64,000 nucleotides of DNA from Calothrix sp. PCC 7103 (GTDB lineage Bacteria; Cyanobacteriota; Cyanobacteriia; Cyanobacteriales; Nostocaceae), in the NCBI RefSeq assembly GCF_000331305.1, contig NZ_KB217483.1:167534-231533 (forward strand), in the 5' to 3' direction. Position numbers and translations under genes: made by a program. Under the pieces are notes generated by a model that worked only from the letters and a program-made list of their open reading frames with translations, had not been told where the DNA came from and searched no databases. This document shows, piece by piece, positions 1 to 64,000 of this stretch (position 1 is the first letter of the stretch; every line of letters starts with the position of its first letter).

Positions 1-170
1 TGGCTCAAAAGTTTAAGGCGCCTCTTAGTTGAAATATTATTGACTAAAGCTGCCTGTGATAGCGCTGGGTATCAAAGAAGACTCAGGACAAGAAAGGCTT
101 TTTAAGACTTTCTACCAGGTGCTAGACTTACATAAGGGTGATTACAAAAGTCAATTATATATTTATAATT

Positions 171-440
171 ATGAATGTACGATTTAAAATTTTAGTATCC
201 AAGCCACCTGATGAAGATAATTTAGATAGTTTAAAATCCGCAGCGAAAAGTCTGGCAAATAATCAAGAAAGCATAAATATCCAAGTGAAACGAGAAGGCG
301 AATATTATGCCTTAATCACTGATTTTACTATGAAAGATGCGGCTCAATATCAAGTAGTAGATGAAATCGATAAACAATTTAAATTGTGGATTTGGAATTT
401 TGGATATTATGAAGATAGCATAATTTCATTCCCAAAATAA
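171..440 (+). CDS. Small hypothetical protein (89 aa)
   Basis: A small soluble protein beginning MNVRFKILVSKPP. A GTG at 138 would add 11 residues, but that extension looks like translated AT-rich leader, so the ATG at 171 is preferred. The body is acidic and mixed alpha/beta in composition, with no membrane segment and no recognised motif. The first 137 bases of the window hold no gene. I do not recognise a family. It sits beside a decayed hydrolase and may itself be a leftover. Confidence 0.5.
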   Translation: MNVRFKILVSKPPDEDNLDSLKSAAKSLANNQESINIQVKREGEYYALITDFTMKDAAQYQVVDEIDKQFKLWIWNFGYYEDSIISFPK

Positions 441-511
441 TTTATGACTTACTAAGGGTATCTACACACCCAAATCATTTTGTGGAATTAGTGCTTACGC
501 TAACTATATGT

Positions 512-799
512 TTATTTACTTGTCGCGAGTTGAGTAATTGTACTAGTATACAATGCCATAAATTTTGACTCTTCTATTGGCGCCTTGCTATTATTCCAAG
601 TGGCAACTACACAGTAATTTTTACCATTTTTCGCTTGCAGCCAAGTTGTCATATTTATAACACCAGGCTCAGAACCACCTTTATACGCTACTTTCTGCCA
701 ATTTTTCGGATTTGCCACACCTGGATTAATACTCATAAGTGGTAAATCGGCAACATCGGACATTAATCCACAAAGTTCGGATGCTGTAAAAAACCACCT
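512..799 (-). pseudogene. C-terminal remnant of a class C beta-lactamase-like serine hydrolase
   Basis: Reading leftward, the frame gives FFTASELCGLMSDVADLPLM, then a YKGGSEPGV block and TTWLQAKNGK, ending in a normal stop. The KGGSEPG stretch matches the third active-site (K-T/G-G type) motif of cyanobacterial serine hydrolases of the beta-lactamase fold. The SxxK nucleophile and YxN parts, expected a few hundred residues upstream, are missing. The open frame dissolves near 799 at a junction with unrelated sequence. It is therefore a dead 3' end, not a gene. Confidence 0.7.
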
Positions 800-919
800 G
801 GTGGCTATTACTTCGGAACTCGAAGAGCGTACCGTATTATCAAGTCGGGAAAGGGGATACGAGTTTTAGCTGATAAAACGACTATTTTTCCAAAAGCTGA
901 ATTAAAATGCTTGCCTTCT
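781..919 (+). other. Junction sequence with an orphan plus-strand coding scrap
   Basis: Between the hydrolase remnant and the XRE gene, the plus strand can be read as a short stretch containing GGYYFGTRRAYRIIKSGKG and VLADKTTIFPKAE, without a start codon. It looks coding-like, being basic with alternating hydrophobics, but I cannot name a family. Probably a scrap of a plasmid gene at a rearrangement junction. Confidence 0.25.
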
Positions 920-1270
920 TTAGGAGGCATTTGCAACATTCTTATCTACAGACTGCCCACTTGCAACTCCCTGTTCTCTCTTCTTACGACGACGTTTAGT
1001 TAAACTAAACACCGTAACTGCATCTGCTGGATTCACTGGGTTCGGCAAGTAATCAAGTAAGTCTGCTGGTGCAATAGGTTTATCCAAATCTTGTGCTAGC
1101 TCATTTAAAGCATTGCATAACAAATCTAACGCCACCCCATCCAGTCGTGGCATTGTTTTAGAATTTCTCAGGTTAGACATTGCATTTGTACTAATGTCCA
1201 ACTTACCTGCTAGGTCTACGCCTTTAATGCTGTACCTAGCCATAATCTCTTTGAGTCTCCACCTAATCAA
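920..1270 (-). CDS. XRE-family helix-turn-helix regulator
   Basis: A 116-residue protein with an N-terminal Cro/C1-type helix-turn-helix (about residues 1-60: MIRWRLKEIMARYSIKG, then VDLAGKLDISTNAMSNLR as the helix pair). A Pro-rich linker and a basic tail (KRRRKKRE) follow. The start is a TTG at 1270, chosen because MIRxRLKEIM is the usual beginning of this subfamily; an ATG ten codons in would cut helix 1. It is divergent from the large gene at 1505 and shares a 234-base promoter region with it, so it may repress that gene and itself. Typical of cyanobacterial plasmids. Confidence 0.75.
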   Translation of the reverse strand: MIRWRLKEIMARYSIKGVDLAGKLDISTNAMSNLRNSKTMPRLDGVALDLLCNALNELAQDLDKPIAPADLLDYLPNPVNPADAVTVFSLTKRRRKKREQGVASGQSVDKNVANAS

Positions 1271-1504
1271 AGTTTAAGGCACATGAATTCAACAACTCTA
1301 ATGTACTTGCATCTGCTTATTCTATAAAGCCAAGCCTAAATTGGATATAACCAATCTTAAATTATGTAAATATTTTTTTAGGAGATGTACATATTTAAAC
1401 CTAACATGTAGTAAAATGGCTATATAAATAAAAAGCGAGCGCAACTAAACTTGGCGGAATAGACGCTCGCCTTCTATGTAGACCAAATATTTAAGGTCAA
1501 AACT
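1271..1504. promoter_or_regulatory. Divergent promoter region with a 7-bp hairpin
   Basis: AT-rich region between the XRE gene and the gene at 1505. It holds an inverted repeat, GCGAGCG at 1435-1441 and CGCTCGC at 1464-1470, in the leader of the 1505 gene, placed as an attenuator or operator would be. An operator for the XRE protein is expected here but I cannot single one out. Confidence 0.35.
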
Positions 1505-3028
1505 ATGATGACACACAAACAAAGTATTGGCGTAGTACAATTTAACTCACAAGCCGACACAATTGTACCTTTTGTACTATCGTACAACTTCGATTACAGT
1601 CAATTTGACAAAGCCGAACTACAAAGCAAAGCTAAAAGCACTCTCTCGAACTTCTTAGGTTTTGTCCGTTCCTCTTTCGACGGTTTACTTTCTATCGGGC
1701 AAGCATTACAGGATTTTTATTTTGAATGTTTACAAGAATGTCCAAATGGTAAGAAAGTCTTTTCTGACTGGCTCGGTAGCGATGACTTTGGCGCGACAAA
1801 ACATTTTGCAACCTCAGCAATGTCCATATGGGCTTGGTATGAAAAGCTTCCCTCAAGAGTACAGCGTTTAGTGCGTCAAAATGTCCAAAATTGGAGCGTA
1901 TCAGCACTTCGCCAGTTAAGCAAGGTCAGTACTGATTTAGTAAAAGAATTAGTAGGCACAGGAAAGAAAACAGCACAACAAGTGAAGAAGAGTGGGGGAG
2001 GGGGAGTTCATGAGAGTGGGAGAGAAAGAGAGAAGGAACACAGAGAAGTAGAGAATAGCGAAAAGTCTATGTTAACTTCCTCCAATTCCCCCACTCCCCC
2101 ACTCACCCCTTCACCCACTCCCTCCCTTCGTCCAGGAGTACGAATCATAGTAATAAATGACGATATGGGTTGGAATGGGCACAGCGGCATCATTATGTCG
2201 AAGAGTGAAGATAATTTTTGGGTTTTGCTTGACCACACAGTAGCCCAAGGCATGGATGTAAGAAAATTGCTCAAACCAGACCAAATACAGCTAGAAGTTC
2301 AACAGTTAGTCAAGAAGCCAGCTTCTAAACAGGAATATTTTACGAATGCTGAGGTAGAAGAAAAAATAGCCCAAGCTTTGGCACAACGAGATAGAGAAAA
2401 AGCCGAGTCAGACCAAGGACGGTTTATAGAAATTAGGGACGCAGCGCAACAAGCAGTGAAGCGCGAACTTATAGTAGCCGAACAGCATATTGAAAAACTG
2501 GCACAAGCAAAACAATCATTAATTGAGCAACTCACTGCAAAAGAACAGGAACTCCAATCTGTCCGCGCGCTACAAATCGAAAACCAACAACTAGAACAAC
2601 GAGTTGCAGAGTTAGAAAAAGCTTTAGTTGGCGCCAGTGCAAATAACTGGGGTAACACTTTTAACGCCCAAGCTGCGAAAGTTGTTAACTCAGACCTAGA
2701 AAAAACTATTGCACCGCTAATGGCGAAAGTCGAGCGTTTACAAAATGTTGTCGAATTAAAAGATAAAGAATTAACTCAACTAAGGGCAATTGGTATCAAG
2801 CAACAAGAAGAGCTAAAAGCATTACAACAAAACACGGTATCGGCGCCTGATTATGAAGAAGTTATCACAACATTTGGAGAAGTAGGTCAAAGCTTAGGTT
2901 GGCACGGTTGGGGGCGCCGAGGTTATCGCTCAGAAGATGGAACGTTACACACTGGTATTGATGCACTTGCTGCTTTTATCTCAGATTTAACCCATTCTGA
3001 TAACCTATGTCCCGAAGTTGCGTTTTAA
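1505..3028 (+). CDS. Plasmid-type protein with N-terminal helical domain and long coiled coil
   Basis: 507 residues. Residues about 30-150 form a helical domain with the pattern LLSIGQALQDF...FSDWLGSDDFGAT..FA.SAMSIW, which resembles DUF3102-type domains of plasmid and phage proteins (my comparison from memory). Residues about 165-205 are a low-complexity Ser/Pro/Arg stretch made by a DNA hairpin insert. Residues about 205-260 are a small beta domain (PGVRIIVINDDMGWNGHSG). From about 270 to 450 there is a continuous coiled coil rich in Q, E, K and L. A conserved-looking C-terminus (GWHGWGRRGYRSEDG) follows. The gene is divergent from the XRE gene. Role unknown; segregation or DNA binding would fit the architecture but is inference. 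Confidence 0.65.
   Translation: MMTHKQSIGVVQFNSQADTIVPFVLSYNFDYSQFDKAELQSKAKSTLSNFLGFVRSSFDGLLSIGQALQDFYFECLQECPNGKKVFSDWLGSDDFGATKHFATSAMSIWAWYEKLPSRVQRLVRQNVQNWSVSALRQLSKVSTDLVKELVGTGKKTAQQVKKSGGGGVHESGREREKEHREVENSEKSMLTSSNSPTPPLTPSPTPSLRPGVRIIVINDDMGWNGHSGIIMSKSEDNFWVLLDHTVAQGMDVRKLLKPDQIQLEVQQLVKKPASKQEYFTNAEVEEKIAQALAQRDREKAESDQGRFIEIRDAAQQAVKRELIVAEQHIEKLAQAKQSLIEQLTAKEQELQSVRALQIENQQLEQRVAELEKALVGASANNWGNTFNAQAAKVVNSDLEKTIAPLMAKVERLQNVVELKDKELTQLRAIGIKQQEELKALQQNTVSAPDYEEVITTFGEVGQSLGWHGWGRRGYRSEDGTLHTGIDALAAFISDLTHSDNLCPEVAF
1984..2130. repeat. Polypurine/polypyrimidine inverted element inserted in frame
   Basis: A purine run (GTGGGGGAGGGGGAGTT and following GAGAGTGGGAGAG) is followed about 60 bases later by its approximate complement (CCCCCACTCCCCCACT). 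The insert keeps the reading frame of the 1505 gene and encodes the low-complexity linker. A similar purine/pyrimidine pair lies at 47550-47685. Confidence 0.6.
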
Positions 3029-3155
3029 ACTGGCGCCCCTTTATAAAGTCAAAAGATAAAAGGCAAAAGTCAAAAGTCAATATTTCATTGATTTATAAAC
3101 TTTCAAGCTTTTTTTCTTTCTTTTACCTTTTCACTTTTTACTTTTTACTTGTTAC
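3029..3155. repeat. AT-rich inverted short-repeat spacer
   Basis: Purine-rich copies of CAAAAGTCAAAAG near 3048-3080 are mirrored by TTTTTACTTTTTACTT near 3122-3150, giving an imperfect hairpin after the 1505 gene. This kind of short repeat is common between cyanobacterial genes and may act as a transcript end. Confidence 0.4.
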
Positions 3156-3551
3156 ATGCAATGTGAAGAAAAGCAATCTCACCGTGCTAAAGTTCCGCGT
3201 TGGTTGATGAAATTTATCTTGTCCCAAGTACAAGAGCAACTAAATAACCAGCGAATATTTTTAGCACTCCTTGAACCAATGGCGCCATCTGAGTGGTGCC
3301 TGATATGGATTCCCATTATTCATCCAGGTGTCGAACTCCCTTATCAAGGAGAAAGGAGTCCTCATGGGTATATGAAAGCATGTACTACAACGTTGTCAAC
3401 TTTGACAGGATACAACGAAAGAACTATAGAAGGGTGGTTTTATGGCAAACCCTACCATTACTCGGTAGGAATTTTGCTACGATGCTTTCATCTAATTTTT
3501 CAACTGCAACAAAAGTTAAAAAACTCTCATCCGATGTCAAACATGAAGTAG
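3156..3551 (+). CDS. Conserved cyanobacterial plasmid protein, paralogue of the gene at 41612
   Basis: 131 residues. It shares VPRWLMKFI, an LLEPMAPSEWCLIWIP block, GYMKAC, LTGYNERTIEGWFYGKPYHY and SVGILLRCFHLIF with the protein at 41612-41986. The block TGYNxRTIExWFYGK looks like a DNA-contacting helix followed by a loop, so a small DNA-binding protein is possible, but I know no named family. The start at 3156 is kept because it includes the PRWLxKFI motif also present in the paralogue. The two copies differ at many positions, so they are old paralogues rather than a recent duplication. Confidence 0.65.
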   Translation: MQCEEKQSHRAKVPRWLMKFILSQVQEQLNNQRIFLALLEPMAPSEWCLIWIPIIHPGVELPYQGERSPHGYMKACTTTLSTLTGYNERTIEGWFYGKPYHYSVGILLRCFHLIFQLQQKLKNSHPMSNMK

Positions 3552-3575
3552 TAAACTATACAAGTATTCATTTTC

Positions 3576-3848
3576 TTAATCAGAAAAATAATCAACTCTA
3601 ATATCTCTCCAAATATCAGAAACCTGCCACCCTGAGTTGCTGATAGATTGAACTATGGGGTTATCACGCGCTGAAATATAATTGGACTCTTGATTTTGTG
3701 TAACTATTGGTTTAAGCTCCAGATTAACTACCGGAACATCTTTAGTGTCCGGTTGAATGTTTTGTTTTTCATCCTCCATTCTTTTGATTTTAAGGAGAAG
3801 TTGCTGGTCAGATTTTCTGATTAAAGTCATATTTCGATTTAGCACCAA
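3576..3848 (-). CDS. Hypothetical protein (90 aa)
   Basis: A charged protein with an N-terminal Lys/Arg-rich helix (RKSDQQLLLKIKRMEDEKQ), a Pro/Val-rich middle and a C-terminus SNSGWQVSDIWRDIRVDYF. An internal ATG at 3830 (MTLIRK) is an equally good start. It is convergent with the gene ending at 3551. No family recognised; coding status is moderate. Confidence 0.4.
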   Translation of the reverse strand: MVLNRNMTLIRKSDQQLLLKIKRMEDEKQNIQPDTKDVPVVNLELKPIVTQNQESNYISARDNPIVQSISNSGWQVSDIWRDIRVDYFSD

Positions 3849-4067
3849 GAATCAGATTGAACTTGTACACCTATGAAAATAGAGATTAATTATTACACAT
3901 TCCAGCATCACATAAAACACAGGCACCTGGAAACAGTTACAAATAGTAATACATAAGCTTATCTGTATCGGCGCCTAATATCGCGCGCAAGCTTTAATTG
4001 CCTGCTACACATACATAATCTGTATAAGGAAAGTTGGCAAATAATTAAATATTTGTTAAAACATTAA
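3849..4067. other. No gene seen
   Basis: AT-rich spacer holding one GGCGCC (near 3969) and one GCGCGC site. I see no coding or RNA signal. Confidence 0.5.
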
Positions 4068-4145
4068 GTGCTGCAACTAACGATACTCGTGTCCTATTTG
4101 ACTACAACGGCACCGCCAACTGTGAGTGCCTTCCTTGACCTCGAC

Positions 4146-4226
4146 TTAAGGCAATACCAATCCGAGGCGATATCTCAAACCTATCAACACTTTGAGTCCG
4201 GCCTATGTTCAGTTTACGTCGTGTTT
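4146..4226 (+). pseudogene. Possible N-terminal scrap of a DEAD/DEAH helicase
   Basis: In an otherwise non-coding region the frame reads LRQYQSEAISQTYQHFESGL, which resembles the Q-motif-like start of type III restriction/DEAD helicases (LRxYQxEAIxxxxxHF). The Walker A motif that should follow is absent and the frame ends within 25 codons. The match is short, so this is a weak call. Confidence 0.3.
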
Positions 4227-4261
4227 AATTACAAAGCACGAAGAAAAATTGAAAGGATTTC

Positions 4262-4830
4262 TCGAACGGCAAAAGATGCCCTTCGGTAGAATAGTCGTAA
4301 ACCACTTATGGTACATAGCGTGTTAACTTAATAGTACTATTGTTTTATACCTGATTCCTGATAGATATTTTTAAGGCTTGCAATCCAGTTTCACTGGCGC
4401 CGTTTATTTTTACTGTTGGCGCCACCTACACGAAAACACAGCTCTTCGCAGCATCGGCAACCAAGAATAATACATGTTTTTGTACTATTAAAGCATTTAT
4501 TAGAGTGGCGCCATTACCAAGTCTGAATAACGTTAAACTGTTATTTTGCCAATCAATTAGGGAATTATAAGAAGTGTAGATTAATAAAACCACTTTCTTG
4601 AAAATGTCTCTTCAAATACATTTATCATACGCAAAGCATTAACGATAGTGACCTCAATTTTATTTTTAATCAATTTCTATTAATACTTAAATACTATATA
4701 GTAAGTGTCTGACGAGGCGCCTTTTATTTATATGCTAGTCAGTTGAGTAAAAACTAGACTATAGTCCAAGTTTTCTACGTCGGTAGTCTAGGTATCATTT
4801 AACGAAAATGCCTCAAAATAAATACAAGAC
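4262..4830. repeat. Dispersed palindromic repeat family, copy A (with long flanks)
   Basis: Begins with the family core CGAACGGCA...TGCCCTTCGGTAG (4263-4289). Downstream is a conserved block around 4345-4425 (TGATTCCTGATA, then GGCGCCGTTT...TTTTACTGTTGGCGCCAC). A second block at 4748-4824 starts AAAAACTAGACT and ends CTCAAAATAAATA. The same blocks occur in the same order in copy B (14414-14708). No open reading frame crosses the element, so it looks non-autonomous. Confidence 0.65.
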
Positions 4831-5332
4831 TTTTAAACGAAGTCGAAGCGCTTGAAATCGCGTCCAAGTGGAGTAACTGATATTAAAGATGTGCAAGCAG
4901 CTTTAAAGGAAGGCGTGTCGCAGCGCGCGGTTGGCAGATACTGATGAATTTAGATTTTTGAGGAGTAACTATTTTTTGAATGAACAATAGCAACTAAAAC
5001 AAGTCACATTCAAACTATTGTATTGACCAACGATATCGCTTTACCCCCAACATGATTCTAGAAGACAACAAAATGTTGGGATTCGGAAACATTTATTTTT
5101 ACGCGCGCTCGAAGCTGCATCACCTTCCCTTCTTCTTTTGGGGTACAGGCGCTAATCATTTTGTTTGAGAGTTAAAAGCTGCATTTACCATAATTAGCCA
5201 ACTTATAACGGCGCCGCATTGAATTTAGAACGCTTGCGTATCTTTTTGGCGAAATATTTTCGCGTCTTCTCACGGGTATTGGGTCGATTAGACCTGTTCT
5301 AAACATAAGCTTGCTTTGGAGGATATGAACAT
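4831..5332. other. Leader region of the 5333 gene; no gene seen
   Basis: Contains a short coding-like scrap near 4860-4950 (RPSGVTDIKDVQAALKEGV, then two stops), several GGCGCC and GCGCGC sites, and the ribosome binding site TTGGAGGATATG just before the gene at 5333. Nothing else is evident. Confidence 0.4.
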
Positions 5333-7009
5333 ATGTCGGGAAATCAAGATTTTGAAGTAATTAACGATTCTAGGGCATCGGCAGAGGTGAATTTAGAGCA
5401 ATATCCTAGTCAGCCTTATGTACTTTACAAACACGCGGATGCTTCAAGGAAACTGCAACGATGCACGATAGACATTCTCGAATTTTCCTCCTACCTTAAA
5501 GAACAAAAGCGCGTGATGAAGAGAAAAAACTATAAAGAACTAGTTGTATCACTGGGTTTAGAAGGAGAGGACAGGAACTATATAAAAGTAAGCGCCACAT
5601 TTTCTGATTTTGACTCTAAAGATTTAGCTTTAGTTGAACCTGCCACAATATTTTTACTTGCGAAGAGTAGCAAAAAATACCAATCAGTCATTGACCAACT
5701 CAAAAATGAAACTAATATTACTCAACAAAGAGTGCGTGAATTCATCACACTGAATCGTAAAGCTCAGAAAGAAAAAAGCTCAGATACGAATGGTAGTGTT
5801 TGGCGGCAAACCCAAAAAGGTAAGAAGTATTGCCAAATTGGAGCTATCCACGAAGAAGATGAGTTCAGTGGCACGGTCATACAAAGAATTGTCGATGAAA
5901 AAGGTGTTCCTCCCCAAACTGTAGTTAGAAATGCGATGTCACTCGTTCAAGCTTACTCCTCAGCACAGTTGGTATGGGCTAATAATTCGACTGAGTTAAA
6001 CAATGATGACCTAAAAAGCTTCTTTGACGTTGTTAAAATTGATACTCCAAACGGTGTTGAGGCGCCTAACTACAATTCTTCTTGCACAGACACTGAATCA
6101 CAATCACCCAACAATAAAGAACTTCAGAAAGTAACATCGTGGAACGAAGTTGATAACTCGGATGCTAGTCAGCCAATTGTAGTGTGTGATAGTGGCGCCG
6201 CAAAAGAAGTTAATAACGACGTAAATGATTCGGATGTTGGTGAGCCAATTGTAGTGTTTGATAGTGGCGCCGCAAAAGAAGTTAATAACGACGTAAATGA
6301 TTCGGATGTCGGTGAGCCATTAGTAGTGTTTGATAGTGGCGCCAATTTAGAAGTTGATAACGGCGTAAATAATTCAGATGTTAGTGAGCCAGTAGTAGTG
6401 TTTGATAGTGGCGCCGCAAAAGATGTTAATAACTCAGATGTCAGTGAGCCAGTAGTGGTGTTTAACAATGGTGCCGCCAAAGATGTTAATAACTCGGATG
6501 CGAGTCAGCCAGTAGTAGTTTTTAATAGTGGCGCCAATTTAGAAGTTGATAACGATGTAAATAACTCAGATGTTAGTGACCCAGTAATGGTAAGCTCTCT
6601 CGCTGCCGATTCACTATTAGAAGAAGCAGTAATAATTGCGGAGTATCTATCTGGCATTGAAACCTGGTCAGAAGAAGTGGTGGGTGTAATGCAAAATTGC
6701 CCAGACGATTTGAAATCATTATCCTGGGAATTACTTGACTTGGAGCAAAAAGCCCGGATACATGAACTGAAGCGCAAATTCGAGACGCGCGCTACAAATG
6801 TAGATACTAACGAAGAAATATCGAATACAACCTTAAATCAAGACTCTGCTTATAATTTGAAAGTTGGAGATAAAGTCATGTGGGATAACTGTTACCCACA
6901 TTTACAAAGTTGGCAACCATTTATAATTTGTAAGATAGAGGGGAATGAAGCAAAGCTTGATTACTATACCAACTATGTACCTCTAGAGGAATTATCGCTT
7001 GTTGAATAG
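5333..7009 (+). CDS. Plasmid-type protein with seven internal tandem repeats
   Basis: 558 residues. An N-terminal domain (about 1-220) is mixed alpha/beta and charged, with a predicted DNA-protein-like helical stretch (KYQSVIDQLKNETNITQQRVREF). Residues about 270-422 are six full repeats plus one partial repeat of a 20-24 residue unit of the form NSDVSEPVVVFDSGAAKDVN. A helical segment follows (about 425-490). The C-terminal 55 residues look like an SH3/KOW-type barrel (LKVGDKVMWDNCY...KLDYYTNYVPLEELSLV). The start follows a good GGAGG. No known family. It is likely a cyanobacterial plasmid maintenance or surface-display-type protein, but the function is unknown. Confidence 0.65.
   Translation: MSGNQDFEVINDSRASAEVNLEQYPSQPYVLYKHADASRKLQRCTIDILEFSSYLKEQKRVMKRKNYKELVVSLGLEGEDRNYIKVSATFSDFDSKDLALVEPATIFLLAKSSKKYQSVIDQLKNETNITQQRVREFITLNRKAQKEKSSDTNGSVWRQTQKGKKYCQIGAIHEEDEFSGTVIQRIVDEKGVPPQTVVRNAMSLVQAYSSAQLVWANNSTELNNDDLKSFFDVVKIDTPNGVEAPNYNSSCTDTESQSPNNKELQKVTSWNEVDNSDASQPIVVCDSGAAKEVNNDVNDSDVGEPIVVFDSGAAKEVNNDVNDSDVGEPLVVFDSGANLEVDNGVNNSDVSEPVVVFDSGAAKDVNNSDVSEPVVVFNNGAAKDVNNSDASQPVVVFNSGANLEVDNDVNNSDVSDPVMVSSLAADSLLEEAVIIAEYLSGIETWSEEVVGVMQNCPDDLKSLSWELLDLEQKARIHELKRKFETRATNVDTNEEISNTTLNQDSAYNLKVGDKVMWDNCYPHLQSWQPFIICKIEGNEAKLDYYTNYVPLEELSLVE
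6141..6598 (+). repeat. Coding tandem repeat with one GGCGCC per unit
   Basis: Six full units of 60 or 72 bp and one partial unit. The shorter units lack a 4-residue step. Five of the six full units carry GGCGCC at the same place (near 6193, 6265, 6338, 6410, 6528); the remaining one has GGTGCC (near 6470). High unit identity suggests slippage or unequal exchange. Confidence 0.8.
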
Positions 7010-7372
7010 ATAATGTAGAATTTCTGGTTCTTTGGTAATTTGAGGTGCCACTACCTAGTATAGTATTTAAATACTGATAATGAACTGATTCACGAGGCGC
7101 CTTGCATCTTAAACGCAGTATGCGCGCTTTCGTCAAAACTAGCTTTAATACGAATCGACTACAAGCATATTAGTTTGAATTACCGAACGGCAACTGTTGC
7201 CGTTCGGTAAACTACCCACTCGTGCGGCATTTATTTCAATAGTACATACATATGGAATGAACATAAAAGGTGGCGCCGTTTTTACTGTTGGCAGCATTTC
7301 TCAAGTAGTCAGTTGCCTGGTTAAATTAAAATATGAATGAACCGTAACATCAAAAATATTCCTTTCACCTAA
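7010..7372. repeat. Spacer with dispersed palindrome, copy E
   Basis: At 7180-7210 lies the best palindrome of the family: a perfect 15-bp inverted repeat (TTACCGAACGGCAAC) around a single central T. About 60 bases on, GGCGCCGTTTTTACTGTTGG (from 7271) repeats the flank block seen in copies A and B. No gene is visible in this spacer. Confidence 0.7.
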
Positions 7373-7802
7373 ATGGATACCCAAACACGCTCCAATTCCC
7401 CAAACGTTTACTCAATTTTGAATCAAACTCAACGCTTACGAGGAGCGCGATGGAGAGATTAAACCTATTTTAGATGGTTGCTCAACTGGTTTGGTCGCAG
7501 TTAATTGCGAATGAGGAATTTGTGAGAAATACACCTTTACCACCTATTAAAGGTTCGTTTTTCAAAGCTGCTGGACGAGAAGGTTTTCAACGCCACGAGT
7601 GAATTAGCAACCTTGCGTCTGCGTTTAGTTGACCGAAGTTTTGAGCAACTGGAATACTTATGTCCCAGATTCCTCTTACTTAACACAACGGGGAGGAACT
7701 TTTCTATTTGATTCCCAAGGTAATTTAATTTACTCTCATCGCGACCGTGGTATTCTTGGTTTCGCCGAAAATATGAGTAACCCTTTATCCTTTTTACAGT
7801 AA
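7373..7802 (+). pseudogene. Peroxiredoxin-like (AhpC/TSA family) gene with internal deletion and frameshifts
   Basis: The reading starts MDTQTRSNSPNVYSILNQTQ and ends in frame with RGGTFLFDSQGNLIY, HRDRGILGFAENMSNPLSF and a stop, the signature C-terminus of cyanobacterial AhpC/TSA-type peroxiredoxin-like proteins. Between them only scraps survive (LDGC, then PLPPIKGSFFKAAG, then LATLRLR). The whole central thioredoxin-fold core is deleted and at least two frames are used. About 430 bases remain where roughly 700-750 are expected. Non-functional. Confidence 0.7.
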
Positions 7803-7960
7803 GATATTATCCCGATATAGATGAAGAACCCTTCGGCGCCTTGAATGCAGGCACCGCAGCAGAAAATATGACCTACGTCCTATCTGATGGGCAACGCACG
7901 AGTTGGAGTGTTGCTAAAACAGTCTTTGTTTATAATTGTCGCTGCATAAGGGTTTAAGGC
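7803..7960 (+). other. Short orphan coding scrap
   Basis: Plus-strand reading DIDEEPFGALNAGTAAENM, then TYVLSDGQRTSWSV and a stop, with no start codon. It is coding-like but unassigned, and is part of the decayed region. Confidence 0.25.
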
Positions 7961-8020
7961 ATTTATTGAACAAAATCTCTAATGCAAAAGACTTGACCGA
8001 GCTGAACATCTCCCTTAATA

Positions 8021-8040
8021 TATAACAAACGTTCGATATA
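8021..8040. promoter_or_regulatory. Operator-like semi-palindrome upstream of the MFS pseudogene
   Basis: TATAACAAACGTTCGATATA has outer TATA arms and a central AACGTT, giving dyad symmetry. A copy matching 17 of 20 bases (TATAACGAGTGTTCGATATA) lies at 9345-9364 upstream of the Coq4-like gene. Two copies at equivalent sites suggest a shared repressor, for example TetR-type, that is not in this window. Confidence 0.5.
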
Positions 8041-8077
8041 AATAGACCAAACACAATTAGTACAAAAAGCCCATATT

Positions 8078-9296
8078 ATGGCAACTTCATCGAAATCAAA
8101 ATCAAAACCAAAACAAACCAAATTCCCTATGCTGCAACGGAACTTTTGTTTCCTTTGGCTGGGACAGGCATTAATTTTATGTGCTGTGCAATTTTGGGTA
8201 GTTGCTCTGACTTGGCTGGTTTTAAAAACAACGCATTCTGGTACTGCCATCGGTTCCGTATTGATGACTGCTGCAATTCCACGAGGAATTTTGACTTTAG
8301 TGGGGGGAGTTATTATTGACCGTTTCATTCCTAACCGGGTTGCAGTTAGTGGTGCTTTGGCTTTGACTCTACTCGTGGGAATTTGTACAACATTATTGTT
8401 TTTCAACAGCTTACAGTTACCCCAAATATTTATCATTGCTGCTTTATTCGGCGCCAGTGATGCTTTTATTTACCCTGCATTGATGACTATCTTGCCCAGG
8501 ATTGTTGATAAATCTCAACTTCAAGGAGCGAACGCGATTTTAGGAGGAGGAGAACAAATTACTAATGTTATCGGTCCTGCGGTTTCTGGAATTGTAGTCG
8601 GTAATTTTGGACTGCCTATTGCTTTTGCTATCAATACTGTGCTTTTTGGTTTGGGTAGTCTATTTTTATATCTGGTTCGCCAACCAAAAAATCTAAATTT
8701 AACGAATCTAGAAGTTTCGACATCTCAACAAAGTTTCAGTAGCGAAATTATGGAAGGACTTCGATATGCTTGGCGAAATCGAATTATTCGGTTGTGTCTG
8801 ATTGTTGCTGCTATGCTCAATTTTGCTCTCCTCGGTCCCTTAGTAGTGGGTGGAGCTAAATTGGTAGAGGTCAGATTTGGTGGTGATGCGATTCAATTCG
8901 GTTATTTTCTTGCCGCATATGGTGCAGGCGCCACTCGCTTCGCTCAAATTCAAAATGTAGAATTCAAAATTCAAAATGTAAGAGGGTGCAGAAAACTCAT
9001 TAACTATATACAGATTTAAGAGTATTGGATTTCTTCTCCAATTTTGCATTTTGCATTTTGAATTTTGAATTTGAGCGAAGCGAGTGACTTGGTTGCAGGA
9101 ACAAACAGAAATGCACATGCAGGGGAGAGTAATGAGTTTAATCGCTTTTGCCTCGATTGCTCTTGACCCTTTTTCTCAGGCAATTTCAGGTTTTTTAATC
9201 GATGTAAGCTTGAGTTTTCTATTTGTCGCAGCAGGAGTTTTAATGTTGTGTACTGGTATTTTTGCACTGACAAGTCCAGGTGTAAGAATCAAATAA
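8078..9296 (+). pseudogene. MFS exporter gene broken by a short inverted-repeat element
   Basis: The first 285 codons encode a typical MFS_3 (EntS-like) N-terminal half: MLQRNFCFLWLGQAL, several membrane helices, and the cytoplasmic motif GGVIIDRF. At 8927 (GGCGCC) the frame runs into a 153-bp element with 24-bp terminal inverted repeats. After it, the C-terminal end resumes in another frame (TWLQEQTEMHMQGRVMSL...) to the stop at 9296. About 50-60 codons expected between the halves are missing, so the element replaced sequence rather than simply inserting. The second half has lost its start, so the gene is dead. Confidence 0.8.
8933..9085. mobile_element. Small element with perfect 24-bp terminal inverted repeats
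   Basis: The left arm begins ACTCGCTTCGCTCAAATTC (8933-8956) and the right arm (9062-9085) is its exact complement, ending TTTGAGCGAAGCGAGT. The interior is short-repeat DNA (CAAAATTCAAAATG and its complement) with no coding capacity. It sits directly after GGCGCC inside the MFS gene. A single arm also follows GGCGCC at 11546. Confidence 0.75.
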
Positions 9297-9344
9297 CAAG
9301 TATTTCATTCTTGACATAAATGCAGATATGTATGAAAATTATTT

Positions 9345-9364
9345 TATAACGAGTGTTCGATATA
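9345..9364. promoter_or_regulatory. Second copy of the operator-like semi-palindrome
   Basis: TATAACGAGTGTTCGATATA, about 50 bases before the Coq4-like start. See the copy at 8021-8040. Confidence 0.5.
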
Positions 9365-9411
9365 AAATATTCCAATCAAACCAATAGTTCAAAACAAAGG
9401 AGATTTTTACA

Positions 9412-10077
9412 ATGAATCAAGTAATGAATTTCAGCGATGTAAAAGCATTGGAAGCATTCATGACTATGACGACTAACGAGAGCGGAACCGAAGTGGTAGA
9501 TAAAGCAGTTTTCGACTTGGGTGAAATGTTGACCAATAGTCGTGCTTATGAATTGGTTGTTAAGCAGATGGAAGCAGAACCTAGTATGGCAGCTATTTTG
9601 TCAGAGCGTTATGTAGGCAGCAAGCATGATTTAGAGGCATTGTTGCAATATCCTCAAAATTCCTTTGGTTACATTTATGCAAATACGCTCTCAGGAACAG
9701 GGATTAGATTTAAATTACATACCGATACTAAATATTGATTCTGACACGAGTTATGTCGAATATCGCTGGCGCCTTTCCCCATGATATTTGGCATGTAATT
9801 ACAGGTTTCGATATTTCTGAAATTGGCGAAATCGGTTTGCAAGCGTTTTACTTAGCACAATTTGGCTTACCATTCTCTGGTTTGGTAGTAGCAAGTGGTT
9901 TGGTAGGAAGTATTTTGTACCAACCAGAAGAAACAGGGTTATTGTTGGATGCAGTCGCGCGCGGTTGGCACATGGGTAAGCAAGCAAAACCCCTAATTGC
10001 TCAAAGATGGGAAGAAATGTGGTCTAAACCGTTGTTCTTATTTGCGACAAGAATTAAATGTAATTATCACTCCGTGA
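9412..10077 (+). pseudogene. Coq4-family gene with three apparent frameshifts
   Basis: Starts MNQVMNFSDVKALEAFM after a strong AAAGGAG site. The family core HDIWHVITGFDISEIGEIGL (Zn-binding HDxxH-type region of Coq4 proteins) is present but in another frame. Reading across frames gives IPILNIDSDTSYVEYR just before a GGCGCC at 9768, where the second shift occurs. A third shift near 10030-10045 restores a natural ending RQELNVIITP and a stop at 10077. Coq4 family proteins take part in ubiquinone synthesis in other organisms; their cyanobacterial role is unclear. Either a pseudogene or a run of indel errors. Confidence 0.75.
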
Positions 10078-10171
10078 TAGTTTATAACGTTTTGTTTTGA
10101 GAGGCGCCCATTAGAAAGCTTACTTTCTCCATATAATAGATAGTTATGCAGATAGCGCACAGGAGAAAAAT

Positions 10172-10606
10172 ATGTCTAATGCCAGTGTTGTCAAAGGTAA
10201 CTGCTTATGTGGAGTAGTAAACGTCGAAGCAAAAAATATGAGTAATCATGTGGGCGCCTGTCACTGCAATATGTGTAGAAAATGGGGTGGAGGAGCATTT
10301 TTAGCTGTTGAGTGTGGCAATGATGTTAGTTTTGAAGGTGAAGAAAATATTGGTGTTTATGAATCTTCTCAATGGGCAGAACGTGGATTTTGTCAAAGGT
10401 GTGGTACCCATTTATTTTACAAATTGAAACAAAATAATCAATACTTTATGCCTGCTGGAATCTTTGATAATAGCGACAGTCTTGTTTTTGACCATCAGGT
10501 TTTTATTGACGAAAAGCCCGAATATTATTCCTTTGCTAATGAAACCAAAAATCTGACAGGAGCAGAGTTATTTGCACAGTTTGCACCAGATGAGGAGAAT
10601 AATTGA
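10172..10606 (+). CDS. GFA family (glutathione-dependent formaldehyde-activating fold) protein
   Basis: 144 residues, full length for the family. Zn-binding cysteines are visible as CLCG (about 11-14), CHCNMCRKW (about 31-39) and CQRCGTH (about 73-79), the standard GFA/Mss4-like pattern. The start ATG follows AGGAGAAAAAT. It is the only clearly intact gene of the 7-12 kb stretch. Members are usually of unknown substrate; formaldehyde activation is proven only for a few. A short spacer separates it from the ankyrin gene at 10630, so they may be co-transcribed. Confidence 0.85.
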   Translation: MSNASVVKGNCLCGVVNVEAKNMSNHVGACHCNMCRKWGGGAFLAVECGNDVSFEGEENIGVYESSQWAERGFCQRCGTHLFYKLKQNNQYFMPAGIFDNSDSLVFDHQVFIDEKPEYYSFANETKNLTGAELFAQFAPDEENN

Positions 10607-10629
10607 GTTTATATCGTAAAAATTGAAAT

Positions 10630-10920
10630 ATGAAAATTCATGACTTTGCATTACAAGGACATATCGGGGGTGTAAAACAACAATTAACTAATGGAGTTAA
10701 CATAGATTGCCTTGATAAATCGTCACAAACACCGTTAATGTGTGCTGTCAGTAGTACAAATACAAGCTTAGAAATGATGCAATTTCTGGTGGCATTAGGC
10801 ATCGATATTCATTATCAAAGACCCGGTGGTTATGATGTGCTAATCGATGCAGTGTACGGTTATACTCAGTGCGAAAATTTAGTTTCGATTCTGATTGAAA
10901 GGCGCCAACAGTTAAAGTAA
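10630..10920 (+). CDS. Short ankyrin-repeat protein, possibly truncated
   Basis: 96 residues containing about two to three ankyrin units (LDKSSQTPLMCAVSS; DVLIDAVYGY; LVSILIERR). The last unit should read LIERGAN-, but here it reads LIERRQQLK and stops. Inserting one base just before the GGCGCC at 10900 would restore the consensus ERGAN, which makes a frameshift there likely. Downstream sequence does not continue far in that frame. Ankyrin repeats mediate protein binding; the partner is unknown. Confidence 0.55.
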   Translation: MKIHDFALQGHIGGVKQQLTNGVNIDCLDKSSQTPLMCAVSSTNTSLEMMQFLVALGIDIHYQRPGGYDVLIDAVYGYTQCENLVSILIERRQQLK

Positions 10921-11172
10921 AATGTAAATTTGAATCAGATTTGATAAAATGTATTGTTACAACCAGGATTTTGTGCGCCAATGGCGCACACACATTATAT
11001 TTGTACTAATGGGGTGTTGAGCTTCGCATCCTACTGTGAAATCCTAGGAATAAGTATCCAAGGTGATTTTTTCAGTATTAACCACATTTGTTTAGTATCG
11101 TTCCAAACCGAATATTTTTGTAGATACTTTTCTATCTTCAAGGTTTTATCTCCCCAAGTGACAAAAGAAGAT
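10921..11172. other. No gene seen
   Basis: Spacer after the ankyrin gene. It includes a short inverted repeat TTGTGCGCCA/TGGCGCACA at about 10970-10990. Reading frames here lack recognisable proteins. Confidence 0.4.
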
Positions 11173-11545
11173 TCAACCATTGGCTGCATATAAAGCTTCT
11201 GTTTTTAACCATTTCTGCCAATCAGCATCGACTTGTGCCATAGATTTATTAAAAATTTGTTCGATGCGGTCTATACCATCTCCATGTTCGCCATGAAGAC
11301 GATTGAGTAAAGGTATTAGTTGACCTTGATGGTGTAAAAATAGGAAAAAGGAATGAAATAAACTTTGTTGTTTTCCCTGACGTAACTCGTTTGCTAGATT
11401 AACGTTGTTTAAAGAAAGTAATTGACGAACGTCGGGGTCTCTCCAATTGCTGCGATATCCCCAACTAAAATTAATACGACCATTTTTTTCCTAAACCAAT
11501 ATACTGAGAATAAAAAATACTTGCAGGATTAATAATTGTACCAAC
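11173..11545 (-). pseudogene. C-terminal remnant of a DUF1570-like (peptidase MA-type?) protein
   Basis: On the minus strand a long frame without a start reads NFSWGYRSNWRDPDVRQLLS, then LFHSFFLFLHHQGQLIPLLN, RLHGEHGDGIDRIEQIF and DADWQKWLKTEALY, with a stop at 11173. This pattern resembles the C-terminal part of DUF1570-type putative metallopeptidases (from memory). Upstream it continues as TIINPASIFYSQYIGLGK in a second frame; removing one A from the run of seven A joins the two frames. It ends exactly at GGCGCC plus the arm of the small inverted-repeat element. Confidence 0.5.
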
Positions 11546-11575
11546 GGCGCCACTCGCTTCGCTCAAATTAAAAAT
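11546..11575. repeat. Single arm of the small inverted-repeat element
   Basis: GGCGCC followed by ACTCGCTTCGCTCAAATT, matching the left end of the element at 8933 for 18 bases. The partner arm is not found nearby. Confidence 0.6.
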
Positions 11576-12060
11576 TCATTCATGTCCCTATACCCTGGAC
11601 TTTAGACCCGCTGCCGTTATAGAAGTACCAATGGAATGGGAAGGCAATGAAAACTTGAAGGATGTTATTCATTCCTGGTTTTAGGGAACAAACACAACGC
11701 GAAAATGACTTTGTAGGTGTAGTCTACCACGACGAATAAGATACAAGGTTGGGTTGCGCTCCGCGCAACCCAAGATTAAATATCAGTAAGCGATTATTTG
11801 GATATCCAAACTAATTACTCCCGGTTCGCTCATTTTTTTTTGGAGTTCGAGAAATTGCCGAAAAGCAGGCAATCTATGTGCCGTAATGGTTTTAGCGATT
11901 TCCCTAAATTTACCTTGAACTACCACCCTGCTATAAAAACTCTATTTTTATGTGATTTCATCAAGTTAGGGTTAGAGTATATTTGAATCATAAGCTGGAA
12001 CCCTTATTAAATCGTTCGGCTTTTTTCTAACTCAATTTCAAATGGGCGAACCGTGAGTAA
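11576..12060. other. Decayed spacer with an 11-bp palindrome
   Basis: Near 11595-11685 the plus strand holds a coding scrap (DFRPAAVIEVPMEWEGNENL) ending in a stop. At 11749-11773 there is a perfect hairpin, TTGGGTTGCGC and its complement around a 3-base loop, without a T-run. No intact gene is seen in this stretch. Confidence 0.5.
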
Positions 12061-12522
12061 TTACTCTTCGTCTTCGTCTTCATCTTCCCCGAACACTTCA
12101 TCCATTATTTCTTGCGCTCGTGCATCCGATATTTTTAAAGATTCTTGGAGTCCCGCAAGAAAATCTCCTTCATCATCAGGTAGTTCGCCATCGACAACCA
12201 ATACTGTGAGAACGGTCATGTATGCAGCTTCTCGATAATCTTTGTTTGGCAAAGATTCAACCGCCTGAACCAATGCTCCTTCCCACCCTTCTTCGTGAAT
12301 AACATCAATCGCACGATTATACAGTTCCACATACGCTTCTTCGGAGTAATCCTCAAATCCGGAAATGCTGCATAAGATTTCACCAAGAGCATAATCTTCT
12401 TCATGCCCTAATTCTTCTCCATCCGAATATGCAGAGGCGATACCCATAACAGCGATGGCTACATCTGGCTCCAGAGTTACTTGGGTGTTACGACGAGAAT
12501 TAGGAAAATTACGTTTAGCCAT
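12061..12522 (-). CDS. TerB-like (tellurite resistance TerB family) protein
   Basis: 153 residues. The helical body (about 15-135) has the TerB-like pattern of paired acidic helices: AVMGIASAYSDGEELGHEED, then VLTVLVVDGELPDDEGDFL. The tail is very acidic (FGEDEDEDEE). TerB-fold proteins bind metal through acidic residues and are membrane-associated in known cases. It is the last gene of a minus-strand set with 12654 and 13600. The ATG at 12522 has no obvious Shine-Dalgarno site. No other ter genes are visible, so a tellurite role is not implied. Confidence 0.7.
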   Translation of the reverse strand: MAKRNFPNSRRNTQVTLEPDVAIAVMGIASAYSDGEELGHEEDYALGEILCSISGFEDYSEEAYVELYNRAIDVIHEEGWEGALVQAVESLPNKDYREAAYMTVLTVLVVDGELPDDEGDFLAGLQESLKISDARAQEIMDEVFGEDEDEDEE

Positions 12523-12653
12523 GATTTTTACAGTTGTTGAGAGTTAACGTTGTTCAGTTGCCATGTAAATAGCAAACTATGTTTATAGTTCCAAAAAAAC
12601 TCAAACTAATATCTGGGAAAGAAGTTAGGGGTATTAGTAGTCCAAGCTACAAA

Positions 12654-13541
12654 TTATATTTCTGCAATCGCGCGTTCAATCAAACGACGTGCTAAAGTCT
12701 GCGTACCCGTATGTTCGTAGTAATTAGTTGATACATCTAAGAATGCAGCCAGATAGTCCAATTGATCATCAGCAATTTGCATAAAGTTGCTCAAATTACC
12801 TAAAACTGCCTGTGGCGATAGGTTTCTCGAAACAACCAAATCGTTCATCCAACCTTTTACTGAGTCAAAACTGTGACCAATAAAGTCGAGCTTTCCACCA
12901 GAGTCATTACCCGGAATCGCATCCTTAATGTTATTAAAAGTCGAGTTTTGCTCTAATTCATTAGGTGTCATATTACTGATACCCGAACTGATTTTTTGAG
13001 TAAAATCAGGTCCCAAGGGAATCAAGCCATCAACACAAACTAAGCCAGCCATACGAATCATTGACTCCTTGCCGTATTCTCCCAACGCAGCAACAAAATC
13101 TCCAATACTATCGCCAGGAATACCGTTTATTTGGCAAAAACAAACTACTTCTGCCACCAACTTCAAACATAAATCGATTGTTTGAGCTTTATCTGGCTTT
13201 GGTGTCAGTTTATCTAAAAAACCCAAAAACGAAACACTTTCACCAACTTTATTGGCTAACGCTGCTGCACCTAATGCTTTATCGGTTCCATCAACTGTTT
13301 GATACAACCACATCGCGGTTTGATAGCCTTGCGATTTGTCGTTATAAAGATATATCGCACGTTCTCCAATTTGTTGAATTACGCTTTCGTCTGATTCACC
13401 TGTTACGTGCTTAATGGTGTTGACAAACCCTGTAATATTTTGCCATTGACCAGGAGCAACAAAATCTAACGCCTTCAGCATTGAAATTGTCATACCACCA
13501 GTTGGTAATTCATCAACTAAATCAAAAATTGGTTTACCCAC
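12654..13541 (-). CDS. Conserved hypothetical protein (295 aa)
   Basis: Soluble, mainly helical protein starting with GTG (GKPIFDLVDELPTGG) after AAGGAG. It has no signal peptide or membrane helix. The middle contains hydrophobic Cys-bearing segments (LVAEVVCFCQINGIPG; RMAGLVCVDGLIPLG). It lies between the lipoprotein gene and the TerB-like gene on the same strand, with 131 bases to the TerB gene and 58 to the lipoprotein gene. The three probably work together. No family recognised. Confidence 0.7.
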   Translation of the reverse strand: MGKPIFDLVDELPTGGMTISMLKALDFVAPGQWQNITGFVNTIKHVTGESDESVIQQIGERAIYLYNDKSQGYQTAMWLYQTVDGTDKALGAAALANKVGESVSFLGFLDKLTPKPDKAQTIDLCLKLVAEVVCFCQINGIPGDSIGDFVAALGEYGKESMIRMAGLVCVDGLIPLGPDFTQKISSGISNMTPNELEQNSTFNNIKDAIPGNDSGGKLDFIGHSFDSVKGWMNDLVVSRNLSPQAVLGNLSNFMQIADDQLDYLAAFLDVSTNYYEHTGTQTLARRLIERAIAEI

Positions 13542-13599
13542 AAAAATCTCCTTATTTGAAGAAGGGAAATAAACTAGAAGCTAACAGCTAATAATTTAG

Positions 13600-14124
13600 C
13601 TATTTCAATCGCGACAAGCCATTGAGGTTAAATTTCTGAATCCACGCTTCGCGATCTCTAGCTGCAAATGAAGCGTCTTTCGATATTACAGATACTTGGT
13701 ACTTACCAACTAAAACTGATGTTTTTGTGCTACCTAATGTTTTCGCAGGATACCCAGCTATTTTCTTTGTGCTTTTTGAATAGTCAGCAGCAGTTTTTGG
13801 TGTACTTGTTGTATCTGATACCGCTAATTGGGCAACTAATTTACCGCCTTTCTTCAAATTCGCTTCAGCAAAACCTTTTTTCTCTTGGGTGAAAACTCTA
13901 TCAAATCCTCCACCAGATGCAGGGAATAACTTATTAAACTCGCTACCCTGAGTTGCATTTTTATCAATTGCTTGACTGCTACGCTTACCGCTACTTTCTT
14001 GCTGTACCGCATCAAAGCGTCCTGGTTCCTTAGCCTTAGTTGCACACGATGTATTGGTTGTAATTAGTAAAGTGTGCAGCGTTAATGCCGCTAAAATCCT
14101 ACGCAAATGAGGGTAAGATATCAT
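13600..14124 (-). CDS. Putative lipoprotein
   Basis: 174 residues. The N-terminus has a basic start, a hydrophobic stretch (ILAALTLHTLLITTN) and TSC as a plausible lipobox, so it is probably a secreted lipoprotein. The mature part is Lys/Ser-rich with a C-terminal domain (KYQVSVISKDASFAARDREA, then WIQKFNLNGL). An excellent GGAGGT lies 4-5 bases before the ATG. It is the first gene of the set with 12654 and 12061. Function unknown. Confidence 0.7.
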   Translation of the reverse strand: MISYPHLRRILAALTLHTLLITTNTSCATKAKEPGRFDAVQQESSGKRSSQAIDKNATQGSEFNKLFPASGGGFDRVFTQEKKGFAEANLKKGGKLVAQLAVSDTTSTPKTAADYSKSTKKIAGYPAKTLGSTKTSVLVGKYQVSVISKDASFAARDREAWIQKFNLNGLSRLK

Positions 14125-14302
14125 AATTACCTCCGACTTAAATAAGTTTTCATATTTTCGATATCCCCCAATTATTAAAATAAGTAAGTAAATTCACATA
14201 ATATAAATGTCAATTAACTTAATTAGCACTATAGCTACGCTTGAATTTCAAAAACCTGAGTAAAACTACTGAAGTTGTATTTTGCTACATAATGTATCTT
14301 CT

Positions 14303-14735
14303 GGGTTGTGCGGAAGCGCAACCACAGCGGATGCTGCGTGCAAAGCACCCTGGAGTTCGTGCGTCCTCAATTAACGTTTCAACAAGCTTTGGAGAAATAC
14401 AAAAGGGCATGATTACCGAACGGCAACAGTTGCCATTCGATAGTTAAAAAATACTACTGGCCGTGTTTGATTCCTGATAAATATCCCTGGTTTGTAATCT
14501 AACTTCCTCGGCGCCGTTTGGTTTTACTGTTGGCGACACGCGGCAACAAAGGAATTGTAAGCCCATAGTTAATTCTTCGGCACCGTTTGTTTTATTGTGA
14601 GGGCGAACGCATAGAAAAACAGTAGCAACCAGAAAAACTAGACTGTAGTCATAGCTTTTTTCCGACTCTGACCTAGGTATCAAATTAACGAAAATACCCC
14701 AAAATAAATTAAACTTACTGTACATCAGCACTGTG
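14303..14735. repeat. Dispersed palindromic repeat family, copy B
   Basis: Core TACCGAACGGCAAC...GTTGCCATTCGATAG at 14414-14443. It is preceded by a block (CTCAATTAACGTTTCAACAA from 14368) shared with copy C at 34368, and followed by the two blocks shared with copy A (GGCGCCGTTT...ACTGTTGGCGAC at 14510, and the AAAAACTAGACT block at 14630-14708). A separate small hairpin, GGTTGTGC/GCGCAACC, lies at 14303-14325. No gene is present between 14125 and 14755. Confidence 0.65.
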
Positions 14736-14755
14736 AAACACAACAATCAATGGGA

Positions 14756-16069
14756 TTAATAAATGACATCGGGTAATTCATCTTCTACTAACCTTAAAGG
14801 AGCATATTGATAGGCAATAATAGTCATTAACATAGTTAATATTCCCAAGATAATAAACATCAAACCAATCCCTCGTCCAGGTCCAGTTCCGATAACTTGT
14901 CCAACGCTTCCGGCAAGAGAACCATTTACTGTCATCAAAGGGTTAAATATTCTGTCAGCTAGGGGGCCAGCAATAAGATAAGCTAGGGGTAAACAGGAGT
15001 CACAGATTGCATTATTAAGGGAAAAGACTCTTCCCTGTACATCGGGAGCAACTTTCTTTTGAAAAATTACTCGCGCGCAACTGTTAATAAAAGGGAGTCC
15101 AAGAAAAAATAGAAAAGCAGCTATCGCAAACAGAAGAATTGAACGATAAAGTCCTGCAACCATCATGGAAAATCCTTGGAGCAGCATAAAGCAGAATAAT
15201 ATATTGATATATTTTTGCCGTCCACTTCCCCAAATACTCATAATTAGGCTACCTGCTATCATGCCCACACCGCCAACAGACATGATTGTGCCAAGTTGGG
15301 CTGGGGAAGCAAAGGAGAGTATTAGGGGATAGGTGAGTACCTGAACAATTCCCACAAGGAAGTTGCTACTAGCAAAAAATAATAATAGGGCTAGGAGTCC
15401 AGAACGAACTCTCAGGTAATGGAAACTTTGAAGGGCTTGTGTGAGCGGTGAGGTTTTATGAGTTTGCAAGCTTTGTGTTACTTTGTGGTGGGGAAATCGA
15501 ACCAAGAGTAGGGTAGTTATGGCAAATAGAAAACTGCTTAAGTCCAGAATAAAAATTCCTGGTAGCTGTATAATTACTAGCAGTACACCGCCTAGAATAG
15601 GAGCAAGGAGTTGCCCTAGAGCTTGTGCTAACTGATTCATCCCACTGGCTCTACCTAAGTGTTTTTTCGTAACTAACAAGGTAGTAGCGGCGCTGTAAGC
15701 AGGATACTGGAAAGCACGAAAGCTTGAACTTAAGGCATTTACCAGATATATATGCCAAATTTGTATTTGCCCAGTAAATAGTAAGATTGCTATAGTCAGA
15801 GTGCTGAAAGCTGCACCCGAATCGCTGATAATCATCACCCAGCGGCGATTCCAATTGTCTACTAAGATACCAGCAAAGGGAGAAATTACTACTAGGGGGA
15901 GGGTAGTAAACAGAATCAGAAACGATAACTGGGTAATGGAAGCACTCTGTTGATAAACCCAAACATCAAGGGCAAAGTTGCTGATACTTGAGCCTAAGAG
16001 GGAGACTAATTGCCCCAACCATACCAGAACAAAGATGGACATTCCTTCCATTTTGAGTGGTTTAAGCAT
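14756..16069 (-). CDS. MFS transporter, probable exporter of the NRPS/PKS product
   Basis: 437 residues with about 10-12 hydrophobic helices and an MFS_3-type layout. Helix 1 reads FVLVWLGQLVSLLGSSIS, and the loop motif between helices 2 and 3 is GILVDNWNRRWV. Its ATG overlaps the end of the large NRPS gene by 8 bases, so the two are translationally coupled and it is the last gene of the biosynthetic operon. Export of the product, or self-protection, is the natural role. It is unrelated at close range to the broken MFS gene at 8078 apart from family. Confidence 0.85.
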   Translation of the reverse strand: MLKPLKMEGMSIFVLVWLGQLVSLLGSSISNFALDVWVYQQSASITQLSFLILFTTLPLVVISPFAGILVDNWNRRWVMIISDSGAAFSTLTIAILLFTGQIQIWHIYLVNALSSSFRAFQYPAYSAATTLLVTKKHLGRASGMNQLAQALGQLLAPILGGVLLVIIQLPGIFILDLSSFLFAITTLLLVRFPHHKVTQSLQTHKTSPLTQALQSFHYLRVRSGLLALLLFFASSNFLVGIVQVLTYPLILSFASPAQLGTIMSVGGVGMIAGSLIMSIWGSGRQKYINILFCFMLLQGFSMMVAGLYRSILLFAIAAFLFFLGLPFINSCARVIFQKKVAPDVQGRVFSLNNAICDSCLPLAYLIAGPLADRIFNPLMTVNGSLAGSVGQVIGTGPGRGIGLMFIILGILTMLMTIIAYQYAPLRLVEDELPDVIY

Positions 16070-19000
16070 TTGATTTTTCTAATTGATTTGCCTGCGCTTT
16101 TTCAAGAGATTTTTGGAGTTTTTCCGCTAGCACCTTTACATAAGGTGGTTTGACCATATTTTGATGATTACCAGGTACCACATAAGTTTCTAGATTCTCC
16201 ACTAGTTCATTCCAGGTAGATTCAACGTCAGGAGCAGTTTCACTCGTTTTAAATAGAACAACTGAACCTGAATAATATTGAGGTTGGTAAATTTTACTGG
16301 CTTGAGCGTTGAGCTTGTAAATCTCCAGAAGATGGCAAGCATAAGCTAAATCAAAATCCTCTGATACTAAATTTGTCTGTTTAGCTTGTTCCACCAAGTA
16401 AATTAGCTGCTCCTCTGGTTCCAATTGCCGCAGTTGCTCTAAACAGATATCTAAATCTTCTCCAAGTAAGTCTACTAATAAAGCAGTATCGTCTTCTGGT
16501 TCTTGAGAAGTTCTAAAAAAAGGATAAGTATCTATTAGAGCCAGCAAAGCTATTTGTTCACCTTGCAGGGAAAGTTGTTGAGCCATTTCAAAAGCTACCA
16601 AACCGCCCAAAGACCAGCCAGAGAGAAAATAAGGACCATGAGGTTGAACAGCTTGTAACTCTTGGATATAGTGAGTTGCCATCTGTTCAATGCTAGTATG
16701 AGGTTGATTTTGGGGATTAAGACCAAAAGCTTGTAGTCCATATAATGGTTGTTCTGAGGATAGATAAGAAGCTAAATCCTGATAGCAAAGGACATTTCCC
16801 CCCACAGGGTGAATACAGAATAAAGGTGATTGATTGCCATTAGATTTAATGGGAACTAATGCTGACCAAGGTAAAGAATCTGCACAGGAATGGAGAATAT
16901 GTGCTAGTTGTTCGATGGTAGGATTTTGGAAAAGGGTCGCTAAAGGTAGATTTATCTGGAAATGTTGTTGAATCTGGGATATTAGGCGGACAGCCAGAAG
17001 GGAATGACCCCCAAGTTCAAAGAAGTTGTCTCGAACTCCCACTGGAGTGATATTAATAACGGATGACCAAATTTGAGAAAGTTGAAGTTCTATGGCTGTA
17101 CGTGGTGCGACGTATTCATGCTCTCGGCTAATTTCCCTATTAGCTGCTGCTAAGGCTTTGCGGTCTACTTTACCATTAGGTGTCAAAGGTAAGGTGTCTA
17201 AAGTAACAAAAGCACTAGGCACCATGTATTCGGGTAACTTTTGTCTAGTAAAATCACGTAATTCATGGGTAGTAATTAATTTACTATCGCTGACTACATA
17301 GGCTACTAAGCATTTGTTTCCTAGTGCATCTTCTGTAGCAATAACTATGGCTTGTTGGATTTGGGAGTGGGTGTTGAGGACAGATTCAATCTCCCCAAGT
17401 TCGATACGGAAGCCCCGCAGTTTCACTTGATAGTCAATTCGACCGAGATACTCAATATCACCCGATGGCAAATATCGAGCCAAATCGCCTGTTTTGTAAA
17501 GGCGTTCGGATTGGGAACTTGAGAAGAGATTAGATATAAATTTTTCTTGCGTTAGTTCTGGGCGATTGAGGTAACCTCTGGCTAAACCATCACCTCCAAT
17601 ATACAATTCTCCGCATACGCCTATGGGTGCTGGTTGTAAGCGTGAGTCTAAAATATATATTTGGGTGTTGGCGATTGGACGACCAATGGGAACTACGTTT
17701 AAATTTTCTTGGGATTGACATTGCCAAAAAGTTACATCAATTGCTGCTTCTGTTGGTCCATAAAGATTATACAATTCACATTCGAGTTTGGAGAAGAAGT
17801 ATTGAGTCAGTTCTTTGGATAGTGCTTCTCCACTACAGAATACTCGCTTCAAGCAATTACAATTTTCTAAATTAGGTGCTTGCAGAAAAACTTGCAGCAT
17901 TGATGGGACAAAATGTATTGTCGTAATTTGCTGTTGAAGAATTAAATTAACTAAATAATTAGTATCTTTGTGTGCTTCTGGTTGAGCAACTACAATCCTA
18001 GCTCCAGTTAGTAACGGCCAGAAAAACTCCCAAACTGAAACATCAAAACTGAAAGGGGTTTTTTGCAAAACATGATCGCTACTGGTTAATTGGTAAGTTT
18101 CTTGCATCCACAACAAACGATTACGAATTCCCTGGTGCGTATTCATTGCTCCCTTGGGAACACCAGTAGAACCGGAAGTGTAAATCACATAAGCCAAATT
18201 ATCCGAACAAACCCCAACATAGAGATTAGCTTGACTATGTTGCTCAATCACCTGCCAATCTATATCCAAACAAACTACCGTTGCTTGGTCTTTTGGCAAT
18301 AGTGACAACAAAGACTCTTGGGTCAATAATACAGACACAGCAGAATCTGCCAACATATAACTTAAGCGTTCTTTTGGATAGCTGGGGTCAAGAGGTACGT
18401 AGGCGCCACCAGCTTTGAGTATCGCCAACAGTCCTACCACCATCTCAATAGAACGCTCAATACAAATACCTACCAATACTTCTGGTTTGACTCCCAATGT
18501 TTTCAGATGATGTGCTAGTTGGTTGGCTCTGGTATTTAATTGTTGGTAGGTTAATTGTTCGCCTTCAAATACCACAGCCACAGCTAATGGTGTTTTTTCG
18601 ACTTGTTGCTCAAATAAGTGATGGATACATTTATCTTGGGGATATTTAGTTGCAGTGTTATTCCATTCCACCAATAATTGATGACGTTCGGCTTCACTCA
18701 ACAGGGGCAATTGAGCCACACAAACTTGAGGATTAGAGACAATCGCTTTACACAGGTTATGGAAATGAGCAGCCATACGCTCAATCGTTGAGGCATCAAA
18801 CAAGTCAGTATTATATTCCCATGACCCCAGCAATCCCTGGTCAGTTTCCATAATTGAAAGTGTTAAATCAAACTTCGCGATAGTGCTTTGTTGATTTAAC
18901 TCATGCCAGTTACAACCAGGTAGTTCCAATTCACCTGTCGGTACATTTTGCAACACAAACATCACCTGGAATAGGGGTGAATGACTCAAAGAACGTTGTG

Positions 19001-22000
19001 GTTGCAATGCTTCTACAACTTGCTCAAAAGGTACATCCTGATGTTCATAGGCTTTGAGTGTGGTTTCTCTAACTTGTACTAGCAACTCAAGAAAGCTGAG
19101 ATTATCTTCAAAACGGCTTCTTAACACCAAGGTATTCACAAAAAAGCCAATCAATGGTTCGATTTCACTGCGGTTGCGATTGGCTATCGGTGAACCAATT
19201 AAAATATCTGATTGACCACTGTAGCGATATAGTAAAGTCGCAAACGCCGCCTGCAAGGTCATAAATAAAGTAGTACCCTGATTGCGAGACAGGGTTTGCA
19301 GCTTTTGAGTTAAATCAGTATCGATACTTAAACTGTAAGTCGTACCCAGGTAAGTTTGTATATTGGGACGAGTCCGGTCTGTAGGTAATTGTAATAATTC
19401 TGGCGCCCCCTCTAACTGCGAAACCCAGTAATTAAGTTGAGTTTCTAATACCTCCCCACTCAACGCTTGTCTCTGCCAAATTGCAAAGTCGGCATATTGG
19501 ATTGATAATTCTCCTAAACGCGATGGTTCTCCTGCACTAAAAGCTCGATATAAAGTCGATAGCTCTTGGACAAATATCCCCGTTGACCAACCATCAGAGA
19601 CAATGTGGTGCATCGTTAATAATAATACATATTCTTGCGTATCTAACTGCAATAAACTACACCTAATTAATGGTGCAGTCTCTAAGTCAAACGGGGTAAT
19701 TGCTTCAAGTTGTACTTGTTGATGTAGTACTGTTTCCTTTTGTGTTGCTTCTAGTTGCTGCAAGTCCACCAAATTAATGTTTGTGCTGGTTGCTGCTTGC
19801 GGGTGAATTACCTGTATTGGTGTGCCATTGAGATTTTGGAAACTGGTGCGTAGTACTTCGTGGCGCCGTACTATTTCTGATAATGCTTGTTGCAAGGCAT
19901 TAATATCCAAGTTACCAGCGATACGTATTCCCCCTGAAATATTGTAAGTGGCACTCAAACCTTCTAGTTGGTTGAGGAACCACAGTCTTTCTTGTGCAAA
20001 AGATAAAGGTAATTGTTCGCTATTAGTTCTTGGTTGAATCGGGGGAAGGCTTAATTTTCTATCATTCGTGCGTAACTGGGTTAATAAGCGTTCGAGTTGA
20101 GCGACAGTGGGAAATTCAAAAACTTTACGTAATTCAATTTCAACTTCAAAGGCAACTCGAAGTCGGGAAATTAATTGCGTTGCTAGTAGCGAATGCCCTC
20201 CCAAACTAAAGAAGTTGTCATGAATTCCGACATTTTGCACACCGAGAACAGAAGCGAAAATATTGGTAACTAACTCTTCAGTTTCTGTGTGTGGTGCTAC
20301 GTATTCCTGTTCTCTGCTAATTTTCCCACTAGGCAATGGTAGGGCTTTCCTATCTACTTTGCCGTTAGGTGTCAAAGGTAAGGTGTTTAAAGTCACAAAA
20401 GCATTAGGTACCATGTATTCGGGTAGCTTTGAAAAGAGAAATTCGTGTAGTTGGTTGCTAGTGATTGTTTCATCCTTACTGACTATATAGGCTACTAAGC
20501 ATTTGTTTCCAACTGTATCTTCTGTGGCGATAACTATAGCTTGTTGGATGTGGGGATGAGTTTGCAGAACTGATTCAATTTCCCCCAGTTCGATGCGGAA
20601 ACCCCTCACCTTGGCTTGATTATCGATACGACCGAGATATTCGATATTCCCATCACTTAAGTAGCGAACTAAGTCTCCTGTTTTATATAGGCGATTTGAT
20701 TTTAAATTATCGAACGGGTTTTTGATGAATTTTGAGGTGGTAAGTTCTGGACGATTAAGGTAACCTCGGGCTAACCCATCACCACTTATATATAATTCAC
20801 CTTTAACACCTATGGGCACTGGTTGTAAATGACGGTCTAGGATAAAAATATGCGTGTTAGGAAACGGTCGTCCAATGGGGGCTAGTCCATCAACAAGCTT
20901 GATTACACGAGTACTTTCAAAATAAGTGCTGTCAATGGTAGCTTCACTTACACCGTAGGAATTATAAAAGCGAGTACTAGGATCGCAAAAACTCTGAAAT
21001 TTCTCATACTCATCAGCATATAAGCTATCTGAACCAACTATTAGCAACCGCATAAACTGAAGATTTTGCTTAGTTCTGCCCAGATATTCAACCAAATTCC
21101 TCAAAACTGCTGGAACAAACTCCGCACTATCGACCTTTTCATGTAGCATCAGTTTATACAGCTTTTCAGGTTCCAAAAGCAACTCTCGTGGGCATAATAC
21201 TAATTTGCCACCAGAACAAAGCGCACGAATCAAATCCCCAGAAAAGACATCAAAGGAGAAACTAGCCATTTGCAGATGGCTGGTACTTTTTGAACCCAGA
21301 TGGTATATTGCTTCCCAACTATAATATGCGCTTACTAAGCTTTGATGAGCAATCAGTACCCCTTTAGGCTGGCCAGTAGAACCAGAAGTGTAGATAACAT
21401 AAGCCAAATTATCCGAACAAACCCCAACATAGAGATTAGCTTGACTATGTTGCTCAATCCCCTGCCAATCTATATCCAAACAAACAACCGTTGCTTGGTG
21501 TTTTGGTAATAATGACAACAAAGACTCTTGGGTCAATAATACAGACACAGCAGAATCTGCCAACATGTAACTCAAGCGTTCTTGAGGATATTTTGGGTCT
21601 ATTGGCACATAAGCGCCACCAGCTTTAAGTATTGCCAACAGTCCTACCACCATCTCAATAGAACGCTCAATACAAATACCCACCAATACTTCTGGTTTAA
21701 CTCCCAATGTTTTCAGATGATGTGCTAGTTGGTTGGCTCTGGTGTTTAATTGTTGGTAGGTTAATTGTTCGCCTTCAAATACCACAGCCACAGCATTGGG
21801 TGTTTTTTCGACTTGTTGCTCAAACAAGTGATGGATACATTTATCTTGGGGATATTCAGTTGCAGTGTTATTCCATTCCACCAATAATTGATGACGTTCG
21901 GCTTCACTCAACAGGGGTAATTGAGCCACACAAACTTGAGGATTAGAGACAATCGCTTTACACAGGTTATGGAAATGAGCAGCCATACGCTCAATCGTTG

Positions 22001-23447
22001 AGGCATCAAACAAGTCAGTATTATATTCCCATGACCCCAGCAATCCCTGGTCAGTTTCCATAATTGAAAGTGTTAAATCAAACTTCGCGATAGTGCTTTG
22101 TTGATTTAACTCACGCCAGTTACAACCAGGTAGTTCTAATTCACCTGTCAGTGCATTTTGCAAATCAAACATCACCTGGAACAGGGGTGAATGGCTCAAA
22201 GAACGTTGTGGTTGCAATGCTTCTACTACTCGTTCAAAAGGCACATCCTGATGCTCATAAGCTTTGAGTGTAGTTTCTTTAACTTGTACAAGTAACTCCT
22301 TGAAACTAGGATTGTCTTCAAAACGTGTTCTCAAAACCAAGTTATTCAAAAAAAAGCCAATTAAAGGCTCAATCTCATTGCGGTTACGATTCGCAATTGG
22401 GGAACCAATTAAAATGTCTGTTTCACCACTGTAGCGATATAGCAAAGTTGCAAATGCCGCGTAAAGCGTCATAAATAATGTAGTACCCGACTGACGAGAA
22501 AGGATTTGCAACTTCTGGGTTAAATCTGTATTTAAACTAAAACCAGTACTGCGACCTTGATAAGTTTGTACACTGGGACGAGGACGGTCAGTTGGTAGCT
22601 GTAATAATTCTGGCGCACCATTCAATTGCTGCTTCCAGTAATTGAGTTGAGTTTCTAATACTTTGCCTGCCAAATATTGTCTTTGCCAGACTGCAAAATC
22701 GGCATATTGAATAGGTAATTCTGTTAAGGGGGATGCTTTTCCAAGTGTAAAAGCCTGATATAAGCTAGATATTTCTTTTGTTAATATCCCCATTGACCAG
22801 CCATCAGAAACAATGTGGTGCATTGTTAATAATAATACATATTCTTCTGGCGATAAGTGCAGCAAACTACATCTAATTAATGGCACCTTCTCCAACTTAA
22901 AGGGAGTAGCTGCTTCCTGAGTTGCTAACTGAATAACTATGTTTTGGCGTTCTTGCTGTGAATGTTTTTGTAAGTCTACCAGATTTATCTTGATGGTAGC
23001 TTTTGGATGAATTACTTGTATTGGTTTACCCTCTTGTGTTTGGAAGCTAGTACGTAGTACTTCGTGGCGACATACTATTTCTGATAATGCCCTTTCAAGA
23101 GTTAATACATTTAATCTCCCAATAATTCGTAAACCACCACACTCAATATAAGGAGCATTTGAATCTTCAAGTTGGTTCATGAACCACAGTCTTTCTTGAC
23201 TAAAAGATAGGGGCAAATTTTTGTCTCTGGGAAAAGGTTTAATTGGCGGAAGATTAGAATTATAAGCCTGACTTACTTTTTGCAAAAATTTAATAATTTC
23301 TGCTTTTCGTTCAGCTATTTCTTGACGTAGTGTAGGTGTTAGCACTCCTTGGGGAGCATCGCATAATAGTTTTTCTCCATCAGTTGAAATTTCAATACTT
23401 TGATTTTGGAGAAAGGATATAAACTCAATTAAACTGGTAGTTTTCAT
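16062..23447 (-). CDS. Two-module NRPS: docking-C-A-PCP-C-A-PCP-TE
   Basis: 2461 residues. Order (rough): TubC-type docking domain 1-60; C1 about 70-500 with MHHIVSDGWS at 209-218; A1 about 530-1020; PCP1 about 1060-1130 (DNFFSLGGHSLL); C2 about 1150-1580; A2 about 1600-2090; PCP2 about 2100-2170 (DNFFELGGHSLL); thioesterase about 2190-2450 with GWSLGG. Reading the ten specificity positions by eye, A1 gives D-V-G-E-L-V-S-I-D-K, close to ornithine/lysine codes. A2 gives D-V-W-H-F-S-L-I-D-K, the serine code. There is no epimerase, so L residues are expected. It is 15 bases downstream of the thiazole NRPS. Tracts at the two C/A boundaries are almost identical in DNA. Confidence 0.9.
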   Translation of the reverse strand: MKTTSLIEFISFLQNQSIEISTDGEKLLCDAPQGVLTPTLRQEIAERKAEIIKFLQKVSQAYNSNLPPIKPFPRDKNLPLSFSQERLWFMNQLEDSNAPYIECGGLRIIGRLNVLTLERALSEIVCRHEVLRTSFQTQEGKPIQVIHPKATIKINLVDLQKHSQQERQNIVIQLATQEAATPFKLEKVPLIRCSLLHLSPEEYVLLLTMHHIVSDGWSMGILTKEISSLYQAFTLGKASPLTELPIQYADFAVWQRQYLAGKVLETQLNYWKQQLNGAPELLQLPTDRPRPSVQTYQGRSTGFSLNTDLTQKLQILSRQSGTTLFMTLYAAFATLLYRYSGETDILIGSPIANRNRNEIEPLIGFFLNNLVLRTRFEDNPSFKELLVQVKETTLKAYEHQDVPFERVVEALQPQRSLSHSPLFQVMFDLQNALTGELELPGCNWRELNQQSTIAKFDLTLSIMETDQGLLGSWEYNTDLFDASTIERMAAHFHNLCKAIVSNPQVCVAQLPLLSEAERHQLLVEWNNTATEYPQDKCIHHLFEQQVEKTPNAVAVVFEGEQLTYQQLNTRANQLAHHLKTLGVKPEVLVGICIERSIEMVVGLLAILKAGGAYVPIDPKYPQERLSYMLADSAVSVLLTQESLLSLLPKHQATVVCLDIDWQGIEQHSQANLYVGVCSDNLAYVIYTSGSTGQPKGVLIAHQSLVSAYYSWEAIYHLGSKSTSHLQMASFSFDVFSGDLIRALCSGGKLVLCPRELLLEPEKLYKLMLHEKVDSAEFVPAVLRNLVEYLGRTKQNLQFMRLLIVGSDSLYADEYEKFQSFCDPSTRFYNSYGVSEATIDSTYFESTRVIKLVDGLAPIGRPFPNTHIFILDRHLQPVPIGVKGELYISGDGLARGYLNRPELTTSKFIKNPFDNLKSNRLYKTGDLVRYLSDGNIEYLGRIDNQAKVRGFRIELGEIESVLQTHPHIQQAIVIATEDTVGNKCLVAYIVSKDETITSNQLHEFLFSKLPEYMVPNAFVTLNTLPLTPNGKVDRKALPLPSGKISREQEYVAPHTETEELVTNIFASVLGVQNVGIHDNFFSLGGHSLLATQLISRLRVAFEVEIELRKVFEFPTVAQLERLLTQLRTNDRKLSLPPIQPRTNSEQLPLSFAQERLWFLNQLEGLSATYNISGGIRIAGNLDINALQQALSEIVRRHEVLRTSFQNLNGTPIQVIHPQAATSTNINLVDLQQLEATQKETVLHQQVQLEAITPFDLETAPLIRCSLLQLDTQEYVLLLTMHHIVSDGWSTGIFVQELSTLYRAFSAGEPSRLGELSIQYADFAIWQRQALSGEVLETQLNYWVSQLEGAPELLQLPTDRTRPNIQTYLGTTYSLSIDTDLTQKLQTLSRNQGTTLFMTLQAAFATLLYRYSGQSDILIGSPIANRNRSEIEPLIGFFVNTLVLRSRFEDNLSFLELLVQVRETTLKAYEHQDVPFEQVVEALQPQRSLSHSPLFQVMFVLQNVPTGELELPGCNWHELNQQSTIAKFDLTLSIMETDQGLLGSWEYNTDLFDASTIERMAAHFHNLCKAIVSNPQVCVAQLPLLSEAERHQLLVEWNNTATKYPQDKCIHHLFEQQVEKTPLAVAVVFEGEQLTYQQLNTRANQLAHHLKTLGVKPEVLVGICIERSIEMVVGLLAILKAGGAYVPLDPSYPKERLSYMLADSAVSVLLTQESLLSLLPKDQATVVCLDIDWQVIEQHSQANLYVGVCSDNLAYVIYTSGSTGVPKGAMNTHQGIRNRLLWMQETYQLTSSDHVLQKTPFSFDVSVWEFFWPLLTGARIVVAQPEAHKDTNYLVNLILQQQITTIHFVPSMLQVFLQAPNLENCNCLKRVFCSGEALSKELTQYFFSKLECELYNLYGPTEAAIDVTFWQCQSQENLNVVPIGRPIANTQIYILDSRLQPAPIGVCGELYIGGDGLARGYLNRPELTQEKFISNLFSSSQSERLYKTGDLARYLPSGDIEYLGRIDYQVKLRGFRIELGEIESVLNTHSQIQQAIVIATEDALGNKCLVAYVVSDSKLITTHELRDFTRQKLPEYMVPSAFVTLDTLPLTPNGKVDRKALAAANREISREHEYVAPRTAIELQLSQIWSSVINITPVGVRDNFFELGGHSLLAVRLISQIQQHFQINLPLATLFQNPTIEQLAHILHSCADSLPWSALVPIKSNGNQSPLFCIHPVGGNVLCYQDLASYLSSEQPLYGLQAFGLNPQNQPHTSIEQMATHYIQELQAVQPHGPYFLSGWSLGGLVAFEMAQQLSLQGEQIALLALIDTYPFFRTSQEPEDDTALLVDLLGEDLDICLEQLRQLEPEEQLIYLVEQAKQTNLVSEDFDLAYACHLLEIYKLNAQASKIYQPQYYSGSVVLFKTSETAPDVESTWNELVENLETYVVPGNHQNMVKPPYVKVLAEKLQKSLEKAQANQLEKSNA

Positions 23448-23462
23448 TATTAAATTATCCTT

Positions 23463-26400
23463 TTAAATTTCTACTCTTTCTTTATTGAATTTTGAAGTTT
23501 CTGAAGTTTTTGAGGCTTTATGAGCAACTTCTAAGTATTCAACGATATTTCTGACTGTAGGTGCTTCAAATAAATATTGTAGCGGAAATTCAAACTTCCA
23601 TATTTCTCGAATTCTAGAAATAACTTGAGTTGCCCTTAGAGAGTCTCCTCCCAAGCTAAAGAAGTTGTCATCAATACCAACTTGAGTAACCCCAAGAAGT
23701 TCACTCCATATCTGAGCTAACTGTTCTTCACTTGGGGTACGGGGTGCTACATAAATAATTTCTGATTGGGATTTAGTACTATTAGGCACAGGTAGCGCTT
23801 TGCGGTCTAGTTTACCATTAGCTGTTAATGGTAATGTGTTTAAAATGACGTATTCAGACGGCACCATGTAAGCAGGTAATTTCTGTTTTAAATATTCATG
23901 CATCAAAGATGAAATTGACTTATAAGCTCCACTAACTTGAGTTGAGGATACCTGTTTTGTTTGAGCTAAATTGATTTTTCCTCCAACAAAGCTGTAAAGT
24001 AGAATCTGATTTGATTCCAACTCAAATTTATCTTGTATGCGAGCAAATTCCAAACTGCCAAGCGGACAGAGACCAATTTCAAATTTATAGGAATTTTCCA
24101 TCAATAATTGACCAATATGTCCAGCTTCCAAAAAACAAAAGTCTCTTGCCATTTCTCCATACATCGGAGCAATTGCACTAATTTTACCAATCAAGAATAA
24201 ACTAAAACCTGATTGCTCAAAAATTGATTTATTTACACCATAAATATCTGGGTCAATTTCGCCAAACTCCGACACCAATATTAAATGGTGTTGCTGCGGC
24301 TCATAATAATAAATGCCCGGTGACAATCCGCAAACTGCATTGGGTTTAATCAACAAATAAACCTGCACAGGATAAAGGTTTCCCGCAGACGGATAACGAT
24401 ATTTAGATAAAGAAAAATCATCAAAATTTTTCTGCAATAAGCAGCTTAAAAACTCGCTAAAATATTCTAAGAGAATTGGTTCATTTAAAAATGGGCAATA
24501 ACTTTTGCGTTGTAAATAAGCTTGATTTTTAACTTCGTCAATCGAAGCTAATGGTAAATCAATCGTCACTGCTTGTGAAGAAAACTGCCGTAATCCCGGT
24601 TGCTTGAGTTTGAACTCGGTACGCTCTATGGGATTGAGTAGCACTCCTGATAATTGTTCGGGTGCAGAAGCTTCTGATGAGTTAATTAAATTATTTCCAG
24701 TTTCTTGCTGGGGAACAACATAAGCTACAAGTTGATTATGATGAGAAGTAACCACCGCTTCTTTGAGTGCAGGATGTTGTTTCAATGCAGCTTCTATTTC
24801 TCCCAACTCAATACGGAAACCATTAATTTTTACCTGAAAATCTGACCTTCCCAAAAATTCAATATTGCCATCAGGTAAGTACCGTCCTAAATCACCAGTT
24901 TTATATAGTCTTTCTCCAGTAAAGGGATGAGTAATAAAACTGTTATTGGTTTTTTCTTCATCTTGCCAATATCCTTTAGCTAATCCAAGACCCCCAATAT
25001 AAAGCTCTCCACTTACCCAAGTTGGAGTTGTTTGCATCGATTGGTTGAGAACATAAAAACGTTGATTATCTAAAGGTTTACCGTAAGGAATACTCTGACA
25101 ATTTAATTCAACTTTATCAATCGGGTAAAAAATCGACCAAATCGAAGCTTCGGTAGCTCCTCCCAAACTAACAACTTGTATATTTGAGTACAGTGATTTA
25201 ACTTTTTCGGGTAGGTCAACGGGTAACCAATCACCACTGAGTAACGCTAATCGTAAATCACCAACCTGTCTATCTGCTTTTGTTGAAAAATGTTCAACTA
25301 GCATTTGCATCAAACCAGGAACCGTATTCCAAATTGTTATTTGATGGGCATTAATTAATTCTAACCAGTGGGCGGGGTCTTTGATTCTACACTGTTGTGG
25401 TTCGGGAATTACTATGGCACCACCAGCAGCTAAAATACCAAAAATATCGTAAACAGATAAGTCAAATTCCAGTGCTGATAGCGCTAATACTCGGTCATTA
25501 GCCCTGACCCCAAAGCGTTTGTTAATATCTAAAATTGTGTTAACTGCTCCCTTGTGGTCAATCATTACACCCTTGGGACTACCCGTAGAACCGGAAGTAT
25601 AAATTACGTAAGCTAAATCATCGGGGCTTTGTACAGTTTCAATCAGGTTTAACTCTGCTGCTTGTAAATCTTCTTGGCTAACATGTAAACATTCAATACC
25701 CGACGGTAAAGATAAGTTTTGTTCGAGTTGTACCTGGGTGACAACCAACTTTACTCTTCCTTGTTCGAGCAAATACCGTTGCCGTTCTTGGGGAAAATCA
25801 GGTGAAATTGGAAGGTATGCGGCTCCTGACATTAAGATTGCCAAGACTGCTACTATTTGCTCCCAACCTTTCTCCATAATTACGGCTACTAAAGTGTTGG
25901 GAGTTGCACCCCGAAGTCGCAATTGCCGCCCTAAACTATTTGCGAGTTGATGTAATTGCTCGTAGGTGAGAGTTTGGTGGGGCGTAATTACCGCAGTTTG
26001 TTGAGAACGCACTGCTACTTGCTTGTAAAACAAACCTTGTAAAGTTTCCTGGTCAACGGCAGTATCAGTATCGTTAACTGCGACAATGGAAGTTAGCTGC
26101 TCTTGTGGTAATAGTTGGGGATGAGTTTCTGACCAAGCTGAATCTGTGTTGGCTAGTTGTTTTAACCAATTACAATAGCTGGCAAACATATCTTCAATTA
26201 GACCGGGTGGAAACAAATGTTCTACCACATCCCAATTAAATACTAATGCTCCATCTGACTCAGATATTTGATGGTCTAACCAAACTTGTGGAGTTTGGCT
26301 GATTCCGTAAACGACCTCTCCTAACTGACTTGATGATGTGTCCTCTCTCAAGGAGTTAAGCCCCAATGTACTAGTAAAAACTACACCCATTAGTTGCGTA

Positions 26401-27647
26401 CTACCACGCAAGCGCCGTAATTCCCTCTGTACTTCTACTCCGCTGACATAGTTGTGGTCTAAATCTTGCCACAGTTGCTGTTGCAGTTTTCGAGCGCGAA
26501 TTTTAAATGAGTCGGCAATATTGTTATTAACTTCTAATAATGTCAGTGAGGTAAAGTCTCCCACTAATTGATTTACTTGGGGATGGAAGTTGAAACGATT
26601 GAATAAGGTAAGATTAACTGTAAAGTTGGAACTTTTACTCCAGTAGTTTAAGACATCAGCAAAAGTTGCTAACAATACTGCACTATTGGTCAGATTTGCT
26701 TTAGTCGCACGCTGTTTTAATTGAAGCCATTCTTGAACCTCTATTCGAGCGCTGTAACGCTTAAATTCCGGTTTTGTGATAGAAGATGGGTGTAATGCAA
26801 AAGGCAGTTCTGGTGCTGGTGGTAAATTGCGATTGAACCAATATTCCTGTGCTTTTTGATATTGTAGCGTGTCTTTGAGCGATAATTCTGTGAGAACGTA
26901 ATCCCGGAAAGAAATTTCTAGTGGTGGTAAGTAGGTTGACGGATTTTCATAGAGTTGTTGCCATTGTTGTAGCAGCAACATCATACTCAAAGCATCAGCG
27001 ATTATTGCATCAAAGCTTAAGTGGAGACGGGTTATTTTTTCATCTAATATTGTGGTGCGGATTTTGAATATAGGCCATTGTTCTGCTGGTAATACTTCGT
27101 GAGACATTTGTGAGCGAATTGCTTCTAGTTGCTCGGTTTTGCTAGGCGGTAGTTGGGAGCGTAAGTCTAGTACTTCTATGAAGTAGGGAGGTACTTTTTC
27201 CAGAATTTGTTGTTTGCCAGAGGCCAATACCACTGCCCTGAGCATATCATGGTGTTCAATTAATTTCTGCCATGCTTGGTTCAATCGTGGTATATCTAAA
27301 TCGTAGCAATCTAGTTCTATGTAACTATGAGTAGAAATATTACCCAGGTCAAAGTTTTGATTGCGACCTAGCCAGTAAGCTTGTTGAATATCTGTGAGTG
27401 GGAAGGGTTGATGTTTTTTTTCTGGGATAGGCACTAGTGCTTGCTGCCTGTGGGAGAGAGGAAAAGTATTAGGAATTGCAACACCGCTTTTGAGGAAGTT
27501 TATAATTTCTGATTTACGTTGCTTAATTTCACTTAATAGTGTCGGAGTTAATACCTCTTGAGGTGCCCGGTAGCACAGTTTACCATCGTCAGTCCACAAT
27601 TCTATATTTTTTGAAGCAAGATTTTGCAGAAACTCAGCTATGTTCAT
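23463..27647 (-). CDS. Thiazole-forming NRPS: docking-Cy-A(Ox)-PCP
   Basis: 1394 residues. TubC-type docking domain 1-55. A heterocyclization (Cy) domain spans about 75-500, with FDAIIADALS giving the DxxxxDxxS signature in place of HHxxxDG. The A domain starts about 540; its specificity positions read D-L-Y-N-L-S-L-I-W-K, the cysteine code. An inserted nitroreductase-like oxidase (McbC/SagB type, about 1030-1250, YPSAGNLYPVQVYLL) lies between the late A motifs, as in epothilone and bleomycin systems. The A10 piece (LTANGKLDRKAL) and PCP (DNFFSLGGDSLR) end the protein. It should condense and cyclise Cys to thiazoline and oxidise it to thiazole. Its start overlaps the FAAL-PKS stop by 4 bases. 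Confidence 0.92.
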   Translation of the reverse strand: MNIAEFLQNLASKNIELWTDDGKLCYRAPQEVLTPTLLSEIKQRKSEIINFLKSGVAIPNTFPLSHRQQALVPIPEKKHQPFPLTDIQQAYWLGRNQNFDLGNISTHSYIELDCYDLDIPRLNQAWQKLIEHHDMLRAVVLASGKQQILEKVPPYFIEVLDLRSQLPPSKTEQLEAIRSQMSHEVLPAEQWPIFKIRTTILDEKITRLHLSFDAIIADALSMMLLLQQWQQLYENPSTYLPPLEISFRDYVLTELSLKDTLQYQKAQEYWFNRNLPPAPELPFALHPSSITKPEFKRYSARIEVQEWLQLKQRATKANLTNSAVLLATFADVLNYWSKSSNFTVNLTLFNRFNFHPQVNQLVGDFTSLTLLEVNNNIADSFKIRARKLQQQLWQDLDHNYVSGVEVQRELRRLRGSTQLMGVVFTSTLGLNSLREDTSSSQLGEVVYGISQTPQVWLDHQISESDGALVFNWDVVEHLFPPGLIEDMFASYCNWLKQLANTDSAWSETHPQLLPQEQLTSIVAVNDTDTAVDQETLQGLFYKQVAVRSQQTAVITPHQTLTYEQLHQLANSLGRQLRLRGATPNTLVAVIMEKGWEQIVAVLAILMSGAAYLPISPDFPQERQRYLLEQGRVKLVVTQVQLEQNLSLPSGIECLHVSQEDLQAAELNLIETVQSPDDLAYVIYTSGSTGSPKGVMIDHKGAVNTILDINKRFGVRANDRVLALSALEFDLSVYDIFGILAAGGAIVIPEPQQCRIKDPAHWLELINAHQITIWNTVPGLMQMLVEHFSTKADRQVGDLRLALLSGDWLPVDLPEKVKSLYSNIQVVSLGGATEASIWSIFYPIDKVELNCQSIPYGKPLDNQRFYVLNQSMQTTPTWVSGELYIGGLGLAKGYWQDEEKTNNSFITHPFTGERLYKTGDLGRYLPDGNIEFLGRSDFQVKINGFRIELGEIEAALKQHPALKEAVVTSHHNQLVAYVVPQQETGNNLINSSEASAPEQLSGVLLNPIERTEFKLKQPGLRQFSSQAVTIDLPLASIDEVKNQAYLQRKSYCPFLNEPILLEYFSEFLSCLLQKNFDDFSLSKYRYPSAGNLYPVQVYLLIKPNAVCGLSPGIYYYEPQQHHLILVSEFGEIDPDIYGVNKSIFEQSGFSLFLIGKISAIAPMYGEMARDFCFLEAGHIGQLLMENSYKFEIGLCPLGSLEFARIQDKFELESNQILLYSFVGGKINLAQTKQVSSTQVSGAYKSISSLMHEYLKQKLPAYMVPSEYVILNTLPLTANGKLDRKALPVPNSTKSQSEIIYVAPRTPSEEQLAQIWSELLGVTQVGIDDNFFSLGGDSLRATQVISRIREIWKFEFPLQYLFEAPTVRNIVEYLEVAHKASKTSETSKFNKERVEI

Positions 27648-30600
27648 AACTCACCCTCTACTAAATTACCATTATTTGATGCAACTACTAATACAGATTC
27701 TTTTGATGTTGATGTAACTTTCGTGATTTGCTCTCTGATGTATGTCGCTAAATCGAGAGTGCTGAGTTTGTCCATGATTTTCATTATGGATACCTCTACA
27801 TCAAAAAAAGTTTGAACCCAATTCCTTAATTCGACTGCCATTAATGAGTCGAATCCCATATCGTTTAGAGGTTGATATAAATTTAATTGTTCAGTCGAAC
27901 CTAAATTCAGTACTTTCGCAATTTTTGATTTAAGGTAAAAGACCAATTCATCCTGGCTAATGCTCTCTACCGTATTTAAGAATTTGGGGAAAATTTTTGG
28001 CTTGGGTTGCCATTCTACTTGATAACACCAATCTTTGATAAGTGTAGAGTTTATTTCCTGTTGATGACATTTGACAAGAACAGACAATATTTGAGGTAAG
28101 TCTCTCCGAAGTGATTCATCGAGTTCTCCAGCTAACCGTTGGGCTAACGAATGTGTATCTCCTTGATACAATAACTGTATAATAGATGTCTGACTAAATT
28201 CTTTTGTATTTATGTTTTGGTCTGCGATCGTTTCTGGCAACCAGTAACGCTTTCTTTCAAAGGGATAAGTAGGTAAAGCAACTTTCTGGTGGTTGTAGTC
28301 TTTATCAAATCCTTTCCAATCAACAGACACACCACTTATATATAACAAGGCTAAACTTTGGAGCATTTGCTGCCAATCAGTTTGAGGCGAACGTAATGAA
28401 GGTAGCCACAACCCCATATTTTCTGGAAGACATTGACACCCTATACCTAACAAAACTGGTTTCGGTCCAATCTCTAAATATATTTCATAGCCATGCTGAT
28501 TTAAGCAGGTAATACTATCAACAAACCGGACTGGTTGGAGGATATGATTTAACCAATATTGAGGCGTACAAATTGTATCATCTACCCTTGTGCCAGTTAC
28601 ATTGGAAATGAGGGAAATTTGCGGGCGATTGTAAGTAACTTGATTTACTATCACCTCAAAATCAGTCAACATTGGCTGCATTAACGGCGAATGGAAAGCG
28701 TGAGAAACCTCTAGCTTTTTAAATTTAATTCCCTTGTCGTCAAGTTGGGCGCAAATCTCTCTAATTACAGGGGTCGCACCGCTGATTACTGTACTACTAG
28801 GACTGTTCAAAGCAGCGATAGCGACTTGCTTGGTTTTATCCTTAATTAAGGAATTTACCAAATCAGAGCCAGCCATCACCACCACCATCTCACCATTTTC
28901 AGGAAGACCTTGCATCAAGCGTGCGCGCTCGGCAATTAACTTTAGACCATCTTCCAGACTAAATACACCTGCCACACAAGCAGCAACATACTCTCCAACA
29001 CTGTGCCCCATAACGGCTGCTGGTTCAACACCCCAAGACTTCCATAATTGGCATAAGGCATACTCTAGGGCAAATAAAGCAGGTTGGGTATAAGCAGTTT
29101 TATCTAATTCTGAATCTTTTGATTTGGTATTTGGGTATATAATTTTTAGCAGGGAAGTTCCTAAATAAGGGTGGAGGATTTTATCGCAAAGTTCGAGAGC
29201 TTGCCGAAATATCGGTTGAGTTTCGTAAAGCTGGCGCCCCATATCTACATATTGCGAACCCTGACCAGTAAAAAGGAAAGCTATTTTCGGGCGCTTTTTA
29301 CCATCAATATGCCCACTCACTATTCCTATAGCTTCCTTACTATCGGCAAAAGCAAGAAGACGTTCCTGTAACTGTATGTTAGAATCAGCCACCACAGCCA
29401 AACGGTGTTCAAAATGCGATCGCCCTGTATTGGCGGTAAAGCAAACATCAGCTAGGGATACATCAGGATGATTAGCCAAGAAATCAGCGTAACGTTGTGC
29501 TAATTCTTGCAACCCATTCTCTGTTTTTGCGGAAAGAGTAAGAATGTGAAAAGGTCGTTCTATGGATTTTTTATTACTTTCTTCTGGCGCCTCTGACAAA
29601 ATAACGTGACAATTAGTACCGCCAAACCCGAAAGCACTTATCCCAGCGAAACGGCTTGAAGTTCCTGGGTTCCAAGGTTGATGCTGGGTTGGAATATTAA
29701 AAGTTGTCCCTTCTAAAGAGATATATGGGTTAAGTTCCTTAAGATGCAGATGAGGGGGAATTTCTTTATTTTGCAGTGCTAGTACAACTTTAATAACGCT
29801 AGCTATTCCAGAAGCAGCTTCCAAATGACCTATATTGGTTTTAACTGAACCAAGCCAGCAAGCTTGGTCTTTTTCACGTTGCATCAAGACAGCTTTTAAG
29901 GATTTAAATTCAATTGGGTCTCCCAAAGGAGTGCCAGTACCGTGAGCTTCAACATAGCTAATTTGGTTTGGTGTTAAGCCAGCATTTTGTAGCGCTTGGC
30001 GAATAACAGCTTGCTGGGAAGATCCATTCGGGGCAGTAAGTCCATTACTGCGGCCGTCTTGATTGACTGCCGAACCTTTAATAATCGCTAGAATTTTATC
30101 TCCATCTCTAAGCGCGTTGGAGAGACGTTTGAGAACCACTACACCACAACCTTCTCCACGAACATAACCATCCGCATTTTTATCGAAGGTCTTACAGCGA
30201 CCGTCAGCAGCCATCATTCCTGCTTGATCGAAAGAGATAGTTAGTTGGGGAGTGAGAATGATATTCACTCCTCCAGCTAGTGCTAGGTTGCATTCTCCTT
30301 GGCGCAAGCTTTGACAAGCCTGATGAACTGCCACTAAAGATGAAGAGCAAGCTGTATCTACTGCCCAGCTTGGACCCCGCAAATCTAGAATATAGGATAA
30401 ACGATTAGCGGCAATACTAAAAGCATTACCAGTTCCAGTATAGGCATCAAATTTAGTATTCAAGTCGAACTGTAACTGAGAATAATCAAAGTTACTAATG
30501 CCAAAAAACACACCTGTTTGACTTCCTGCTAACTTATCTGGCGCCTTGCCAGCGTGTTCTAAAGCTTCCCAGCTTACTTCTAGTAACAGCCGCTGTTGAG

Positions 30601-32971
30601 GATCCATACTTAAAGCTTCACGCGGGGATATTCCAAAAAACTGCGCGTCAAACCGATCCACTTGCTCCAAAAAGCCTCCATAGCAAGTATAATTGTCCCA
30701 ACGTGATGTGGGTACCTCAGTAATCGCATCAACTCCGTCGCGTAATAGCTGCCAGAAAGCATCTGGATTATTGGCTTTTGGAAAACGGCAACCCATTCCA
30801 ATGATCGCGATCTCTTCAAAATATTTCCCACTTTCAGTTTTAATTTTTTGGGGAGCAAAGTCTTCAGCAGAAGTTTCATCTGCTATATGTCGAGCTAAAC
30901 CTTCAAGGGTGGGATAATCGTATAGTAAGGTGGGAGAAAATTCGCGTCCAATCCATTCTTGTAGTTCACCCGAAATTCTCACTGCTGCTAAAGAATTTAA
31001 ACCGTATTGAGCTAGAGGTTGGCGAATATTTATCTCTACAGGTAATATTTGTGTGTGTTCGGCAATTTTTGCCAGTAGCCAAGCTTCGATCTCCTCTACA
31101 TTTTTAGATTTTGGTTGATTGTTTAGTGCTGGTAGTCGCTCGTTTACACTCTCCGAAGAGCTGGATGACAAATTATCCGTTTGCAGTTTTTGCCACAGAG
31201 ATTCTACTTCTGATTTCAGATGCTGAAAATAGTTTTTATATTGGGCATTTACACTCCAGTCTGCCACTACATCCAAACTGCCAGCCAAAAAACTATCTCG
31301 ACAAGCACTACGCTGCACTTTTCCAGAAGAAGTTTTTGGAAGCGTTGCAGTTTTAAGCAGCAAAATTGCGTAAGCCTGTAAATCGTGTTCTTCTGCCACT
31401 GCTTTTCTAATATTTCCTATTATTTCTTCAACATTTAATTTCCGCAGGTAAGTCCGCTCTACTTCCTGAACGATAACTAGCTGCTCAGAATCGTTGAAAT
31501 TGATACTAAAAGCAACTCCAGAACTAATTTTCAGGGCTGGATGACTGCTTTCTACAGTTAATTCAATGTCTTGAGGATAATGATTCTGCCCGCGAATAAT
31601 AATTACATCTTTTATCCGACCAGTAACGAACAACTCCCCATCATGCAAAAATCCCAAATCTCCTGTACGCAAAAATTGGCGCCCGTTGGCAGAATGACGC
31701 AATTGCAAGTGGAAAGTGTCTTGGGTCAAATCAGACTGGTTCCAATAGCCACCTGCAACAGAAGGGTTTGATACCCAAATTTCTCCGATTTGATTTTCTA
31801 AACATGGAGTTAAGGTTTCTGGCTCGACGATTAAAACTTCATTGTCCAAACACTCACCACAACCAACTATAGCCTTCGTCGTTGCGGATTGAATACTATC
31901 TACAATTACTACTTGATTTTGTTCGAGCGCAGCTTTATCAACATGCCTAACAATGGGCGAAGCTAATTTTTTACTACCAGAAATAATTAAAGTTGTTTCC
32001 GCCATCCCGTAGCAAGGATGAAATGCCTTCATGTTAAAGCCACAATCAGCAAAAGTACGAGCAAAAAGTTCAAGGGTTTCTGCGCGAATTGGCTCGGCAC
32101 CAGTAAAAGCTACTTCCCAACTACTTAGGTCAAGCTTAGACCTTTGTTCCTCTGTAATTTTGCGGCAACAAAGGTCATAAGCAAAATTAGGACCTCCACT
32201 GGTCGTAGTTTGATAGCGAGTAATCGCTTTTAGCCAACGTATAGGTTTTTGTATAAATGCTAATGCTGGCATTAAAACCATTGGAGCGCCTATATACAGG
32301 GGTTGCAGGATTCCTCCAATCAATCCCATATCATGGTAAACTGGTAGCCAGCTTACAACTTGACTATTGGGCGTATGAGCAAAACTTTTTTTAATCAGTT
32401 CGGAGTTGTGTAAAATATTGCCATGACTTACCATGACACCTTTTGGTCTACCCGTAGAGCCTGATGTGTATTGTAGAAAAGCGAGCGTCTCCAAAGTCAA
32501 GTTTGGTACGTGCCAATCAGAGGCTAGGTCAAGAGTAATATTATCCGTTGCTATCCACTTCAAAGAGCTAAATTCTGAATTATCTACTCTGCGGCTCCTA
32601 ATGAAATCTAACATCGCTTTCGTGGTGAGTGCGAATGTTGCTTGAGAATCGTCAACTATCGCCTGCAACCTCGACAAACTCTGATTCGGTCGCGGTGGAT
32701 AAGCGGGAACAGCCACAACAGAAGCATACAAACATCCAAAAAAGGCTGCTATAAAATCCAATCCAGGTGGGTAGAGTAGTAAAGCACGAGAACCGGCAGC
32801 ATTCATACTTTGAAGCTGAACTGCTATTGCCCTTGCTTGCTGGTCTAATTCTTTATAACTCAACTGTGCGGATTCTGTTTCCCCATCCTGCAAAAACGTA
32901 TAAGCTACCAAGTCTGGTTGATTTTGCGCTCTCACACTTAGCAGGTCTACTAAAGTTGAAAATTGATACAT
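27644..32971 (-). CDS. FAAL-ACP-KS-AT-ACP loading and extension protein
   Basis: About 1775 residues. A fatty acyl-AMP ligase (about 1-585, QYTSGSTGRPKGVMVSHGN) activates a fatty acid and passes it to the first ACP (about 630-710, YGLNSLAAVRIS). The ketosynthase (about 725-1150) has DTACSSSLVA, EAHGTGTPLGDP and NIGHLEAASG. The acyltransferase (about 1220-1530) has GHSVGEY and HAFHS, a malonyl-CoA signature. A second ACP (about 1660-1735, MGFDSLMAVELR) ends it. No ketoreductase, dehydratase or enoylreductase is seen, so a beta-ketoacyl chain is expected. The ATG at 32971 is preferred; an upstream TTG at 33007 would add 12 residues. First gene of the operon. Confidence 0.92.
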   Translation of the reverse strand: MYQFSTLVDLLSVRAQNQPDLVAYTFLQDGETESAQLSYKELDQQARAIAVQLQSMNAAGSRALLLYPPGLDFIAAFFGCLYASVVAVPAYPPRPNQSLSRLQAIVDDSQATFALTTKAMLDFIRSRRVDNSEFSSLKWIATDNITLDLASDWHVPNLTLETLAFLQYTSGSTGRPKGVMVSHGNILHNSELIKKSFAHTPNSQVVSWLPVYHDMGLIGGILQPLYIGAPMVLMPALAFIQKPIRWLKAITRYQTTTSGGPNFAYDLCCRKITEEQRSKLDLSSWEVAFTGAEPIRAETLELFARTFADCGFNMKAFHPCYGMAETTLIISGSKKLASPIVRHVDKAALEQNQVVIVDSIQSATTKAIVGCGECLDNEVLIVEPETLTPCLENQIGEIWVSNPSVAGGYWNQSDLTQDTFHLQLRHSANGRQFLRTGDLGFLHDGELFVTGRIKDVIIIRGQNHYPQDIELTVESSHPALKISSGVAFSINFNDSEQLVIVQEVERTYLRKLNVEEIIGNIRKAVAEEHDLQAYAILLLKTATLPKTSSGKVQRSACRDSFLAGSLDVVADWSVNAQYKNYFQHLKSEVESLWQKLQTDNLSSSSSESVNERLPALNNQPKSKNVEEIEAWLLAKIAEHTQILPVEINIRQPLAQYGLNSLAAVRISGELQEWIGREFSPTLLYDYPTLEGLARHIADETSAEDFAPQKIKTESGKYFEEIAIIGMGCRFPKANNPDAFWQLLRDGVDAITEVPTSRWDNYTCYGGFLEQVDRFDAQFFGISPREALSMDPQQRLLLEVSWEALEHAGKAPDKLAGSQTGVFFGISNFDYSQLQFDLNTKFDAYTGTGNAFSIAANRLSYILDLRGPSWAVDTACSSSLVAVHQACQSLRQGECNLALAGGVNIILTPQLTISFDQAGMMAADGRCKTFDKNADGYVRGEGCGVVVLKRLSNALRDGDKILAIIKGSAVNQDGRSNGLTAPNGSSQQAVIRQALQNAGLTPNQISYVEAHGTGTPLGDPIEFKSLKAVLMQREKDQACWLGSVKTNIGHLEAASGIASVIKVVLALQNKEIPPHLHLKELNPYISLEGTTFNIPTQHQPWNPGTSSRFAGISAFGFGGTNCHVILSEAPEESNKKSIERPFHILTLSAKTENGLQELAQRYADFLANHPDVSLADVCFTANTGRSHFEHRLAVVADSNIQLQERLLAFADSKEAIGIVSGHIDGKKRPKIAFLFTGQGSQYVDMGRQLYETQPIFRQALELCDKILHPYLGTSLLKIIYPNTKSKDSELDKTAYTQPALFALEYALCQLWKSWGVEPAAVMGHSVGEYVAACVAGVFSLEDGLKLIAERARLMQGLPENGEMVVVMAGSDLVNSLIKDKTKQVAIAALNSPSSTVISGATPVIREICAQLDDKGIKFKKLEVSHAFHSPLMQPMLTDFEVIVNQVTYNRPQISLISNVTGTRVDDTICTPQYWLNHILQPVRFVDSITCLNQHGYEIYLEIGPKPVLLGIGCQCLPENMGLWLPSLRSPQTDWQQMLQSLALLYISGVSVDWKGFDKDYNHQKVALPTYPFERKRYWLPETIADQNINTKEFSQTSIIQLLYQGDTHSLAQRLAGELDESLRRDLPQILSVLVKCHQQEINSTLIKDWCYQVEWQPKPKIFPKFLNTVESISQDELVFYLKSKIAKVLNLGSTEQLNLYQPLNDMGFDSLMAVELRNWVQTFFDVEVSIMKIMDKLSTLDLATYIREQITKVTSTSKESVLVVASNNGNLVEGEL

Positions 32972-33007
32972 TGTATAATTAATGACTTTTTCTATATATT
33001 TATGCAA

Positions 33008-33600
33008 TCAATGATGGGTTCAAATCCTCACTGATTGTAATTGGGGACTGCAAATTGTACATAGCACTTTTGTATAATTAATTACTTATGGCAAGTATTC
33101 ACCCAATTATATACACAGCCCAGATTTTTGACAAGTGAGAAAAGAAACTTGGGGTTAGCCAGATTTAGGATAACTTAAATTTATACATTGTAAAAAATCC
33201 TATGGGTGTGGCTGTTTTAAAAAGAGGAAGAGTGATACTAGACAACGATTGGCGGAGATGGTGGAGTAGGCAGTCGTTACATCGTGCTTTTAGATGAAGT
33301 AATTAACACGCTAACAAATCCGTTGGCGCCATCCAAGATTTATCGAACGGCAAGTTTTGCCGTTCGGTAGAGTAGCAACGTAAAGTATTTCATAGATATT
33401 AAATGAGTGCATTAAATTATCTTGCTTGTATTCTTGAGCGGCGCCGCGCATTACACATAAACAGATCAATCTTCGATAAAGGATTTCAGAGTAATGCTAT
33501 TTGAAAACCTTCGCATAAAGGCTTTTGCATCAATATTGTTTCTGTTCCTAGCTTGGTCATCTAAGCAATTTTCACCACCTGCCCACGCAACACCCAACCC
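33008..33600. repeat. Promoter side of the biosynthetic operon with repeat copy D
   Basis: No gene. The region upstream of the FAAL gene is AT-rich. Core palindrome CGAACGGCAA...TTGCCGTTCG lies at 33344-33366, 20 bases after a GGCGCC; a GGCGCCGCGC lies near 33440. I cannot identify the operon promoter with confidence. Confidence 0.5.
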
Positions 33601-33636
33601 CCTAAAATAATTATTTGGGGAATAAATTTGGGTTGT

Positions 33637-33929
33637 GTCCAAAATTTATCTACATAATCTCTATATTATTGATGCTGGACACCAAGATAGTAATCAGTAG
33701 GCATTTGCTGTATCTTCTAATTGCTACTTAAGCTGCCGTATTTATTTCCACTGTCTTGGACTCAGGATTATAGCGTTTTTTCCAAGTAGCGAAAATATCA
33801 TCACGCTTATCTTATGGTTTAATAAATCGATAAACTCTTTCCCTGTTACCCCTACTCCCAAATCGCCCAACATAGGATAATTTCAATCCCAACTTACTCA
33901 ATATTTTTTGAACAATCGTGATGGTGCCC
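33637..33929 (-). pseudogene. C-terminal remnant of a second CyRepA1 replication gene
   Basis: On the minus strand this encodes TITIVQKILSKLGLKLSYVG, RFGSRGNRERVYRFIKP, then a stop codon where the intact gene has Glu/Lys, then in the same frame KRDDIFATWKKRYNPESKT. It is homologous to the end of the intact gene at 34587 but diverged, and has a different C-terminal tail. A GTGTCCA...TGGACAC hairpin occurs after both copies (33637-33690 and 34535-34585). It stops abruptly at GGTGCC (33923), where a HAD fragment begins. Confidence 0.75.
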
Positions 33930-34249
33930 ACATAGCGGGCGCTCTTGACTTTGTGCAGAGTCTTCACAATTCGACCATGCATCGAATTGCCTACGCAACA
34001 GGCGGTTGGCGCGGTAAGGCACTACTAAAACTGTCGCTCTCAGGCTTTCCTGTGACAGGCATCCCACCGGCCACCTGCGATGACCATTTCCAGAGGAAGG
34101 AAATAATGAAGAGCGCGCTCCGGCAACTGAATGGTGTCTTTGAAACCGTTACTTACTATGGGGACGGACACTGGGATGCCGTCGCTGCCAAAGCGCTTGG
34201 GTGGCAGTTTGTTCCCGTTGGTAGGTACAAAGCTCAATGGGTTAACTAG
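33930..34249 (+). pseudogene. C-terminal fragment of a HAD-family hydrolase
   Basis: The frame reads DFVQSLHNSTMHRIAYATGG, then LLKLSLSGFPVTGIPPAT, HFQRKEIM, and FETVTYYGDGHWDAVAAKAL with LGWQFVPVG. The ATGGWR, DDHFxRxEIM and YxGDGxWDxxAAxxLGW steps are those of HAD phosphatase-like proteins (motifs II to IV). The N-terminal DxD nucleophile motif is missing. The fragment is joined head-on to the RepA remnant at GGTGCC. The open frame that starts in RepA sequence is fortuitous. Confidence 0.75.
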
Positions 34250-34367
34250 GTATGAACCGAGTCTAGCCTGACATGTCGGTCAACCAGACCCGCTACATTA
34301 TGCTGATTGGTACGAAAAATCCAAAACCTACGTAGGGCGTGCAAATGGCGCCCATATCAGTTGACAC

Positions 34368-34450
34368 CCTCAATTAACGTTTCAACAAAGTTTGGAGAAA
34401 CATAAAAGAGCAAGGTTCTGTCGAACGGCAACTGTTGCCGTTCGGAGTCA
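34368..34450. repeat. Dispersed palindromic repeat family, copy C
   Basis: Core CGAACGGCAAC-T-GTTGCCGTTCG at 34422-34444. It is preceded by the block CTCAATTAACGTTTCAACAA (from 34368) that also precedes copy B. Spacer sequence up to 34586 otherwise holds only the RepA 3' hairpin. Confidence 0.7.
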
Positions 34451-34586
34451 TCGTTTATTTGTACTATTTTTTGGCTCGTATTTTTAAAGGCGCCCAGATT
34501 CCCCCGTATATATAATTTGGGAGATTATAGGTGGTTGTGTCCAAAATATATCTGTATAGTCTCTTTATTATTAGTGCTGGACACGC

Positions 34587-37490
34587 CTAAGCATAACGTT
34601 TTTCCCATTGGGTAAAAATTATGTCACGTTCATCTTTTGGTTCAATAAACTTATAAACTCTTTCCCTATGACCTCTACTTCCAAATCGCCCAACGTAGGA
34701 TAATTTCAACCCCAACTTACTCAATATTTTTTGAACAATCGTGATGGCGCCTAATCCCTCGGAAATCGACACTCCCAAATAATTCCTAATAATATACCGA
34801 TGCTGTACAGCCAAAGCCTTAAACTGCTGTAATTGTGGGTCAGAACCACGAAACATCACCCCTGGAGTTAGAAAATAACTGATGTTGAGATTTTCCAATA
34901 ACAAAACTACAGGTAATAACTGCCCTCGGTTAAAATCCGGCTTCCAGACAGCATTCTCACCCAATTCTATTTGTGCCTTAGCTGTCGTGATGTCACGTTG
35001 GGCAAGATGCTCTCGTCCCAAGGTCAAAAAGTAATGCAAGCGTAGTTGAGGATACCAGCCATCCGAGTCTTTCCATACCAAGGAAGCCGTTACCTCAATA
35101 CCATAAAGTTCTTTTAACACAGCTTTGCGTTCTTGCTGCCGTTCCGTGGTAGTCTTTGCGCGCTTATCTTTTAGTTTCTCTAACTCAACGTCAGAGATAT
35201 CGGATGCTGTTTCAACCGCGCGACATTCAGATACATGTAACTCCATAGAAGCAGCTTTAACAGATTCAAACACTTGCTCACTCTCAAGAGGCTCCATATC
35301 TTCTACATCAATAATTGTGTAACCATCTTCTACCAAACCCTTCAGCACAGATTCTCGATAGCAGCGCATTTGAGCATTGATGACACAAGCCCGTTTTCCC
35401 CAGGTTTGTAATGATTCCGGTTGAAAATTCTCATCAATGCAACTGTAATCAGCATTATCAGCTTCAGACAATAACGCAATGTTTGCTCTTGTCGCCACAT
35501 GTTGACTTGCCAAAAGTACGCCTAATGACGCGGCGCCATTTCCTACAAATCCCATGCCGCAATTCCTAACCCAAATATGACGGTCAACAGTTTCTCTCAA
35601 TCTTGCTAACATCTGCCGCGCGGAGTTAGCAGACTGAACTCCTTGAAATATTCCCCATACAGCGTTGAAATGACCTTGAATATCGATAGACACACCAGTT
35701 TCTAAACTGGGTGAAGCAATCACTAAATCGTATTCCCGCAGAATCGAGTTGAGATGAGCAATGCAACCGTAAGCAGGATGCTCTGGGTCAGCGACCGACT
35801 CACTATCAATTCGTAAAATTCTCAACTGTGGAAATTTACGCCGAAATCTTTCCTCTAATGCCTGGGTTCCCCATTTTGATTTAGCTTTTTGAGCAGAACA
35901 ACATAACAAATGATGTCCCCCCTTAGAAATTGCCTTATCAAGTGCTGCAACTAAATTTTTCGGATTAGTCCCATCGTAGCTGTAACAATTTCCTGCTTGA
36001 GGTCTATAATTGTTAAGAATTACAAATGGTTTAACCTTAATCTCTCCTACTAAAGAAAGCACGTAGTCCGCATCACAATCGGATACATCCGCACTTGCTA
36101 AATAAATCTTACCTTTGGGGCTACTTAAAACATTCTGAATTAGCAATTTAAGATTTTTAAGTACAGAAACCCGATGTTTTGCGACTTCTGTTGAAGAATT
36201 GAGAAGATGCCAAAATACTTGGTCACACTCATCAATGATAACTGTATCGTTATACCAATCGCTAGGGTTAAATCTAGCTTGACTACTATGGTGGAGAGAA
36301 TCTATACAGACTCCATATCCAAGTAAATCCCCCGTACCAGAAGAGTGTACTTTAGTTACATAATTGACTCCAAAACGCTCGCATAATGCCTCCCCTAATT
36401 GAATGCGATGGGTAATAATTAACACTCGACGATTTTGTTCATGAGCTTTTGCTACTTCCGAGGTTAACCATTCGGTTTTACCCGTCCCTTTTCCTGATTT
36501 AAGGAGAATAAGCTTTTCAGACTCTGGAACTGATATTTGTCCAAGATATTTTTGCTCAAGTGAAATAGCTGGTTGATAAGTCAAAAGTGTAAAAAGTTTG
36601 ACTTGCCATATCTCTAAAGTGTCGGCTTTTTCGTAAAGCGTCTCAAATTCTTCTTCTCCTTGAGCAAAAATAAAATCGTCAACTCCCTTGGATGGACCTG
36701 GTAAATCAATTACTTTAACCTCACAACCAGAGTACGCAAGTAATTTCCCCATTATTTGGGTAGCAGTTCTTACCCGTTGAACAGTTTCTGGTTTATCATC
36801 TCGGTCGAAGCAAATAGTAATCTGTCTATCTGGAGTCGCAAAATGTTTCAAATCTGGCACAAGAAAGATATTTCCAATTACATTACCTGCTTCATCTTTA
36901 GGAATGCGATAACCACCGTTGACTCCAGGGATTGCAATTGCAGCATAACCAGCGGTTAGTAAGCAAGCTGCTTTCTTAGCTCCTTCAACAATTACTACCG
37001 GAACATTTCGGCGCCATACCCAGTACCAAAATCCATGCGGATGTTCCCATTCACCTGGAGTAACGGCGATACTATAACGCTCCGCAACTTTTTCCCAAAT
37101 CTTTTTTGGCACTTGTAGAAAAAATGCGCGCGTTGCCTCTTTATAAGGATGCTCATATTTAATAAATTTATGAATTTTTTCGTAATCGCGTCTGGGTTTA
37201 TCTGGCTTGAAGCATCCCCACATCATTGGATTGTAGTTGTTGAGAGGGTCAATGCCATTACACCACCAACCTCCATATTCAATGTGGCGATATTTCTTTA
37301 AATCCTTATCTCGCAGGCGCCCGTCGTTACGGCGTGAGATACTGGAGCTATAAAGTAAATATTCGTAGGGTGTTGTTCCTGATAGCGATATAACATTAAG
37401 GGCAATGATTTCTTTATCAACTGAGCTATTTAGCCATTCAGTAAGATGTTGAAATTGGAAATTACTCTCGTCGATATTAACTGCGTTCAT
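34587..37490 (-). CDS. CyRepA1-type plasmid replication protein
   Basis: 967 residues. N-terminal half: a DUF3854/TOPRIM-like primase region (VPVVIVEGAKKAACLLTAGY, then ITICFDRDDKPET, the EGxKK and DxD steps). C-terminal half: a superfamily 2-like helicase with Walker A LKSGKGTGKTEWL, Walker B VIIDECDQVF, ASPSLETGVSIDIQG, and a QMLARLRE motif VI-like arginine finger. This combination is typical of the cyanobacterial CyRepA1 family that drives plasmid replication. It is preceded by a small CopG-type gene on the same strand. It marks this DNA as a plasmid replicon or an integrated one. Confidence 0.88.
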   Translation of the reverse strand: MNAVNIDESNFQFQHLTEWLNSSVDKEIIALNVISLSGTTPYEYLLYSSSISRRNDGRLRDKDLKKYRHIEYGGWWCNGIDPLNNYNPMMWGCFKPDKPRRDYEKIHKFIKYEHPYKEATRAFFLQVPKKIWEKVAERYSIAVTPGEWEHPHGFWYWVWRRNVPVVIVEGAKKAACLLTAGYAAIAIPGVNGGYRIPKDEAGNVIGNIFLVPDLKHFATPDRQITICFDRDDKPETVQRVRTATQIMGKLLAYSGCEVKVIDLPGPSKGVDDFIFAQGEEEFETLYEKADTLEIWQVKLFTLLTYQPAISLEQKYLGQISVPESEKLILLKSGKGTGKTEWLTSEVAKAHEQNRRVLIITHRIQLGEALCERFGVNYVTKVHSSGTGDLLGYGVCIDSLHHSSQARFNPSDWYNDTVIIDECDQVFWHLLNSSTEVAKHRVSVLKNLKLLIQNVLSSPKGKIYLASADVSDCDADYVLSLVGEIKVKPFVILNNYRPQAGNCYSYDGTNPKNLVAALDKAISKGGHHLLCCSAQKAKSKWGTQALEERFRRKFPQLRILRIDSESVADPEHPAYGCIAHLNSILREYDLVIASPSLETGVSIDIQGHFNAVWGIFQGVQSANSARQMLARLRETVDRHIWVRNCGMGFVGNGAASLGVLLASQHVATRANIALLSEADNADYSCIDENFQPESLQTWGKRACVINAQMRCYRESVLKGLVEDGYTIIDVEDMEPLESEQVFESVKAASMELHVSECRAVETASDISDVELEKLKDKRAKTTTERQQERKAVLKELYGIEVTASLVWKDSDGWYPQLRLHYFLTLGREHLAQRDITTAKAQIELGENAVWKPDFNRGQLLPVVLLLENLNISYFLTPGVMFRGSDPQLQQFKALAVQHRYIIRNYLGVSISEGLGAITIVQKILSKLGLKLSYVGRFGSRGHRERVYKFIEPKDERDIIFTQWEKRYA

Positions 37491-37974
37491 AGGAACTCCA
37501 AATTTTTAACTATTTGTTGTGAGCTAAAGCTAGAAGTCAGGGAAAGTATAAGTATTTGTATTTGAACCAAAACTCTGCGGGGTGAGTTTTGTATAATCGG
37601 ATATTGCAGTGCTTCAGTATTGAGGCGAAGGCTAAAGAATTAATCTGAAAACAAGCGTTTTACACTTATACAGGAGTTTTATTTGTTGCCAGTACATATT
37701 ACTCAACTAGTTTTAAGTGTCGATGTGCCAGCCTCCGCATAACAATAGAGCGGCTTTCAAGAAAAAGATGCCTTCATGAGGAAAGATATTTATACCGATT
37801 TAATTAACTAGATATAATATAGGCATTGCATAGACAAGTCAATACAATGCCTAAAAATGTATATACGCGGCAATTAAGCAAAATCCCCCGACTCATCATC
37901 AGGGGATTTTGAATTAACTTTTAAAGATTTACGAACACGATCCCGCCATTGCCTGAGAAACAGAAGTTCGCTTC
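37491..37974. promoter_or_regulatory. Leader of the rep gene with three hairpins
   Basis: No gene. Inverted repeats: CAAAACTC/GAGTTTTG at 37568-37591; AAAATCCCC/GGGGATTTT at 37880-37910, a likely terminator of the CopG gene; GCCTGAGAA/TTCTCAGGC at 37951-37980. The motif GGCATTGCATAGAC at 37824-37837 is the complement of GTCTATGCAATGCC near 38236. Copy-control RNA or the origin could lie here, but neither is demonstrated. Confidence 0.5.
37880..37910 (-). terminator. Probable terminator after the CopG gene
   Basis: AAAATCCCC and GGGGATTTT form a 9-bp stem with a 13-base loop. Read on the minus strand the stem is followed by TTGCTTAATTG, so the T-run is poor. It lies about 65 bases past the stop of the CopG gene. 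Confidence 0.5.
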
Positions 37975-38196
37975 TCAGGCTGCCAATTCCCCCAAGACTT
38001 GCTCCACCCTTACTAATCTTTTCTCCAATTCCTCAATTTTTTGAGATTCATTCCTGTGAGGGGTGGCTAAATACTGTTTCATGTACTCAATTAATAATTC
38101 TGTAGCAGAGGTATTATGTTCCTTCGCTTTTCTGATGAAAGCTTCCTTTAGCTCCTCATCAATTCGGATGTTTAATTGGCCCATAGCATTTCCCAT
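37975..38196 (-). CDS. CopG/ribbon-helix-helix regulator
   Basis: 73 residues: GQLNIRIDEELKEAFIRKA (beta strand plus helix A) and NTSATELLIEYMKQYL (helix B) are a classic ribbon-helix-helix. A C-terminal heptad coiled coil follows (IEELEKRLVRVEQVLGEL). The start is placed at ATG 38196, with 38184 an alternative; a longer reading to 38244 runs through operator-like repeats and is less likely. It precedes the rep gene on the same strand, as copy-control copG genes do in other plasmids. Its probable job is autorepression and copy control. Confidence 0.75.
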   Translation of the reverse strand: MGNAMGQLNIRIDEELKEAFIRKAKEHNTSATELLIEYMKQYLATPHRNESQKIEELEKRLVRVEQVLGELAA

Positions 38197-38252
38197 AGTT
38201 AATTTGTCTATACATAGACTAGCTTTGTTTCCCCGTCTATGCAATGCCTATA
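38197..38252. promoter_or_regulatory. Operator-like repeats upstream of the CopG gene
   Basis: GTCTATACATAGAC at 38207-38220 is nearly palindromic. GTCTATGCAATGCCTATAC from 38236 repeats its half-site, and its complement GCATTGCATAGAC is at 37825. Related TATATGC/TATATAC steps continue to about 38360. This is the layout of ribbon-helix-helix operators or of iterons. Confidence 0.5.
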
Positions 38253-38401
38253 CTTGCTTACAGCATATATTTAGAGCTTTTGACTAAACTTGTATATGCA
38301 AAATCTAAAATTGCATTGACAGACTGACTAGCCAGCGTATATGCTAAATATATACAAATACTCATGAAATCGCTCCAAGCCTGGTAAGCAACAGCGACCA
38401 C

Positions 38402-39856
38402 ATGAGCAACCTTTTTACAGGGAATAGTATTATGCCTCATACCGCCTATACACAGCAAGTACCTAACCGCGATATGTGTGATGTAGAGTGTGCTTCATAT
38501 TTGGATGCGGCGCCCCGTCAGGAGATTAAGGCAGTTGAGATATCGTTTGACAAGCACGAAATATATGTTGGTGAAAAGCTAATTGCCAAAATTATCTACG
38601 ATAGTGATGAGTTTGTTACCCAAAATTGGTTAGTCATTATAAATGGTTTAGAAATCCATAGGGCTAATACTTGGGCTAAGTGTTACAACTACATTACATG
38701 GCACTACAAGCAAGAAACCTTGCCTATGCTTAAGCTTGAAGTAGAAACAGGCACCCCCGAAAGTGAGCGCGTCAAAATACCTGTATTTATTGTTGACTCT
38801 CAAAAACGAGAGTTACTGAATTTCAATTATTGTTTGCGAACGAGAATATTAGAAAAAAATCATCGAATTTATTATCGCTTTAGTACAATTAATAGTACTA
38901 AATGCAGCAGGCGCCACAGTTTCAAGTTGAAATATCGCGTAAATAAACTCAACTGCCGTAACGATGCTGCTATCACTACAGACAATAAAGGAGGAATTGA
39001 AATGGTTGCAGAAATTAAATTAGGGCTTTGTAATCCACCAGAGCCAATTTATTTGTACGTCAAAAATGGAGAACTCAGTGGTGAGTCTTACCTTTGGTAT
39101 AACTACGATATTAACAACGAGAAAACGATTCCGGTGCAGCAAAGAGCTTTGAGCGGATATTTACAAAATCTGCGACTAACGAGTAAAGAGTTCAAAGGCA
39201 AGGACAATATGAAGCTTGATATTGTTGTGGCAGCGGATGAATTATATGTCGTTAGAACCGGGATAGAGACAAACTTTGCAAAAACATTTCTTTTAGCAGT
39301 GTCGCAAGTGCAAGATTTTTCTAGACCTCTAATTTTAGCGGCAACGCCTGGTGAGGAAAATGTGGTTTTCTGTCGGCTTTACGATGCTGCAACTAAAACC
39401 AGGATTCGGCGTGAGTGGAACAAAGATGCCGATTGGGCTGGAATCATAAGCTATGTTCAATCTAAATTAGCTGGTTCATCAATAGAGGTTCCTTTACCAC
39501 AACAGGAACAAGCACAAACACGTAAAGTTGTAGTTCCTCTGTCACCTGAGCTGAATCAAGATTTGCGGGTTAAGCAAATTCGTACTTTACTAAACTACCC
39601 AGTAAAGAGCGTAATCGAATGGCTGAGTTTTCAGGAAGTAGAGCGTCCAAGCGAACTTGAAGAGAGCCAAGTTGACGAATTGGTGAAAAGCATGTGTTTA
39701 TCTTGGGGGCAAGATAAATTTGAGCATCCTAACCATGTGGTTAGTTCATATCACGAACATGTAGTTGAGCCTGTTTCTTCGGGAATCCCCGAAGTCACAG
39801 CGATACAGGCTTGGATGCAGAATGTTGAGCAGTCTCAACAGAGACAGTTCAACTAA
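38402..39856 (+). CDS. Plasmid protein with an internal ribosome binding site
   Basis: 484 residues as the longest frame. Residues 1-195 form a beta-rich region (AVEISFDKHEIYVGEKLIAK). From residue 201 (ATG at 39002) begins a second domain: MVAEIKLGLCNPPEPIYLYV, then KLDIVVAADELYVV and HTSK-free helices to the end. The second domain resembles a cyanobacterial plasmid family I associate with single-stranded-DNA-binding-like folds, a weak link. AAAGGAGG sits ideally before the 39002 ATG, so a 284-residue product may be made alone. A 10-bp stem terminator follows. Confidence 0.6.
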   Translation: MSNLFTGNSIMPHTAYTQQVPNRDMCDVECASYLDAAPRQEIKAVEISFDKHEIYVGEKLIAKIIYDSDEFVTQNWLVIINGLEIHRANTWAKCYNYITWHYKQETLPMLKLEVETGTPESERVKIPVFIVDSQKRELLNFNYCLRTRILEKNHRIYYRFSTINSTKCSRRHSFKLKYRVNKLNCRNDAAITTDNKGGIEMVAEIKLGLCNPPEPIYLYVKNGELSGESYLWYNYDINNEKTIPVQQRALSGYLQNLRLTSKEFKGKDNMKLDIVVAADELYVVRTGIETNFAKTFLLAVSQVQDFSRPLILAATPGEENVVFCRLYDAATKTRIRREWNKDADWAGIISYVQSKLAGSSIEVPLPQQEQAQTRKVVVPLSPELNQDLRVKQIRTLLNYPVKSVIEWLSFQEVERPSELEESQVDELVKSMCLSWGQDKFEHPNHVVSSYHEHVVEPVSSGIPEVTAIQAWMQNVEQSQQRQFN

Positions 39857-39880
39857 AATCTGCTAATCGTTCCATCAACC

Positions 39881-39912
39881 GGGAAGTTTTATTAAATATT
39901 CAAAAACTTCCC
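39881..39912 (+). terminator. Terminator-like hairpin
   Basis: GGGAAGTTTT (39881-39890) and AAAACTTCCC (39903-39912) form a perfect 10-bp stem after the stop at 39856. TTCGTC rather than a T-run follows. It could end the upstream transcript, or it could be the 5' edge of the omega-RNA region. Confidence 0.5.
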
Positions 39913-40206
39913 TTCGTCAACTACCTATGCTGACACCTTCGGGTACAGTGTAGGCTTGCGAAAAATCTAGTTTACTAGACTTGCGGTACGCAACGAAAGA
40001 GTTGGTTAGGGCATGAGATTTGGTAGGGTTACACGTGCGAATATTTCCCTAGTTCGTATCCTCTGTATTGCCTAGTCGTAAATAGGAGATAAGCCTGCTA
40101 GATTGCCCGAAGGGACGGAATTTATTCCAAATACAAGTTAGCACGCCACTTGCTTTATGCCGGGGAACCCGTCCACCGCAGTGGCTCAATAATTTGGTTT
40201 ATCACC
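39913..40206 (+). ncRNA. Candidate omega RNA (HEARO-like) of the IsrB locus
   Basis: A 294-base region directly upstream of the IsrB start, non-coding and rich in nested hairpins: ACACC-TTCG-GGT...GTGT near 39930-39950; TTGCG...TCTAG-TTTA-CTAGA...CGCAA at 39956-39995; and, next to the gene, CCACTTGC...CGGG-GAA-CCCG...GCAGTGG at 40146-40183. In IscB/IsrB systems the guide RNA is encoded exactly here, with its scaffold running up to the start codon and the guide at the 5' end, outside the element. Boundaries are uncertain and I have not aligned a covariance model. Confidence 0.65.
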
Positions 40207-41349
40207 ATGAATCAAACAACAAGAGTACCTGTAATTAGTCCAGAAGGTAAACCGCTTATGCCAACAACTTGCGGTCGTGCAAGAAAGTGGATAAAAGCGA
40301 AAAAAGCGGTAGGTAAACGTAATAACTTGGGTGTATTTTATGTTCAGTTGTTGCGCGAACCATCAGGGTATGAGATACAAGAAATAGTAGTGGGAACAGA
40401 TAGAGGTAAGGCTTTTACGGGAATCGCATTTCAAACAAAATTAGCAACAATTGCTTTGTTTCATGCGTGTTTACCTGGATTTTACAAATCAAAAAAGGCA
40501 AGTAAAGATAGACAATCCGTGACAGGTAAAATGGCGAAGCGTACCGAATTACGTCGTACACGCAGAGGGCAGCGCATTAATCGGAAAGTCTCATTTAACC
40601 AGAGGAATCATAGAGAAAAGCGGTTCAATAATCGTCGTCAAAACAAAATTCCTCCTAGCGTGAAAGCTAACAGAGAAATGGAATTACGCATTTTAACCGA
40701 GATGGCTAAAATACTTCCTATTTCTCAAATTAGAGATGAATCATGTGGGGGCAATTCTAAAAACAATGGGTTTGGTATTTCCCCAGTGACGGTTGGGCAA
40801 GAATGGTTTAGGTCACAGGCGTCTAAAATTGCATCTGTTGTAGAAGTAGATTCTCTTGACACGGGTAAATATCGTGATTATTTGGGGCTTGTAAAAAATT
40901 ATATTGATAAGTCAGTTCAAAGTCCAGAAACTCATACAAATGATGCAATTGCTTTAGCATCTACACACTTTATTCAATACAAAGAATTCCACACCTCTAA
41001 AACTCGCGGTTATGCTTGGGTTGGAAAATGTGTAGCAACACTTGCACCATTTGTGGTTGTAACCAGACCCAAATTATTTAGGCGTAAACTGTATCAAGAA
41101 AACTACTCAAAGGGAGGTGTTTTAAAACGACAAGGTGGGACTATCACGCCATTTGGTTTTAGGTCGGGTGATTATGTGAAAGTAACCCGCAAGGGAGAGA
41201 TAATACGCGGCTGGGTTGGTGGATTTACTAATTCTGGTAAAACACAAAATATTGCAATTTATGACCATAATTGGTTACGTATTGGTCAGTTTAATCCTAA
41301 AATTGTGAAGCTGATTAATCGAAGTTCAAGATTGTGCGTAGTAGCGTAA
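40207..41349 (+). CDS. isrB: IsrB-type RNA-guided nickase (OMEGA family, RRXRR/RuvC, no HNH)
   Basis: 380 residues from the ATG at 40207; an earlier in-frame ATG at 40150 lies in the RNA region. The N-terminal PLMP domain reads VPVISPEGKPLMPTTCGRAR. RuvC-I is VVGTDRGKAFTGIAF. An Arg-rich bridge helix (ELRRTRRGQRINRK) follows. RuvC-II is ISQIRDE and RuvC-III is THTNDAIALAS. The roughly 65 residues between RuvC-II and III hold no HNH motif, which separates IsrB from IscB. The C-terminus is beta-rich and basic (GGVLKRQGGTITPFGFRSGD), as in PAM/TAM-interacting regions. IsrB nicks the non-target strand under omega-RNA guidance. No TnpA transposase is nearby. Confidence 0.85.
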   Translation: MNQTTRVPVISPEGKPLMPTTCGRARKWIKAKKAVGKRNNLGVFYVQLLREPSGYEIQEIVVGTDRGKAFTGIAFQTKLATIALFHACLPGFYKSKKASKDRQSVTGKMAKRTELRRTRRGQRINRKVSFNQRNHREKRFNNRRQNKIPPSVKANREMELRILTEMAKILPISQIRDESCGGNSKNNGFGISPVTVGQEWFRSQASKIASVVEVDSLDTGKYRDYLGLVKNYIDKSVQSPETHTNDAIALASTHFIQYKEFHTSKTRGYAWVGKCVATLAPFVVVTRPKLFRRKLYQENYSKGGVLKRQGGTITPFGFRSGDYVKVTRKGEIIRGWVGGFTNSGKTQNIAIYDHNWLRIGQFNPKIVKLINRSSRLCVVA

Positions 41350-41427
41350 GAGATAGTTTAACGAAGTCGATTCTAACCTGCAACTTCCGACTTCATTTTT
41401 AATTAATCAATATCCTCCTTCACCTCT

Positions 41428-41450
41428 CTTCTCAATTGAGAAGAATTTTT
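41428..41450 (+). terminator. Intrinsic terminator of the IsrB gene
   Basis: CTTCTCAATTGAGAAG (41428-41443), a perfect 16-base palindrome, is followed by AATTTTT. It lies about 80 bases past the IsrB stop. Confidence 0.65.
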
Positions 41451-41454
41451 CAGG

Positions 41455-41556
41455 AGGACGCAATTAATTAAACCGCAATTCCTGAGCTAGCCGCGTGCGG
41501 GGGTTCCCCCCGTTGAGCGGACTAGCGTCCTGACACCAAGCTTGCGCTATGGTGTG
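41455..41556. other. Highly structured GC-rich element downstream of IsrB
   Basis: Nested pairings: AGGACGC (41455-41461) with GCGTCCT (41525-41531); inside it GCTAGCCGC (41486-41494) with GCGGACTAGC (41517-41526); inside that CGGGGG-TTC-CCCCCG. A separate hairpin follows: ACACCA-AGC-TTGC-GCT-A-TGGTGT (41533-41555). It stands out in AT-rich surroundings. It may be the right end of the IsrB element or an independent small RNA on either strand. Confidence 0.55.
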
Positions 41557-41611
41557 GGACTCCTTGCTGATTCAGTTGAATCTACAGTTTAAAATACTTA
41601 CTAATGATTAA

Positions 41612-41986
41612 ATGAAAACGCCGGATAAAAAATCACAACAAACTATCAAAATTCCGCGCTGGCTAGAAAAATTCATATTCATGTCAACGCAGGACAACCC
41701 TAAAAGTAAAAAAATATTTTTTGAACTTTTGAAACCGATGACCCCATCTGAATGGTGCATCTTATGGATACCTGTAATTTTTCCAGATGTAGAACTTCCA
41801 ACTCCTGGGCAACGTAACCCGATAGGATATATGAAAGCTTGTAATGCAACTCTTACTTTACTAACTGGTTACAACCAGAGAACTATCGAAGGTTGGTTTT
41901 ACGGAAAGCCATACCACTATTCGGTTGGCATATTACTGCGCTGTTTTCATTTAATTTTTAAATTGCAGCAATGTTTAAAGAACTAG
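41612..41986 (+). CDS. Conserved cyanobacterial plasmid protein, paralogue of the gene at 3156
   Basis: 124 residues with the same blocks as the 3156 protein: IPRWLEKFIF, LLKPMTPSEWCILWIPVIFP, GYMKACNATLTLLTGYNQRT, IEGWFYGKPYHY and SVGILLRCFHLIF. No signal peptide or membrane helix. It lies between the IsrB locus and a VapBC-like pair. Conservation of two diverged copies argues that the family is real and selected. Function unknown; a small DNA-binding plasmid protein is a guess. Confidence 0.7.
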   Translation: MKTPDKKSQQTIKIPRWLEKFIFMSTQDNPKSKKIFFELLKPMTPSEWCILWIPVIFPDVELPTPGQRNPIGYMKACNATLTLLTGYNQRTIEGWFYGKPYHYSVGILLRCFHLIFKLQQCLKN

Positions 41987-42050
41987 CGTACATAAGTTGT
42001 TACTTTTTAAATACTCATACTTCATGGCGCCTGAATTGACAAACGTAATT

Positions 42051-42446
42051 TCAAGGTTGCAACCAGTTTTCTAATCGCAAATTTTCGATATTTTCAAAAT
42101 CTTTGATATTGTTGGTAACAATAATATCATTACGAGAGCGCGCGACAGCCGCAATTAATACATCGAATTCACCAGTTGGTCTACCAATGCGTCTCAGTTC
42201 AAGTTGAATTTTACCAAATTCTTCTGCTGCATCTTCAGTAAATGGCTCCAGTGGTAATAATTCTATGAAGGAAACTAATCCTTCTAAATTATTTTGAAAT
42301 TGTTGAGAACAGTAAACACCTTTGTAAAGTTCAGCAACAACAATCGTAGACAGATAGCACTGACCAAAAAACCGATTGAATTTTCCTACTGCCAAACGAT
42401 TATCTTGGAGTAGCGCAATACAAATATTGGTGTCTAGTAAATACAT
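42051..42446 (-). CDS. vapC: VapC-type PIN-domain toxin
   Basis: 131 residues, full length. MYLLDTNICIALLQ carries the first catalytic Asp. STIVVAELYKGV carries the conserved Glu. FDVLIAAVARSRNDIIVTNN carries the third acidic site and the T-N step of PIN domains. VapC toxins are Mg-dependent ribonucleases acting on tRNA or rRNA. Its ATG overlaps the stop of the upstream gene by one base (TGATG), the usual antitoxin-toxin coupling. Likely a plasmid stabilisation pair. Confidence 0.88.
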   Translation of the reverse strand: MYLLDTNICIALLQDNRLAVGKFNRFFGQCYLSTIVVAELYKGVYCSQQFQNNLEGLVSFIELLPLEPFTEDAAEEFGKIQLELRRIGRPTGEFDVLIAAVARSRNDIIVTNNIKDFENIENLRLENWLQP

Positions 42447-42724
42447 CAGTCCTCCACTTGGTTATCAAGCGAGTTAATTTCTCTGCCTTTATAGGCATGA
42501 CGGTCTTTATCGATTTCTGTAAATATTTCTATTAATTCTGTGTCATCTTTCCAAACGCCAAATAATTGATTAAGTTTTGCTAATTTTTCGTCATTAGTTA
42601 AAGCCTCTTGTGTTGTAGCTGAGGGCACCTGCAACTCAACTAAAATTTCTGTATTATCGGGAATGTCGTTAATTTGTTCCAATAATTCTATAATCTGACC
42701 ACGTTTTATTGCTCTAACTTTCAT
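42446..42724 (-). CDS. vapB: VapB-type antitoxin
   Basis: 92 residues directly upstream of vapC and coupled to it. It begins MKVRAIKRGQIIELLEQIND, has an acidic middle (IPDNTEILVELQVPSA) and a helical acidic C-terminus expected to wrap the toxin. The N-terminus should bind the promoter DNA. This is assigned mainly by position and size, since VapB sequences vary widely. It follows a TGAGGAGTAAC-type site in the spacer upstream. Confidence 0.7.
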   Translation of the reverse strand: MKVRAIKRGQIIELLEQINDIPDNTEILVELQVPSATTQEALTNDEKLAKLNQLFGVWKDDTELIEIFTEIDKDRHAYKGREINSLDNQVED

Positions 42725-43254
42725 TTGTTACTCCTCAATCATTTTTAATATTTTGGTGTTGAGCAAATGTCTCATATCTCAAACCCATTATAAATACAAC
42801 TGGCTTTATATAAGTTCAGCGTCCTTATAATTATATGCTATTTATTTCAGAACCCACACATGTATGTATAATTTCGTACATTCGGAGATAGTATTGTAAT
42901 TATTTTAATTATAAACCGCAAATTGTAATCAAGGCGCCAGTCGCGCGTCGTCGAAGTGGAAACATAAAATTTCAGACTATTATAAGCGTTCTAACGAGCG
43001 TCAATATATTACTTCCACTTGATTTGTTATGAAAGAAAATTATTGTTCAGCAAACAATATAAACACAAAAATGCTGTAAATAAGTCTTTGACTTTTTGTG
43101 AGCTAATTACCGAAATTTTGCGTAAATATAGGTAATCGTAAAGTTATTGAGTGTTAAATAAAAAGTAATGCTATGCAACTGAAGAGTGAGCATAATCCAA
43201 ACTGGAATTTAGTTCAACTTCAAGTTGAGTTTGACTGTCATTTAAATTGGCTCC
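42725..43254. promoter_or_regulatory. 530-base divergent spacer with several inverted repeats
   Basis: No gene. Candidate sites: AAGTGGAA (about 42954) with TTCCACTT (about 43013); ATTACC...GGTAAT (about 43106-43136); and CAACTTCAAGTTG (43216-43228), a 13-base near-perfect palindrome about 25 bases before the operon start. The last is well placed as an operator for the HTH protein at 43255. A transfer origin could also lie here but no nick site is identifiable. Confidence 0.4.
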
Positions 43255-43644
43255 ATGAAATATGTACAACGACTTTACTCCCAAACTACATTAGCCAAAG
43301 AATCAGGTGTTTGCGTAACAACCATCAAAAACTGGTGTGAGTTCGCTGACATCAAATCACCAAAGCGCGGAGGTTTATTTAGCTGTCTTGATTTGGAATT
43401 ATTAGCTTGTTTTTACGTTGCTAATCGGTTTTTAAGAGTCGCGCAAGTCGATTACCAAAAAGAAGTCGTCAGCAGAGGAGGAATAAAATTATACGTTCGC
43501 GAAGTCCGGCGTACTGACTTGTACACATTTGTGACTGAGTTTTTAACTCCAGAGGAACAAGATAACTTTTTCGTCAAAATATTGGTTGATAAATTGAAGG
43601 AGGAACAAGCAAATGAATCTGTCAGCAGCAGTACAGCAGCTTGA
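43255..43644 (+). CDS. MerR-like helix-turn-helix protein, first gene of the transfer-like operon
   Basis: 129 residues. The N-terminal winged-helix/HTH reads LYSQTTLAKESGVCVTTIKN, then WCEFADIKSPKRGGLFSCLD, similar to DNA-binding MerR/excisionase-like folds. The C-terminal half is helical and charged. The last 32 bases overlap the next gene, whose ATG at 43613 has GGAGG before it. It probably controls the operon that follows. It is unlike the XRE gene at the left end of the window. Confidence 0.55.
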   Translation: MKYVQRLYSQTTLAKESGVCVTTIKNWCEFADIKSPKRGGLFSCLDLELLACFYVANRFLRVAQVDYQKEVVSRGGIKLYVREVRRTDLYTFVTEFLTPEEQDNFFVKILVDKLKEEQANESVSSSTAA

Positions 43645-44239
43645 AATACCCATAACCGATTTGAAAGCTATTTGCCAAGCTTTAGATATTGCAATTACCG
43701 ATAACTCAATTAGCGATGACAATTTCCAGAAAGTTCAAGCTTTCGTTACTGCTTGCAAAGAGCGCGCGTGTTCATTTGCTGAGGGTATTCAAGAATTGCT
43801 GCGTCTTAAAACCGAAGCGCAAGCGCAACAACAAACGATGGGCGCCAGATTTAATTTGGATGAGTTCTTCAGGCAGCGCATTGGTGTTGACCCACAGGTA
43901 ATAAAACCTGGTAGCTACCACTATGACCTGTATCAACTGTTACTCAAATCTCATTCAATATCTCAAGTTGGCTACACCCTATTTAGAGAAGCGTTTTTAC
44001 GTCAAACCCAGGATTTGATTTTAAACGGTGTTGAAGAATCGGAGATTACACACAACCAAACAGTCAATGGTTTCGGCGCCGCATTTGAGAGCATCGAGCA
44101 TCAGTTCGAGCAAAATTTTTTAGGAACATCGGTAAATTGGGGGGAGGAAGAACATCCAGTGTTGGTAGCGGCACAACAAACATCGCTTCCAGGCGCCAAG
44201 AAAACGACTACATCAACGTCCCATGTGTCGAAGAAGTAG
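43613..44239 (+). CDS. Conserved plasmid protein, C-terminus possibly frameshifted
   Basis: 208 residues, soluble, helical (about 1-80) then ARFNLDEFFRQRIGVDPQVI and HYDLYQLLLKSHSISQVGYT. The final residues (KKTTTSTSHVSKK) look non-native. At the GGCGCC near 44190 the adjacent frame continues as QENDYINVPCVEEVVEAAPA into the next gene, which is far more coding-like. A one-base indel there would join this gene and 44281-44544 into one protein with a C-terminal membrane anchor. No family recognised. Confidence 0.6.
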   Translation: MNLSAAVQQLEIPITDLKAICQALDIAITDNSISDDNFQKVQAFVTACKERACSFAEGIQELLRLKTEAQAQQQTMGARFNLDEFFRQRIGVDPQVIKPGSYHYDLYQLLLKSHSISQVGYTLFREAFLRQTQDLILNGVEESEITHNQTVNGFGAAFESIEHQFEQNFLGTSVNWGEEEHPVLVAAQQTSLPGAKKTTTSTSHVSKK

Positions 44240-44280
44240 TTGAAGCGGCGCCAGCTTTGGCAGCAGAAACGTTACAAGTA

Positions 44281-44544
44281 ATGGCGCCAACGATAAATCA
44301 AGTTCTCTTGAGTGACCGCCAAACAATTACAAACTATATGACAGAAGGAGGAACGGTTGCTACTACTGTTGCGATTACTACTACCACCACTATCGCCACT
44401 ATTGCCATTGCTATTAGCTCTCCGCCAAAACCAGTTTTTTTAAAGATTATAGGCACTTTCATTACTGGGGCTATTTTAGGAGTAGCGTTAGCGGCATTAG
44501 TTCTTCGTCATTACAGAAAGCAAATCTTAAGTAACAAGGTTTAG
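44281..44544 (+). CDS. Small membrane protein (or membrane anchor of the preceding protein)
   Basis: Starting at the ATG at 44281 (MAPTINQVLLSDRQ). It has a Thr-rich hydrophobic segment (TVATTVAITTTTTIATIAIA) and a clear transmembrane helix (IIGTFITGAILGVALAALVL), ending in a basic tail. The open frame extends upstream to 44137 and overlaps the preceding gene by about 100 bases. That is unusual for this operon and supports a frameshift or fusion. No start here has a good ribosome binding site. Confidence 0.45.
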   Translation: MAPTINQVLLSDRQTITNYMTEGGTVATTVAITTTTTIATIAIAISSPPKPVFLKIIGTFITGAILGVALAALVLRHYRKQILSNKV

Positions 44545-44584
44545 GAGGTTTGTTGAACTCACGTTAATTAACGGCTTAACCAAC

Positions 44585-45532
44585 ATGCAGTTTACTGATT
44601 CGCCATCTGATTACCAAAACCATGAATATAGCTCCGATGATTTTGATGATTGGGTTCCAGACCCACGCGGAAAGTTTCAACAAAACCAGGCACCCTCACA
44701 GGGGTTTATCAATATTATTAAATCTGGGAGTTTAGATTCTTTACTAACAAATCCTTGGCTCGTATCAATTTTTATTGCAATAGTAATCTCAATATTGATT
44801 GCTTCGATTGCAGCAATAATGATGGGTCAACGTTCGACAGAACTTACACCCGAACAAGAAACACAGCAAGCACTGTTACAAAAATCTCAAAACTTGGAGG
44901 CAAGCGATAGCAACTTCCGAGAGTATTTAACGCGCAATGATTACAGTTCTGGAATGGTAAGCAATCCTGGTTTACTACAAGCAGCAGTTTTAGAAGCTTC
45001 CGCGCGTTACCGTAATCGAATTGTTGCCAGTCAAAATAATCCTCAAAACCAAGCATACAACCAGCATGAGGAGGTGATTAATTATGGCTCAGAAATTGAA
45101 GCGCTCAAACGTATCAACTTGGGCGCCTCTGGCAAAGAAGCAGAATTACGATATATTGACCCAAGCACAGATTCATGGGTAACAATTCCTCTCGACTCTG
45201 CCGAATTAGCAGCGAGTGGTTTAGTCAGACTAAATATCATCTCGACTAGTAGGAGGGAGACAACACAAAGGTTTGACTTGATTACAATTGCCCAAAACAC
45301 GCGCAAAGCTTTAACAGAAATCAAAAACACAAGAGTCGAAGCATTACGAGTCAAAGGATTGGCGCCTGTTGCATTGCAGTTAGAAAAGACCGATTGGTTT
45401 GGAAATACAACAAATCCACAAGGTGCTGAAATATCTGATTACCAGCAGGATAAACCAGAACCAAAACCGCGAAAACCGCAGCAGTCAAACTTGCCTCCAA
45501 AACCAATCAAGGAGGATAACAATGAGCAGTAA
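44585..45532 (+). CDS. Bitopic membrane protein of the transfer-like operon
   Basis: 315 residues: acidic cytoplasmic N-terminus (1-55), one strong transmembrane helix (NPWLVSIFIAIVISILIASI, about 57-80), then a large outer domain (INLGASGKEAELRYIDP; VTIPLDSAELAASGLV) and a Pro/Lys-rich tail. The topology resembles VirB8/VirB10-like bitopic scaffolds of transfer machines, without sequence similarity that I can claim. It overlaps the next gene's start by 11 bases. Confidence 0.55.
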   Translation: MQFTDSPSDYQNHEYSSDDFDDWVPDPRGKFQQNQAPSQGFINIIKSGSLDSLLTNPWLVSIFIAIVISILIASIAAIMMGQRSTELTPEQETQQALLQKSQNLEASDSNFREYLTRNDYSSGMVSNPGLLQAAVLEASARYRNRIVASQNNPQNQAYNQHEEVINYGSEIEALKRINLGASGKEAELRYIDPSTDSWVTIPLDSAELAASGLVRLNIISTSRRETTQRFDLITIAQNTRKALTEIKNTRVEALRVKGLAPVALQLEKTDWFGNTTNPQGAEISDYQQDKPEPKPRKPQQSNLPPKPIKEDNNEQ

Positions 45533-46889
45533 GTTATTTTTTGCTCCCATACCTTTGCTTGTAGGTGGTTGGATGTTCACAAGCAGCTTTACAGTAAGTA
45601 CGATAATGCAACCAACAACACCATACTCTACGCAACAGCAGTCAGTTGAAGTGGAGATGCCAGAACCAGCCAAGTCTTTTCTACGAATTGGAGGCGCCGT
45701 TTTAGCAGTCGCAGCACCATCAAGTTTAGTTTTTTGGGAATTAACTAGTAAAAAACGGCATTTAACACAACCGCCTCAACTCTTATTGAAAGCGAGCCAG
45801 AATGTGTCAAATCAACAATCTCAACCATCTTCGTTTGGGGTAGACAATACGCAACCTAAAGTTAAAAGTGTTGCTAGTACTCATACTGATATTAATCGAG
45901 TTGATACAAGCTACCAACAAACAAATAGTCCTCCAGTTCCCAAGCAAGTTCCAAATTTCTATCAAACAGGCGCCTATGAATCTATAAACTCAGGCAATAA
46001 AGTTGATGCAGAAAGGAGAATGTCGGGCGCCATCAATGAAGATAAATATGGAGACATAAAATCTCTTGTTTACGAAAACACAGTGGGCATCGTTGGTAAG
46101 GAGAAAGGGAGCGGCAAAACTTCAAAACTTGGTTATTTAATTGCCGAACATATCAAACTTGGTCATTTGGTATGGATGGTTAACCCTTTCGCCAAGGGTC
46201 AGCACTGGAAGGGAATTAAAGTTTTTGGACGTGGTTACAACTTTGTTGAAGCTACAAACGCGATTCGTGAGTTTACCCGCATTGCTTTTTTTAGAATTGC
46301 TGAAGCTGGTGATGAAACCAAAGAATACGAACCGTTTGAAGATATCCATATTCATCTCTCGCTTGATGAAATGTCCAATTATTCGAGCGAAGTCGATAAT
46401 ATCGATGCTACCGTCATGCCTAAATTCTGGGAAGCAGTGGTGCAATTTGTGCGGCAATCGAATATGTCTGTATCCTTTGCTAGCCACGGTGATACGCAAG
46501 CAATGTTAGGCGGCGCCAAAGCTCTGGCTGGAAAATCAGAAACTATTAAAGATGCGATTGTTTGGTTGTACGCCCAAGCAGTAACGGATAGAAATATTGA
46601 AGGCAATAAACGTTGTGCTGGCTGGGCATATTTAATTCGCCCAGATGGAGGGGAGCGTCAGAAACTACGAGTTGATATTCCAACTTGGATGCAAGGACCA
46701 CCAGCAACTCGACTTGATGGAAAAGACAAATATAACTACGTTCAACTCGTCCAAAAATATTGCCCTCAATTTCTATACCTTCCAACTAATGCTCAACAAC
46801 CTACATCCGACCCAGTTGATACTGAGCAGTTTCGCCTGAAACTAATTGAGCAAGAAGATATATGGGGACTTGATTCTGAGCCAAATTAA
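45522..46889 (+). CDS. P-loop ATPase, coupling-protein-like
   Basis: 455 residues from the ATG at 45522, chosen over an upstream frame start because AAGGAGGATAACA precedes it exactly. Two N-terminal hydrophobic stretches (about 3-21 and 45-70) anchor it in the membrane, followed by a Gln/Ser-rich linker. The ATPase domain has Walker A GIVGKEKGSGKTSK (about 190-202), Walker B HLSLDEMSNYS (about 278-286), and a downstream sensor-like SFASHGDTQAML. The membrane anchor plus HerA/FtsK/VirD4-style ATPase suggests a DNA translocase or coupling protein. It is the best functional clue for the operon. Confidence 0.7.
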   Translation: MSSKLFFAPIPLLVGGWMFTSSFTVSTIMQPTTPYSTQQQSVEVEMPEPAKSFLRIGGAVLAVAAPSSLVFWELTSKKRHLTQPPQLLLKASQNVSNQQSQPSSFGVDNTQPKVKSVASTHTDINRVDTSYQQTNSPPVPKQVPNFYQTGAYESINSGNKVDAERRMSGAINEDKYGDIKSLVYENTVGIVGKEKGSGKTSKLGYLIAEHIKLGHLVWMVNPFAKGQHWKGIKVFGRGYNFVEATNAIREFTRIAFFRIAEAGDETKEYEPFEDIHIHLSLDEMSNYSSEVDNIDATVMPKFWEAVVQFVRQSNMSVSFASHGDTQAMLGGAKALAGKSETIKDAIVWLYAQAVTDRNIEGNKRCAGWAYLIRPDGGERQKLRVDIPTWMQGPPATRLDGKDKYNYVQLVQKYCPQFLYLPTNAQQPTSDPVDTEQFRLKLIEQEDIWGLDSEPN

Positions 46890-46912
46890 CCAATGTCATT
46901 TAAGGAGTATTT

Positions 46913-47578
46913 ATGGTCAGAAAACAATTAAGAGGCGCCAACTTACCAGAGTTACGTTCAAGCAATTATTTAGACACTGATGTTATGGACGCAAATTACG
47001 AAGAAACTGACGATGATTACACCAATCGCCACAACAGAGGCTCAAACTGGCATGGACGCGCGTACCGTGCTGGACGTTATGCAAGAGGCGCCTACGATTG
47101 GGGACAAAATTATAGTCGTGGGATTACACCAGCAATGGAAAACGGCGCCAGTGCAGCTATTGGTACTTTGGGTACTGTCGCTAGTCACACCAACCCTTTC
47201 AAACCGTGGAGGTCGTTTGCTTTTTGGTCGATGGGCATCGGTACTTTAATTGTTGGTGGATGGGTTGCTCAATTCTTTTTGGGTGGACTAATTGCAACTC
47301 GTAATCCAAGACAACTTCCACAAAATGCTCCCACGGCAGTTAGATTTGGTCATGGTGTTGTAAATGCTGGTAAACCTGTTGCAACAGGGGTTTGGAATGG
47401 ATTTGGTACTGTTGCCACGGGAGCAGGTGACAGTTTGGATAAAGCTGTACGGTTAAATTCAGGCGCCGGCGATTGGCAACAACCACGAGTAACTGTGCAA
47501 CAAGCGCAACAACCCACAACTACTTTGCCCTTAACTAATTGGACGGGCGCCGGTAGGAGTGAGAGATGGAGAGAGTGA
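46913..47578 (+). CDS. Gly/Arg-rich membrane protein
   Basis: 221 residues. The acidic then Arg/Tyr/Gly-rich N-terminus (RGSNWHGRAYRAGRYARGAY) is followed by one transmembrane helix (SMGIGTLIVGGWVAQFFLGG) and a Gly/Thr-rich outer part. A good AAGGAG precedes the ATG. The last residues (SERWRE) are encoded by the purine arm of a hairpin element, so the natural C-terminus has been replaced. No family recognised. Confidence 0.55.
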   Translation: MVRKQLRGANLPELRSSNYLDTDVMDANYEETDDDYTNRHNRGSNWHGRAYRAGRYARGAYDWGQNYSRGITPAMENGASAAIGTLGTVASHTNPFKPWRSFAFWSMGIGTLIVGGWVAQFFLGGLIATRNPRQLPQNAPTAVRFGHGVVNAGKPVATGVWNGFGTVATGAGDSLDKAVRLNSGAGDWQQPRVTVQQAQQPTTTLPLTNWTGAGRSERWRE

Positions 47579-47685
47579 GAGGGGAGGGAGGAAAAGGAGC
47601 CAACAAGGAGTACGACATAATGAAATTCAAGCAGATTGTTCACCCTCACTCCCTCACTCCTTCGCTCCCTCCCTCCTCTTGGATA
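47550..47685. repeat. Polypurine/polypyrimidine inverted element across a gene junction
   Basis: The purine arm (GGAGTGAGAGATGGAGAGAG, then GGGGAGGGAGG) at 47552-47590 is complemented by the pyrimidine arm (CCTCACTCCCTCACTCC, then CCCTCCCTCC) at 47642-47680. It spans the end of the 46913 gene and the start of the 47620 gene. Same type as the element at 1984-2130. Confidence 0.6.
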
Positions 47686-48012
47686 AAGATTCCTCCGTCA
47701 AGCTTTCTAATTACAGGCGCCATATTTGTTGTGTTTGTTTTAGATATGGCTAGTCCTGGCTATGGGCAGTTCGCTCTAATTCCCAACTGGCGCCTTAATA
47801 TTGCAGCACTAACAACTGATGTACGTTCCGACTTGGAAAGTTTGATGCGCTCAAAGTCGTTACCCAGGAATAGCGCGCAAAAACAACCCACAAATAAAGA
47901 TTGCCAAACTTTGCTAGATGCTTATAGACAAGGTGCTAAATGTCAATTCGAGCCACCGACCTATTCAAATACCTCCCCCCAGAAGTCCAATACCAAGAAA
48001 TTAAAGCAGTAG
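47620..48012 (+). CDS. Exported small protein of the transfer-like operon
   Basis: 130 residues from ATG 47620, which has AAGGAG nine bases before it. The first residues (HPHSLTPSLPPSSW) come from the pyrimidine arm of the hairpin element. A hydrophobic segment follows (FLITGAIFVVFVLDMASPGY), likely a signal anchor or signal peptide, then YGQFALIPNWRLNIAALTTD and a Lys/Thr-rich tail with two cysteines. It overlaps the next gene by 73 bases. Function unknown. Confidence 0.5.
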   Translation: MKFKQIVHPHSLTPSLPPSSWIKIPPSSFLITGAIFVVFVLDMASPGYGQFALIPNWRLNIAALTTDVRSDLESLMRSKSLPRNSAQKQPTNKDCQTLLDAYRQGAKCQFEPPTYSNTSPQKSNTKKLKQ

Positions 48013-48800
48013 AAGAAGCACTTCGCCAAAATGTTATTGCCCAAGCTAGGGGATGTGTTTGCTGTTTTGGATTGTCTTTGATTATGGCAATTGTCATTGT
48101 TCATCCTGGTGTTAATGCGTGGGTTGAAAGCAAGCTTCAGCTAAACCGTTTTATTGGCATTAGTTCTGTAAGTTCTACACAGGTTAAAGAAGCTGACAAA
48201 ATAGCTGCTGCACTTGTTTCTTACGCGCGCGCTCATAACTGGTTCGTAAGAACTGGCGCCCGTCGTTACAACATTTTTTACGTTCAAGGAATGTTTCCCA
48301 ATGGTGTTAGTAACGATAACGCTCCCAATCAATTTAATGACAGTCGATTTTTAGTTGAAGTCAATCCGACTCCGCATTTGATTGGCGCCTGGGATGCTTC
48401 TGTTGAACCAGGTAATCATTACACCAAGCAACCAATGAATGCTAATGGTGCGGCACATATACAAGTACCAGGACAGTATAAAGCATGGCGTATTGGTATG
48501 CATAAGAACCGAGAACTTGCTTTGGTACAAGTGGCGCCTGTTGATATATCGCGTGATAAAAACCGTAATGGTAAGGCTGATGAAGGTGATTTGAAACAGC
48601 GCGCGTTAATTGGCGCCAATCAACATAGCGCACATGACCAGCAGTTAGTTGATGATGCAAGTGCAGGTTGTCCGGTAGGGCGAACATCTAAAGGGCATCA
48701 AGAATTTATGAGATTTTTACAACAAGACGCTGATTATTCTCTGAACAAAGATTTTATCTTCTCTACGGGTTTTATTACTGCCAAGGATTTGAGGTTTTGA
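47940..48800 (+). CDS. Membrane-anchored protein with SAGC motif, possible cell-wall enzyme
   Basis: 286 residues. A hydrophobic anchor lies at about 37-57 (CCFGLSLIMAIVIVHPGVNA). The outer domain contains YNIFYVQGMFPNG, DKNRNGKADEGDLK (an EF-hand-like D-x-N-x-N-G loop), GANQHSAH, and ASAGCPVGRTSKGHQEFM. The order His-rich step then SAGCxVGR resembles peptidoglycan-processing enzymes and phage-type peptidases known to me only in outline. In a transfer operon a cell-wall enzyme that opens the murein would be expected. Confidence 0.5.
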   Translation: MSIRATDLFKYLPPEVQYQEIKAVEEALRQNVIAQARGCVCCFGLSLIMAIVIVHPGVNAWVESKLQLNRFIGISSVSSTQVKEADKIAAALVSYARAHNWFVRTGARRYNIFYVQGMFPNGVSNDNAPNQFNDSRFLVEVNPTPHLIGAWDASVEPGNHYTKQPMNANGAAHIQVPGQYKAWRIGMHKNRELALVQVAPVDISRDKNRNGKADEGDLKQRALIGANQHSAHDQQLVDDASAGCPVGRTSKGHQEFMRFLQQDADYSLNKDFIFSTGFITAKDLRF

Positions 48801-48802
48801 TT

Positions 48803-49162
48803 ATGTCGAGAAATAGAGTATTAAATAATCAATATTCTGAGCTAGTTTCTGAAGCTTTAACAGGAATTTTAGCTGTTTTAAAGCAACTCTATGCCGCTGC
48901 TTATACGTTTTCAGAACATAGTGATTTTTTAGATGAGGCATTGCAAGATACAGAGCAACTGTTATTACAATTCCCGGTTGGTTTAGAAGGACAATTTATT
49001 GCAAATGGGGTTGATTGTACTACCGCTATTAGATTGATAGCCGCGTTGGATAGATTTGATTTAACCGAAGGCGTAGAAATACTGAAGTCAATTCGCGACC
49101 CTAGGACTTGTGGAATTGCTCAAAGAATTTTTAGTCGGATGGCGCAATCAAGGGGTTTATAA
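48803..49162 (+). CDS. Small helical hypothetical protein
   Basis: 119 residues from ATG 48803; a TTG two codons earlier is the alternative. All-helical, acidic (LVSEALTGILAVLKQLYAAA; LDEALQDTEQLLLQFP) with no membrane segment. It begins 2 bases after the previous stop and abuts the next gene's ATG, so it is firmly within the operon. Not recognised. Confidence 0.5.
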   Translation: MSRNRVLNNQYSELVSEALTGILAVLKQLYAAAYTFSEHSDFLDEALQDTEQLLLQFPVGLEGQFIANGVDCTTAIRLIAALDRFDLTEGVEILKSIRDPRTCGIAQRIFSRMAQSRGL

Positions 49163-49615
49163 ATGAAAAAAAAATATCTTTCCCCAAACGATTATTATTT
49201 GTACATGAAGTCTGATGCTTGGAGAAATAAGCACTATTGTTGGTTAAAGCAATGTAATTACCGATGCTCAATGTTTCCTTGGGTCAGAATTGGAAAATAT
49301 GCATCTAAAAAGTACGGAAAATATAGTATGCACTATACGGGTGTTGGTTATCGCCATTTGGGACATGAAGAGTTGTGGACAGATGTACTTCCGCTATGCC
49401 CACTCGCTCACTGGCTAATTCATGGTGGGCATATGAAAGCTAAAGCTCCCTGGAAACCGAACATTGTTCAACAAATATTACACTTTTGGTGTAGTTTACC
49501 ACTGCTATTAAAACAGTTAGTTTTTCTAGTTGCTGGATTACTAATTGCATCTCTTGTTTCTTGGTGGATGGGTTTTGTTTTAGGTGTTTTTCTTTTAGTA
49601 TTGCTGTTTAACTAA
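49163..49615 (+). CDS. HNH-like domain protein with C-terminal membrane helices
   Basis: 150 residues. The N-terminal part has the spaced Cys/His pattern YLYMKSDAWRNKHYCW, then MHYTGVGYRHLGHEELWTD and VLPLCPLAHWLIHGGH, which recalls degenerate HNH/endonuclease VII-like folds. The C-terminal 45 residues are two hydrophobic helices (LLLKQLVFLVAGLLIASLVS; WWMGFVLGVFLLVLLF). A membrane-attached nuclease-like fold would be unusual. The start ATG follows the previous stop directly. Confidence 0.5.
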   Translation: MKKKYLSPNDYYLYMKSDAWRNKHYCWLKQCNYRCSMFPWVRIGKYASKKYGKYSMHYTGVGYRHLGHEELWTDVLPLCPLAHWLIHGGHMKAKAPWKPNIVQQILHFWCSLPLLLKQLVFLVAGLLIASLVSWWMGFVLGVFLLVLLFN

Positions 49616-49620
49616 CTTTC

Positions 49621-50454
49621 ATGTATTTACACAAGTTAGGGCGTAAGTGGGATTTTCTCAACGCCCTATTATTAATTGGTATCGTCATCTTTTCATTTAG
49701 TAAGCCTGCGATAAAATTTAGCGCTGATAGTTTAGAAAATCTGAGTGAAATCAATGCATCTTATTCCGGTAAGCTAAATACTTTATTTGCTAATAATTCT
49801 TCAATAGGAGTATTAGCCTTGTGCGCTGCGGAAGGTAACTGTACCATTGAAGGCAACAAAACTTCTTTATATTATGGGCATGTTGACCCTGGCAACAGAG
49901 TTAATAACAGAGGGTGGTGTAGTGACCAAGGTAGAGGAGGGGCTAATTTGCAAAATGCGGATGCTGGCTGTTTAAGAAGAACTCAAAGTCGTATTTCTGT
50001 ATTAGTTCGTAAAATGCAAGCTGCTGGGTTAAATCCAGAAGAAAATGTAGAAGTGTTTTTGAATTCGATTGACCAATGGAATCAAGCATCTCCTCGTGTT
50101 AGTAATACATTTGCAGAGCGTTACGCATCTGCTATCAAACAAGGATTGAAGGGTAAAGAGGCTATCTTGTGGGCAAGAGTTGAAGCTTTCCGCAAGAACA
50201 ATGGAGAGTTGGAGGCGGGTAATTCGCGAGTCGGCTTGTTCTCGATTTGTGCTAATCCAAGCAATACATACTATACAACTCGGTTGCAGCAGTACCCTAT
50301 GTTGTCAGAACGTTGGCGTTGGAACTGTATTGCTCTGGATCAACGGCGCCGTTTAGAAGCGATAAACCAAGTTTTGACAAAAGCTGCTGATGGTGTTGCT
50401 CCCAGTCACTCCATAAATAGCAATAAGCTTGACTATCTTTTAAAATTAAGATAA
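49621..50454 (+). CDS. Lysozyme-like or transglycosylase-like exported protein (tentative)
   Basis: 277 residues. The N-terminal signal/anchor (DFLNALLLIGIVIFSFSKPA) is followed by an outer domain beginning IGVLALCAAEGNCTIEG, then YYGHVDPGNRVNNRGWCSDQ. The AEGN...YYGHxDPGN pattern is one I associate with a cyanobacterial plasmid family placed with murein hydrolases; the Glu after Ala would be the catalytic acid. Four or more cysteines suit a periplasmic location. It is the last gene of the operon; nothing follows for 700 bases. Confidence 0.5.
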   Translation: MYLHKLGRKWDFLNALLLIGIVIFSFSKPAIKFSADSLENLSEINASYSGKLNTLFANNSSIGVLALCAAEGNCTIEGNKTSLYYGHVDPGNRVNNRGWCSDQGRGGANLQNADAGCLRRTQSRISVLVRKMQAAGLNPEENVEVFLNSIDQWNQASPRVSNTFAERYASAIKQGLKGKEAILWARVEAFRKNNGELEAGNSRVGLFSICANPSNTYYTTRLQQYPMLSERWRWNCIALDQRRRLEAINQVLTKAADGVAPSHSINSNKLDYLLKLR

Positions 50455-51148
50455 GTAGCATCAGTTAAAACAATTATAGCTCTAATTATTCTCAAATGTA
50501 AAGCTTATTTTAATATTTGTGGTTGCAAAAAAATGATTAGAATAATTTTTCTTAGATTATGATAAAAACATCTCTAAATTTTACCTTTACTATACTTAAA
50601 CTATATAAACGATAAAGGCTCTAAAATCTTGGCTTAATGTAGATGTATTAAGACTCAATAAAATGAGCTTGATACTTAATTGTTACGTTTTAATGCGTAA
50701 TGCTTTCAAAAAAACATTAACTTAACAGAAGTAGTCTCTTATGTTGCAAAAAATCCACTGGTTGGGGCAAATTCAAAACGAGCATATCCAAACTACTCAA
50801 GAGTGTAGGACTCTTTTTTGCAAACAAGAGTTTCCTCATTTGACTTTCATTTGCCCTCCTGCTTTTGTTATGGTTGGTGGAGGACTGGTGTCTAATACTT
50901 ATCCCGGATTTCTCACAAATCTTTTGATAACTAGTCAAAAACCTTATGTAGCTTACGTTTGAAATAAAATGCTCCATTCCATACTGTTATATTTGTGCAG
51001 CGTCTAAAACGCTCGAAACTGAAGCTAGATAAAGGTTTGGGTAATAGTAGCGCATTGCTTGTGAGAAATGCGGGTTATGCCTGCGTTTTGATACGCTTTT
51101 TGATGATGCTCGTGTTTCTGGTTCTTTTTAGATTTTTATTAACTTGAT
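50455..51148. other. AT-rich spacer, mostly empty
   Basis: Only a doubtful small gene (50741-50962) is seen. GC content drops and no GGCGCC occurs from here to 56.4 kb, unlike the operon to the left. Confidence 0.5.
50741..50962 (+). CDS. Doubtful small ORF (73 aa)
   Basis: MLQKIHWLGQIQNEHIQ... with a hydrophobic, Cys- and Pro-bearing middle (FICPPAFVMVGGGLVSNT). No ribosome binding site of note. A longer open frame exists on the opposite strand over the same bases, so coding status cannot be decided. It could be a leftover of a lost gene. Confidence 0.25.
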   Translation: MLQKIHWLGQIQNEHIQTTQECRTLFCKQEFPHLTFICPPAFVMVGGGLVSNTYPGFLTNLLITSQKPYVAYV

Positions 51149-51352
51149 TTATGCTTCTATAACCCACTTTGCCACTAAGCGATCGCGTGTTCCGTCAAAT
51201 TTTTTTACCCATATCATCGAAAGTTGAGGAGAGGCTTTTTTCGGACTTTCTTTTTGAGGAATCGTTGAGGATAAATATGGTTCGCTGGGATTTTCAATCA
51301 AATCTTTATTTGCAATAGTGTTGGTTTTTTTTTGATGAGGAATAGATAGCAT
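51149..51352 (-). CDS. Small conserved-looking cyanobacterial protein (67 aa)
   Basis: Starts at ATG 51352 (MLSIPHQKKTN) with CAGGAAAA before it; a longer frame to 51418 lacks such a site. The N-terminal half is polar and probably disordered. The end reads LSMIWVKKFDGTRDRLVAKW, a compact beta motif that I believe recurs in small cyanobacterial proteins. Function unknown. Confidence 0.5.
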   Translation of the reverse strand: MLSIPHQKKTNTIANKDLIENPSEPYLSSTIPQKESPKKASPQLSMIWVKKFDGTRDRLVAKWVIEA

Positions 51353-51418
51353 ATTTATTTTCCTGAATAGCTTGTAATAGTTGAAAACTGAGCTTCTTAC
51401 AACACTGATGTTAAGCAA

Positions 51419-51700
51419 AATAACTACGTAATGTATTCACCTTTTCTGCAAAATTAGTTGCATGATTTATATTTTGAAATTACATGACTGTGCATTTTAT
51501 TGTGCAGAAAATTGTATATGCTATTTGCTATTTTTGCGATAAATACAATATTTATTTTAACTACAAGCCCAATTTAGCTGGTACTAGCATTGAAGTAAAT
51601 TTCAGTCAATGCATCAACATGCAAACAATTATGCGTTAACTCGCAAGACTTGGTAATAAAAAAGTCGGCAAAATACAACACAACACAACAAAAAGGGATA
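51419..51700. other. No gene seen
   Basis: AT-rich spacer before the hairpin element; no coding or RNA signal recognised. Confidence 0.4.
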
Positions 51701-51825
51701 AGGGACTTCCAAAAATTTAATTCTCCATGTTGTGGAATGGGCATCCTTGCCCGTTCCAACTGTAGGCGTGCGAGGATGCCCACCCCACAAGAAATTTTTG
51801 GGTATTTTTTTATTTGGAAGTCCCT
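51701..51825. mobile_element. MITE-like hairpin element before the halogenase gene
   Basis: About 125 bp. Terminal inverted repeats AGGGACTTCCAAA (left) and TTTGGAAGTCCCT (right). Inside, TGTGGAATGGGCATCCT pairs with AGGATGCCCACCCCACA with one mismatch zone, so almost the whole element folds. No coding capacity. It ends nine bases before the halogenase start codon, so it now forms that gene's leader. Confidence 0.75.
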
Positions 51826-51833
51826 AAGCAAAA

Positions 51834-53645
51834 ATGATGAACACAGAAATGTTTGCCCACAACGTACAGACACAGCAGAACAACACAGAAAAAAATTACG
51901 ACGTAGTGGTAATTGGGGCTGGACCGATTGGGATTTTCTACGCAGCTATGCTCAAAAAGATGCGTCCGCAGACTACCATTGCCCTATTGGAGCGGAAAGC
52001 CAAACCTGGACACAAAGTGGGGGAAAGTACTTTGAGCACAACGGTGCGGGCGTTCCGTGCTATGGGCTTGTCGATGCCAGTGTTGCGCCGTTTGTTTGGC
52101 AAAAAAGCGGGATTGCGCTTCTTCCACACTCATCCCGACACAGATCAACTCGAAAAGGAGATTGACGTAGTGGATATTGAAGAAACCTTCCAGGTGGAGC
52201 GACGGGTATTAGAGATGGTGTTGCAAGAAACTGTCCGTCGTCGGGGGATCGATATCTTGACCAACACTACTTTTATCCCGAAAGCAAGCACAATCACTGC
52301 CGCAGGCAACCAGTTAGTCTGCGAAACCGTTACGGGTGAACATATCACTTTGCATAGCCATCTGGTAGTAGATGCTAGTGGTGCTGCCAGTATGTTACCT
52401 AAACATTTTGGTGTCTATCGCAAAAATATGGAGATGTATGATACCTTCAATTGCAACGCTTATTACGCTTACTTCAAATTAAAGAAGGATGTAGCTCTGC
52501 GCTTTTGGGAATATCCCACCACACGGCATATCACTTTTCCAGGTGGTTGGATGTGGTTTATCACGTTGGTGTCGTGGGAGAAAACACCAGATGCCAACTT
52601 AGTGCAGATAGTCAAACGTTTATTAGATGAGTCGGACGCTCCCGAACCGACCTATCCCACTCGTAAGGAGCTAGAAGCCGAGTATGGTGGTCAAAGCGAG
52701 CAGGTGATCAGCATTGGCTTAACCATCCGTGCTGACCAGGACGACTCACATGGTAGCATTGGCGAGCGCTTTGCTCATTATGTCAAGAAATATCCGGCAA
52801 TTGAGTGGCTGATGTCACATTATGAACTGGTAGAGGAGCCTTACCCAGAACACAAGTCTCCTTGGTTTTCCGTCACCAACATGGCACATGATGCGGAACA
52901 ATTTGCTGGTGACGGTTGGTGTGCGATTGGCGATGCTGCTCTCTTCTCCAACCCCATAATTTCACCTGGTATGACTTTCGGTACAGGTACGTCTTACATG
53001 GCAGCCTGCGATTCCGCCGCAGGATTAGATCGCAAAGACCTCAGCCGTGCTACCTTTGCCAAATACGAAACCTATGCGCGCACGCTGATTGATGCCTTAT
53101 TGGATGATACCGACACGCTGTATCGGTCGTTTGCCCATGTAAATAGTTATGAACGGGTACTTGCTAACAAATTCTTCTCTGGGATAGAAGATATCCTTGA
53201 GCGCACCGAGTATTCCGCGACAGATCCCTATGTCTGGAATTTTTTGCATCCCGACAATATGCAGCGCATTAAAGCAGTCAAAGTAATCTTTCAAGAAGGC
53301 GAGAAAGCCGGTAAATCACCCACACTTATAGCGCAAGAAGTAAGCGCACTGATTACACCCTACATTGCTGAAGTAACGTCTCGTCCTGAAATCGCTGCAC
53401 TACGGCTGGGGCGCTTCTTCAACTTTTACGACGATTGCGGTCACTATGCCGAAAAAGCCAGCAAAGAACGGGGTAATGTCAAGTTTATGCGCTGTTCTAG
53501 TTGTAACCTTTTTACCGATGATGCGCTCTCTAGTTGCCCAGTTTGTGGTGAGCCGATAAACCATCATAATCAAGAGCCAAGTTCCAATCCTCCAAAGCAA
53601 GGTGCGCTCGCGGCAATATTTCCTTTAATTACAAGCCCGACTTAA
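51834..53645 (+). CDS. Flavin-dependent halogenase-like oxidoreductase with C-terminal zinc ribbon
   Basis: 603 residues. The N-terminal FAD-binding step is YDVVVIGAGPIGIFYAAML. The halogenase-type GEST(L) motif follows (HKVGESTLS). The block PGGWMWFITLVSW contains the WxWxI signature of flavin-dependent halogenases. WCAIGDAALFSNPIISPG is the second FAD motif. The last 70 residues add a zinc ribbon (CSSCNLF...CPVCGEP), unusual for the family. Without a reductase nearby it would need cellular FADH2. GC content is visibly higher than in neighbours and GGCGCC is absent, suggesting recent transfer. Substrate unknown; the lipopeptide is one candidate. It overlaps the convergent TpsA gene by 21 bases. 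Confidence 0.75.
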   Translation: MMNTEMFAHNVQTQQNNTEKNYDVVVIGAGPIGIFYAAMLKKMRPQTTIALLERKAKPGHKVGESTLSTTVRAFRAMGLSMPVLRRLFGKKAGLRFFHTHPDTDQLEKEIDVVDIEETFQVERRVLEMVLQETVRRRGIDILTNTTFIPKASTITAAGNQLVCETVTGEHITLHSHLVVDASGAASMLPKHFGVYRKNMEMYDTFNCNAYYAYFKLKKDVALRFWEYPTTRHITFPGGWMWFITLVSWEKTPDANLVQIVKRLLDESDAPEPTYPTRKELEAEYGGQSEQVISIGLTIRADQDDSHGSIGERFAHYVKKYPAIEWLMSHYELVEEPYPEHKSPWFSVTNMAHDAEQFAGDGWCAIGDAALFSNPIISPGMTFGTGTSYMAACDSAAGLDRKDLSRATFAKYETYARTLIDALLDDTDTLYRSFAHVNSYERVLANKFFSGIEDILERTEYSATDPYVWNFLHPDNMQRIKAVKVIFQEGEKAGKSPTLIAQEVSALITPYIAEVTSRPEIAALRLGRFFNFYDDCGHYAEKASKERGNVKFMRCSSCNLFTDDALSSCPVCGEPINHHNQEPSSNPPKQGALAAIFPLITSPT

Positions 53646-56213
53646 GAGCGATCGCCCATCAGGTAATCGATATAATCCTTGTGGCTCAATTATTGGGTCG
53701 CCTTTTTTCCAAGGACGCGATGTGGATTCAACACTACGCACATCACCAGTTGTATAGGTGGAAATTAACACATCGCCTGGACTATTGCGTAAAGCGCCAG
53801 AACCTGTAATCGTAAACGAGTTTTCTTCTCGCTTGGCACCGCGCGCAATACAGCTATTGGCAATCAGTGCATTGGTATCAATGACGTTTGGCGATAACTC
53901 GGTAAAGCTGTTTTGAATAGAACTGTTATCGGGTTGATTAAGATTTATTGTACCGGAAATGCCTAATTCTGAACTGGCAGTAATATCACTTTTATCTGTT
54001 GGTTTTGGACGGGACTCGATACCGAAGATACCTTGGGAGTTGATTTGGATATTTCCACCAGTGCCAGTGAAGGCATTGCCGCTAATGTCGCTATTCTCGT
54101 TGGGAATCGCCACGATGAACTTGCCATCAAAGGTAATGTTGCCGCCATTCCCCCCGGACTGAGCCGTTCCAGCAGTGGTGGAAATAAAGCTACCCCGTCG
54201 CAATACCAAGAGTTCCGGGGCTTTCAACGTGATATTGCCACCCTCCCCTGATGCTGTTTGTGCCACAATCGATCCCTGATTATCCAGCAGGAGTTGACGA
54301 GCATTTACTTCTAGGTCGCCTGCATTTCCTTGACCTTCAGAGGAGACAGACAATATACCTTTGTTGATGATTGAGAACAGTCCGGCATTAACCGTAATCC
54401 TTCCACCCTGACCGCTGGCTTCTGAGTCCACCGAGCTATAAGCACCACTGCCAAATCCATCGCTGTCCACTCCATCAAAGAACACCGCATCTCTAGCCGT
54501 AATGTTTATATTTCCCGCATTTCCTTGACCATAAGTAGCTGCATCGATGTTTCCCCCATTGGTGAGGGAAAGCACGCCTGTGTTGATGCTGATATCTCCT
54601 CCGTTGCCCTTGCCTGTCTCTGTCACATTGGTTGTTACCCGACTGGTAACTCCATTGCTCGCTACCCCATCAAAGGTCACTGTATCGCGGGCATTGATGA
54701 TCACATTCCCCGAATTGCCACCTCCAAAGGTGTTGGCGCTCAACCTAGCACCTCCAGTGACTTTTAGCGACCCCGTGGTGATGTTGATGTCGCCCCCGTT
54801 GCCTGTCCCTTCCTGCGTCACAGCAGTTGCTGCTCCAGTGGAGGAGAATCCAGTACTCCCGAAGTTACCGCCATCAAAAGTCACGGTATCGCGGGCAACG
54901 ATATTTACATTTCCTGCATTGCCCCCTCCAAAGGTGATGGCATTCAGTTGAGCGCCCCGGATGACATTAAGCGATCCGGTGGTGATGTTGATGTCGCCCC
55001 CGCTGACTGCGCCTTCTTCCACACTACTGACTAAGGCTACACCGCCTCTGACGCTATGGAAGCCACCGCCATCAAAGGTCACTGTATCGCGGGCAACGAT
55101 ATTTATATTGCCTGCCTTCCCCCCTCCAAAGGTGGGTGTAGCTATCCGAGCACCGTCTCCCGAAACTTTTAATGATCCAGTAGTGATGTTGATATTGCCA
55201 CTGTCACCCACACTTCCTCTTCCCGTTCCACTATAGACACCGCCCGCAATACCTCCGCCCACAGCTATATTTACTTCCTGTACCGCATTAACATCAATAT
55301 CTCCCGCCTTTGCGCCAACAGAACCTAAGCCTGGGTTTATTCTTGCAAACAACCTTGTCCCGGTTCCCAAAATATTCACGTTCCTGGCATTAATCGCAAT
55401 ACTTCCACCACTGCCATTCACGATCGCGCCATTCGTCAAGGATACATCATATCTCGCCAATCCCTCTGGGACACTCAATCGCCACTCCTGCAACTGCCGC
55501 GTCAGCCCTACCTCGTCTAGTGCTGCCACCCCTGCCAATTCCACCCGTCCTCCCGGCGCAAACAACTGCCCACCATCAATATTTACAGTGCCGCCTGCCA
55601 GAGTTAAGGTTTGACCATTAAGAACCTTTAAACTCGCTCCCTGAGTTTGAATCTCCCCCGGATTTTGCCCATACTGCAACCCTACAGGCACACTCACAAT
55701 CAGTAATGAAGGTATTTGGGGATTTGTGGCACTAAACAATTGTTGATTCCCAAACTGCACTCCATTGGCTGTTGTCCCAACAAAACTCCCTTGCACATCT
55801 AAAGAAGCATTCTGCCCAAACACAATTCCATTGGGATTAATCAAAAACAAATTTGCTGCACCAGCTACGCCCAACGTCCCGAAAATATTTGACCCATTCC
55901 TACCTGTTACCCGCGTCAATATATTTTCTACCCCAGTGGGGTTGGCAAAATACACACGTTGCCCATCTTGGATATTAAACTCAGTAAAACTATGAAACAG
56001 ATTGATGCCGCGTGTTGCACCACCGTCAATTTTGTTACCTGGTGCGTCTTTAATTATCTGATTTTGATTGAGTTGAGAAGCTTCTGTACCCAAGGTGCTA
56101 TCAGGTATTATCTGTGCCTGAACGGGGGGGAGTACACTGAATGCAATAGATACTAAACATAAATAAAAAATACTTTTAATACTGACTTTTTTTGGCTGCT
56201 GTGTTCGATTCAT
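53625..56213 (-). CDS. TpsA: filamentous hemagglutinin N-terminal domain exoprotein
   Basis: 862 residues. Signal peptide about 1-33 (IFYLCLVSIAFSVLPPVQAQ). The TPS domain (about 35-160) carries NPTGVENILTRVTG and NLFLINPNGIVFGQNA, the conserved secretion signature. A long Gly/Asn-rich beta-helix follows, with repeats such as GGDINITTGSLNV and GNAGNVNIVARDTVTFDG. The C-terminus is conserved: SCIARGAKREENSFTITGSG and LLSRACN. It should be exported through the TpsB at 56345 on the same strand. Much smaller than adhesins of pathogens, as usual in cyanobacteria. Confidence 0.9.
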   Translation of the reverse strand: MNRTQQPKKVSIKSIFYLCLVSIAFSVLPPVQAQIIPDSTLGTEASQLNQNQIIKDAPGNKIDGGATRGINLFHSFTEFNIQDGQRVYFANPTGVENILTRVTGRNGSNIFGTLGVAGAANLFLINPNGIVFGQNASLDVQGSFVGTTANGVQFGNQQLFSATNPQIPSLLIVSVPVGLQYGQNPGEIQTQGASLKVLNGQTLTLAGGTVNIDGGQLFAPGGRVELAGVAALDEVGLTRQLQEWRLSVPEGLARYDVSLTNGAIVNGSGGSIAINARNVNILGTGTRLFARINPGLGSVGAKAGDIDVNAVQEVNIAVGGGIAGGVYSGTGRGSVGDSGNINITTGSLKVSGDGARIATPTFGGGKAGNINIVARDTVTFDGGGFHSVRGGVALVSSVEEGAVSGGDINITTGSLNVIRGAQLNAITFGGGNAGNVNIVARDTVTFDGGNFGSTGFSSTGAATAVTQEGTGNGGDINITTGSLKVTGGARLSANTFGGGNSGNVIINARDTVTFDGVASNGVTSRVTTNVTETGKGNGGDISINTGVLSLTNGGNIDAATYGQGNAGNINITARDAVFFDGVDSDGFGSGAYSSVDSEASGQGGRITVNAGLFSIINKGILSVSSEGQGNAGDLEVNARQLLLDNQGSIVAQTASGEGGNITLKAPELLVLRRGSFISTTAGTAQSGGNGGNITFDGKFIVAIPNENSDISGNAFTGTGGNIQINSQGIFGIESRPKPTDKSDITASSELGISGTINLNQPDNSSIQNSFTELSPNVIDTNALIANSCIARGAKREENSFTITGSGALRNSPGDVLISTYTTGDVRSVESTSRPWKKGDPIIEPQGLYRLPDGRSLLSRACN

Positions 56214-56344
56214 AAATAATTTAGCTTGGATAAATCAAAAATCCACGATATTTATTATGTGAATATTTTCTTTGTTGTGGAGAATCTACTCGGAAAATAA
56301 AGGATACACCACACGCTTGGCTCAAATTAAAAATTAAAAATTGT

Positions 56345-58075
56345 TTAAAACAGTTGATATCGTACTGAAAAATTAAAGCCGTTATCTTGCAGTGAACTAC
56401 CACTATCGCTGGCGCCAATTAATGGGATACCATAGTCTGCACGCAGTGCCAAACCGTTAAAGGGTTGCCACTGCAAGCCTAATCCTAAACTAGCAAGGGT
56501 TTGATGGTCTAAATTGCTACCGATATTATTCCAAACTGTACTGATATCAAAAAATGGTACTAACTGTAGATTTTCAACGTTCGATGTTAAAGGAATACGA
56601 ATTTCCACCCCTCCAATTACCCCGTTATCTGCAACGAGTTGATTTTGACGATAACCGCGTACTGTTTCAACTCCCCCAATGGTAATTTTTTCTGGTGATA
56701 GTAACGAATCACCTGTGAGTTGAGCATTAATTTTGGCAAGCATTAATATACGAGGAGATAACCTTTGTACCCATTGAAATTGTCCTAGCCAGGAAAAAAA
56801 ACGTCCATCTGTACCTGTATTATTAACTGTCGCATCCAAGGCGCCAATTCCTAAACTAAATTGTGAGCGCGCGGCTAAAACACTAGTAGTATTACGTTGT
56901 AACCAATCTTGGGAAAAGCGAATAACTGTAACTTTTGATTCCCCATCTTCAGACCCAGAGGTAAAGGAATAGGGAATATCATTAAGTAAAAAAGTTTGAC
57001 TACGACGCAAATCTAATGCTAACGAAAGAGCAAATTCACTGTTTGGTCTACGAACTAAAGGTTGACGAATGCTAAATGAAAGGGTTTCAGCTTCGCTGCG
57101 GATATCTAACTCACGAAATTGGCTTTCAATAATTCGGCTTTCACTGTTACTATAGCGGACACTAATTGCTCCGTCTAAGGCGTTAATAGGTACAGAATAA
57201 CCGACATCATATATATTGAATCCTTCAGTTATTCCATATTCTGCACTCAATTTATCGCCAAACCCCAATAAATTATCGTGGGCAACAAAAATAGTCCCTT
57301 GCTCCGAACCAATGCTTGGTGATTGGTTATTTGCAAAGGCAACTCCTGCATGGAATGCGGACGATTCGCTAATTTTCACCTGTAAAATATTACTTCCGGA
57401 AATACTGCCTGCGGTTAACTCAGCATTGACTCGTTCAATTAAAGGGTCAAGTTGTAATAATTGCAACGCTTCTTCAAGGCGGTTTTTATTTAATGGCTTT
57501 CCTGTATAACGCTCAATACGAGAACGCACGTAAACTGATTGCAATCTTTTTAACCCAGAAATTAAAATTCCTTCGAGTTCGCCTTCAACAATTTGAATTT
57601 GTACGATGCCGCTAGTCAAATCTTGGTTGTTTGGAATAAATGCACCACTGGTAATATAACCTTTCTTAATATAAAGTTGAGTGATTTGTGTTCGCAGTTC
57701 TAGCAAGTCCTCAAATGTAATTTTTTTCTTCTGTTCTACGGAACGTTTTAACTTGATTATTTCATTTTCTAAAACAGAATACCCTTTGACTTGAATTTCC
57801 TTAACAAAAAAACTTTCGCCACTAGGAAAAGTTGTTTCGGGTGGATTATAAGACCTCGGTGATGGAATTATTGGCGTAGTTGGTGCCATAGGTGTTGGAG
57901 CAACCGTTGGTGATGGTAATGGTTGAGGTATCGTTTCTTCAACTTTTCTAGGTATTTCTGGGGGAATTATCACTCTGGGTGGGGGCGCAGATTGTGCAAA
58001 CACTGCAAGTGGAGTGATACCAATGTATGATAGTAATATTAACAACAGCTTTTGAATGCGAAAGTAAAAATTCAT
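56345..58075 (-). CDS. TpsB: ShlB/FhaC-type outer-membrane transporter
   Basis: 576 residues. Signal peptide about 1-27; a Pro-rich linker (about 30-75); POTRA domains about 85-240 (FVKEIQVKGYSVLENEIIKL; IVEGELEGILISGLKRLQ); then a 16-strand-type beta barrel ending in Phe (NGFNFSVRYQLF), the outer-membrane targeting signal. It contains the IGGVETVRGYRQN step, which corresponds to the VRGY/F loop 6 motif of the Omp85/TpsB superfamily. It lies upstream of tpsA on the same strand with 131 bases between. It is the partner of the 53625 protein. Confidence 0.92.
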   Translation of the reverse strand: MNFYFRIQKLLLILLSYIGITPLAVFAQSAPPPRVIIPPEIPRKVEETIPQPLPSPTVAPTPMAPTTPIIPSPRSYNPPETTFPSGESFFVKEIQVKGYSVLENEIIKLKRSVEQKKKITFEDLLELRTQITQLYIKKGYITSGAFIPNNQDLTSGIVQIQIVEGELEGILISGLKRLQSVYVRSRIERYTGKPLNKNRLEEALQLLQLDPLIERVNAELTAGSISGSNILQVKISESSAFHAGVAFANNQSPSIGSEQGTIFVAHDNLLGFGDKLSAEYGITEGFNIYDVGYSVPINALDGAISVRYSNSESRIIESQFRELDIRSEAETLSFSIRQPLVRRPNSEFALSLALDLRRSQTFLLNDIPYSFTSGSEDGESKVTVIRFSQDWLQRNTTSVLAARSQFSLGIGALDATVNNTGTDGRFFSWLGQFQWVQRLSPRILMLAKINAQLTGDSLLSPEKITIGGVETVRGYRQNQLVADNGVIGGVEIRIPLTSNVENLQLVPFFDISTVWNNIGSNLDHQTLASLGLGLQWQPFNGLALRADYGIPLIGASDSGSSLQDNGFNFSVRYQLF

Positions 58076-58197
58076 TGTTAGTATTTAGTATGTAAATTTT
58101 TAATAAGCTATTGTTTTAATTAGACCATCTTTGCTACAAAACTATCATAGTACTAATTATTTATATAACAAATCAATTTTTGACTTTTTGTAATAAT

Positions 58198-60999
58198 ATG
58201 CCCAACAAATATCTAAAATTAAAATTACTTTTTCTGCCTCTGTGTCTAGGTCAGAGACTACTTAGTTTTTTTACCAAGCAATGTCAACAATTAAATAGAC
58301 ACCAATTTAGTAAAATATTATTTTTAACAACCTTAATAATATCTTTATCATTAGGACAAATAGTATTAGCACAAGCTCCAAATAGCCGAACTCTAGTTGA
58401 GCAAGGGATTAAAGACTATAATGCCGGAAATTTCCTAAATGCGATAAAGCACTGGCAAGATGCGCTCTTTCAATATAAAAATGACCCATCGGGTGCAGCA
58501 ATTATTCATGAAAATTTAGCGCGTGCTTACCAAGAACTAGGACAAAATAAGGAAGCTATTGAATCACTGTCGGCAGCAATTTATAACTATAACGCACTGA
58601 ATAACATCCCACAGGTTGGACGAATGAAGTCGGAACTCGCCCAAGTTTACAACAATTTGGGGCAACCTCGCAAGGCAATTGCGTTTTTGTGTGGAAAACT
58701 GGTAGAAAAGTCGCAAAGCTCAGAAAGTCAAGCGATGGAAATAAAATGCACTCCGGAAAGTGCCGAACAAATTGCTACTAAGTATAACGATAAACGTGGC
58801 ATGGTCGCAGCTTTAGGAATTCTCGGTGAAGCATATCGAAGAATTGGGAATTATGACCAGTCTATTAAGTATTTACACGCAGCAAAGCAAATTTCTTCAG
58901 AATATGAGTTTTTGGTGTTAAATAGTTTAGGAAATGCATATAGAAATCGCGCTCAATTGCAAGAGTTACAAGCTAATTCTGCTCTTCAAGCTGGCATTGT
59001 TGAGAAAGAGAAGGAATTGACGCAAAAGTCAATGGCAGATTACAATAAAGCCCGCGCATATTTTAAAGATAGTATAGAACTTGCTCGCTCTTCAAAACAA
59101 GCTTTAGCAGAAATGCGGGGATTATTAAATTTAATCCAGTTGAGTTCGCAAACAAGTAAGACGAAATTTTTTGATGAAGCGACCAACAATACTTATAACG
59201 ATGCATTGAAACTTCTCGAAGGTTTACCTGATTCAGCAACAAAAGTTTACGGGGCAATTGACTTAGCATATTTACAGCACAACGATAAAAGAATTTCACC
59301 TTTTACCATTTGCCCACAACAGCTAGTTGCTTCAGATGATAAAATATTAAATTTACTCAATCAAGCAGTATTAAGTAGTAATAACTTGCAATCCGAACGT
59401 TTACAATCTTATTCTAATGGTGCTTTAGGACATTTATGGGAATGTCGTGGAGATAATAAACAAGCATTAAAATATACCCAAAACGCAATAATTGCAGCAG
59501 ACAGTAAATTGAGTTCAAAGGATAGTCTGTATTTATGGGAGTGGCAAGCTGGACGAATTTTGGAAAAAGAAAATCAGAAAGAACAAGCAACCGCATCCTA
59601 TCAACGTGCATTTGATATCTTGGAAAACATCCGTAGTGATATTTTAACGGCAGAACGAGATGTACAGTTTGACTTCCGTGATGTCGTCCGCCCATTATAC
59701 CGTACATTGGCACAGTCGCGGCTTGAACTGCTTTATAAAGGCGCCGTTTCCGAAAAAGGACGCACAGAAGAATTATCAAAAGTTGTTAACACAATTGATG
59801 CTTTGAAACTGGCAGAACTACAAAATTATTTTGGAAACGATTGTGTTTTGAGTGCATTAAACCCCCAACAAGTAGGTGAAATGATTGAAGATAATAATGT
59901 AAATAAGAATACTGCGTTTTTGAGTTCGATAATTTTAGACGGCAAAACTGGGATATTGCTACAATTACCCAACCAAACAACCAAATTTAGATGGATTGAA
60001 GATTTCAATCAACAAGATGCAAATAAAATAGTTAGCACCGACATTCTTGAGAAAACAATTCAAAAGTTTCGCAAAAGCTTAATTGATGCAAAAAAAGTAT
60101 TTGAATACGATACAACAACTGCACAACAGCTTTATGATTGGATAATTCGTCCAATACTACCAGATATCAATCCTGATAAAATTAAAACGCTTGTATTTAT
60201 TCAGGATGGATTTTTACGTAGCGTTCCAATGGCAGCACTTTATGATAGCCAAGAAAAGAAATATTTGGTGGAAACCTATGCAATTGCCACAACTCCTAGT
60301 TTACGAGTTACTGCAACTAAATTACACGCACGTGGTGAGCAAAAAGCGTTAATTTTGGGTTTAACCAAAGAGGCAACAATTGATGGAAAGTCATTTCCTG
60401 CACTAAAATCAGTTGAGAGCGAAGTAAAATCACTTCAAACCTTATTCCCCAACTCTGTCCCCCTCATTGATACAAACTTTATCTCTAAAAATTTCCAGAA
60501 CAAACTAGAAAAAGCCACATATCCTATTGTTCATGTAGCGAGTCATGCTCAATTTGGCATTATCCCCGAAGACACCTTTATTGTAGCAGGTAAAAACGAA
60601 GCAACAGGCAAAAACGAAAAACTTAGCATCAATCAATTAGAAAATTCATTGCGAAGACTTAATAATAAATCAAGTAGCGTCGAACTTCTTGCGCTTACCG
60701 CATGTCAAACCGCTGTTGGCGATGACCGTGCTACACTAGGATTAGCTGGAGTCGCATTACAAGTTGGTGTAAAAACTGCAATTGCATCTTTGTGGAGTGT
60801 TGAGGATAAATCAATATCAGTTTTAATCAAAGAATTTTATACCAACTACCGTAACACAGGAATGAGTATTGCCGAAGCATTACAAAAAGCTCAAATCAAA
60901 ATGATTAATGCAAGAAAATCACCCTCTAAAGATATAATTACTATATATGATAACCCTGCATATTGGGCGCCGATGATTATTATCGGTAATTGGTTTTGA
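58198..60999 (+). CDS. TPR-CHAT domain protein (caspase-like)
   Basis: 933 residues from ATG 58198; a TTG at 58180 gives six more. N-terminal hydrophobic segment about 40-60 (ILFLTTLIISLSLGQIVLAQ), probably an export signal. Tetratricopeptide repeats about 70-500. The C-terminal CHAT domain (about 590-930) has the catalytic His in VHVASHAQFG (about 782) and Cys in LLALTACQTAVGDD (about 836). CHAT proteins are caspase-clan proteases. An exported form next to a TPS pair is a known cyanobacterial arrangement. Divergent from tpsB with 122 bases between. Confidence 0.92.
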   Translation: MPNKYLKLKLLFLPLCLGQRLLSFFTKQCQQLNRHQFSKILFLTTLIISLSLGQIVLAQAPNSRTLVEQGIKDYNAGNFLNAIKHWQDALFQYKNDPSGAAIIHENLARAYQELGQNKEAIESLSAAIYNYNALNNIPQVGRMKSELAQVYNNLGQPRKAIAFLCGKLVEKSQSSESQAMEIKCTPESAEQIATKYNDKRGMVAALGILGEAYRRIGNYDQSIKYLHAAKQISSEYEFLVLNSLGNAYRNRAQLQELQANSALQAGIVEKEKELTQKSMADYNKARAYFKDSIELARSSKQALAEMRGLLNLIQLSSQTSKTKFFDEATNNTYNDALKLLEGLPDSATKVYGAIDLAYLQHNDKRISPFTICPQQLVASDDKILNLLNQAVLSSNNLQSERLQSYSNGALGHLWECRGDNKQALKYTQNAIIAADSKLSSKDSLYLWEWQAGRILEKENQKEQATASYQRAFDILENIRSDILTAERDVQFDFRDVVRPLYRTLAQSRLELLYKGAVSEKGRTEELSKVVNTIDALKLAELQNYFGNDCVLSALNPQQVGEMIEDNNVNKNTAFLSSIILDGKTGILLQLPNQTTKFRWIEDFNQQDANKIVSTDILEKTIQKFRKSLIDAKKVFEYDTTTAQQLYDWIIRPILPDINPDKIKTLVFIQDGFLRSVPMAALYDSQEKKYLVETYAIATTPSLRVTATKLHARGEQKALILGLTKEATIDGKSFPALKSVESEVKSLQTLFPNSVPLIDTNFISKNFQNKLEKATYPIVHVASHAQFGIIPEDTFIVAGKNEATGKNEKLSINQLENSLRRLNNKSSSVELLALTACQTAVGDDRATLGLAGVALQVGVKTAIASLWSVEDKSISVLIKEFYTNYRNTGMSIAEALQKAQIKMINARKSPSKDIITIYDNPAYWAPMIIIGNWF

Positions 61000-61030
61000 T
61001 ATTATATTTTGTTAATTATCGATTTTGGCG

Positions 61031-61052
61031 GAGACGTTACATGTAACGTCTC
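61031..61052. repeat. Perfect 22-base palindrome
   Basis: GAGACGTTACA followed by its exact complement TGTAACGTCTC, 31 bases after the CHAT gene stop. Similar GAGACGTT...AACGTCTC palindromes are frequent between genes in Nostocales (my recollection). It may serve as a transcript end but has no T-run. Confidence 0.7.
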
Positions 61053-61062
61053 TACATTGCTG

Positions 61063-61135
61063 AAATTTTTTGGACTCATAGCTGCATTTCACGCGGTGCC
61101 AAACGGCAAGAAAACTCTTTTACAATTTTTTAAAG
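61063..61135 (+). pseudogene. Eroded TpsA C-terminal coding remnant, copy 1
   Basis: About 48 bases from 61080 (GCATTTCACGCGGTGCCAAA...) match, with about 8 differences, the stretch at 61421 that encodes CIARGAKRQENTFTIT, the C-terminal signature of TpsA proteins. Frame is lost. Confidence 0.55.
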
Positions 61136-61335
61136 GAAATATTGCGCTATCTCAAAATAACAGTTACAGTTTTCTGCACAATAGAACGCACAATCATGTA
61201 ATTGCAACGTATAACCCAAGCAACAGACTATGCATAAAAGGTGAATGCATTACCTAGTTCTTTTCCTTAACCTAAATATTATGTAAAAGCTCAAACTTCA
61301 ACATACAAACTCACAAAAGCGGAGGTTGAATCATC

Positions 61336-61419
61336 ATGAGACGCAATACAGCTATTTCTGGACTAATCGGAGCTTTATATATCTTATCTTCGGCTCCAGC
61401 ATTTGCAAAAATCAATTAG
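61336..61419 (+). CDS. 27-residue leader peptide or truncated exported protein
   Basis: MRRNTAISGLIGALYILSSA, then PAFAKIN and a stop. It is a textbook signal peptide with a cleavage site after AFA, and has GGAGGTTGAATCATC before its ATG. It stops at the point where the TpsA remnant begins in another frame, so it probably belonged to an exported protein, now fused to a TpsA 3' end. Confidence 0.4.
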   Translation: MRRNTAISGLIGALYILSSAPAFAKIN

Positions 61420-61513
61420 TTGTATTGCACGCGGCGCCAAGCGACAAGAAAACACTTTTACAATTACAGGTTCAGCCATCAGGGCAATTGCTGTTAAGTC
61501 GAGCTTGCAATTA
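61404..61513 (+). pseudogene. TpsA C-terminal remnant, copy 2
   Basis: One frame reads ISCIARGAKRQENTFTITGS. A second frame, from 61478, reads PSGQLLLSRACN and a stop. These are the two ends of the TpsA C-terminal domain seen at 53625 (CIARGAKREENSFTITG...LLSRACN) brought together by an internal deletion. It contains GGCGCC at 61432. Non-functional. Confidence 0.7.
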
Positions 61514-61630
61514 GAAACTCGATCGGCATCACTACTTTACTGGAATGCAGTTTTCTGCAATAAAGCAATATTAAAAATAGCTTTTTAATCCAAAAGTAAA
61601 AAATCATTGTTAGTATTAAATATATAAATC
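61514..61630. other. Convergent spacer
   Basis: Short AT-rich spacer between the TpsA remnant and the DUF928 stop; nothing recognised. Confidence 0.4.
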
Positions 61631-62431
61631 CTACATTGCTGAAATTTTTTGGAGATATTCAGTTCGGTTTTTAACATTTTCGATATCGGTTTCAATTTTC
61701 ATTGATACCTCCGATTCTGCAAGATTTTGAATCAATTTTGATGCAATCGAGCTAAGTTTACCGTTATTCCCTACCTTTAATGCTTCTTCAAGTGCTTCAT
61801 ACCATAGTTCATTTTCAATATAATAATTTACACTTCCCTCAAGACTGGTAAATTGTTTCTTGGGAAGTGATTGAGGATTTATAACTATAAATTCTGCGCG
61901 GTTAACATTTACATCATTGTCACAGTTTATTGCAATTTGCCAAAGATATGTTTTACCTAATGTGAGTTCAGGGTAATCAAGGGGAAGTTTTAGCTTGTTA
62001 ATACCTACTGTTCCTGATATTTCTTTTGGCTCACCAATTTGTTTGGGGGTTGCACCTGACTCAAGTTCAAAAAGTCGGAATTCTACCATTTGTGAACTTG
62101 ACATGTACCAAACTAACATTGGACGTGTCGAAGCGGTCTTACCAATAAATGCCTGTGGTGCAAGTTGCGTTATTGGAATACTATTGTTAATTGCACACCC
62201 GCGCGAACCTCCTGCACGAGAATTTTCACTCGCTGGTTTGCGGTCACGTGGTTTAAATACGATACCTGAGCTAGGCGCCTTATTATTCTGATTAGCGGGT
62301 TTAGGCGCCTGTGGTTTTACTTCCGCAAATGCGGGGAATACATTAATTAGTTTAATTATAAAAATTATTCCCACAATTAGACTTGTAAGTTTATGGCTCA
62401 GAAGCAAAAATGAAAAATTTTGATAATTCAT
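61631..62431 (-). CDS. DUF928 domain protein
   Basis: 266 residues. N-terminal signal or anchor (LTSLIVGIIFIIKLINVFPA), a Lys/Pro/Asn-rich linker, then the DUF928 domain (about 80-260): GGSRGCAINNS, ITQLAPQAFIGKTASTRPML, VWYMSSSQ, and YLWQIAINCD, with the paired Cys typical of the family. DUF928 genes commonly sit beside CHAT, TPS and CHASE2 genes in cyanobacteria. It is an extracytoplasmic protein of unknown role and is likely co-transcribed with the CHASE2 kinase upstream (51 bases between). Confidence 0.85.
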   Translation of the reverse strand: MNYQNFSFLLLSHKLTSLIVGIIFIIKLINVFPAFAEVKPQAPKPANQNNKAPSSGIVFKPRDRKPASENSRAGGSRGCAINNSIPITQLAPQAFIGKTASTRPMLVWYMSSSQMVEFRLFELESGATPKQIGEPKEISGTVGINKLKLPLDYPELTLGKTYLWQIAINCDNDVNVNRAEFIVINPQSLPKKQFTSLEGSVNYYIENELWYEALEEALKVGNNGKLSSIASKLIQNLAESEVSMKIETDIENVKNRTEYLQKISAM

Positions 62432-62482
62432 GATATATGTTCCTGGTTATAGAGTTGTTTACTAAAAACTAAACTAAAAAAT

Positions 62483-64000
62483 CTAAAATCTAAAATTCTT
62501 CGTCGGTATCCAAGTAAGTTCGCATATCGTGCCACAAGGAGAAATTGATTCGCGTCTAAACTCGCCACCTAATTGTTTGGCAACTACTTTACAATGTTTA
62601 GTGCCTTTATTTTCAAGCTTCGATTTAATTCCACAACCGTTGTCTTTAACCGACAGTTTATATTTACTTTCAGCATACACACCCGATGCTTGAACACGCT
62701 TTGCTCCTTGGGCATGTTTACCAATATTACACAAAGCTTCTTCTAAAAACAAACAAATTCCGCGTTTATCTTCCATACTTACATACTTATCTTCAATTGG
62801 TTCAAAATTGCGAACTTTGACTTTTAAGGTTTTAAAATTCTCAAAATTATCACGTTCTAACGTACTTGAATAAACTTCATATAGTAAATCATGAAGCGGT
62901 CGGCTCAATTCAAGTATCAATCCGCTTCCTAAATGCAAGCTTTCTTCTTCTGTTAATGCTTGGAGCTTGAGTAAATCTCCAAGTTCTCGAATTTCTTTAT
63001 CAAGTTTTTCAAATTGTGCAAGCAGTTGTTCATATGAAATATCTTTCGAGCGCATGTGTTTTAATCCGTAACCAAGCGTTTGCAATGGACCGTTATGAAT
63101 TACATGAAAAGTGTTTTGAATTGTGTTTTGACGTTCGTTAATTTGCGAACGCAAAAATTTATCATGTTGGTAAAATGCAAAAGCACTCAGCCCAACTCCA
63201 TTCATAGTTAATATAAGTAAACTCGGCGCCACAGGAATCCATATACCCCACTGCCAAAGCATTATATACCCACAACAAAACAAACCAATCCCAGCAACAC
63301 CAACACTTAATACATTTCTCCAAACAGATTGGGTAAGTCGTCCGATAATAATAGGAAGAAAACCCCAAATAACTATCCATGTGTATTCTTCTATATCTCC
63401 CCAACTACCCAGCATTGGGCGCCCATCAATTACAGTACTAAGAATTTGACTAATTACGTGAGCATGATAATCAACTCCATAAATTACACCTTTTAATTCT
63501 AATGTATGTATAGCATTTGTATAAAAAATATCCCCAGCACTCATGTTTCGGTTGCCAATTAACACGAGGCGCCCGCGCAATAATTTTTGATTAACCTCGT
63601 CGTTTTTATCGTTTAAAATATTGCGTAGCGATAAAACATGAAAAGGTTTAGAATTATTGCGGAAATTCATCAAAATATACAATCCGTCATTCTTAACATT
63701 AACGTATCCACCAAAATTTTTGGTAATACGGGGTAATTCGACCTGATTAATCATTATTGTGTTCGGGTCATTTTTACCTGCACCACCATTAATTCCTTTA
63801 GCATCTAAATACGTGCTAACTAATCGTAGTGCTAGAGAATATTTATCTTCTTTTTGATTTTTAGGATTAGTAGGATTAGTTGTATATAACAAATAACGTC
63901 GATTTTTGATATCATTATCATGAACTAAATCACCAAATCCAACTTGTTCGGGTGGTAAATTGGGATGTGGTGGAATTTCTCCGGGTCGTAATACTTTTTC
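62483..64000 (-). CDS. CHASE2-sensor histidine kinase (5' end beyond window)
   Basis: At least 505 residues; the frame stays open to the right edge, so the start is outside. The visible extracytoplasmic part is the CHASE2 end (PPEQVGFGDLVHDNDIKNRR; LLRGRLVLIGNRNMSAGDIF; GVIYGVDYHAHVISQIL). Three membrane helices follow, then a HisKA_3/LiaS-like dimerisation helix with the phospho-acceptor in FHVIHNGPLQTLGYG. The ATPase domain has N-box ALCNIGKHAQGA and G-box VKDNGCGI. The response regulator is not visible. It probably senses an envelope signal and controls the DUF928/TPS/CHAT group. Confidence 0.88.
   Translation of the reverse strand, partial: EKVLRPGEIPPHPNLPPEQVGFGDLVHDNDIKNRRYLLYTTNPTNPKNQKEDKYSLALRLVSTYLDAKGINGGAGKNDPNTIMINQVELPRITKNFGGYVNVKNDGLYILMNFRNNSKPFHVLSLRNILNDKNDEVNQKLLRGRLVLIGNRNMSAGDIFYTNAIHTLELKGVIYGVDYHAHVISQILSTVIDGRPMLGSWGDIEEYTWIVIWGFLPIIIGRLTQSVWRNVLSVGVAGIGLFCCGYIMLWQWGIWIPVAPSLLILTMNGVGLSAFAFYQHDKFLRSQINERQNTIQNTFHVIHNGPLQTLGYGLKHMRSKDISYEQLLAQFEKLDKEIRELGDLLKLQALTEEESLHLGSGLILELSRPLHDLLYEVYSSTLERDNFENFKTLKVKVRNFEPIEDKYVSMEDKRGICLFLEEALCNIGKHAQGAKRVQASGVYAESKYKLSVKDNGCGIKSKLENKGTKHCKVVAKQLGGEFRRESISPCGTICELTWIPTKNFRF

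Follow-up and report, generated by a model that had tools for sequence, protein, structure and literature searches.

A four-gene operon of Calothrix sp. PCC 7103 probably encodes a FAAL-started hybrid PKS-NRPS line with an exporter, making an acyl-thiazole-Orn-Ser compound, and is probably mosaic in origin. The operon occupies positions 14756-33007, on the minus strand, of a 64,000-nucleotide stretch (the window) that is part of a 1.56 Mb contig in a genome of 11.58 Mb and 12 contigs.

Organization of the operon

The genes follow each other from gene 1 to gene 4 (Table 1) and, according to the ORF coordinates, are joined by overlaps of 4 and 8 bases and one 15-base gap, as originally predicted. 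Pfam searches revealed AMP-binding, two PP-binding, KS and AT domains in gene 1; TubC_N, Condensation, AMP-binding, Nitroreductase and PP-binding in gene 2; TubC_N, two Condensation, two AMP-binding, two PP-binding and Thioesterase in gene 3; and MFS_1 in gene 4. The E-values were far below chance (e.g. 7.2e-242 for Condensation in gene 3), and the domain order was the one predicted for all four genes. The 6,079 codons of the four ORFs are all open, and a motif search found the carrier Ser kept in every one of the five carriers. The ORF of gene 1 opens with TTG, and position 32971 corresponds to an ATG at its residue 13. A sigma-70-like match was located upstream of gene 1; the region contains 4 such sites compared to a shuffle mean of 4.7, so that there is no excess. 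Three ACPS-family matches were detected in the genome and could provide the carrier-activating enzyme. Other genes of the window are included in Table 1.

Table 1. Features of the window, in window positions, with the parts of each protein in residues and the nearest relatives by DNA identity.
Feature	Position	Strand	Description
Gene 1 (P0001)	27644-33007	minus	FAAL-ACP-KS-AT-ACP
Gene 1 parts	residues	minus	FAAL 13-580; ACP 641-710; KS 729-1146; AT 1241-1545; KR-less stretch 1546-1700; ACP 1701-1772; tail ending VEGEL
Gene 2 (P0002)	23463-27647	minus	TubC_N-Cy-A(Ox)-PCP
Gene 2 parts	residues	minus	TubC_N 3-53; Cy about 76-508; Ox about 1005-1262, embedded in Cys-type A; PCP 1308-1372; tail ERVEI
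Gene 3 (P0003)	16062-23447	minus	TubC_N-C-A-PCP-C-A-PCP-TE
Gene 3 parts		minus	TubC_N; C-A(Orn-type, DVGEIGSID)-PCP; C-A(Ser-type, DVWHFSLID)-PCP; TE
Gene 4 (P0004)	14756-16069	minus	MFS exporter (putative)
Sigma-70-like match	33106-33134	minus	TTGTCA-17-TATAAT, 11/12 positions, upstream of gene 1
FAAL segment	32983-31446		nearest G388, same genus, 80%
ACP-KS segment	five 300-base tiles		Brasilonema UFV-L1, 85-94%
AT-to-ACP2 segment	27685-29452	minus	G401:C106, 92%, likewise without KR
Gene 1 tail, gene joint and docking domain	27924-27435		G388, 80%
Docking/Cy switch	27402-27442	minus	nearest relative changes from G388 (docking domain) to G548 (Cy domain)
Cy-A segment	24731-27436	minus	G548:C101, 90%; there fused behind FAAL-ACP
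TE and exporter			G416, G460, G462 nearest, 81-88% per tile
MFS protein	8078-9019		313 aa, partial MFS_1 profile coverage; 25% identity to the exporter over 213 residues
DUF3854 protein	34587-37490		967 aa, upstream of the operon; gene end (34593-34751) repeated at 33770-33928, 84% identity
RRXRR-domain protein	40150-41349		PF14239
FAD-binding protein	51834-53645		603 aa, Trp_halogenase match 3.5e-13, about 19 kb from the operon
Two-partner secretion pair	53625-58075		TPS secretion-domain protein and ShlB/FhaC-type transporter
TPR-CHAT protein	58180-60999		

A FAAL-started PKS module without ketoreductase

The first domain of gene 1 is FAAL-like, its best solved relative being 7r7f (6.4e-209); FAAL models of NCBIfam were matched with scores under their cut-offs. 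This domain directly adjoins an ACP at the start of the line, as in FAAL-initiated PKS-NRPS lipopeptide lines, to which gene 1 belongs by its domains, with the loading of a fatty acid predicted. The KS (Cys/His/His), AT (GHSVG and HAFH) and both ACP motifs are intact. The HAFH-type AT had been predicted, and we take HAFH to be the malonyl signature.

Pfam detected no KR in P0001, and none was found by alignment at the same junction of G401. A KR (PF08659) follows the AT in the relative G547, and the G388 PKS has a KR too. The gene 1 protein continues after the AT up to YQVEWQP and then enters the ACP, and G401 is short in the same way. Because the loss of the KR is common to two genomes, an assembly error is unlikely. 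Without it, the chain would still be in the 3-oxo form on reaching the Cy domain, except if a KR in trans reduces it.

The starter of puwainaphycin-type beta-amino lipopeptides is defined by an aminotransferase after the first PKS module, and Pfam found none in the operon. The Brasilonema UFV-L1 locus (L105), whose starter we take to be of this type, resembles the operon in its FAAL-ACP-KS-AT-ACP order and ACP-KS sequence, and between the second half of its AT and the start of its C domain (1,000 residues) no KR match was obtained. In contrast to the operon, where the chain would go to Cy, an aminotransferase comes next in Brasilonema.

A predicted thiazole module

The condensation domain of gene 2 contains DAIIADALS (DxxxxDxxS) and lacks HHxxxDG, the pattern of a Cy domain; among solved structures it is closest to EpoB of epothilone synthesis (4.1e-87). 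Motif-anchored extraction gave the A-domain code DLYNLSLIW, presumably a Cys code. A Nitroreductase-family domain matching the bacillamide oxidase BmdC (2.3e-30) lies inside this A domain, in agreement with the embedded oxidase of the original prediction. With a Cys-type A carrying an embedded FMN oxidase domain, gene 2 is by its domains a Cy-A-Ox thiazole module, the Ox activity being predicted. The solved structures of epothilone EpoB and bacillamide BmdB/BmdC have Cy, A and Ox thiazole parts like those of the operon, with different substrates and neighbours, and EpoB, like gene 2, carries a docking domain before Cy.

Predicted peptide extension, release and export

The codes of the two gene 3 A domains, extracted by motif anchoring and in agreement with a LgrA alignment, are presumably those of Orn (A1) and Ser (A2). 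Both C domains contain HHIVSDG. Pfam gave two Condensation stretches only for gene 3, and the one epimerase motif sought was absent; on these grounds, the residues are likely L-configured. The TE (GWSLGG) resembles those of NRPS, PKS and fatty acid synthases, with the best match among NRPS.

Gene 4 matched the EntS model with 5.4e-23 and 81.7 bits against a cut-off of 324 bits; Mef (macrolide-exporter) models scored higher than EntS. In several other loci, close relatives of gene 4 immediately follow an NRPS gene with a TE.

Predicted docking between the proteins

Genes 2 and 3 each open with a TubC_N domain, and the carrier that precedes it bears a short C-terminal motif; this is the arrangement of a beta-hairpin docking pair, for which binding is predicted. 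According to PMC6195595 and PMC9113145, the beta-hairpin docking domain is contacted by the final five residues of its C-terminal partner. Gene 1 ends in VEGEL and the G388 PKS in IEGEL, and the docking domain after the latter is 81% identical to that of gene 2, with a 4-base gene overlap in both cases. The G401 protein ends in EEIEL and precedes a gene 3-like docking domain. In a table of tails and docking domains (41 rows, less the 2 of the window and 4 that had no upstream gene), a gene 2-like docking domain accompanied 6/8 glycine-pattern tails compared to 3/27 of the others (Fisher 0.0012, with rows related by descent and a pattern that was picked after inspecting the tails and leaves ITGEI out). 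The endings of gene 1, G388 and G401 and the docking domains behind them agree with a gene 1, gene 2, gene 3 order and suggest a joint transfer of tail and docking domain.

Proposed pathway and product

The FAAL would activate a fatty acid and load it on ACP1, and KS-AT would add one malonyl unit, a 3-oxoacyl chain staying on ACP2 for want of a KR. The VEGEL tail of gene 1 would then dock on the beta-hairpin domain of gene 2, whose Cy would condense the chain with Cys and cyclise it, the Ox converting the thiazoline into a thiazole. Gene 2 would in turn dock on gene 3, which would add Orn and then Ser. Finally, the TE would release 2-(2-oxoalkyl)thiazole-4-carbonyl-Orn-Ser, as acid or ring, and gene 4 would export it. 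The domain logic, the order Cys, basic residue, Ser and the exporter of the original prediction are supported, with the basic residue narrowed to an Orn-type code.

Gene 2 might be skipped part of the time, with the gene 1 tail docked straight to gene 3 and a 3-oxoacyl-Orn-Ser made beside the thiazole product. A KR-less AT-ACP protein of G401 is followed directly by a TubC_N-C-A gene, the A code of which differs from that of gene 3 A1 at one position (in the columns used, 299/301 were one off), and promiscuity of beta-hairpin docking is described in PMC9113145 and PMC6195595. However, tails of the VEGEL kind mostly pair with gene 2-like docking domains and the G401 tail is EEIEL, although these classes were chosen post hoc, and we consider skipping unlikely.

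Binding of a metal by the thiazole, the 3-oxo group and Orn is very unlikely. It would agree with the match of gene 4 to EntS, weak as this is against the cut-off, and with cyanochelin B, a cyanobacterial siderophore whose cluster has FAAL, PKS and Cy (PMC12628792). Against it, Mef models score better for gene 4, whose relatives sit behind NRPS genes with a TE, and Pfam found neither a TonB receptor nor chelating-group genes, which mark siderophore clusters, in the 24 of 53 listed window ORFs that were run. Isonitrile lipopeptide clusters are defined by a TauD-like oxidase/decarboxylase and a FcoT-like thioesterase, and no gene of either kind was found by Pfam in the same 24/53 ORFs.

Probable mosaic origin

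The nearest DNA relative changes along the operon (Table 1). The tiles were compared against a chosen set of loci, and in the DNA search for relatives mostly one candidate was scored per genome, so that nearer ones may be missed; G388, G401, G548 and the others are the nearest relatives among the sampled genomes and not proven donors. For the first three ACP-KS tiles, a stretch of the own genome is closer still than Brasilonema (99-100%). A piece of 1,263 bases (G000:C12:43534-44796) lies on the same contig, is 99.2% identical to window positions 31692-30430, covers the end of the FAAL, ACP1 and the start of the KS, and stops inside the KS. The bulk of gene 3 has scattered best relatives (77-87%). 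A point against the proposed reading is that the ACP2 of G401 is 75% identical to that of the operon, versus 95% for the AT. A FAAL part at ortholog level was not found in G401 (best 58%), where the contig has 4,621 bases.

One change falls between the docking and Cy domains of gene 2. Around position 27450, identity to G388 drops from 90% to 40-50%, and that to G548 rises from 48% to 78-98%. Among 751 informative sites, 252/349 were G388-like before the break and 25/402 after it, a contrast reached in 0/1000 shuffles; as G548 has a different domain before the break, this marks a switch of homology and is not a formal recombination test. We infer recombination as the cause of the switching. 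The Cy-A part would have been joined right behind a docking domain of different origin. A more specific reading, to which we give slightly less than even weight, is that the thiazole-making Cy-A was plugged in exactly there, with a matching tail and docking domain from a third cluster, yielding a new acyl-thiazole-Orn-Ser scaffold and making the docking/Cy boundary a working exchange point. Apart from the own copy, a search of ten genomes listed no Ox-bearing match above 57%, and the G548 contig stops soon after the matched A domain. In G548 itself (L115, 9239-14017), FAAL-ACP is fused directly to Cy-A, which suggests a line for a 2-alkylthiazole or thiazoline without PKS extension.

Such an operon might also be a product of recombination that no longer makes anything, as the switching of relatives and the truncated copy of gene 1 on the same contig would allow. 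The open codons and the motifs present argue against this, and so do the low dN/dS values of the shared segments, even though such ratios average over the histories of the relatives too. Compared to G401, dN/dS was 0.25 (AT), 0.19 (post-AT stretch) and 0.27 (ACP2), with 1.3 at the 28-codon junction of the KR loss, which is too short to read; for gene 3, the synonymous sites against G401 were partly saturated. The Cy-A part gave 0.21 against G548, and the exporter and PCP-TE gave 0.27 and 0.31 against G416. In these lineages, purifying selection has acted on the shared segments; a working line would be compatible with this but is not proven by it. We consider a dead operon distinctly unlikely.

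Rarity of the domain order

No gene 2 was found in the six other genomes of the genus when all candidates were scored, one 35% match being a C-A gene. Class-wide, gene 2 had a match in 77/388 genomes, own included, and a single match from Cy to PCP in at least 10 other genomes of the 388 (48-53%). Relatives of gene 1 from FAAL to AT were found in at least 23 other places in 19/217 family genomes (56-68%). Since these family and class searches scored two first-look candidates per genome, the counts are lower bounds and nearer relatives may be missed; G548, with its 90% Cy-A, surfaced only by the DNA search and was not among the class-wide gene 2 matches. A contig scan with gene 1 gave 5 loci, the closest being Brasilonema UFV-L1 (66% in the best segment). 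Four of the ten Cy-to-PCP genomes were mapped: in G161, G339 and G089 the match has several PKS and Cy genes around it, and in G227 a 10.5-kb contig carries Cy-A-Ox after an A-PCP.

The domain order of the operon was absent from 28 other mapped loci, many of them truncated by contig ends or by the limits of the stretch taken, and it is to this extent that the original suggestion of a new compound holds. These loci correspond to 17 + 3 + 10 groups minus one own-genome stretch and minus L046, left out for having the same size and domains as the G417 contig; some share a genome. The maps were made by BLAST with the window's own domains, so that KR, aminotransferase and similar domains are not displayed. 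With gene 2 found in none of the six other genomes of the genus, the order lacks support from a conserved orthologous cluster. Among plasmid records, a search for the whole cluster gave partial matches in 3 records, each covering less than 80% of the query. No report of the order as a product or cluster appeared among the titles and abstract starts listed by searches of open-licence PubMed Central papers.

The best gene 2 match among plasmids (60.3%) was in Halotia branconii CENA392 (L031), which was rejected as the same cluster because its neighbours differ. Like the operon, L031 has an Orn-type A and then Cy-A-Ox, with 60% identity to gene 2; unlike it, L031 has a TauD/TfdA dioxygenase, a FcoT thioesterase and a second Cy module, and no KS or AT was found in the mapped stretch. 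Positions 8138-29675 of this plasmid carry genes for a TonB siderophore receptor, a fatty acid ligase, the dioxygenase, the thioesterase, an ACP and NRPS, and the second Cy-A-TE part is interrupted by an IS701 transposase gene. By its gene set, this region looks like a cyanobacterial isonitrile lipopeptide cluster whose product would carry thiazole units.

Relation to known systems and significance

The individual parts of the operon are of known, ordinary kinds. The closest published FAAL-PKS-Cy line found is that of cyanochelin B (PMC12628792), which has FAAL, PKS and a Cy domain for Cys, as the operon does, and differs from it in its methyl-thiazoline, its longer peptide with beta-hydroxy-Asp and its order. 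The main text of a FAAL review (PMC11837247) contains no word starting with 'thiazol'. Mosaic evolution with adjustment of docking has already been published for cyanobacteria: according to PMC12184294, the minutumamide and nostopeptolide clusters of Nostoc are mixed, with docking domains co-adjusted together with a noc-type C domain. In the operon, by contrast, the switch falls between the docking and Cy domains and a thiazole module is involved; as far as this part of the literature goes, what is new is the order and the visible stitching.

The lipid-thiazole-Orn-Ser product is predicted from the sequence. Beyond the original prediction, the analysis adds the mosaic origin, the shared absence of the KR and the match between tail and docking domain. 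If the mosaic reading is true, the docking/Cy boundary would be a precise natural insertion place for a ring-forming module, and the tail/docking pair would keep the gene order, which would be useful for engineering.
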